Positions 1 to 33,281 of a stretch of DNA of 33,281 nt are shown here, one piece after another (position 1 is the first letter of the stretch; each line of letters opens with the position of its first letter). The stretch is from NCBI GenBank assembly GCA_012520795.1, contig JAAYNP010000051.1, positions 1 through 33,281 on the forward strand, given 5' to 3'. The stretch is from Bacillota bacterium (GTDB taxonomy: Bacteria > Bacillota > Limnochordia > Darwinibacteriales > DTU012). The notes below the pieces were generated by a model. That model saw only the letters and a list, made by a program, of their open reading frames with translations. It had not been told where the DNA came from and ran no database searches. A program made the translations under genes and the position numbers.

Positions 1-2
1 AG

Positions 3-200
3 GCTTCGGCTCAGCTTATTCAGCAGCTTAAGCAAGATGCGAAAGACGATTCTGATAAGAAGCGGATTCAGGAATTTAGTCGCTATGTAAAAAAATTGCC
101 TAAGAGGGCTTCAAAACGGCTATTATCCTTTCTAGGGCTCTATTCCAAAAGGATGATCAAAGTTGGCTTATCCTACAAAAAGTTGACACCGGCCGTTTGA
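3..200 (+). CDS. C-terminal fragment of an unrecognised basic protein
   Basis: An open frame runs in from the window edge and stops at TGA 198-200, giving 65 residues of a longer protein. The fragment is rich in Lys and Arg, with a predicted helical stretch around the sequence KKLPKRASKRLLSFLGLYSK. I do not recognise the family. A transposase tail is possible because the other window edge also ends in an insertion sequence, but no motif supports this. The gene is followed within 11 bases by the promoter of the pyrimidine operon, so it is probably not part of that operon. There is no clear terminator after it. Confidence 0.4.
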   Translation, partial: ASAQLIQQLKQDAKDDSDKKRIQEFSRYVKKLPKRASKRLLSFLGLYSKRMIKVGLSYKKLTPAV

Positions 201-210
201 TCAAACGCCC

Positions 211-239
211 TTGACTTCCGCCGATTTATGTGATACTTT
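211..239 (+). promoter_or_regulatory. promoter of the pyr operon (extended -10)
   Basis: TTGACT at 211-216 is followed after 17 bases by TACTTT at 234-239. A TG dinucleotide at 231-232 one base before the -10 hexamer makes an extended -10. It lies just upstream of the PyrR-binding hairpin, where the operon transcript must start. The assignment is by consensus only. Confidence 0.6.
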
Positions 240-261
240 ATATGTAACCAAATCAAATATG

Positions 262-377
262 ACCTTTAATCCAATCCCGTGAGGTTGGGAAGGACGTCTA
301 TGAGAGCAGGATAGCTGTATCTCTTCCGCTGTAGCCATCTTTAGGCTTCTACCAATCTGGGGTAGAAGCCTTTTTTT
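262..377 (+). promoter_or_regulatory. PyrR-binding site and transcription attenuator of the pyr operon
   Basis: Bases 263-293 match the conserved pyr leader element: CCTTTAATCC at the start, the loop core CCCGTGAGGTTG, and GGGAAGG at the end. This is the hairpin that PyrR binds in Bacillus-type pyr operons. It is followed by an intrinsic terminator with 11-bp arms at 343-353 and 361-371, a 7-base loop and a T run at 371-377. By the known mechanism, UMP-loaded PyrR stabilises the hairpin, prevents the antiterminator and ends transcription before pyrB. Only one attenuator is visible, whereas B. subtilis has three. Confidence 0.9.
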
Positions 378-415
378 GCCTCAAGCGTCTGGGGTCTTGA
401 ACTGGAGGGGATCAA

Positions 416-1315
416 TTGACTGCTTTGGTCAGTATCAAGCAGCTGAAAGAGCCGGATATCGAATGGCTGCTGCGGCGGGCCCAGCATTTCGTGGGCCATC
501 AACCGGATGGGCAGATGAGGGGGACGGTAGTCAATCTCTTTTTTGAACCAAGCACGCGAACAGCCCTGTCATTTCAAATGGCTGCCCAACGCCTTGGGCT
601 GACTGTATTGGATTTCGCAATCGAGAATTCCAGCACTTGCAAAGGCGAATCCTTGGTTGATACCCTGAAGACAGTAGACGCTCTCGGTGTCAATGCTGCC
701 GTTGTCCGCCATTCCCTGGACTGGCCGGAATTGATTGCCGGTGAAAAGCTGAAACTAAGCCTGGTGAACGCCGGCTCGGGGCATTACGAGCATCCAACTC
801 AAGCCCTGCTTGACGCACTAACGATTAAGCAGCACTTTGGGCGCTTCGCCGATCTCAAAGTTGCAATCGTCGGTGATGTCCTCCACAGCAGGGTTGCCAG
901 ATCAGACAAACTGCTGCTGGAGCAGTTGGGAGCCCAAGTTTCCTTTTCCGGGCCTGACCGTTTTTATCCCCATGACCTTAGTGATTGCCGCTGGGTGGAC
1001 TTTGACCAGGCACTGGCAGAGTCAGATGTCGTGATGGTGCTTAGAGTCCAGCACGAACGGCACCAGGGCTATTTCGACGTCTCCGATTACAACCGGCATT
1101 TTGGGCTCAACAGCATAAGGCTGATGCAGATGAAAGAAGATGCCATCATTCTCCACCCCGGCCCGGTTAACCGCAGCGTTGAGATCACCGATGACGTGCT
1201 CCAGGATCACCGCTGCAAGGTTTTACAGCAGGTAACCAACGGAGTAGCTGTGCGCATGGCGGTCATGGAATGGTGCTTTCAGGAGGAAAGACGTGAACAA
1301 CTGGTATCTGCATGA
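416..1315 (+). CDS. pyrB: aspartate carbamoyltransferase, catalytic subunit
   Basis: Condenses carbamoyl phosphate with L-aspartate to N-carbamoyl-L-aspartate, the committed step of pyrimidine synthesis. At 299 residues it has the usual length of the class without regulatory subunit. The carbamoyl-phosphate loop STRTALSF is at residues 46-53, the HPTQ motif at 126-129, and HPGPVNR begins at 247. The start is TTG at 416, seven bases after GGAGG at 404-408; no ATG is better placed. It is the first gene after the attenuator. Its last 23 bases overlap pyrC, which suggests translational coupling. No pyrI is seen in the window. Confidence 0.97.
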   Translation: MTALVSIKQLKEPDIEWLLRRAQHFVGHQPDGQMRGTVVNLFFEPSTRTALSFQMAAQRLGLTVLDFAIENSSTCKGESLVDTLKTVDALGVNAAVVRHSLDWPELIAGEKLKLSLVNAGSGHYEHPTQALLDALTIKQHFGRFADLKVAIVGDVLHSRVARSDKLLLEQLGAQVSFSGPDRFYPHDLSDCRWVDFDQALAESDVVMVLRVQHERHQGYFDVSDYNRHFGLNSIRLMQMKEDAIILHPGPVNRSVEITDDVLQDHRCKVLQQVTNGVAVRMAVMEWCFQEERREQLVSA

Positions 1316-2561
1316 CGGGCTGGTTTACCGCAATTATAAGCTTAGACAGGAAGATATATTGGTAATTAATGGGAAAATTGCTGCCTTTGGCGACAAAGCC
1401 AAGGCCGGCTTTCTGGAGCGCTCAGCTTCGATAACTGCTTTCAATGCTTCTGGATATGTGATCTGCCGCGGTTTTCTTGACCTGCATGTGCACTTGAGAG
1501 AACCGGGGTTTGCAGAAAAGGAGACAATTGCCACCGGAACAAAAGCCGCTGCAGCCGGAGGGTTTACTGCTGTTTGTGCCATGCCGAACACCAACCCCTC
1601 TTTGGATTCCCCAGACAAGCTTATTGATTTTAAGCCGCGGCTTAGAAAAGACGCCCGGGTAAAGGTAATTCCCATTGCCGCTATAACGAAAGGCCGGGCT
1701 GGAGCTGAATTGACCGATTTTGACGCGTTGATTGGCTCCGGTATTACCCTCTTTTCTGATGACGGTGACCCTGTTCCCACCAGCTTACTTAGGCAAGCCA
1801 TGGAAAAGCTGGCGAATTCAGGTGGGGTCCTGATTAACCACTTGGAAGAAAAAAGCCTGGTTAAGCCGGGCTTGTTTGCTGATGCGATTCCGCCTCAATC
1901 CGAGTATTTGATGCTGGAGCGGGATCTTGAAATGGCTGCAAAAACCGGATGCCGGTATCATGCGGCTCATTTGAGCTGTGCCGAATCAGTGGAGCTGATT
2001 GCCGCAGCCAAACGGAGTGGGCTTCCTGTGACGGCGGAGGTAACGCCGCATCACTTAACCTTGACCATAAACGATATAGGTGAACCACAGGGAGATTTCC
2101 AAATGAAACCGCCGCTGCGCACCGAAGCGGATCGGTCGGCTCTAATCGAGGGGCTGCGAAGGGGTGTCATTGATGCCGTTGCCACAGATCACGCACCCCA
2201 CGGCCGGGAAAAAGAACAGAGAATTGGCTTGGATTCACCTTTTGGTGTGACAGGGTTGGAAACAGCTTTTCCAGCCCTTTATTCAAACTTGGTCCTCACC
2301 GGTATGCTCGAACTGGAGCAGCTTTTGCAAGCTCTAACTTTTGGACCCGGCAGGGTTGTGAATCAAGATTGCGATCTTATTCCGGGAGGAGCAGCGGATC
2401 TGGTGGTTATTGACCTTGCCCGCCAAAAAACTGTGGAAAGGGGACATTTCTACAGCAAGGGGACAAACTCGCCCTTTGTTGGCAGGAGATTGCAGGGTTG
2501 GCCGGTACTGACACTAGTCGACGGGGAGGAACGCTTCAATGCCAATCGTGCTGAGCATTAG
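1293..2561 (+). CDS. pyrC: dihydroorotase
   Basis: Zinc amidohydrolase that cyclises N-carbamoyl-aspartate to dihydroorotate. The 422-residue protein is a class I dihydroorotase. The HVH metal motif followed by Arg (DLHVHLREPG) is at residues 63-72, further histidines lie at about 183 and 226, and the catalytic ATDHAPH begins at 297. The start is GTG 1293, six bases after AGGAGG at 1281-1286 and inside the end of pyrB. The TAG stop at 2559-2561 is followed by 29 more open codons in the same frame, up to TGA 2649-2651. That extension sits in the otherwise empty gap before pyrK and is probably remnant sequence rather than product. Confidence 0.97.
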   Translation: MNNWYLHDGLVYRNYKLRQEDILVINGKIAAFGDKAKAGFLERSASITAFNASGYVICRGFLDLHVHLREPGFAEKETIATGTKAAAAGGFTAVCAMPNTNPSLDSPDKLIDFKPRLRKDARVKVIPIAAITKGRAGAELTDFDALIGSGITLFSDDGDPVPTSLLRQAMEKLANSGGVLINHLEEKSLVKPGLFADAIPPQSEYLMLERDLEMAAKTGCRYHAAHLSCAESVELIAAAKRSGLPVTAEVTPHHLTLTINDIGEPQGDFQMKPPLRTEADRSALIEGLRRGVIDAVATDHAPHGREKEQRIGLDSPFGVTGLETAFPALYSNLVLTGMLELEQLLQALTFGPGRVVNQDCDLIPGGAADLVVIDLARQKTVERGHFYSKGTNSPFVGRRLQGWPVLTLVDGEERFNANRAEH

Positions 2562-2653
2562 GAGGCCTGCCAGAATACTGCCGTGGCTTACCTTAAGGTT
2601 GTCGAGGATCAGCCGCTCCGATTGGAACCACTGTCGTTTCGGGAGGCATGACA

Positions 2654-3415
2654 ATGCTGCTTACAGTCACTGACACAGCCCGGATTGCTCATGGTATCTG
2701 GCAGCTGACATTAACCGGCACATTTCCATATGATACTGTGCAGCCGGGGCAGTTCTTAATGATCCGGATTGGTGCCGGTTTGGAACATGTCTTACGGCGC
2801 CCGGTAAGTATTGCCGCAGTTACTGAAGACAGCCTGGCCATTGTATTCCGGGTGGTGGGCAAGGGGACACAATGGTTGAGCGAGCGGAAAGCCGGTGATG
2901 GGCTGGACGTGCTGGGCCCTTTGGGGACAGGCTTTCCCCTGCCGCCTGCAAAAGCGAGAGTATTGATTGTAGGCGGTGGCATTGGCGCTCCGCCGCTGTA
3001 TTTCCTTGCAGAGAGAGTGCAGCCCTTATCCGATAGACTGGATGTGGCGCTTGGTTTTCAGACGCAGGCCGACTCTTTTTGGGTTGATCGATTTGCTGTT
3101 CTCGGCAATCTGAAATTGGCCACCGATGATGGCTCCTTGGGATTGAAGGGGACAGTGATCGATGCCGTTGAGTCGCTGGCAGCCGATGGCCTTAAGTGGG
3201 ATTATGTGTATGCATGCGGGCCAATCCCGATGTTAAAGGTAGTCAAGCAGTGTTTTGCCAGTCAAGAAGTGCAGGGGTATGTATCCCTGGAAGAGCGGAT
3301 GGCCTGCGGAGTGGGTGCCTGTTACGGCTGTGTTTGCCAAACCGGCGGCGGTTCGGGAACAAGGCGGGTTTGTGCCGATGGCCCGGTTTTTGACTGGAAC
3401 GGGGTGGTGTTATGA
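2654..3415 (+). CDS. pyrK: dihydroorotate dehydrogenase B, electron-transfer subunit
   Basis: Flavin and iron-sulphur subunit that passes electrons from PyrD to NAD+. It belongs to the ferredoxin-reductase family. The FAD motif RRPVSI is at residues 48-53 and the Gly-rich nucleotide-binding segment [12 protein letters not shown] at about 103-114. A C-terminal [2Fe-2S] site is formed by Cys218, 223, 226 and 240, with an additional Cys228. An ATG at 2648 is also in frame but lies only one base from the GGGAGG at 2641-2646. ATG 2654 is seven bases from it and gives 253 residues, so I prefer it. The last four bases overlap pyrD. Confidence 0.95.
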
Positions 3416-4326
3416 GTGTTCCCGACCTGAGCGTTGAAATCGCCGGCCTGCACTTGAGGAACCCGGTGATGCCGGCATCCGGCTGCTTTGGTTTCGGGCG
3501 TGAATATGCCCGGTTCTATCCGCTCAACCAATTGGGGGCAGTTGTCACCAAGGCTGTAACGCTTGAACCGAGGCTGGGCAACCCGACTCCCCGGGTGGCT
3601 GAGGCCGGCGGGGGGATGCTGAATGCCATTGGGCTTGCCAACCCGGGGGTCAGGCATGTGGCAGCGGTTGAGCTGCCGTGGCTGGCCAAGCAGGGTGTTC
3701 CGGTGATTGTGAACGCAGCGGGGCAGACCAAGGATGAATATGTGGAGGTAGTGCGGATTATCTCCGCTTCCGGTTTGGCGAACGCCGTTGAGCTCAATGT
3801 TTCCTGCCCGAATGTGAAAGCCGGCGGGATCAGTTTCGGCGTCAGCCCACAGGTTTTGGAGGATCTGGTCTGTTCGGTGCGAAAGGTGTGCTCCTTGCCG
3901 CTTTTTGTCAAGCTTTCCCCAAATGTCACCGATATCCGGCAGATTGCCCTGGCGGCCCAGGCAGGGGGCGCGGACGGGTTGACATTGATCAATACCTTGA
4001 TTGGCATGCAGATTGATATCCGGCGGCGGCGCCCCGTTTTGGCCAACAAGACTGGAGGGCTCTCAGGCCCTGCGGTAAAACCGGTGGCAGTGCGGATGGT
4101 GTATGAGGTGACGCAGGTAGTGGGTATCCCGGTTATTGGCATGGGCGGGATTTATTCCGGTGAAGATGCCGTTGAGTTTATCATGGCAGGGGCTAGTGCC
4201 GTGATGGTTGGCACTGCAAATTTCACAGACCCCTTTGCCTGCCCCAGGATCATTGCTGAAATCGCTCAGTTTATGCAGGAGCATGGCATAGGGAGTTTGG
4301 CTGAAATCCGGGGGTGTATAGCTTGA
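3412..4326 (+). CDS. pyrD: dihydroorotate dehydrogenase B, catalytic subunit
   Basis: FMN enzyme that oxidises dihydroorotate to orotate. It is class 1B and works as a heterotetramer with PyrK, encoded directly upstream. The 304 residues form a TIM barrel. The signature [11 protein letters not shown] at about 129-139 carries the catalytic Cys132, and Lys47 in the TKAVT segment is the usual flavin contact. The C-terminal phosphate-binding segment includes [11 protein letters not shown]. The ATG overlaps the pyrK stop (ATGA at 3412-3415), so the two subunits are probably made in equal amounts. The stop overlaps the pyrF start. Confidence 0.97.
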
Positions 4327-5018
4327 AAACTGAAGAAAGAATTATTGTGGCATTGGATTTCCCGGCAAAAGACGAGGTTTTCCAGCTGTTGGACAGGGTT
4401 CCGGGACTGGCTTATGTCAAAGTGGGGATGGAGCTTTTTTACAGCGAGGGGCCGAACCTTGTTTCTATGCTCAAGGATCGGGGATTAAAGGTTTTTGTGG
4501 ACCTGAAGATTCATGACATCCCCAGTACTGCCTACAAAACGATCAAGGTTCTTGGCAGGTTGGGATGTGATATGGTAGATGTACACTGTGCCGGCGGCCT
4601 GGAAATGATGCTTAAGGCGCGGGATGCCTTGATTGGTGATACGAAGCTGATCGGAGTAACCCAGTTGACTTCCATTGATCAGCAGTTAATGAACAACCAA
4701 CTGTGGATTCGCGGTTCCCTGGAGGATTGTGTCCTGCATTATGCAGCCTTGGCCAAAGAGGCTCGTCTCCACGGGGTCGTCTGTTCCCCACGGGAAGCAG
4801 CGATGATCAAAAAACATCTGGGTAAAGGTTTCCTGGCGGTCACCCCCGGAGTGCGGCCGCCGGGCAGTACGGCTGGAGATCAGAGGCGGATGATGACACC
4901 GGGGGAAGCAATCAAGGCGGGTAGCGACTATTTGGTGATCGGCCGCCCAATAACAGCAAGCCCTGATCCAAAACTTGCGTTCGCACAAATCCTGGCGGAA
5001 ATCGAGGTGGTAGCATGA
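4323..5018 (+). CDS. pyrF: orotidine 5'-phosphate decarboxylase
   Basis: Decarboxylates OMP to UMP, the last step of the pathway. The family signature VDLKIHDIP is at residues 59-67, with catalytic Asp60, Lys62 and Asp65. The C-terminal phosphate loop (TPGVRPPG and LVIGRPIT) is present. I start it at TTG 4323, which overlaps the pyrD stop as TTGA and is eight bases from GGGGG at 4310-4314. This gives 231 residues beginning with a short segment before IIVALDFP, as in relatives. GTG 4314 would add three residues but lies within the GGGGG and so lacks a usable ribosome binding site. The stop overlaps pyrE. Confidence 0.95.
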
Positions 5019-5587
5019 CTGGGCAAGAACTGCTGGCCAAGTTCCGAGAGCTTGGGGCTCTAAAAACAGGCCATTTTCAACTCACATCCGGGCTGCACTC
5101 GGGCCAGTACATGCAGTGTGCCGCAATTTTTGAGTATCCCAAAGCTGCCTCGGAAATCATAAAGCTCTTAATTCCGAAGCTGCCGCAGGACATTGATACG
5201 GTAATCGCCCCGGCAATAGGGGGCATAAATCTAGGCTATGAGGTGGCCCGGGCGCTGCAGTGCCGTTTTGTGTTCACCGAGCGAGAACAGGGGAAAATGG
5301 CTTTGCGCCGCGGTTTTACCCTGACTGCGGGCGAGAAAGTGTTGGTTGTGGAAGATGTGGTCACAACCGGCGGTTCAGTCAGAGAAGTGATTGAGATTGC
5401 CCGCTGCCACGGCTGTCTTGTCCAGGTAGTGGCCTGCCTTGTGGACCGCAGCCAGGGCAAGGTGGATTTCCCGGCCCCGTTTATTCCACTGATGCGGATG
5501 GAGATTGAAACTTTCCAGCCGGATCAGTGTCCTTTGTGCGCAGCCAATCTGCCGATAACGAAACCGGGGAGCAGAACTGTCAAGTAA
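5015..5587 (+). CDS. pyrE: orotate phosphoribosyltransferase
   Basis: Transfers ribose 5-phosphate from PRPP to orotate, giving OMP for PyrF. The 190-residue protein carries the PRPP-binding motif VLVVEDVVTTGGSV at residues 109-122, with Glu113 and Asp114. The N-terminal segment LTSGLHSGQYM contacts orotate. A CPLC pair close to the C-terminus is seen in many related clostridial-type PyrE proteins; its role is unknown to me. The ATG overlaps the pyrF stop (ATGA at 5015-5018). It is the last gene of the operon, with a terminator directly after it. Confidence 0.96.
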   Translation: MTGQELLAKFRELGALKTGHFQLTSGLHSGQYMQCAAIFEYPKAASEIIKLLIPKLPQDIDTVIAPAIGGINLGYEVARALQCRFVFTEREQGKMALRRGFTLTAGEKVLVVEDVVTTGGSVREVIEIARCHGCLVQVVACLVDRSQGKVDFPAPFIPLMRMEIETFQPDQCPLCAANLPITKPGSRTVK

Positions 5588-5588
5588 C

Positions 5589-5609
5589 AGCGGCTGACAG
5601 CCGCTTTTT
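5589..5609 (+). terminator. terminator of the pyr operon
   Basis: AGCGGCT at 5589-5595 pairs with AGCCGCT at 5599-5605 around a GAC loop, followed by a run of five T. It starts two bases after the pyrE stop. Confidence 0.85.
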
Positions 5610-5811
5610 ACTTTCGCTTCGATCCTCAGTACTTACCTCCAGTTTGATCATATCCGCGAATAGATTCCCAGCGAACGCAGGAAGTTCTTGCATTACCTGG
5701 AAATCAGTCTTTAGGCTGAAACCATATCTAGCTTCAGGCTGTTGTTGGCAGCCGGTGTTCAGGTATACTCAATGTAGGAGAACCTTTTCGTATCGAACGG
5801 AGGTAGGAACG
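5610..5811. other. intergenic region upstream of the first ABC exporter pair
   Basis: About 200 bases between the pyr terminator and the first exporter gene. The frame of the exporter stays open through most of it, but there is no ribosome binding site before 5799. A possible promoter is TTGTTG at 5742-5747, a 16-base spacer, and TATACT at 5764-5769; the -35 match is weak. I see no RNA gene and no credible small gene here. Confidence 0.5.
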
Positions 5812-7605
5812 ATGCAGATCGAAGCCCGCAAATATGGTCTTCTTGATTTGATCAAAATCCCAATTCAAGCGGCTCCCGCGGCCGCTATCCTTGTAGGCCT
5901 GCATTCGATTTTGGCCGGAATCATTCCCACCATTCATGTATTGGTCACTGCAGACTTTATTGATACCGCGATTGGTATCCTGCAGGGGAGCCTTGCCCGA
6001 AGTGAAATATACAGCTCATTGTTCGCAGTAGTCGTTTTGATTGCCTACAGCTGGGTGGCCGCCGCTTTGGCAAACCTAATCAATGTAAAGTTTGATCTGG
6101 GATTACAGAGGCATTATCACACAGCAGTAATGGAGAAACGGGCGCGGCTTCATTACCGCCATATTGAAAACCCTGAAACCTGGGACTTGATCTCGCGGGT
6201 GACAAGCCGGCCCGAAGCGCAGCTGACCGGCGGCTATCGCCTCCTAATCTCTGCGGCGGCAGAGATCTTGAGGATCATGGGAGTCCTTGGGATCTTAATC
6301 TCACAGGTATGGTGGGCCGCTCTGGCAATTCTGTCGTTTTCAGTCCCATTGTTTGCCCTGGCGGTAAAAAGCGGTAAAGCCAGCTATGAGGCGAGCAAGG
6401 AAACGGCGAAATACAAGCGCAAGAGCTATTATCTTGCCGATGTTTTAACCAGCAGGGAAACTGTGGATGAACGAACCCTTTTCGGCTACAGCGATCAAAT
6501 AAACGAGCTGTGGCACGAGCGGTATGAGACAGCCCGCAGAATTGAACATCAAGTCATAAAGAAATGGTTTGTACGGTCGAAGGCAAGCGGAGTAATAACT
6601 GCTTTGATATCGGTCTTGATTGTGGTGGTGCTGCTTAACCCAGTTTTAACCGGAGCTTTGTCGGTTGGCTTGTTTATCTCCTTGGTAGGAGCAACATTCA
6701 ACCTTGTGCAAATGATGTCCTGGCAGCTAACGTCATATGCTGATCAACTGGCAAAACACCGCGAATATCTCAGGGATCTCACGGAGTTTGCCATGCTGGA
6801 AGAGGCTGACTCTGCCCAGATGGTGCCTGCTGAAAGCGTGCCCCAGTTTAGATCCTTGGAATTTTTCAATGTAAGTTTCAAATACCCGGGAACAGACAAA
6901 TATGTACTGAAGAACCTGTCTTTCAGAATGGAAGCCGGTAAGCACTATGCCTTTGCCGGGGTTAATGGTTCAGGCAAAACCACGATTACAAAGCTAATTG
7001 CCGGGCTTTACGACAATTACACCGGTGAGATACTGCTAAACGGCAAAAGCATCCGGGAGTGGCACCCGTCCGAACTGAAAGCGATGCTGAGCATTGTCTA
7101 TCAGGATTTTGCCAAATACTACATCACAGTGAGAGATAATATTGCCCTCGGGGATGTAAATGCAATATACAGCCGCGAAGATTGGCAGATCAACCGTGCT
7201 ATAAGCCAGACAGGCTTGAGCGCAGCAGTGGAAAAACTGCCCCAGGGCATTCAGACTCCCCTTGGCAAGATCAAGCCTGATGGGTACGACATATCCGGCG
7301 GCGAGTGGCAGCGGATTGCCATGGCGCGGGCGATTGTCAATCCAGCACCCTTAAGGATTTTGGATGAGCCTACGGCTGCCCTTGATCCAATCAGTGAGAG
7401 TGAATTATACCAGGAATTTGAACGGATCAGCCGCGGCAAAACAACCATTTTTATCAGCCACCGGCTTGGCTCAACCAAACTGGCTGATGAAATATTTGTC
7501 ATCGGCGACGGCAGGGTTTTGGAACATGGGACTCATCAGGAGTTGATGGCGTTGGACGGAGTATATGCCGAGATGTATGAAAGCCAAAGGAGTTGGTACA
7601 ATTGA
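5812..7605 (+). CDS. ABC exporter half-transporter, first pair, subunit A
   Basis: Membrane ATPase of the exporter type, with the transmembrane domain fused to the ATPase domain (597 residues). Six hydrophobic segments fall in about residues 20-310. In the ATPase domain Walker A GVNGSGKTT is at 383-391, the Q-loop Gln at 431, the signature ISGGEWQ at 494-500, Walker B ends in Asp518-Glu519, and the H-loop His is 550. All catalytic residues are intact. The start is ATG 5812, eight bases after GGAGG at 5799-5803. It overlaps the next gene as TTGA, so the two probably form a heterodimer. The C-terminal YAEMYESQRSWYN tail recurs in all four exporters here. The substrate is unknown; no lantibiotic or peptidase domain is present. 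Confidence 0.9.
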   Translation: MQIEARKYGLLDLIKIPIQAAPAAAILVGLHSILAGIIPTIHVLVTADFIDTAIGILQGSLARSEIYSSLFAVVVLIAYSWVAAALANLINVKFDLGLQRHYHTAVMEKRARLHYRHIENPETWDLISRVTSRPEAQLTGGYRLLISAAAEILRIMGVLGILISQVWWAALAILSFSVPLFALAVKSGKASYEASKETAKYKRKSYYLADVLTSRETVDERTLFGYSDQINELWHERYETARRIEHQVIKKWFVRSKASGVITALISVLIVVVLLNPVLTGALSVGLFISLVGATFNLVQMMSWQLTSYADQLAKHREYLRDLTEFAMLEEADSAQMVPAESVPQFRSLEFFNVSFKYPGTDKYVLKNLSFRMEAGKHYAFAGVNGSGKTTITKLIAGLYDNYTGEILLNGKSIREWHPSELKAMLSIVYQDFAKYYITVRDNIALGDVNAIYSREDWQINRAISQTGLSAAVEKLPQGIQTPLGKIKPDGYDISGGEWQRIAMARAIVNPAPLRILDEPTAALDPISESELYQEFERISRGKTTIFISHRLGSTKLADEIFVIGDGRVLEHGTHQELMALDGVYAEMYESQRSWYN

Positions 7606-9377
7606 AAAACCAGATCTCGCTGCATAAAATCGTCTGGCGGATCCTCAAGATGGTGATGGCAGCCTGCCCCTTGTATTTTTCGGCTGTATGCCTGATCGGA
7701 GTCATCCACGGCTTGTCCTGGGGATTGAATACTTATGCAATGCAGTTCTTTTTTGACTCTGTGGCTTCGGCTGTAACCGGCCAAGGCAGGCTTACTGTGG
7801 TCTATTGGGGTTTGGCTGCATTGGGTGCTGTGAGTATCGGCAGCCAGGTGCTCAATGGCATGCACAACTTTATGACCAACACTTTGTATAATCTGGTGCC
7901 GGGGCACCTGGGCAAACATATCCACCGTAAAGCGGCGCGGATTGAGCCGGTTTGCTATGAAACACCGGAACTGCTGGATGATATCAACAAGGCGCAAAAA
8001 GGTGCCGGCAACAGCCTGGGTTTGCTGATAGTTGTCGTTGTCTTGTTTACATTCTATCTTCCGTACTTCGGCTTCATGGCCTGGTACCTGTACCGCTTGA
8101 AGCCGATCTTGATTGTATCACTGGTGTTCATCTTTATCCCTGTGTTCATAACACAGTTAATCAGGGGAGCGGTTCATGCCCGCCTGGAAGATGAGTCGGC
8201 GCCGCTTCGCCGTGAAGTTGACTATTATGAAAAATGCATATGTGATCGGGAATACTTCAAAGAAACCAGGCTGCTGGGAGCCTATGGCTTTTTCAAACAG
8301 CTGTATTTGACCGCATTAAACGCAATGCAGGAAAAGAAGTGGTCGGTGGAGTTGAAAACCCATTTAATGGAGATAGGCATGAAAATGCTGACGCTGCTGG
8401 GATACTTCGGCGTACTGTACCTGCTGTTTACGGCCTTAATGAACGGAGAGATCAGTATCGGCAGCTTTGCCGCTGTATTTGGTTCCATTGAGCTTATGTT
8501 CAGCATCATGGATGAGATTGTCAGCCACCACATTGGTGGGATGACCAAGGATTTGGGAACTGTCCGGAACTTTATGCGGTTTTTGGATCTTCCTGAGCGT
8601 ACAGGCGAACTGGAACGGGTTTCATTTGAGGGCGGGATGAGATTCCACGATGTGAGTTTTTCCTACCCAGGCAGTGAAACCAAGGCTCTGGATCATGTGA
8701 ATCTCACCATCAAGCCTGGAGAAACGATCGCCATTGTTGGCCAGAATGGGGCAGGCAAATCGACTTTGGTCAAGCTGCTGGTCGGATTGTACCTTCCAAC
8801 AGAAGGGGTTGTTGAAATAGGAGGGGCCGACAGCAGGAAAATCAGCCCTGAATCAATTTACAAAGGGACTACCGGTGTTTTCCAGAAGTATCAGCGCTAT
8901 AAACTTACCCTCCAGGAAAACGTCTGGATTAGTGATCTTGAAGCCCAGGATCAAACCCATCTGGAGACAGCAGTGAAAAAGGCCGATCTTGAGCTGGATC
9001 AGGAAACATTCCCGCAGGGGTATGACACTATGCTGTCCCGGGAGTTTGACGGAGTGGATCTTTCCGGCGGGCAGTGGCAGCGGGTGGCTTTGGCCAGAGG
9101 TTTCTACCGGAGGCATGATCTGATTGTCCTTGACGAGCCGACGGCGGCGATCGATCCCCTGGAGGAAACCAGGATCTATCAGAAATTTGCCGAGCTTTCC
9201 AGAGATAAGACAGCGATAATCGTTACCCACCGGCTTGGATCAGCAAAAATTGCCGACCGGATTGTCGTAATGGATCAAGGCAGAATTGTGGCCGTCGGCA
9301 CTCACGAACAGCTGATGCGGGAACGAGGGAAGTACGCCGAGATGTATCAAGCCCAAGCCCAGTGGTATGCGGGGTAA
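7602..9377 (+). CDS. ABC exporter half-transporter, first pair, subunit B
   Basis: Partner of the preceding gene: 591 residues, six membrane segments in about 20-310, then an ATPase domain. Walker A GQNGAGKST is at 380-388, Q-loop Gln428, signature LSGGQWQ at 487-493, Walker B Asp511-Glu512, and the switch His543. The D-loop reads DEPTAAIDP. The start is TTG 7602, nine bases after AAGGAG at 7587-7592, and it overlaps the upstream TGA. TTG 7593 is in frame but too close to that site. Both nucleotide-binding sites look competent. No terminator is evident after the gene. The substrate cannot be told from sequence. Confidence 0.9.
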   Translation: MKNQISLHKIVWRILKMVMAACPLYFSAVCLIGVIHGLSWGLNTYAMQFFFDSVASAVTGQGRLTVVYWGLAALGAVSIGSQVLNGMHNFMTNTLYNLVPGHLGKHIHRKAARIEPVCYETPELLDDINKAQKGAGNSLGLLIVVVVLFTFYLPYFGFMAWYLYRLKPILIVSLVFIFIPVFITQLIRGAVHARLEDESAPLRREVDYYEKCICDREYFKETRLLGAYGFFKQLYLTALNAMQEKKWSVELKTHLMEIGMKMLTLLGYFGVLYLLFTALMNGEISIGSFAAVFGSIELMFSIMDEIVSHHIGGMTKDLGTVRNFMRFLDLPERTGELERVSFEGGMRFHDVSFSYPGSETKALDHVNLTIKPGETIAIVGQNGAGKSTLVKLLVGLYLPTEGVVEIGGADSRKISPESIYKGTTGVFQKYQRYKLTLQENVWISDLEAQDQTHLETAVKKADLELDQETFPQGYDTMLSREFDGVDLSGGQWQRVALARGFYRRHDLIVLDEPTAAIDPLEETRIYQKFAELSRDKTAIIVTHRLGSAKIADRIVVMDQGRIVAVGTHEQLMRERGKYAEMYQAQAQWYAG

Positions 9378-9424
9378 GCTCTTGACTGCGGGATCCCGAA
9401 CATGGTTTTTGCAGCACGAAATGT

Positions 9425-9495
9425 CGATAGTTGTCAAATGCCGGCACGATATGACAAGAGTATTTTTGTAAAAGATGTTATGATTCATATATAAC
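9425..9495 (+). promoter_or_regulatory. promoter and possible operator of the lipoprotein gene
   Basis: TTGTAA at 9466-9471, an 18-base spacer and TATAAC at 9490-9495 form a fair promoter 45 bases before the start codon. Upstream, TTGTCA at 9431-9436 and TGACAA at 9452-9457 make an inverted pair. The minus strand of 9425-9436 reads TGACAACTATCG, which differs at one base from 11349-11360 in front of the second exporter pair. Confidence 0.45.
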
Positions 9496-9539
9496 TAAGT
9501 CGGCGATGCAATTTTTAAGAATGAATAGGAGGGATCCTA

Positions 9540-10553
9540 GTGCTCAAAAAACACAGAATGATAATCTTGACCCTGGTAGTGTCTGTTCTGTTTTCAGGAT
9601 GCCTAATTAAGGCATCTGTGCCGAACAAACTGGAGATCTCGGCAGAATCCACGAAGGTAGTGCAAGGCAGATCAGTTAACCTGTCAGTTGTAGGCTATGA
9701 TAAAAAGAACAATGAAGTCGCTCTCAAAGAGGTGGAGTGGTCACTTAAGGATGAAGGCAAAGGGACTTTGGAAGCGGATGGCGACCAAGCTGTCTTTACA
9801 GCCGGTGCAATCGCTCTTGGGAAAGTGACGATCGAGGTTACTTCAGGCAAATTGTCGGACAGCATTGAACTCGAGATTATTGAGGTGCCGGCTGGTTCAA
9901 AGGAGGAACTGCAGGGAGCGATTGACGCAGCCAAAGCTCTGAAGGCTGCATATGCAGAAGGTGACGAGCCCGGCCAAATCCCGGCTGATGCCCATGCCGC
10001 CTTCCAGCAGGCAATTGATGCCGCTGAAGCGGTGTATGGCGATGCAGAGGCTACTGGCGAAGAAATCAGCCAGGCCATCGCAGCTTTGGATGAAGCAATG
10101 GAAGTTTTCGAGAGCTCGATCAAAGAAGGGGCTGTTGAGTTAGATCGTACGGGTTGGGTAGCAGGTGCGTCAAACAATGGTTCGCATGCTTACCAGATCT
10201 TTGATGGTGTTGTGGACGAAGATTCAAGGTGGCACGGAAGCAAGCAGGAAAAGGGAAAATGGCTTGAAATAGACATGCGGTCGAATCAGACTTTTAATCT
10301 GATAACCATCCTTGGCCGTTACAGCGATATGCCGCGTGCTTTTGAAATTGTCGTGGCACCGGATGGTGAGTCTCCTGAATACGGTGAACCTGTCTATACC
10401 GGCGGATATGATATACGCGACGGTTTCGGTACTGAAGACATTGAGTTTGAAGAAGCAGTGACAGCACGCTGGATAAGGATTGTTCTAACCGAGGATTGCC
10501 CGGAAGGAAAATACTTTGCAGTAAATGAATTGTGGGTGTATATGAGGTACTAG
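9540..10553 (+). CDS. surface lipoprotein with Ig-like, FIVAR-like and F5/8C domains
   Basis: Predicted lipoprotein of 337 residues. A basic start and a hydrophobic stretch lead to the lipobox LFSGC with Cys21. Residues about 30-118 look like a bacterial Ig-like fold. Residues about 122-197 are an alanine-rich helical segment with the AIDAAKAL...AIAALDEAM pattern typical of FIVAR domains. Residues about 200-337 look like a discoidin (F5/8 type C) carbohydrate-binding domain, with GWVAGASNNG at its start and RWIRIVL near its end. This architecture is usual in extracellular glycan-binding proteins; no catalytic domain is present. The GTG start is six bases after AGGAGGG. It sits between two exporter pairs, has its own promoter and is followed by a terminator, so it is probably transcribed alone. 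Confidence 0.8.
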   Translation: MLKKHRMIILTLVVSVLFSGCLIKASVPNKLEISAESTKVVQGRSVNLSVVGYDKKNNEVALKEVEWSLKDEGKGTLEADGDQAVFTAGAIALGKVTIEVTSGKLSDSIELEIIEVPAGSKEELQGAIDAAKALKAAYAEGDEPGQIPADAHAAFQQAIDAAEAVYGDAEATGEEISQAIAALDEAMEVFESSIKEGAVELDRTGWVAGASNNGSHAYQIFDGVVDEDSRWHGSKQEKGKWLEIDMRSNQTFNLITILGRYSDMPRAFEIVVAPDGESPEYGEPVYTGGYDIRDGFGTEDIEFEEAVTARWIRIVLTEDCPEGKYFAVNELWVYMRY

Positions 10554-10580
10554 TCACATGGCTAAACCCTCTATAGATGG

Positions 10581-10607
10581 CGCCAGGCAGCTTGCCTGGC
10601 GTTTTTT
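10581..10607 (+). terminator. terminator after the lipoprotein gene
   Basis: CGCCAGGCA at 10581-10589 and TGCCTGGCG at 10593-10601 form a perfect 9-bp stem with a GCT loop, followed by six T. It lies 27 bases after the stop codon. Confidence 0.9.
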
Positions 10608-10660
10608 CATCCGCGGGCATTAAAAAAAGGGCGGGGAATCCCGGGGCTGAATCTTACAGC

Positions 10661-11248
10661 GTGATTGGCATATATCGCTATGACGAACATCCTCATTCCG
10701 ATGTTGCCTTGATCAGTGTGGGCCATTATCTTGCCGCTACCAGCGAAACCAGCATCCGGCTGGACAGTCTCATTGATCCGCCGTTCTTTTCACATTATTC
10801 AAGTTCGGGCATTCATCCAAGGGCTTTACTTGGAATGCCCGACAAGGTTTCATTCGCCGTCGAAGCCCATACGGGATCAGGGCTGACCATAAGTTCGAAC
10901 GAAGTGCGGAATCTGTTTGACAGGCCGATCACTGCGGGTATTGTCTGCTTTAAACAGAGAGAGCTGAGGCCGGAAGAAGAGCTGATTCTTGAACACAGAT
11001 ACGATGAAGCCTTCGAGCTTCTGCAGCAAAGATTGGCCGAAGCTCCCAACGATCTGGATGCTCTTTGGCTGCTGGCGCGCTTTTACTACTGCGACACCAG
11101 GCCTTTGGATGAAAGCCGCGGCTACGCCCACCAGGATTTGGGTAGGTGCCTGGAAACACTGGAGAAAATCGCGGCGGTTGATCCGGGCCCCAAAGTGGCC
11201 AACGCTATTGCGATAGTCCAAGAACTGCTGGAGTGGTACGGGGATTGA
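10661..11248 (+). CDS. hypothetical protein with TPR-like C-terminal part
   Basis: I do not recognise the N-terminal part. The last 100 residues or so, from LRPEEELILEHRYDEAFELL to the end, are helical and resemble tetratricopeptide repeats (the EHRYDEAFELLQQRLAEAPN and CLETLEKIAAVDPG segments). The frame is open from 10577, but its start there would lie inside the terminator of the previous gene. GTG 10661 is the first start beyond it and gives 195 residues, yet no good ribosome binding site precedes it. The gene may therefore have lost its 5' end. It ends just before another terminator. The coding look of the frame is good, but whether the gene is expressed is uncertain. Confidence 0.5.
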   Translation: MIGIYRYDEHPHSDVALISVGHYLAATSETSIRLDSLIDPPFFSHYSSSGIHPRALLGMPDKVSFAVEAHTGSGLTISSNEVRNLFDRPITAGIVCFKQRELRPEEELILEHRYDEAFELLQQRLAEAPNDLDALWLLARFYYCDTRPLDESRGYAHQDLGRCLETLEKIAAVDPGPKVANAIAIVQELLEWYGD

Positions 11249-11282
11249 GCTCGAGGCGCTGTGCTTGAACCCGCGCGTGACA

Positions 11283-11306
11283 GACGGCCTGATTTGGCCG
11301 TCTTTT
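11283..11306 (+). terminator. terminator after the TPR-like gene
   Basis: GACGGCC at 11283-11289 pairs with GGCCGTC at 11296-11302 around a six-base loop, followed by a T run. Confidence 0.75.
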
Positions 11307-11312
11307 ATTATG

Positions 11313-11400
11313 ACACCGAAATACTGCTGACAGAAAAAGAAGGTGTTCTGTCAACTATCGGTGTAAATTAGAGTTGTCGGGAAAATTTCCACTATATATG
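11313..11400 (+). promoter_or_regulatory. nested inverted repeats in the control region of the second exporter pair
   Basis: ACACCGA (11313-11319) pairs with TCGGTGT (11358-11364), and inside it TGACAGAA (11328-11335) pairs with TTCTGTCA (11346-11353). Downstream, GGAAAATTTCC at 11379-11389 is nearly palindromic and is followed by an AT-rich TATATATG at 11393-11400 that may hold the -10. No good -35 is clear. The element 11349-11360 (TGTCAACTATCG) recurs inverted upstream of the lipoprotein gene. This may be an operator region or an RNA structure; sequence alone cannot decide. Confidence 0.4.
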
Positions 11401-11476
11401 AGAAACATCAACGGCAGCTGATCCAGGGCCGAACGAATTTGATAGGCAGCGGCTGTTGCTCAGGAGGTGTACCATC

Positions 11477-13351
11477 ATGAGCCAAGTGATCACCGAAAAC
11501 AGGATTACCCGGTTATTGAAGCGGCTGAAAATCTTTGATCAATGGGAGGTAGCCAAATGGGCTTACCGGCAAGGTTGGGAAATCGATAAACGTAATTTCA
11601 TCTTTTGGACAGTCCTCAACAGCCTTGGGGCTCTAATACCAGTCTACTTGCTCAAGGTAACGGAGCAAGTGGTTGATACGATCACTATTAACATAGGGGC
11701 CGGCAGCCTATTGGACATTACCTGGCGCGTGGCTGTGTTGAGCTCTTTGTGGATACTGCGCAGTTCATACCATATCATTCCCAACATCATCAGATACACG
11801 ATGCAAACACGTTATTCAATTGCCATGCAGCGTAAATATGCCGTCTGCGTCAACAAAATTCCCTTATGCAAATTTGACGACAAGGATTTTGCGGCTCAAA
11901 TTTCCCACGTAGGCAGCACCTGCAGCCGCCTTGCCTATGTCATTGGTGGGACTTCCACTTTTATCGGTGCCTTTGTGGGAACCGCCGGTCTGTTTTGGTT
12001 AGCCTTTACCACCTCATGGGTTTTACTGGTGATTGGTATTGTATTCTTCATAGTATCCCTTGTTTTAACCGGCAAGATTTATCAACAGCACTACGACTTC
12101 TGGTCGGTCGCCAAGATGGAGCACCGCAAACAGCAGTACTATGCCGGCTTGATTACAGGCCGGGAGACCGGGAAAGAAATCCGGGCGATGAAACTGAGCG
12201 ATTTCTTCCGCAGCCGCTGGCGCTCGCTGGCTGAGAAACTGACCGGGATGAGGTTGGAGCTGGACTTGAAATCCAACCAGATCCGCAACATCTTGAACTT
12301 GATCTATCTTGGATTCAGCATCCTGATCTTGGGCTTGGGAGTGTGGCTCTTGTGGAACGGCCAGATCATGCTGGGTGGTTTGGTCCTGATTTGGCAGCTG
12401 CACAACCAGCTGTTCAACAGTGTCCATACGCTTGCAAGCGAATATCTTTACACCATGAGATACCTGCCTTTCATGGCTGAACAAAAGGAAGTCTTTGAAA
12501 TGGTCTTTGACGAAACCGGCCTTCCTACCCGGGAGCACAAGGAAATCATACCGAAGGATCCGGAGACAATCTTTCACTTGGAAAACGTCACATTTGGTTA
12601 TGTGCCGGAACACACTGTGCTGAAAGATATCAGCCTCACAGTGAAAAAGGGTGAAACGGTTGCCTTGGTGGGCGACAACGGTGCAGGTAAGACCACCTTG
12701 ATCAAACTGCTCCTCGGCCTGTACCCCCCTAGAAAGGGCAAAATCCTCTTTGAAGGCCTGCCCTACGATCAGCTGACACAGGAGTACCTTTACAGCAAGA
12801 TGGGCGTGGTGTTTCAGGATTTTAAGCAATACCACTTCACGATCAGGGAGAACATTGCCTTCGGTGATATCAAACAGATCAACAATGATGAAGTATTGAT
12901 GGAGGCGGCGAGAAAAGGGCAGGCTGACAAGTTCATTCGAGCCCAGAAAAATGGTCTTGATACCTTCCTGGGCCGTGAGTACGAAGAGGACGGCCTGGCA
13001 CTGTCCGGTGGCGAATGGCAGCGGATTGGCGTCTCCCGTGCCCATGTCAGCGATAAGGAGATCCTAATTCTGGACGAGCCGGCGGCTAAGCTGGATCCTG
13101 TCGCCGAAATGGAGCAGTTTGTCCAAATCAAGAACTCACTGCACGGCCGAACAGCAATACTCGTGTCCCACCGCCTGGGTTTTGCCCGCCTGGCTGATAA
13201 AATCATCGTTCTGAAGGATGGTGAACTGGTGGATACCGGAACACATGAGCAGTTGATGAAGGCGAACAGGCACTATGCAGAGATGTTCAAGGCCCAGGCT
13301 GAATGGTACGAAGGGAGAGTGACCGTCAATGACATCCAACAAGCAGATTGA
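11477..13351 (+). CDS. ABC exporter half-transporter, second pair, subunit A
   Basis: Exporter-type ABC protein of 624 residues, with membrane segments in about 42-330 and then the ATPase domain. Walker A GDNGAGKTT is at 399-407, Q-loop Gln447, signature LSGGEWQ at 509-515, Walker B Asp533-Glu534, and His565. The D-loop reads DEPAAKLDP instead of the usual DEPTAALDP, an unusual Thr-Ala-Ala to Ala-Ala-Lys change next to the dimer interface. The start is ATG 11477, eight bases after AGGAGGT at 11462-11468. The end overlaps the next gene by 23 bases. The C-terminus continues about 13 residues past the shared AQAEWYEG tail. The substrate is unknown. Confidence 0.9.
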   Translation: MSQVITENRITRLLKRLKIFDQWEVAKWAYRQGWEIDKRNFIFWTVLNSLGALIPVYLLKVTEQVVDTITINIGAGSLLDITWRVAVLSSLWILRSSYHIIPNIIRYTMQTRYSIAMQRKYAVCVNKIPLCKFDDKDFAAQISHVGSTCSRLAYVIGGTSTFIGAFVGTAGLFWLAFTTSWVLLVIGIVFFIVSLVLTGKIYQQHYDFWSVAKMEHRKQQYYAGLITGRETGKEIRAMKLSDFFRSRWRSLAEKLTGMRLELDLKSNQIRNILNLIYLGFSILILGLGVWLLWNGQIMLGGLVLIWQLHNQLFNSVHTLASEYLYTMRYLPFMAEQKEVFEMVFDETGLPTREHKEIIPKDPETIFHLENVTFGYVPEHTVLKDISLTVKKGETVALVGDNGAGKTTLIKLLLGLYPPRKGKILFEGLPYDQLTQEYLYSKMGVVFQDFKQYHFTIRENIAFGDIKQINNDEVLMEAARKGQADKFIRAQKNGLDTFLGREYEEDGLALSGGEWQRIGVSRAHVSDKEILILDEPAAKLDPVAEMEQFVQIKNSLHGRTAILVSHRLGFARLADKIIVLKDGELVDTGTHEQLMKANRHYAEMFKAQAEWYEGRVTVNDIQQAD

Positions 13352-15149
13352 CCGCGGTAAAGGTGTGGGGATTGCTGGCACCATTGTCACCAGCGGAAAG
13401 CTGCTTTTCCAGGCGTGCCAGTCAAAAGAGATACTGCTGTTGGCCGTTGGGTTGCTGGGATCGCTAATACCTTCAGGCATGCTTTTTCTGCACAAACGGT
13501 TTTTCAATTATGCTGAACAGATTGTTGCCGATCCATCGCAAACGGTCCTTATGGGCATCATTTCCACTCTGGCTCTCTGGAGTGGGCTGATGCTGGTTCA
13601 GTGGGTGATCGGGATCTTGGAAGCTCATGCCGGGAGGTTGGTTAGTGCCAGGATTAACAATTACATGATGGATCGGATGTTGGCCAAAATTGCGTCAATC
13701 CGGTATGAGTATATGGATACTCCGGAAGTCTTTAACAAACTGGAGTGGGTTTCCAATGAACTGCCGGATAGAATCTCAGGTGTAGTATACAGTACGATTG
13801 GTGTGGTCAGCAGTTTCATTACCATGGGGTCGGTAGGAGCGCTGGCGTTAACCGAGGATTGGCGGATCGCCCTGCTTATTCTGGCCGGCGCTGTCCCCGC
13901 CTGCATCTTTATGCAGCTGCAGAATATTGAAGGGTACTACCGGGCTCAGTTGGAAGCGCCGGAAATGAGGCAGCAGTGGTATGTTTTCCGGCTGTTCACC
14001 CGCCGGGACAGTATTAGGGAAATGCGGGTCGGCCAGTACTCAAAATACCTAATGGATAAGTGGGCTGAGTTGTCGTTGAGGCTGCGGGACCATCGCTATA
14101 AATACATCCGCAAATATTACTTTTTCAACCTTTTGTCCAACATCAGCGGCTATGCCACCATCGGCCTTGCGTTGTGGCTAATTTGCCGCCGGATTATGGA
14201 TCCCGAATCCAGTGCAGCAATTGGATCCTTCGTGTTGATCTATGGTGTGGCAAATACCCTCCAGGGTACAATGAAATCGCTGTTTTCAGATATATCAGCA
14301 ATGGCGGCTACCGGCAAGTACCTCAAGGATTACTTCAACCTGCTGCAGTACGACAGTGAGGAACTCCGGGCCGAGGGAAAATCAATACCGAAACATGCCG
14401 ACATTACCTTCGAAAACGTGTGGTTCAGCTACCCAAACACAGACCGGTATGTTTTGCAGGATATTAATGTAACTATCAAACAGGGCGAGAAGATTGCTAT
14501 CGTAGGGGAGAACGGTTCAGGCAAAAGCACATTTGTAGCGCTGCTGTGCGGTTTGTACCGTCCCCAAGAAGGAAAGATCACTATTGCCGAGAAGGAATTG
14601 CCGGAAGTGTTGGGACTGATGCGCCGGGCTACATCTTTCGTGTTTCAGGATTTCGGGCGCTACCAGTTAACCGTTGCCGACAATATCCGGATTGGCAATA
14701 CCTACCGGGAATTACCGGATGGCGAGATTGTTACAGCAGCCAAGCGGGCAGACGCCCATTCTTTCATTCAAGAGATGGAAGAGAAATACGATACCTTTCT
14801 TGGCAATTTGGAAAAAGGGCGCACGGATTTGTCCGGCGGGCAGTGGCAGAAACTGGCCTTTGCCAGGGCTGTAATCCGGCGCGAGGCAAAGGTGATGATT
14901 CTCGACGAGCAGACAGCGGCTTTGGATCCGATCTCAGAGGCAAAATTCTACCGGGAGTTCCGGGAGCTGACCGGTGATCGGACTGCAATCATGATCTCCC
15001 ACCGCTTGGGGGCCACCAAACTGGCCGACCGGATTCTGGTCTTCCACGAAGGCAGGATTGTGGAAGAAGGGACCCACGAGGAGCTGATAAACAAAAACGG
15101 CCTCTATACGCAAATGTATGAAGCTCAGGCTCAGTGGTATACGGCTTGA
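13329..15149 (+). CDS. ABC exporter half-transporter, second pair, subunit B
   Basis: Partner of the preceding gene: 606 residues, six membrane segments in about 35-315. Walker A GENGSGKST is at 393-401, Q-loop Gln440, signature LSGGQWQ at 501-507, Walker B Asp526-Glu527, and His558. The residue after the catalytic Glu is Gln (DEQTAALDP) where nearly all ABC proteins have Pro. The ATG at 13329 lies inside the end of the upstream gene, with a GGGAG about 11 bases before it, so translation is probably coupled. It ends with the tail QAQWYTA. No terminator is visible after it; the next 60 bases lead into the remnant of a regulator. Confidence 0.9.
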   Translation: MTSNKQIDRGKGVGIAGTIVTSGKLLFQACQSKEILLLAVGLLGSLIPSGMLFLHKRFFNYAEQIVADPSQTVLMGIISTLALWSGLMLVQWVIGILEAHAGRLVSARINNYMMDRMLAKIASIRYEYMDTPEVFNKLEWVSNELPDRISGVVYSTIGVVSSFITMGSVGALALTEDWRIALLILAGAVPACIFMQLQNIEGYYRAQLEAPEMRQQWYVFRLFTRRDSIREMRVGQYSKYLMDKWAELSLRLRDHRYKYIRKYYFFNLLSNISGYATIGLALWLICRRIMDPESSAAIGSFVLIYGVANTLQGTMKSLFSDISAMAATGKYLKDYFNLLQYDSEELRAEGKSIPKHADITFENVWFSYPNTDRYVLQDINVTIKQGEKIAIVGENGSGKSTFVALLCGLYRPQEGKITIAEKELPEVLGLMRRATSFVFQDFGRYQLTVADNIRIGNTYRELPDGEIVTAAKRADAHSFIQEMEEKYDTFLGNLEKGRTDLSGGQWQKLAFARAVIRREAKVMILDEQTAALDPISEAKFYREFRELTGDRTAIMISHRLGATKLADRILVFHEGRIVEEGTHEELINKNGLYTQMYEAQAQWYTA

Positions 15150-15208
15150 ATACTTGTTTGCTCCGTGAAGGGGGCCGGTGCCAAGCCCATTATTTGGTGG
15201 CAAGGTAG

Positions 15209-15475
15209 GTTACTGGCAATCCGCAACCACTGGTTGTGAGCCGGATTGTGGACTTAGCCCGAGTCTTCGGCGTCACGACCGATTATTTGTTAAAAGAAGA
15301 ACATGAATCTCTTGATGGCCGTCATGCAGATAACCATGAACTGGATCATGATCCAAGTGAAATGCCGGAAGCTGAACAATCCAGAAACAAGAGCACCGGT
15401 GGAGACCGTAAGATTAAACAAAGGTTGGCCATGGTTTATTGGCCGTTGATCCGTAATGTGAATATGATATACTAA
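15209..15475 (+). pseudogene. remnant of an XRE-family (HTH_3) regulator
   Basis: The frame after TAG 15206-15208 reads TGNPQPLVVSRIVDLARVFG then VTTDYLLKEE, which is the second half of an HTH_3 DNA-binding domain. The first half, including the recognition helix, is missing and is not found in the other frames just upstream. A GTG at 15236 exists but would give a protein without a functional DNA-binding fold. After an acidic linker, the segment LAMVYWPLI resembles the membrane anchor found at the end of many clostridial XRE proteins, but it stops after a few residues. Both ends therefore look lost. It lies directly after the exporter genes, which it may once have controlled. Confidence 0.65.
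15446..15473 (+). promoter_or_regulatory. promoter of the glycosidase operon
   Basis: TTGATC at 15446-15451, a 16-base spacer and TATACT at 15468-15473, with TG at 15465-15466 giving an extended -10. It lies in the end of the regulator remnant and about 60 bases before the first gene of the operon. No other promoter is apparent up to 16229. Confidence 0.6.
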
Positions 15476-15536
15476 AAAGTGGAAAGCACGAATGAATGGT
15501 GGCGGTTTGGATTCCTGCTGCCAAGGTAGGTGAACA

Positions 15537-16199
15537 GTGGTGACTAAGGACAAACCTCTGCACTGGGCCCGGATGGTTGCGGATCTGATGACCTACTTGC
15601 GTTTGTTTGGTGGGCTGCTGCTGCCGTTTCTATCCTGGGAACACTCCATTGATTCCCTTGGCAGGTTGGTTAAAATCAACCTGCTGCTTTGGAGTACTGA
15701 TGCTTTGGACGGTAAATTCGCCAGGATTTCCAATACGCCTTCATCGTGGATTGGTGAGCGGGACATTTATGTTGATACAGTGATGACGACCGGGACCAGC
15801 ATAGCCCTTGTCCGAGCCGGGTTCCTCCCCCGGGAATTCATGGTGATCTGGTTTTGCCTCTGCCTGGTGGTTTATCTTATCCGGACGGTTGCCACAGTGA
15901 TGCTGGCTTTTATGCTGCCGCTCCAGGTTGCACTACCGCTGCTGGCGTTAAAGCACGGCTGTCCGGAGTTTAATCTCTACCTACTGTGGTTGTTGATCAT
16001 TGCTTTGATTAACAGGGTGCGGGTAAAATTTGTGATCGAGAACTTTGTCAATGGCCTTCCTGAAACTCAAAAGCAGTGGGTGCGGTCGTGGCTGCCCAAT
16101 TGGCTGCGGCCCACTCCGCAGCAGAGGGAGTACTTCCAGAAGGCACAAGCTTCCGACTCCCCCTTTGGCGACACCAACAGCCACAGCATGCACATGTGA
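15537..16199 (+). CDS. CDP-alcohol phosphatidyltransferase family membrane protein
   Basis: Membrane enzyme family that joins an alcohol to the phosphatidyl group of CDP-diacylglycerol. The 220 residues contain several hydrophobic segments and the family motif: Asp55, Asp58-Gly59, Ala62-Arg63, then Asp76 and Asp80. All four metal-binding Asp are present. The second Gly (Gly73) lies one position nearer to Asp76 than in the usual DGxxAR...GxxxDxxxD pattern, while the Arg-to-Asp distance is normal. The acceptor alcohol (glycerol phosphate, inositol phosphate or other) cannot be told. The GTG start at 15537 follows an AGGTAGGTGA stretch; GTG 15540 is an alternative. Only 29 bases separate it from the GH94 gene, with no terminator, so it leads the sugar operon. 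Confidence 0.75.
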
Positions 16200-16228
16200 A
16201 CACGGTCGGCCATAAGGGAGGTATACCC

Positions 16229-18715
16229 ATGAAATACGGTTATTTCGATGATCACAACAAAGAATATGTCATTACAGACCCCAAGACTCCATATCCGTGG
16301 ATTAACTATTTGGGGTCACAGTCTTTTTTTGGCCTGATTTCCAATACCGCAGGAGGATACTGCTTCTACCGGGATGCGCGGCTGCGCAGGATTACCCGTT
16401 ATCGGTACAACAATGTGCCTGCAGACGCTGGCGGGCGTTATTTTTACATAAACGACAGCGGCGATGTCTGGTCGCCAAGCTGGAAGCCGGTGAAAAAAGA
16501 GCTCAGCTTTTATGAATGCCGCCACGGGCTGGGCTATACCCGGATTGCCGGCGCCAGGAACGGTGTCACGGTAGGCCAGCTGTTTTTTGTACCTCTGGAC
16601 ATGGACTGCGAAGTCCATCAGGTGCAGATCAGGAATGAGAGCAGCGCCGCCAGGGAACTCAGTTTGTTTTCCTTCATCGAATTCTGTCTCTGGGACGCTA
16701 ATGATGATGCCACCAACTTCCAGCGCAATTTCAGTATCGGTGAGGTGGAAGTTGAAGGTTCGGTAATCTACCACAAGACGGAATACCGGGAGCGGCGCAA
16801 TCACTATGCCTTCTACGGAGTCAACGCAGACATTGACGGGTTTGATACGGATCGCGACAGTTTCTTGGGGTTGTACAACGGGTTTTACGAACCGGAAGTG
16901 GTATTGGCCGGGAAAGCAAAAAACTCCATGGCCCACGGCTGGGCGCCAATTGCCTCCCACTGGATCCAGGTGGTTCTGCAGCCCGGTGAGGAAAAAACAT
17001 TGGTATTCATTCTGGGCTATGCGGAAAATGAAAAGCACGAGAAATTTGCCGGTCCCGGTGTGATTAATAAGGCAAAAGCCAAAGCAGTACTCAATCAGTT
17101 CAGAGATGAAACCGCTGTTTCCAGGGCATTGGATGAGTTAAAAGCATACTGGGATCAGCTGCTGGGCAAATATCAGCTTCAAAGCGGCGATGAGAGGCTG
17201 AACCGGGTGGTCAACATCTGGAACCCATATCAATGCATGGTCACCTTCAATCTTTCCCGCAGCGCTTCATATTTCGAGTCCGGGATCGGCCGGGGGATCG
17301 GATTCCGCGATTCCAACCAGGACATCCTGGGCTTTGTCCATCAAGCCCCCAAGCGGGCAAGGGAACGAATCCTGGACCTGGCTGCTACTCAGTTGGAAGA
17401 CGGGAGTGCTTATCATCAGTATCAACCGTTGACCAAGCAGGGTAATGATGCTGTCGGATCCGGGTTCAACGACGATCCCCTGTGGCTGATTGTCAGCACC
17501 GCAGCGTATCTCAAAGAAACGGGAGATTTCTCCATACTCCGTGAACAGGTTCCCTTTGACAGCGTCGAGCACAACAGAGCGTCCTTGTTCGAGCACTTGA
17601 GATGTTCATTTGACCATGTCAACAACAACCTTGGGCCCCACGGGCTGCCTTTGATCGGCCGCGCTGATTGGAACGACTGCCTGAATCTGAACTGCTTTTC
17701 GGAAGAACCGGGTGAACCGTTCCAGACTACCGGGCCTTCACGCGGGCCGGTGGCGGAATCGGTTTTTATTGCCGGGCTATATGTCTATGCCGGCCGGGAT
17801 TATATCGAAATCTGCCGCCACCTCGGCGAGCCGGAGGAAGCGGAGCGTGCCGCCGGGCTGGTTGCGGAGATGGAGCAAAGGGTGCTGGCTCAAGGCTGGG
17901 ACGGCGAGTGGTTCCTTAGAGCGTACGATGCCTTCGGGCAGAAGATCGGCAGCCGTGAATGCGCCGAGGGGCAGATCTTCATCGAACCGCAGGGCTTCTG
18001 CGTCATGGCCGGGATCGGCATCGAATCAGGCTGTGCCGAAAAAGCGCTTGATGCGGTGAAAGAACGGCTGGATACGCCCTACGGCTTGGTTCTGCAGCAG
18101 CCGGCCTATTCCCAGTATTACCTCAACCTCGGGGAAATCAGCTCTTATCCGCCGGGCTATAAAGAGAACGCCGGGATTTTCTGCCATAATAACCCTTGGG
18201 TCGCCTGTGCCGAAGCGGCAATCGGGCGGGGCGGCCGGGCTTTCGATATTTGGCGCAAGATTACACCGGCATACAAAGAGGAAATCAGCGAGATCCACAG
18301 AATGGAACCGTATGTCTATTCCCAGATGATAGCCGGCAAAGATGCGGCGAGGCACGGCGAGGCCAAGAATTCTTGGCTGACGGGGACAGCGGCATGGAGC
18401 TATGTGGCAGTTACTCAGTGGATTTTAGGGATTAAACCTGACTATGACGGTTTGCGGATTGATCCCTGCATCCCCCAGGAATGGACAGGCTATCGAGTCC
18501 GCCGTCACTTCCGCAATGCGGTTTATGACATAACCGTGAAGAATCCCCGGCAGGTGATGAGGGGTGTGGCCAAAATCATTGTAGACGGCACATCCATTGC
18601 AGGCAATATTATACCGGTATTTGGCGATGGTAAAGCACACAGAGTAGAAGTTGAATTAGGAGGAGGTACAGGCAATGATCAACCCAAAACTGCCGGCAAT
18701 ACTTTTCGGTGGTGA
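16229..18715 (+). CDS. cbp: cellobiose phosphorylase (GH94)
   Basis: Splits cellobiose with phosphate into alpha-glucose 1-phosphate and glucose, in the cytoplasm, saving one ATP compared with hydrolysis. The 828 residues resemble clostridial cellobiose phosphorylase over the full length as I recall it, including the N-terminal YPWINYLG and [20 protein letters not shown]. The segment [15 protein letters not shown] contains the catalytic general acid, Asp483 in this count, and the C-terminal [11 protein letters not shown] belongs to the phosphate site region. No signal peptide is present. The start is ATG 16229 after GGGAGG; the frame is open further upstream but overlaps the previous gene. 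The last 41 bases overlap the GH42 gene in another frame, which is a long overlap. Cellodextrin phosphorylase is less likely given the length. Confidence 0.95.
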
Positions 18716-20726
18716 CTATAATCCGGATCAATGGCCTGAGGGAACCTGGCAGGAGGATATGCGCCTGCTCAAGCTGGCGGGAGTCAATATGGTTACAGTC
18801 CCCGTTTTCAGCTGGGCAAAGCTCCAGCCTGCTGAAGACCAGTATGACTTTGAATGGCTGGATCGGGTCCTTGATCTGCTGGCAGAAAACGGCATCTACG
18901 CATGCCTTGCCACGTCAACCGCCGCCCAGCCGGCGTGGATGTCTTTAAAATACCCTGAGGTTATGCCTGTGGATGTCTACGGCCGTAAGCGGAACCACGG
19001 CAAGCGGGTCAATTTCTGTCCCAACAGCAGAGCATACAGGGAGTTTTCATCGAGGCTCGCCCGGAAACTGGCTGAACGGTATAAAGACCACCCGGCGCTG
19101 TTATACTGGCGGGTAGCCAATGAATACGGCACCTACTGTTATTGCGACAACTGTGCCAAAGCTTTCCGCGAATGGCTTAAGGAGCGCTGCGGTACCATTG
19201 AAGAACTGAACCGAAGGTGGAACTTGAGTTTTTGGGGCCATACTGTATACAGCTGGGAAGAAATCACCGTTCCTTCCGAGCTTAATGACGACAACAAATG
19301 GTACCAGCCAAAGGCTTTGGATTATATGCGCTTTATGACCGATTCAACCATAGAATGTTTCCTTGGGGAATATCGGGCCATTAAAGAGGTAACCCCTCAT
19401 CTGATGGTGACCACCAATATTTCCGGGTACATCAAGAAGCTTGATCAGTTCAAGTGGGCTCAATATGTGGATATTGTGTCCTGGGACAACTATCCCCGGC
19501 CGGAGCACCGCATGAGTGTTGTTGCCCTCAAGCACGATTTGATGCGGGGGCTTAAGAACGGTCAACCGTACATTCTCGCCGAGCAGACACCCAGCAGCCA
19601 GAACTGGCAGCCTTACAATATACTCAAGCGTCCCGGTGTGATGCGCCTCCTGAGTTACCAGGCTTTGGCCCGCGGAGCGGATACAGTGATGTTCTTCCAG
19701 ATGCGGCAGTCGAAGGCCGGGGTGGAAAAACTGCATGGAGCTTTAATCTCCCATGCGGGCCATGAACACACCCGGGTCTTCAAGGAGTGTGCCCGATTGG
19801 GTGCAGAGCTGAGAAATATTGGTGCAAGGTTCCTCGATTCCCGGATCCAGGCCAAGGCCGCTATCATGTTTGACTGGGACAACTGGTGGGCGGTGGAGCT
19901 GTGCAGCGGGCCAAGCCGTGACCTCGATTATTTCGACCAGGTTGAGAAGTACTATCATGCATTATGGAAGCTGAACATCGCAACCGATATCATTCAGCCG
20001 AATGCCGATTTGAGCAAATATGATTTGGTGATCGCCCCGCTTTTGTACATGACAAAACCGGGTACTGCCAAAAACATCGAAAACTATGTCCGCGGCGGGG
20101 GGACTTTTGTAACCTCCTTCTTCAGCGGAATTGTAGATGAAAACGACCATGTGATTCTAGGTGGATACCCAGGGGAGCTTAAGGATGTCCTCGGTATCTG
20201 GGTTGAGGAGATTGACGGCTTGCTTCCGGATATGAAGAATGGAATCGTCATGAACCAGCCCTTAGGGGAACTGAACGGTACATATGCATGTGGTTTAATC
20301 TGCGATCTGCTCCACTTAAGGGGGGCGGAAGCGCTGGCAGTCTATGAGACCGACTTCTATGCCGGGCGGCCCTGCCTGACCAGCAATCAATTCGGGAAAG
20401 GCACCGCCTATTACGTGGCAACTGATCCGGAGCAGCAGTTTGTAGATCAGTTCGTCAAGTACCTATGTGAGTTGAGAGGACTTAAACCGCCCCTTGATGT
20501 GCCTGGAGGCGTGGAGGTTACCCAGAGGCATAAAGGGGATCAGGAGTTCATCTTTGTCCTGAATCACGATCGAGCAGAGGCGGAAATCGATTTAGGCTGC
20601 AAGAAGTACCTGGATCTAATCTCAGGGAAGGAAAAGCAGGGGCGGATCAGGCTGCCCGGTCTAGATGTGCTTATTTTGGAAGAAGTGCAGAGAGCATTTG
20701 GAAGCAATTACGTGACAAGGAGTTGA
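18675..20726 (+). CDS. beta-galactosidase (GH42)
   Basis: Glycoside hydrolase that removes terminal beta-galactose, by retention. The 683 residues have the three-domain layout of GH42: a TIM barrel to about 390, a trimerisation domain to about 600 and a small beta domain. Catalytic acid Glu150 lies in RVANEYG and nucleophile Glu303 in LAEQTPS. A Cys cluster just after the acid ([10 protein letters not shown] at about 155-164) matches the zinc-binding loop known in GH42. There is no signal peptide. The ATG is about six bases after AGGAGGAGGT and lies inside the end of the GH94 gene. Four bases separate it from the next gene. The related activity alpha-L-arabinopyranosidase occurs in GH42 and is not excluded. 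Confidence 0.93.
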
Positions 20727-20730
20727 TTGC

Positions 20731-22485
20731 ATGCCCAAAATCGAACAGCATCAAGTACCGGATACACTGACATTGGAAGAAAGGGCGGAGCTCGCCCTTA
20801 ACGCTTTGATTGGAGTCGCCGACGAGGATTATGAGTATATTCCCTTTTTCAACGGCAATTTCAAGGCAAAGCCTGCTTATATGACCCATGGCAACTGGGA
20901 CTTTGGTTCAAGCCACGGGAGGCTGGTAGATGCCGTTATCCTGGCCCGGGCTATGACCGGCAGCGATTTTGGCGCCGATGTGGAGATGCACTACCGGCGC
21001 AACCTCCTAAGCTTTTTTCGGAAAGACGGCCTTAATTACCGGCGCAATACGTTTACTGAGGATATCATTACGGAGCATATGGCCGAATTTGTGGAAAGTG
21101 CCGGCATGATTGATCAAAGATCAGTGCTGCTGGGGCTTACCACCTGGTTCATCGCCACTGGGGATGAAGGGGCAAAAGAGGCGGCGGACAAACTCTGTGC
21201 AGGATTGAAGCGGATTGCCCGCAAGGAAAGGGACTCATGGTACTATCCCGCCAGTGAATGGACGGAAAAAGGCTGGCCCTCTTTTGATGCTGTTCACACT
21301 CGCCTAGCTCCGGATCCAGCCGCCATGTGGGGGCGTCAGATTGGGCCTTTGTACCGCTATTACCGGATTACCGGCAATATGGACGCCTATGACCTGGCTG
21401 AGAACTTTGCCGCCAACATCATTCACCGCAGCGGAGTTTTCAATGCCGACGGTAGTTTCAACGGAGCTTTAGGGTACCGCAACGGGCATTTCCATACCCG
21501 GATGGGGACCCTGGCTTCTCTGGCTGTTTTTGGCTATCATACCCGCGATGCTTCCATCATAGAGTTTGTCAAGAAATCCTACGACTGGGCATTGACTCAG
21601 TGCACAGCCTTCGGCTGGACACCGGGAGATATGCACGATCAACGTTTTGAGCATGAAACCTGCACTCTGGTGGATGCCGTTCACACCGGGATCATCCTGG
21701 CTCGTTCAGGATATCCCGAGTACTGGGGCTGTGTGGAGCGGTTCTTGCGGAATCACTTGACTGAATCGCAGCTTGTTGATATTGACTGGATTGAGGAATT
21801 GGACCACAAAGGGCTGGACATTCCCAAGCAAAGGACCTACTACAAAGTTGCCCAGAGATTGCGGGGCGCCTTCTCGGGATATGGAGCCCCCAACGATTTT
21901 GTATATGATGGAGAATGGGGCAGAGGACACATCATGGATGTCCAAACCTGCTGTCTGGGAGCGGGGACGAGGGGCCTGTATGTTGCTTGGAGCAGCATTG
22001 TCACTGAGGATTCGGGACGGGTCTGGATTAATCTGCTGTTGAACCATACCAGCCGCTGGCTGACTATGAAGAGCTGGATGCCCCATGAAGGGCGGATCGA
22101 TTTGGAAATCAGACAAGGAATCCCGGAGCTTTTAATCCGGATTCCGGAATGGGTGCCGTTTGGTACAGTGCGTATGACTGTCGAGGGGAGCGGCGAAACA
22201 ACCACCAAAACCGGCAGGCAGCTGCCGTGGGTCAAAAAGGTGTTCATGAAACTGGGTGCCCTAAAAGAGGGAACCAGGGTTACAATCACCTTTCCCTTAA
22301 ATGAGCGGAGGACAGTGGAGGTTGCCTCAGGATTGGAATACGATGTCAAATGGCGGGGTGATGATGTGATCCGCATCGATCCACCGGGGACATACTACCC
22401 GCTGTACACCAACCGCCGGATCCAGGCACCTGCTGGACTGAAGCCGAAGGTGTTGGCTTGTGATGAAGGGCCTGCGCTTGTCTGA
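20731..22485 (+). CDS. GH127-like beta-L-arabinofuranosidase
   Basis: Probable cysteine-dependent glycoside hydrolase of the GH127/GH146 superfamily with an (alpha/alpha)6 barrel followed by a beta domain (584 residues). In the characterised enzyme HypBA1 a zinc ion is held by Glu, Cys and a Cys-Cys pair, whose first Cys is the nucleophile. The same set is visible here: Glu309 and Cys311 in HETC, and Cys407-Cys408 in QTCCLG. Overall similarity to well-studied members appears low, so the substrate (beta-L-arabinofuranose or another sugar) is inferred. No signal peptide. The start ATG 20731 lies four bases after the GH42 stop, with AAGGAG just before. The gene is shorter than typical GH127 enzymes of about 650 residues. 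Confidence 0.75.
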   Translation: MPKIEQHQVPDTLTLEERAELALNALIGVADEDYEYIPFFNGNFKAKPAYMTHGNWDFGSSHGRLVDAVILARAMTGSDFGADVEMHYRRNLLSFFRKDGLNYRRNTFTEDIITEHMAEFVESAGMIDQRSVLLGLTTWFIATGDEGAKEAADKLCAGLKRIARKERDSWYYPASEWTEKGWPSFDAVHTRLAPDPAAMWGRQIGPLYRYYRITGNMDAYDLAENFAANIIHRSGVFNADGSFNGALGYRNGHFHTRMGTLASLAVFGYHTRDASIIEFVKKSYDWALTQCTAFGWTPGDMHDQRFEHETCTLVDAVHTGIILARSGYPEYWGCVERFLRNHLTESQLVDIDWIEELDHKGLDIPKQRTYYKVAQRLRGAFSGYGAPNDFVYDGEWGRGHIMDVQTCCLGAGTRGLYVAWSSIVTEDSGRVWINLLLNHTSRWLTMKSWMPHEGRIDLEIRQGIPELLIRIPEWVPFGTVRMTVEGSGETTTKTGRQLPWVKKVFMKLGALKEGTRVTITFPLNERRTVEVASGLEYDVKWRGDDVIRIDPPGTYYPLYTNRRIQAPAGLKPKVLACDEGPALV

Positions 22486-22499
22486 GGGGAGGGATCTGC

Positions 22500-23960
22500 A
22501 TGAATCATGCGGAGATTAAACCGGCGGCCATGGATTGGGAGCCTTTGAACCGCTCAGCGCCTGAGTGGTTTCGCGACGCAAAGTTCGGCATGTTCTTTCA
22601 CTGGGGGCCTTACAGTGTGCCGGCTTACGAGAACGAATGGTATTCCCGGAACATGTACAACAAGGGATTGGCACAGAACAGGTACCATGTGGAAAAATAC
22701 GGCAAGCTCAGCAAGTTTGGCTACAAGGATTTCTACCCGCTGTTCACGGGTGAGCGGTTTGACCCAGAGTTTTGGGCGGAGCTGATGAAGAACGCCGGCG
22801 TCAAGTACGGCGGTATCGTCACCGAGCATGCCGACAACTTTTCCATGTGGGACAGCAGAGTCAATCCCGTAAATGCGGCCAATTACGGCCCGAAGCGGGA
22901 TGTCGTAGGCGAGCTGGAAAAAGCGATCCGGGCAAAAGGCCTGCGGTTTGTCGCCACATTCCACCACCAGTGGCTGTGGGGTTGGTTTATGTCCACTGAT
23001 CCCAATGCCGATGTGTACGATCCGGCGAACGAAATATTCTACGGCAAGGCGCTGCCTCTGGAAACCAACCGCTATATCCCCTGGCGGCTGCCGGATGATG
23101 ATTTCTGCCGCGTGTGGATGGAAAAGGTGATTGAAGTCATCGATGCTTATGATCCTGATTTGATCTACTTTGACAGCCGGGCGAACGTCATCTCTGAACG
23201 TTACAAATATGAGTTGGCGGATTATTACTACAACAAAAGCGGCGGCCGTGGCGATCGGATCATCACCTACAAACAGGAGGATTTTCCTAAAGGAGTGGGC
23301 ATCCCGGACATAGAGTGCGGGCGGTTCTCCACCGTGCAGAGCTTCCCCTGGCAGACAGATGACCGCTTGGAAGCGAGGCGCACTTGGTGTTATGTGCAGG
23401 ATCCCCGGTACAAGCCGGCTGTCAGTATCATCCACCAGCTGTGCGATGTGGTGAGCAAAAACGGTAATTTGCTGCTTAATGTCGGGCCTAAGGCGGACGG
23501 CACCTTTGCCGATGAGGCGGTGGCCGAGCTTAAGGAAGTGGGCAGGTGGCTGGCAGATTTTGGCGAAGCGATCTACGGCACCAGGCCGTTTGTGGTCCAT
23601 GGCGAAGGGATAAGCGTCGTGGACGACAAAAACTTCGATGTGGCCCAGATTGAAGAGCAGACCCGCCAAGGCGTGTTCAGTGTACAGGGAGAGATGGATT
23701 TTACCGCCAATGACCTGCGTTTCACCACCAAGGGCAATGTGCTCTATGTGATTATGCTGGGCATACCGGAGCAGGGCGTAGTAAAGATTGCCAACCTGCG
23801 GCAGGGGGAAGGCCTGGCATCGAAGGAGATCGAGTCCATCGGCATCCTGGGAGGAGCGCAATGCCTTTCATGGCAGCGAAACAGCGCCCACCTGGAGATA
23901 GCGCTCGAAGGCAGGCTGCCGTCGCAATACGCCAATGTGCTTAAGATAACCTATTGTTGA
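22500..23960 (+). CDS. alpha-L-fucosidase (GH29)
   Basis: Retaining hydrolase that removes terminal alpha-L-fucose. Of 486 residues, the first 340 or so form the GH29 barrel: WFRDAKFGMFFHWGPYSVP at residues 22-40, the TEHADNFSMWDS segment near 108-119, and Asp225 in DLIYFDS as the expected nucleophile. The segment NGNLLLNVGPKADG is typical for the family. A beta-sandwich domain makes up the C-terminus. No signal peptide is seen, whereas many GH29 enzymes are secreted. The ATG follows GGGGAGGGA by six bases and lies 14 bases after the GH127-like gene. It ends the operon, before a bidirectional terminator. Confidence 0.93.
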   Translation: MNHAEIKPAAMDWEPLNRSAPEWFRDAKFGMFFHWGPYSVPAYENEWYSRNMYNKGLAQNRYHVEKYGKLSKFGYKDFYPLFTGERFDPEFWAELMKNAGVKYGGIVTEHADNFSMWDSRVNPVNAANYGPKRDVVGELEKAIRAKGLRFVATFHHQWLWGWFMSTDPNADVYDPANEIFYGKALPLETNRYIPWRLPDDDFCRVWMEKVIEVIDAYDPDLIYFDSRANVISERYKYELADYYYNKSGGRGDRIITYKQEDFPKGVGIPDIECGRFSTVQSFPWQTDDRLEARRTWCYVQDPRYKPAVSIIHQLCDVVSKNGNLLLNVGPKADGTFADEAVAELKEVGRWLADFGEAIYGTRPFVVHGEGISVVDDKNFDVAQIEEQTRQGVFSVQGEMDFTANDLRFTTKGNVLYVIMLGIPEQGVVKIANLRQGEGLASKEIESIGILGGAQCLSWQRNSAHLEIALEGRLPSQYANVLKITYC

Positions 23961-23973
23961 GTGATAGCAAAGC

Positions 23974-24013
23974 AAAAGCCGTTAGTGCCTTTTGCAGGTA
24001 CCAACGGCTTTTT
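23974..24013. terminator. bidirectional terminator between convergent genes
   Basis: AAAAGCCGTT at 23974-23983 pairs with AACGGCTTTTT at 24003-24013, with A and T runs on both sides, so it can end transcription from either direction. The stem extends imperfectly inward (AGTGCC with GGTACC) and outward (GAGTGAT near 23959 with ATCACTC near 24027). Confidence 0.85.
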
Positions 24014-24034
24014 AGCTGTGATCACTCGGGTATA

Positions 24035-24592
24035 TTACTCAGGCATCGGTTCTCCAGTGGTATTCGGCTTGATCACAATCCAGCAGATCCTTGTCTCCCA
24101 TTTGGCGGCATCCAGAGGATTGAGGGTGAGCCTGCCGTCGGTGACTTCCACGGTCATTGATTTGATCAGCCATTCGCGGTTGCGTGTCTTCACATTGTGC
24201 CAGAAGATAACATTTTCCGCTTTCAGGGAAATGTTGGTACCCCAAGCCTCGCCGACGCAGATTTCCACATCATACAAGCCGTTTTCCAGTTCAATTTCCC
24301 AAACTTTACCGTTGCGCATATGGGTCATGGTTGAGCGGAGAATATCCCAGGTGTTTGCCTGCGGTGGATCTGCAGCGTCTCTGTTGCGGGCCATTGTTTC
24401 CGCCTGTTCCCAACCGTAGACCAGGCCGTTATCCTTCGGTCCGAACTCTTCGTGGTAGTCCGGAAGCCAGCCTTCAGGCACAGGTGTGTCCTTGTCCTGG
24501 AAATTGATCCTGATTTCTTGTGCCGCGGCAAAGGCACCGAAAACCAGGAACAATGCAAATATCAACACAATAACTCTGCTCATTGATCTCAT
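24035..24592 (-). CDS. secreted malectin-like domain protein
   Basis: Exported protein of 185 residues. The signal peptide covers about the first 26 residues, with a likely cut in FAAA-QE. The mature part resembles the malectin/galactose-binding domains linked to plant-cell-wall esterases and lyases: INFQDKDTPVPEGWLPDY at the start, a GLVYGWEQ turn, KVWEIELENGLYDVEICVGE in the middle, and SMTVEVTDGRLTL near the end. No catalytic motif is seen, so it is probably a free carbohydrate-binding protein. The start at 24592 is seven bases after GGAGGG (24600-24605 on the minus strand). Longer in-frame starts upstream lack such a site. It converges with the glycosidase operon. Confidence 0.75.
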   Translation of the reverse strand: MRSMSRVIVLIFALFLVFGAFAAAQEIRINFQDKDTPVPEGWLPDYHEEFGPKDNGLVYGWEQAETMARNRDAADPPQANTWDILRSTMTHMRNGKVWEIELENGLYDVEICVGEAWGTNISLKAENVIFWHNVKTRNREWLIKSMTVEVTDGRLTLNPLDAAKWETRICWIVIKPNTTGEPMPE

Positions 24593-24605
24593 ATACTTTC
24601 CCTCC

Positions 24606-25009
24606 GCACACTTGGTATTTTTTGCTTGTCGCAGTAACAACTAAACATTAAGCTAAACAACACAATGCTTTATTGTAAACCCCTGATCCCGCTTCTCCTT
24701 TCATCCCTCCTTTGATGTTGATATTGCCACCTTGATGGAGATCTGTTTGGGAATTGCGGTGATTGGCGCAGCCCAATACTCGCGCTTATAAGTTTTCCCC
24801 GTTTAATATGAAATTCCTGCTAAATTTTTGCAGAAGAACAAGCGGATGTCATTCGGTTTCGAGAAAGAGCGGTAGGGAGAGACTCAGCAGAAAACGGAAG
24901 CTGTGCCGCGAAGGCAGGTAAATATTTAGAAATGGCGTTTATCATGCATAGGAGGAAGAAACTTTCCTTCCAAGAATATACAATCTAGAGGCTGACGATT
25001 TTGGCAGGC
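24606..25009. other. divergent control region between the malectin-like and rhamnosidase-like genes
   Basis: About 400 bases without a gene. The minus-strand promoter was not found with confidence. CTAAAC occurs twice with a 12-base period at about 24644-24661. Toward the rhamnosidase gene a dyad GGAGGAAGAAACTTTCCTTCC (two arms either side of AAAC) lies at 24951-24971, followed by AATATACAAT at about 24975-24984, where TACAAT could be a -10. The GGAGG inside the dyad is not followed by a usable start codon. No RNA gene was recognised. Confidence 0.4.
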
Positions 25010-25021
25010 GAGGTGAAATCG

Positions 25022-28000
25022 ATGTTATACCGCAGGAACAAAGCAAAGCAGTTGGATCCGGAACTATTCCGCAATCCAACCAGTGAATACCGGGCTACAC
25101 CCTTCTGGGCATGGAATACAAAGCTGGACCCTGAGATGCTGCTTGAGCAGATTGAGGTTTTCAAGCAAATGGGGTTTGGCGGGTTCCATATTCACGCCAG
25201 GACCGGATTGGAAACACCGTATCTCAGTGATGAGTTCATGGATTGCGTCAAGCTCTGCAGCGAAAAGGCCATCCAAGAGGAGATGCTGTGTTGGCTTTAC
25301 GATGAGGATCGCTATCCATCGGGTGCCGCAGGCGGTATCGTCACCAAGGATCTCCGTTACCGGGCAAGGAACCTTTTACTTTCCCCAAACGACTATCCTG
25401 ATTTCGCACCTTCGAGAGCAGAGTTTGACAGGTTGGTTGCTCAAGGCCACAAACCAAAAGGGTATTATTTGGCTTCGTATTGTGTAGTCCTCAAAGACGG
25501 GTATCTGCATTCATATCATCGGATCGGCCGCAGCGCAGGCTGCAGCCAGGGTGCTGTCTGGCATGCATATTGCCGTCTAGCCAAGGAAGAACAGTGGTTT
25601 AACGGGCAGGCCTACGTGGATGTGTTGAATGAAGAAGCGATAAAACAGTTTGTCCGCGTTACCCATGAACGGTATTATGAAGCCGTGGGAAAGGAGTTCG
25701 GCAAGTCAATCCCGGCGATCTTCACCGATGAACCACAGATCAAGGGCAGATCATGCCTGTCGTTTGCTGAAGCGAAGAAGGATGTGACCATGGGTTTCAC
25801 CGACGATCTGCCTGATACGTACAGGGACCAGTATGGAGTGGATCTCCTGGATGTTCTGCCGGAGCTTTTCTGGGAACTGCCTGAAGGGCAGGTCTCCCAA
25901 GCCCGCTACCGTTACCATGATCACCTGACAGAGCGGTTTGCGGCTGCATTCAGCGACACTCTGGGCGAATGGTGCGAAAAGCACAGCATTGCCTTGACCG
26001 GCCATCTGATGTCGGAAGCATCTCTTTATTCCCAAAGCCTGGCCTTAGGTGAGGCCATGCGGCTGCTCCGCAGCTTTCAACTGCCGGGGATCGACATTCT
26101 TTGTGATGCCAAAGAATTCTCCACGGCCAAGCAGGCGGCCAGCATCGCTCACCAGTACGGCCGGGAAGGCGTATTGAGCGAATTGTATGGAGTGACGCAT
26201 TGGTATCACGACTTCAAAGGCCACAAACTTCAGGGGGATTGGCAGGCGGCTTTAGGTGTTACAGTGCGTGTGCCTCATTTGGCGTGGCTGTCCATGGCCG
26301 GAGAGGGTAAGCGGGACTGGCCAGCTTCAATCAGTTTCCAGTCACCTTGGTATCGAGAGTACCCTTATGTGGAAGATCACTTCGCCCGGCTGAACACAGC
26401 ATTGACCAGGGGTAAGTGCGATATTAAAATCGGGGTGATTCATCCGATTGAATCGATGTGGCTGGCGTGGGGGCCTAATGATCAAACCGGCGAAACAAGG
26501 GCTCAGTATGACGAAAACTTCCGCAACCTGATTGACTGGCTTTTGTATGGGTTGCTGGATTTTGATTTCATTTCCGAAGCCCTGCTCCCGGATTTATGCC
26601 CTGCCGGGTCTTGCCCCTTGAAAGTGGGCCTGATGGAGTATATGACAATTATTGTCCCGGATTGCAAAACTCTGCGATCCACAACGCTGGCCAGGCTTGA
26701 ACAGTTTCGCAAAGCAGGCGGCCGGATTGTTTTTCTGGGCAGCGTGCCGACTCATGTCGATGCTGCTGTCTCGGGCCAGGTCCAGGCTTTGGCCAAGCAG
26801 TGCGAAGTCATCCCCTTTACGCGAGTTTCTCTCCTTGAGGCTTTGGAGCCGGAGCGGGTAGTGGAAGTGCGGGCAAAAAACGGCAAACTTGCCGGCAACC
26901 TCGTCCATCAGCTCCGGGATGATCAAGGCGGCAAATGGCTGTTCTTGTGCCACGTCAACCGCAAGCGCAACCGTGTCGATGAGCCGGAACGTTATAGTAT
27001 CGGAATCAAAGGCCGGTGGGATCCGGAAATTTATGATACAATAACTGGAGAGATTAGGCCCTGCCTCGCACAGATTGAGGGGGGTACCACTCTGATCGTC
27101 CGGGAGATGTTTGCCGAGGACAGCCTGCTGTTGTTCCTCAAGCCGGGCTGGCCTTCATCCGCTACAGTTGCGGCTGAGCGCAGGTTTGAACCGCTGTTCA
27201 AGCTTGCGGATCCCGTGGATTTTGTGTTGTCCGAACCGAATGCACTGCTGTTGGACCGGGCGGAGTATGCTTTTGACCAGGGAGAATTCCGGCCTGCAGA
27301 AGAACTGCTCCGGATTGACAATGAGTTTCGCAAACTGCTGGGGTACCCGCTGAGGATGCATAGAAGCAAACAGCCGTGGGCCGACGAGGAAGGCGATATC
27401 CGTGATCATCTGCTGCGGCTGCGTTTCACGGTCCTGTCGGATATCCCGGTGTCCCAAGTGAGGCTGGCGATGGAAGAACCGGAGCGGGCAGCGATCTTTG
27501 TTAACCGGCAGCGGGTAGAAGCAGTGGTGGATGGGTACTTCGTCGACAAAGCCATCAAGACACTGCCGATACCCGATCTCACTGCAGGGGCAAACAAGAT
27601 TCTTATTGAGATCCCCTTTGGGCGCCGCACCAATGTTGAATGGTGCTATCTCCTGGGTGATTTTGGTGTGCGGGTAAAGGGCGCCCATGCCATGCTGGAG
27701 CGCCCGCCAAAGGTTTTGTTTTACGGAGACTGGGTTTCGCAGGGGATGCCGTTTTATGCGGGCAGCGTGACATATCGCTGTCAATTTGAACTTGACAGCC
27801 TGATTGAGGATGCGGTTTTGGAGATTCCTCATTTTGCGGCGCCGGTGATTGCTGTAAACTTGGACGGAAAGCGGCAGGGGCTGATTGCCTATGCCCCCCA
27901 CAGATTGTCTTTGGGCACTCTGAGCCCGGGAACCCACCAACTGGAGATAACAGCCTATGGGAACCGTTATAACGCCTTTGGCACTCTGCACAATGCCAAT

Positions 28001-28120
28001 GACGAATACCAATGGTACGGCCCTGATTCCTACCGGACGACAGGAAGTCAGTGGACCGATTCCTATGTCGTAAGGGAAATGGGGGTGCTCAGCGCCCCGC
28101 TGATCGGCCGTTATGTTTAG
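25022..28120 (+). CDS. GH106-like alpha-L-rhamnosidase
   Basis: Large glycoside hydrolase of 1032 residues. The N-terminal half has the pattern of GH106-type enzymes: PFWAWN at 27-32, the GGFHIHARTGL strand ending near 63, and LYDEDRYPSGAAGG at 92-105. Candidate catalytic glutamates are Glu237 in IFTDEPQ and Glu387 in LSELYG, inferred from motif type only. The C-terminal 230 residues or so look like beta-sandwich carbohydrate-binding domains. No signal peptide. The start is ATG 25022, six bases after GAGGTG at 25010-25015; a TTG at 25001 would add seven residues without a clear site. Activity on rhamnose is inferred from the family. The gene is 35 bases upstream of the MutS-like pair with no terminator between them. 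Confidence 0.75.
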   Translation: MLYRRNKAKQLDPELFRNPTSEYRATPFWAWNTKLDPEMLLEQIEVFKQMGFGGFHIHARTGLETPYLSDEFMDCVKLCSEKAIQEEMLCWLYDEDRYPSGAAGGIVTKDLRYRARNLLLSPNDYPDFAPSRAEFDRLVAQGHKPKGYYLASYCVVLKDGYLHSYHRIGRSAGCSQGAVWHAYCRLAKEEQWFNGQAYVDVLNEEAIKQFVRVTHERYYEAVGKEFGKSIPAIFTDEPQIKGRSCLSFAEAKKDVTMGFTDDLPDTYRDQYGVDLLDVLPELFWELPEGQVSQARYRYHDHLTERFAAAFSDTLGEWCEKHSIALTGHLMSEASLYSQSLALGEAMRLLRSFQLPGIDILCDAKEFSTAKQAASIAHQYGREGVLSELYGVTHWYHDFKGHKLQGDWQAALGVTVRVPHLAWLSMAGEGKRDWPASISFQSPWYREYPYVEDHFARLNTALTRGKCDIKIGVIHPIESMWLAWGPNDQTGETRAQYDENFRNLIDWLLYGLLDFDFISEALLPDLCPAGSCPLKVGLMEYMTIIVPDCKTLRSTTLARLEQFRKAGGRIVFLGSVPTHVDAAVSGQVQALAKQCEVIPFTRVSLLEALEPERVVEVRAKNGKLAGNLVHQLRDDQGGKWLFLCHVNRKRNRVDEPERYSIGIKGRWDPEIYDTITGEIRPCLAQIEGGTTLIVREMFAEDSLLLFLKPGWPSSATVAAERRFEPLFKLADPVDFVLSEPNALLLDRAEYAFDQGEFRPAEELLRIDNEFRKLLGYPLRMHRSKQPWADEEGDIRDHLLRLRFTVLSDIPVSQVRLAMEEPERAAIFVNRQRVEAVVDGYFVDKAIKTLPIPDLTAGANKILIEIPFGRRTNVEWCYLLGDFGVRVKGAHAMLERPPKVLFYGDWVSQGMPFYAGSVTYRCQFELDSLIEDAVLEIPHFAAPVIAVNLDGKRQGLIAYAPHRLSLGTLSPGTHQLEITAYGNRYNAFGTLHNANDEYQWYGPDSYRTTGSQWTDSYVVREMGVLSAPLIGRYV

Positions 28121-28155
28121 CTTTAGTTTGACAGTGGAAAGGAAGTTTGCCTGCT

Positions 28156-29679
28156 GTGAAACACTATGATTTATTAGCCCAGAGCTATACGATGGGGAAA
28201 ATTCCCAATCATGTCTTTGCTGACATCAGCTTTGATAAGCTGCTTGCCAAGTACCTTGGGGCAAAACAAACGGCAAATATCCTTGCAGTAATCGGACGGC
28301 CCCTTTCAGCAGAGGGGATCAAACTGCGTCAGGAATTGCTTCTCGATCTGGAAAAGGAAGAGGTCGCTGCTTACCTATCCCGCTTAAAACTCATGGTGCA
28401 GGATCTGGAACTAAGCTATAACGCCTATCATCAGCAGGAAAACCCGTTTTATAAACTCACGGCCTTCCTGGACTTTGTCGAAAAATATGCAAGTTTTGTC
28501 GAGACAATCTGTGACCAGGCTTTAAAGGAATCGCTCACCTCCCGCTTGCTGCAGGGCTTTACTGACAGTTTTACGGCACTCACAGAGTCAGCCGATTTCC
28601 AAAGGCTCAAGGGAGAAGCGGCCGATCTGAGAGAAAAACTTAAGTCCATAGGTTCTGTACAAGTGACCGTCAATACGCCGGACGGCGTCCCGATCGCCGC
28701 CGCTCTAAACCGGAAGAAACAGTCTCATCTGGCTGAACAGCTTATGGTTATTGCCGAGAAGTACAGTGAAGGCAGGGGGCATAGGAGAGCATCAAGGCGC
28801 AGAGAACTGAGCATGAGTTTTCTCACCGGCCTGTCCCGTCTCTATCCACAGCTGTTTGCACAGCTTGAACGGTTTCATGAGCAGTACCAGTACCTCCTTG
28901 ACAACAGGCTTTTCGCTTACCGCAATCAGTTTGCTTTTTATCTTGATTTGAGATTGTTCTTCACAGCTGTAGGCAAAGCTGGAATCCCTCTGTGTATGCC
29001 CAAAAATTCTGCTGCAAGACAGACAATCATCAAAGACGCCTACGATGTCACGCTGCTTTTGAAAACCACCTCGGGGATCGTCCCCAACGATATTGAGTTC
29101 AGCGCTGAGAGCGGTTTTTATGTGCTAACAGGGGCCAACAGCGGCGGCAAGACTGCTTATCTGCGCGCTGTTGCTCTGTGCCATATCCTTTTTTGTGCTG
29201 GAGGGTATGTTCCCGCTCGGGAGGCCCAGATTTACCCCTTCACAAAGATTTTTACCCAGTTTCCTGCCGACGAGAGCAGGATCGAGGCCGGCAGGCTCGA
29301 GGATGAACAACGCAAAATTGAAGCGATCGTGGCCGCCGCCGATGACGACACACTTGTTTTGCTTAATGAAACGTTTTCCAGCACCAGTGAAGAACTGTCG
29401 CTGGACCTGTGCAGCGATTTGGTTGCCAGGCTGTGCCAGGCTGGCGCTTACGGGCTTTTCGTTACTCATCACCATCAGCTGCCCGGGCGGGTGGCGCAGC
29501 TTTCCGTCAAGACCAGGATCGGCTTTCTATCCGCAGTTGTTCTCGATGATGCGGCCAAAACACGCACTTATAAAATCAGCCGGCAGAGGCAGGCGACAGG
29601 GTCTTATGCCCAAACCATTCTGGAGAAATACGGGTTGACTTGCTCACAGCTGACAAAGCGGTTATTGGAGGTTCAGTGA
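28156..29679 (+). CDS. MutS-like ATPase, first of a tandem pair
   Basis: Protein of 507 residues with the ATPase domain of MutS (domain V) and a helical region before it. Walker A GANSGGKT is at 326-333 and a switch-type HHH at 438-440. Walker B reads LVLLNETFSSTS (from 400), with Asn404 where MutS has Asp, followed by the catalytic Glu405. The mismatch-binding domain I with its Phe-x-Glu motif is missing, and so is the Smr nuclease domain of MutS2. It is thus unlikely to be a mismatch-repair protein. The start is GTG 28156, about ten bases after AAGGAAG; a TTG at 28147 lies too close to that site. It overlaps the next gene by one base (TGATG). Function unknown. Confidence 0.8.
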   Translation: MKHYDLLAQSYTMGKIPNHVFADISFDKLLAKYLGAKQTANILAVIGRPLSAEGIKLRQELLLDLEKEEVAAYLSRLKLMVQDLELSYNAYHQQENPFYKLTAFLDFVEKYASFVETICDQALKESLTSRLLQGFTDSFTALTESADFQRLKGEAADLREKLKSIGSVQVTVNTPDGVPIAAALNRKKQSHLAEQLMVIAEKYSEGRGHRRASRRRELSMSFLTGLSRLYPQLFAQLERFHEQYQYLLDNRLFAYRNQFAFYLDLRLFFTAVGKAGIPLCMPKNSAARQTIIKDAYDVTLLLKTTSGIVPNDIEFSAESGFYVLTGANSGGKTAYLRAVALCHILFCAGGYVPAREAQIYPFTKIFTQFPADESRIEAGRLEDEQRKIEAIVAAADDDTLVLLNETFSSTSEELSLDLCSDLVARLCQAGAYGLFVTHHHQLPGRVAQLSVKTRIGFLSAVVLDDAAKTRTYKISRQRQATGSYAQTILEKYGLTCSQLTKRLLEVQ

Positions 29680-31220
29680 TGCTCAGTCTTTTGCACAAGT
29701 CTCCCGATTCAAGCCCCAGGCTGGAGTGCCTGAAGGATCTTGCTGTAGACCGGATTTTATCCATCACCTGCCTCACCGGGGATATCTGTGAATATGTGCT
29801 GTCGGTTTTAAACCAGCCGCTGCAGAATGTGGACAACGTGATTTTCCGGCAGGAGATCTGCCGTGATTTTTACAATCACCCTGATCTACTGCAGGAGCTG
29901 ACTCAGGTTTGCAGGGACTATGTGCGTTTGAAAAAAGAATGGGATGAAGCCGGCGCACGCCAGCGGTCAAGAACCAGTGCCATGCAGGCGATCAGCCACA
30001 GCCTGGACATGGTACGGGATACGATATCCGCATTGGAAGTCAACGCCCTGTACTGCGGTAGGATTGCGGCATTTCCTGAGACGCTCCTTGCAGTCTTGAG
30101 CAAATGCAAACTCCAGTCTCGGGGACTGCTGCAGCTGCTCGCTGTGTGTAAAGAAAGGTTGGCGGATCCTGATTATCTCAGGCTGCGGCAGCTTGCTGCT
30201 GAGCTGACCGAAGTTGCCCCCATGATTGGCAAGGGCTGTGATATCTGTGTTGACATTCAGGATTCGCTCCACGCTGGCCAAGCCCATATAGCCCGGATCA
30301 ACACCGGTGCCGTGGAACAAGTGCAGCAATCGCAACCGAGGCTTGCAGCCTTATTTGGCCGCAGCGAAACCCCGGTTGAGGAGGATCAAAGAGTCAAACT
30401 GGAATTGAGCCCTGTTACTCAGCGTGAACTAGTGTCGCTGGTAAACGAAGCCTTGAAGGAGCTGAACTCGGCCTTGGTCTATGCTGCGCAGAGCATATAT
30501 ACAGCTTTCGCCGGCCTTGCGGATGAATTGTGGTTTTATCGGTTCGCCTTGAAACTAAAGCAGGTGTATGAGAAAGAAAAGGTATCCTATTGTTTTCCCA
30601 CAATCAGGCCTGAATCAGATGATGTGTTTGACTGTGAGGCGCTTTATGATTTGTTCCTGCTTGTCCAGGATGCAGACCGAAGGTATCCGGTCCGCAACAT
30701 AGTGCCCAATGACGCCAGATTGGGCAAAACGGTGGCCGGTATGCTTGTGCAGGGGGCAAACGGCAGCGGCAAAACCACGTTTCTCAGATCGATAGGCATT
30801 GCCCAGACCTTGGCCCAGGCAGGGCTGCCGATTCCCAGCCGTTCGGCGGTGATCAGCATGCGGCGCCGCATCCTGACTCAGTTTTCCGGAGAAGAAGCCA
30901 TCAGCGCAGTTGACTCTGCCGGGAGATTTGAAAGCGAAGTTCAGGAAGTAGCCGATATTATTGCCAAGCTGGAACCGCATTCCTTGGTATTGTTCAATGA
31001 AACCTTTCAGACAACGGCCTTTGATGAAGCTGCCGCCGCCATTTACGACATTCTTGATGTCATTTCGCAAGTGAATATCAAGTGGGTTTTTGTCACGCAT
31101 TTAGTGCAGCTTTCAGAGCTGTTTGCCGGATCCAGGAAAAATGTGCTGCTGATCCAGGCCGGAGCGGATATTAGCCAGCGCTATAAGCTTGTGCCATTAC
31201 AGGCGGAGGGAGGTGTGTGA
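29679..31220 (+). CDS. MutS-like ATPase, second of a tandem pair
   Basis: Protein of 513 residues related to the preceding one. A helical region covers about 1-345. Walker A GANGSGKT is at 359-366, Walker B LVLFNETF at 436-443 with Asn440-Glu441, and the switch His is 474 (FVTHLVQL). As in its neighbour, Asp of Walker B is Asn, the mismatch-recognition domain and Smr domain are absent, and the C-terminal helix-turn-helix of MutS is short or missing. The ATG overlaps the upstream stop and follows GGAGG at 29667-29671 by seven bases. Tight coupling and partner-like divergence suggest that the two proteins form a heterodimer. It overlaps the Nudix gene by one base. Confidence 0.8.
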   Translation: MLSLLHKSPDSSPRLECLKDLAVDRILSITCLTGDICEYVLSVLNQPLQNVDNVIFRQEICRDFYNHPDLLQELTQVCRDYVRLKKEWDEAGARQRSRTSAMQAISHSLDMVRDTISALEVNALYCGRIAAFPETLLAVLSKCKLQSRGLLQLLAVCKERLADPDYLRLRQLAAELTEVAPMIGKGCDICVDIQDSLHAGQAHIARINTGAVEQVQQSQPRLAALFGRSETPVEEDQRVKLELSPVTQRELVSLVNEALKELNSALVYAAQSIYTAFAGLADELWFYRFALKLKQVYEKEKVSYCFPTIRPESDDVFDCEALYDLFLLVQDADRRYPVRNIVPNDARLGKTVAGMLVQGANGSGKTTFLRSIGIAQTLAQAGLPIPSRSAVISMRRRILTQFSGEEAISAVDSAGRFESEVQEVADIIAKLEPHSLVLFNETFQTTAFDEAAAAIYDILDVISQVNIKWVFVTHLVQLSELFAGSRKNVLLIQAGADISQRYKLVPLQAEGGV

Positions 31221-31765
31221 TGTATTTTGATGATGTGCTGGGATTGCAAGAAAGAACAGGGCAGCCGGTTGTACCCCGGGAGGCAGTCAGAGGCGTTGCC
31301 TTTAGGGGCAGCCTGATCTTGATGGTCAGATCGGAGCTGGGCGACTACAAACTGCCGGGAGGAGGTGTTGAAGGCCGGGAAGGCCATCGTGAGGCCTTGA
31401 CGCGGGAGATTGCCGAGGAAACTGGCTACCAATGCCTGTGGGTTGGCGAATTGATTGGAAGAGTGCTGGAAAGACGGGCAGACAGGTATGACTCGACCTC
31501 GCTGTTTGAAATGGCCTCATACTATTACCTATGTGAAGTGTCTGACAGGATGGAGGGTCAAACGCTGGATGATTATAAGCGGGATTTGAAGTTCTCTCCG
31601 GTCTGGATCAGCATTCCGGAGGCTTTGGCCGCGAACCGGGCCGTCCTTGAGAGCTTCGGGAAGAAAGATCTATGGACCCGCAGAGAGAATCACGTATTGC
31701 TGACGATTTGGAGGCTGCAGAAGGCCGGCGTTGATTTGACAGCCAAGATCAGTGACAGAAGTTGA
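31220..31765 (+). CDS. Nudix hydrolase
   Basis: Hydrolase for nucleoside diphosphates linked to another group, 181 residues. The Nudix box fits the GX5EX7REUXEEXGU pattern exactly from Gly48 to Tyr70, with REIAEETGY at 62-70 holding the metal-binding glutamates. The substrate cannot be derived. The ATG 31220 overlaps the stop of the second MutS-like gene and follows GGAGGGAGG at 31205-31213 by six bases, so it is translated together with the ATPase pair. This link may point to nucleotide-pool or damage-related work, but that is inference from neighbourhood only. Confidence 0.88.
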   Translation: MYFDDVLGLQERTGQPVVPREAVRGVAFRGSLILMVRSELGDYKLPGGGVEGREGHREALTREIAEETGYQCLWVGELIGRVLERRADRYDSTSLFEMASYYYLCEVSDRMEGQTLDDYKRDLKFSPVWISIPEALAANRAVLESFGKKDLWTRRENHVLLTIWRLQKAGVDLTAKISDRS

Positions 31766-31806
31766 AGAGAGCCTGGATTACAATGCATGGATTTAAGGAG
31801 GAGCGT

Positions 31807-32163
31807 ATGAGGGTTAAACTAGTTCTTTTGATTCTGTGCATGTTGGCAGCAGTGGGATGCAAGGGGCCGTATTATGTGGAAGTTGACATTTGGCTGAAAA
31901 GGCAGGGCCCCGTGGTGGAAATCGAAGCCAAGCCCATCGACTATCAAATTACAAGGGAAGCTGCGCTTAGACGCAGCGAGCTCGCCCGAAGGATAGAAGC
32001 CGTGGTTGCCCAGGTGTGGGAACAGTTCGGTGAAGAAGAATACCAGCGCATTTTGGACGCCTTTGACGCTGAAATGGCAAAGTATCCCAGTGATTCGCCG
32101 CTGAGAAACGGGATTAGGTCAAGAAAAACCAGTTTTGGAGAATTAGGTATGCGTACAGGGTAA
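31807..32163 (+). CDS. small lipoprotein of unknown function
   Basis: Predicted lipoprotein of 118 residues. The N-terminus MRVKLVLLILCMLAAVGC has a basic start, a hydrophobic core and a lipobox ending in Cys18. The mature part is charged, with a long predicted helix (REAALRRSELARRIEAVVAQ), and matches no family that I know. The start ATG 31807 lies five bases after GGAGG at 31797-31801. An upstream start at 31762 would bury the signal peptide. The gene is 41 bases after the Nudix gene and 23 before the next one. Confidence 0.7.
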   Translation: MRVKLVLLILCMLAAVGCKGPYYVEVDIWLKRQGPVVEIEAKPIDYQITREAALRRSELARRIEAVVAQVWEQFGEEEYQRILDAFDAEMAKYPSDSPLRNGIRSRKTSFGELGMRTG

Positions 32164-32186
32164 TCAGCTTTGAGGAGCCTAAAAGC

Positions 32187-32696
32187 ATGCTTTTAAAAGC
32201 CAGGGGACAGCTTGTGGCTGAAGTGGAACCGGGAATCATGTTCATAGTGGTTAAACCGAATGCCACTGAGACATACTCCCAAGTATATTCGGTGGATATA
32301 CCGCCGATCGCCGAAAATATCCTGTTGATTGCCATCCCTGCAAAATTCGTATGGCTGGGCACGGGAGCGGAAGATGCGCCGCTGAACCAGGATATACTCA
32401 ACTACTGTTTGAAAATCGTTGCGAAGTTTATGGAAGGAGAGCTGGCCAAAGAGCAGATTGATCGAGCTGTGTGGGAAGCGATCAGGCTGGGCTGGGACGA
32501 TCATGCGTGGCGAAGCGTTCAAGAACAGCGGTCCGATCCATACCTTTCTGCGTATCAGATGCGAGGATTGAGATTGCTCGCTGAGATGCTGGAGTGGAAT
32601 CCTAGGGCCAAGGTTGCAGTTGCAGATAACGGGAAGGAATACATTTTCAAATACAGCAGCAAAGGTACACTGGTGATTGAATTTCCGTGGTACTAA
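32187..32696 (+). CDS. hypothetical protein
   Basis: Soluble protein of 169 residues with no signal peptide or membrane segment; I do not recognise the family. The N-terminal half is beta-rich (VAEVEPGIMFIVVKPNATET, ILLIAIPAKFVWLG), followed by helices and a C-terminal strand pair ending FPWY. The ATG is nine bases after GAGGAG. It closes the co-directional run that began with the rhamnosidase-like gene and is followed by a strong hairpin four bases after the stop. Confidence 0.6.
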   Translation: MLLKARGQLVAEVEPGIMFIVVKPNATETYSQVYSVDIPPIAENILLIAIPAKFVWLGTGAEDAPLNQDILNYCLKIVAKFMEGELAKEQIDRAVWEAIRLGWDDHAWRSVQEQRSDPYLSAYQMRGLRLLAEMLEWNPRAKVAVADNGKEYIFKYSSKGTLVIEFPWY

Positions 32697-32700
32697 TACA

Positions 32701-32736
32701 GCACTGCGCCCCTGCTGCTAAGCAGGGGCGCAGTGC
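32701..32736. terminator. perfect 16-bp hairpin between convergent genes
   Basis: Bases 32701-32716 pair without mismatch with 32721-32736 around the loop GCTA. T runs are weak on both sides, so it is an unusual terminator; it may also protect the 3' ends of the converging transcripts. Confidence 0.6.
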
Positions 32737-32752
32737 CTTAATAAGGCCGGCT

Positions 32753-32848
32753 TTAGGCAGCGAGTTTGATTGTGGCTAGGACGAAAATGCATAAAGTCAA
32801 TGTTAGTGCCAATCTAAGCGAGTTGGACAGTCTCACAGGATACAACAT
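32753..32848 (-). CDS. 31-residue membrane peptide
   Basis: A short gene with a perfect AGGAGG (32858-32863, minus strand) nine bases before ATG 32848. The peptide begins MLYPVRLSNSLRLAL and continues as one hydrophobic segment to TIKLAA. It has two Arg before the membrane span, so the N-terminus would stay inside. The peptide is too short for a domain and I know no match. It might be a small membrane regulator or a toxin-type peptide. It ends 16 bases before the large hairpin and starts 93 bases after the minus-strand terminator at 32942-32980. No clear promoter was found for it. Confidence 0.45.
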   Translation of the reverse strand: MLYPVRLSNSLRLALTLTLCIFVLATIKLAA

Positions 32849-32941
32849 CAATATCAACCTCCTAACTACTTAATCCTCGTTCCGGCCAGTATGACCAGAA
32901 ACTCATGAGATCTGCATTGGCTGGCAGCCAGATCTTGGGAC

Positions 32942-32980
32942 AAAAAAACGTATGTCCGGCCAATCAATGGCCAGCATACG
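32942..32980 (-). terminator. terminator of the minus-strand transposase fragment
   Basis: On the minus strand CGTATG and GGCC pair with GGCC and CATACG around the loop ATTGATT, with a small internal mismatch, followed by seven T (32948-32942). It would stop transcription coming from the insertion-sequence fragment before the small membrane peptide gene. Confidence 0.65.
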
Positions 32981-33050
32981 CTTGGAGCACTCCTACGAGG
33001 TTAGCTGCCGGGTTAGGGCACCCAAGTTGCCCCTCTTGTGTGGACAAGAT

Positions 33051-33281
33051 TCACCCCAAAGTATGGTTCCCCCCGCTAGGCTTATCGCAATTAGGAGATC
33101 TCGCATTCTTATCACGCCGTTCAATCACAAACCCTTTTTTACTTCTGCGCTTCTTATCTTCGACAATCGCTTGATCCAATAGTTCCAAATAGGCTTTTGT
33201 CATATCCAGAATGAAGTTCTGTGAGATTGGAGTCAGAGTAGTTTGTATCTCTTCCAATGTTAGCACCTTGTCCTGACCAAA
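33051..33281 (-). pseudogene. truncated ISLre2-family transposase (N-terminal part)
   Basis: The minus-strand frame from the window edge, with GTG at 33266, reads through KAYLELLDQAIVEDKKRRSK then KGFVIERRDKNAR. This matches the N-terminal pattern of ISLre2 (UPF0236) transposases, where a helix is followed by Lys/Arg-rich VxERR and then a LLTxFGE strand. After KNAR the frame changes into unrelated sequence and stops at 33051. In the +1 frame RDLLIAISL may continue the homology briefly, so a frameshift followed by a deletion is likely. The central and C-terminal catalytic parts are absent. The element may extend beyond the window on its 5' side. Confidence 0.6.
33051..33281 (-). mobile_element. 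ISLre2-type insertion sequence remnant
   Basis: Carries the truncated transposase described for this interval. Terminal inverted repeats were not identified, so the limits of the element are unknown; sequence up to about 32880 may belong to it. Confidence 0.45.

Follow-up and report, generated by a model that had tools for sequence, protein, structure and literature searches.

The window analyzed here, the whole 33,281-nucleotide stretch of contig JAAYNP010000051.1 from a Bacillota bacterium, carries two adjacent forward-strand genes for MutS-like ATPases. Gene A, encoding the putative first subunit (28156..29679, + strand; 507 aa), has a GTG start and a TGA stop, and gene B, encoding the putative second subunit (29679..31220, + strand; 513 aa), has an ATG start and a TGA stop. 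Both open reading frames were found as initially annotated, and the stop codon of A has one base, position 29679, in common with the start codon of B (TGATG). A Shine-Dalgarno-like sequence, GGAAAGGAAG (AGGAAG; 28136..28145, + strand), is positioned 10 nt 5' of the GTG at 28156; an alternative TTG start of gene A at 28147 lies almost on top of the AGGAAG motif. For gene B, a Shine-Dalgarno-like GGAGG is located within gene A (29667..29671, + strand), 7 nt 5' of the ATG.

Domains, motifs and family assignment of A and B

Based on Pfam, MutS_V alone was clearly matched in both proteins (69 bits for A, 66 bits for B), with a marginal match of B to MutS_III. MutS_I, MutS_II, MutS_IV and Smr were absent from A and B, in agreement with the claim of the initial annotation that the proteins lack the mismatch-binding and Smr domains; a KOW domain and a nuclease domain were not found either. 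Membership in known families was rejected for MutS1 (77 bits for A and 73 for B against an NCBIfam cut-off of 480; domains I and II missing), for MutS2 (60 and 67 bits against a TIGR01069 cut-off of 400; no KOW/Smr C terminus) and for the KamC reactivases (58 and 55 bits against an NF052383 cut-off of 300; KamC motifs DE and S[TSA]F). In a phmmer comparison with PDB chains, A and B aligned to MutS, MSH and MutS2 within the ATPase domain only. AlphaFold2 single-chain models, generated from alignments of relatives, had pLDDT values of 84.9 for A and 84.3 for B, and the best Foldseek matches in the PDB were MutS/MSH proteins across core, lever and ATPase (E 1e-21 for A and 1e-16 for B), with alignments of about 500-600 columns. 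Low-confidence stretches of the models (A 167-215, B 212-240) are placed between the lever helices, at the expected clamp tip. In A, the core/lever and ATPase regions are followed by a C-terminal helical SYA..GL motif; the chain of B stops after the last ATPase strand.

Walker A reads GANSGGKT in A (29131..29154, + strand), with G, N and GGKT invariant in the A5 alignment, and GANGSGKT in B (30753..30776, + strand). As had been pointed out initially, the Walker B motifs have Asn for Asp and keep the Glu: LLNETFSST in A (Asn-Glu at 29365..29370, + strand; Asn codon 29365-29367) and LFNETFQTT in B (30996..31001, + strand; Asn codon 30996-30998). E. coli MutS D693N (PDB 3K0S), in which this natural change was made artificially, was among the top Foldseek matches of A. 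An additional feature, beyond those noted before, is the trans signature, which is S-T-F in MutS and aligns with G-R-L in A (29290..29298, + strand; G379 and L381 conserved) and with G-R-F in B (30921..30929, + strand). The D-loop His, at the position of MutS His728, aligns within VTHHHQ of A (29467..29469, + strand) and VTHLVQ of B (31098..31100, + strand). Both proteins retain an intact Walker A Lys, Glu and D-loop His, so that A and B look ATPase-competent rather than dead.

With a core and ATPase fold, Walker A, the catalytic Glu and the His, A and B are ATPases of the MutS superfamily. Within it, they are members of a subfamily that we define here as NE-MutS by a monophyletic ATPase domain, an N-E Walker B and a G[RK][LF] signature. 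A 99% branch splits this clade from MutS1, MutS2 and TM-MutS. The sequences thus lend good support to placing A and B in a large NE-MutS subfamily that stands apart from MutS1, MutS2 and KamC.

Conservation of the Asn-Glu motif and of the gene pair

The Asn is present as well in orthologues from four more genomes of the window's genus, from a second genus and in Clostridia proteins, and is thus no chance event or sequencing artefact. In a first set, Walker B was N-E in 168 of 177 rows from related loci, the D-E rows being MutS1, MutS2, one TM-MutS and one single-gene lineage of the NE-MutS subfamily. In a second set, from Clostridia, it was N-E in 30/31 A-like and 28/28 readable B proteins, and the sole A-like exception, L258, is without a B partner. 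One of the two patterns of the wider search contained LLNE, which may have favoured single-gene loci with N. The counts of N in the fluoride-type pairs described below are not affected by this pattern, because their first genes (ILNE, IMNE) escape the LLNE pattern and their second genes entered as neighbours; the later Clostridia profile search was free of an LLNE-type pattern. All readable paired copies have NE in Walker B and G-[R/K] in place of the MutS 'ST', the signature being G-R-L or G-R-F in A and B and, for most relatives, G-K-L or G-K-F.

It had been asked whether close homologues have a normal Asp. None of the readable paired copies does, but some single-gene members do, namely a paralogue within the genus (G000:C48; LLDEALSST, L045 9462-11114, - strand) with its orthologues, and L258 (LMDEPFSST, 5736-7331); these Asp-bearing members form one lineage (99/98). 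The Asn change is therefore real and conserved, but not peculiar to the locus, as it characterizes a large subfamily, with single-gene members among them. Taken together, the alignments support the view that the Asn is a conserved feature and not a loss. Residues 693-696 in Walker B of MutS hold Mg2+-bound water, and their replacement abolishes ATPase activity and repair (PMC3848065). An Asn-Glu motif would thus be expected to harm MutS1, yet it is conserved in A and B, and by analogy a different metal coordination in these proteins is plausible.

Within the window's genus and a neighbouring one, A and B stay side by side (G001, G002, G004 and G007), and in G003 the contig stops directly after A. 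In 394 genomes belonging to the same order as a rumen Clostridia relative, a search revealed many window-type A genes. At 30 of the 31 Clostridia loci fetched (gut or rumen), B came after A in the same orientation, with overlaps typically of a few bases, so that the two genes are not apart in most genomes, a possibility that had been raised. The A and B proteins form separate clades (support 99/92 and 100/99, respectively) with parallel branching, and their distance matrices are correlated (r = 0.74, permutation p = 0.0002), to which shared species history contributes. MutS heterodimers are known in eukaryotes (MSH2-MSH6, MSH4-MSH5). Bacterial MutS proteins have been described as homodimers (PMC12292046). 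From the adjacency and usual overlap of the genes in essentially every relative, together with separate clades and mirrored trees, we infer that A and B probably constitute an obligate heterodimer, as the initial annotation had proposed. However, gene adjacency and mirror trees could also result from shared inheritance, and the single-gene branch of the NE-MutS subfamily shows that pairing is not universal.

No neighbour was universally conserved with the window-type pair, and there was no repair gene among its conserved neighbours. The suggestion that a Nudix gene stays with the pair did not hold up: the gene was found in the window only, and no Nudix motif was detected by regular expression near the pair in other genomes; at L055, a divergent MutT-like open reading frame is 2.2 kb off the pair and not adjacent. 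A GH106-like glycosidase gene upstream of A is present in most genomes of the genus; it is not a functional partner, because G002 and G007 are without it. Anti-phage defence was also considered and rejected, with PADLOC giving only weak P-loop matches.

Directly 5' of A, and often overlapping it, G007, L105, L117 and 8-11 of the 31 Clostridia loci have a gene for a single-TM protein of about 190-250 aa, in which a hydrophobic N-terminal helix is followed by basic residues and for which there was no Pfam match (L105 6898-7464, L117 4780-5346 and L055 10599-11183; also L232, L235, L236, L238, L246, L247, L251 and L254). As a constant third component this protein was rejected, since genomes of the window genus do not have it next to the pair and G000 yielded no copy. 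Its soluble part has a conserved D..ET...(A/S)VK pattern which recalls a degenerate PD-(D/E)xK nuclease fold, and soluble paralogues are present at L197 and L198.

Elsewhere in the window, positions 259-5587 comprise a PyrR-binding site and then a pyrimidine biosynthesis operon, after which there are four ABC exporter genes (5527-15149). A c-di-AMP riboswitch (RF00379, 79 bits) at 32974-33107 (- strand) has no convincing same-strand gene directly downstream; this riboswitch also occurs close to the pair at L048, L051 and L054.

Sister pairs at fluoride riboswitches

The wider search identified relatives in Chloroflexi, Proteobacteria, Actinobacteria, Acidobacteria, Bacillota and archaea, mostly as coupled pairs of a sister type. 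In this type, the first protein, A' (about 510 aa), has lost the D-loop His (VTF), and the second, B', is about 500 aa long (LFNESFAATNER). A' and B' form clades of their own (100/100 each), separate from A and B, and their genes overlap by 4 bp in 47/65 junctions. The Rfam fluoride riboswitch RF01734 was present at curated score at 14 of the 17 sister loci tested. Using a model, R2, built from the Rfam hits at sister loci, we found a riboswitch at 50/64 fluoride-type loci, by comparison to 0/32 single-gene, window-type and third-type loci (Fisher p about 1e-14, with loci counted without kinship correction); at 39 of these 50 fluoride-type loci, the riboswitch precedes the first gene by 700 bases or fewer. 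Genes for enolase, CrcB, CLC, PPase or DUF190 were near 20/64 fluoride-type loci and 0/30 others, and Na+/H+ exchangers also recur beside these pairs. The sister type is thus linked to fluoride.

Mobilizable or conjugative plasmids of Klebsiella and Enterobacter carry fluoride-type pairs (L273 8466-11521; L274 5977-9032) in a riboswitch-antiporter-UspA-MutS-MutS run that adjoins crcB-gpmA-eno-uspA-ppaC, with a gene of the voltage-gated chloride channel family also nearby. In the plasmid annotations, the pair goes under 'DNA mismatch repair protein MutS' or is called hypothetical; the antiporter is a cation antiporter. The region extends the known E. cloacae FRM fluoride operon. Two side observations concern other loci. 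Near fluoride-type pairs, complex I/hydrogenase-like subunits and GTPases of the dynamin family are encountered repeatedly, the largest clusters comprising 6 and 7 loci (for example, L119 2090-6610 and L123 3-5249). A third NE-MutS pair type (MLNESFSSV/LMNESFSSTN; L106 1721-5106, L050 8441-10759, L059 9546-10421) is given no firm place by the trees.

Earlier work on the crcB motif had listed 'DNA repair (mutS)' among the associated genes (Weinberg et al. 2010, PMC2864571). Because sister pairs occur together with the fluoride riboswitch at most of their loci, the mutS of the crcB regulon is identified here as the sister NE-MutS pair. No paper combining 'fluoride riboswitch' and 'MutS' was found in the literature searched.

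By contrast, there was no fluoride riboswitch at the window pair, in any genome of its genus or at 30 Clostridia window-type loci, the single weak match being at L258, a locus that lacks B. CrcB and CLC were not found in the window genome. We therefore rejected membership of the window pair in the fluoride type, given separate clades, no riboswitch and no fluoride-type neighbours. As the window type has neither a riboswitch nor a universal neighbour, the fluoride role of the sister type may not carry over to it.

Proposed mechanism, alternatives and known systems

We propose, with a probability of roughly 60%, that A and B form an obligate heterodimeric MutS-type ATPase clamp which does not act in mismatch repair but remodels a non-mismatch client. 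A core/lever arm and a single ATPase domain would come from each chain, with the paired ATPase domains building two composite sites in the manner of MutS/MSH dimers. With Asn replacing the Mg2+-holding Asp, and Gly-Arg replacing the signature Ser-Thr in trans, in both chains, looser binding of Mg-ATP and a cycle unlike that of MutS would be expected. By opening and closing its arms with ATP, the dimer could then grip and remodel or reactivate the client, as MutS2 does with ribosomes. The client of the sister pair type would be needed under fluoride stress, and that of the window type probably lies close to the membrane in many Clostridia. We infer heterodimer formation, altered Mg2+ use and client remodelling from these features. 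That mismatch repair is probably not the role of the pair, as the initial annotation had suspected, is indicated by its sister pair type being a fluoride-riboswitch gene.

Clearly less probable is that A-B processes DNA structures, clamping branched or damaged DNA like MutS2 or MSH4-MSH5 and regulating recombination or repair, with the sister type mending DNA under fluoride. The fold matches are indeed DNA clamps of the MutS/MSH type, Weinberg et al. 2010 took the crcB-associated gene as a DNA repair mutS (PMC2864571), and MSH4-MSH5 offers a precedent for a heterodimer outside mismatch repair (PMC12292046). However, A and B have no nuclease, Smr or mismatch domain, the window type lacks a conserved repair-gene neighbour, and the other genes of the fluoride islands encode exporters and fluoride-sensitive metabolic enzymes, none of them recognized as DNA repair. 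Considerably more doubtful is fluoride protection in the window organism as well, in which the pair would shield Mg-dependent enzymes or reactivate Mg-F-blocked ones without a riboswitch. The missing riboswitches and fluoride-type neighbours, and the separation of A/B from A'/B' in clades whose joint origin is not settled by the tree, argue against such a role, although NE subfamily and coupled-pair architecture are the same as in riboswitch-controlled pairs, riboswitches control only a minority of fluoride exporters (PMC11139923), and a genome without CrcB and CLC would need another means of dealing with fluoride. Finally, Pfam recognizes only domain V, as might be expected of a MutS1 or MutS2 duplicate that lost its domains in one strain and is drifting. 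This reading is extremely improbable and is refuted by conservation: P-loop, Glu and His are intact and tightly conserved across dozens of genomes, the NE clade stands apart from MutS1 and MutS2, and the window genome encodes its own MutS1 and its own MutS2.

NE-MutS genes are present in hundreds of genomes, and those seen in annotated records bear the name 'DNA mismatch repair protein MutS' or are called hypothetical. As a separate MutS subfamily they are mostly found as tightly coupled pairs, in contrast to the homodimers described for bacterial MutS. The old puzzle of a fluoride sensor controlling a mismatch-repair gene turns into a testable question, namely why a MutS-shaped clamp whose Walker B has Asn is required for fluoride resistance, and the window pair, as a non-fluoride branch of the same machine, is a natural comparison for the fluoride type. 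A broader view, which we regard as rather unlikely, is that prokaryotes hold a large unrecognized class of obligate heterodimeric NE MutS-like machines, with an ATPase whose Mg2+ site is weakened, that protect or reactivate metabolic enzymes and do not repair DNA, the fluoride branch freeing enolase or pyrophosphatase from Mg-F and the window branch serving another client.

By comparison to known systems, the fluoride-riboswitch 'mutS' of Weinberg et al. 2010 resembles A/B in being a coupled pair of about 500 aa each, with NE twice, G[KR][LF]..E and no mismatch domain, but differs from the window pair in its clades (A'/B'), in the loss of the first-gene His (VTF for VTH) and in its association with the riboswitch and enolase/CrcB/CLC/PPase. 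KamC, the ATPase that reactivates lysine 5,6-aminomutase (NF052383), is likewise a MutS-like ATPase that stands alone and is about 500 aa long, to which NCBIfam assigns enzyme reactivation, not DNA repair; its Walker B is DE, however, and its signature S[TSA]F. MutS2 shares with A/B the absence of mismatch-binding and connector domains and a core/lever plus ATPase of about 490 aa, and its non-repair role in ribosome rescue is a precedent for a non-DNA client (PMC12292046). Unlike MutS2, A/B are without coiled coil, KOW and Smr, have NE instead of DE and GR instead of ST, and are encoded by two genes, whereas MutS2 is a homodimer. MutS1/MSH proteins, finally, are dimeric ATPases with composite sites, as we propose for A/B, which differ from them in their NE Walker B and in being without recognized domains I, II and IV; among the MSH proteins, MSH4-MSH5 is a MutS heterodimer that functions without mismatch repair (PMC12292046).
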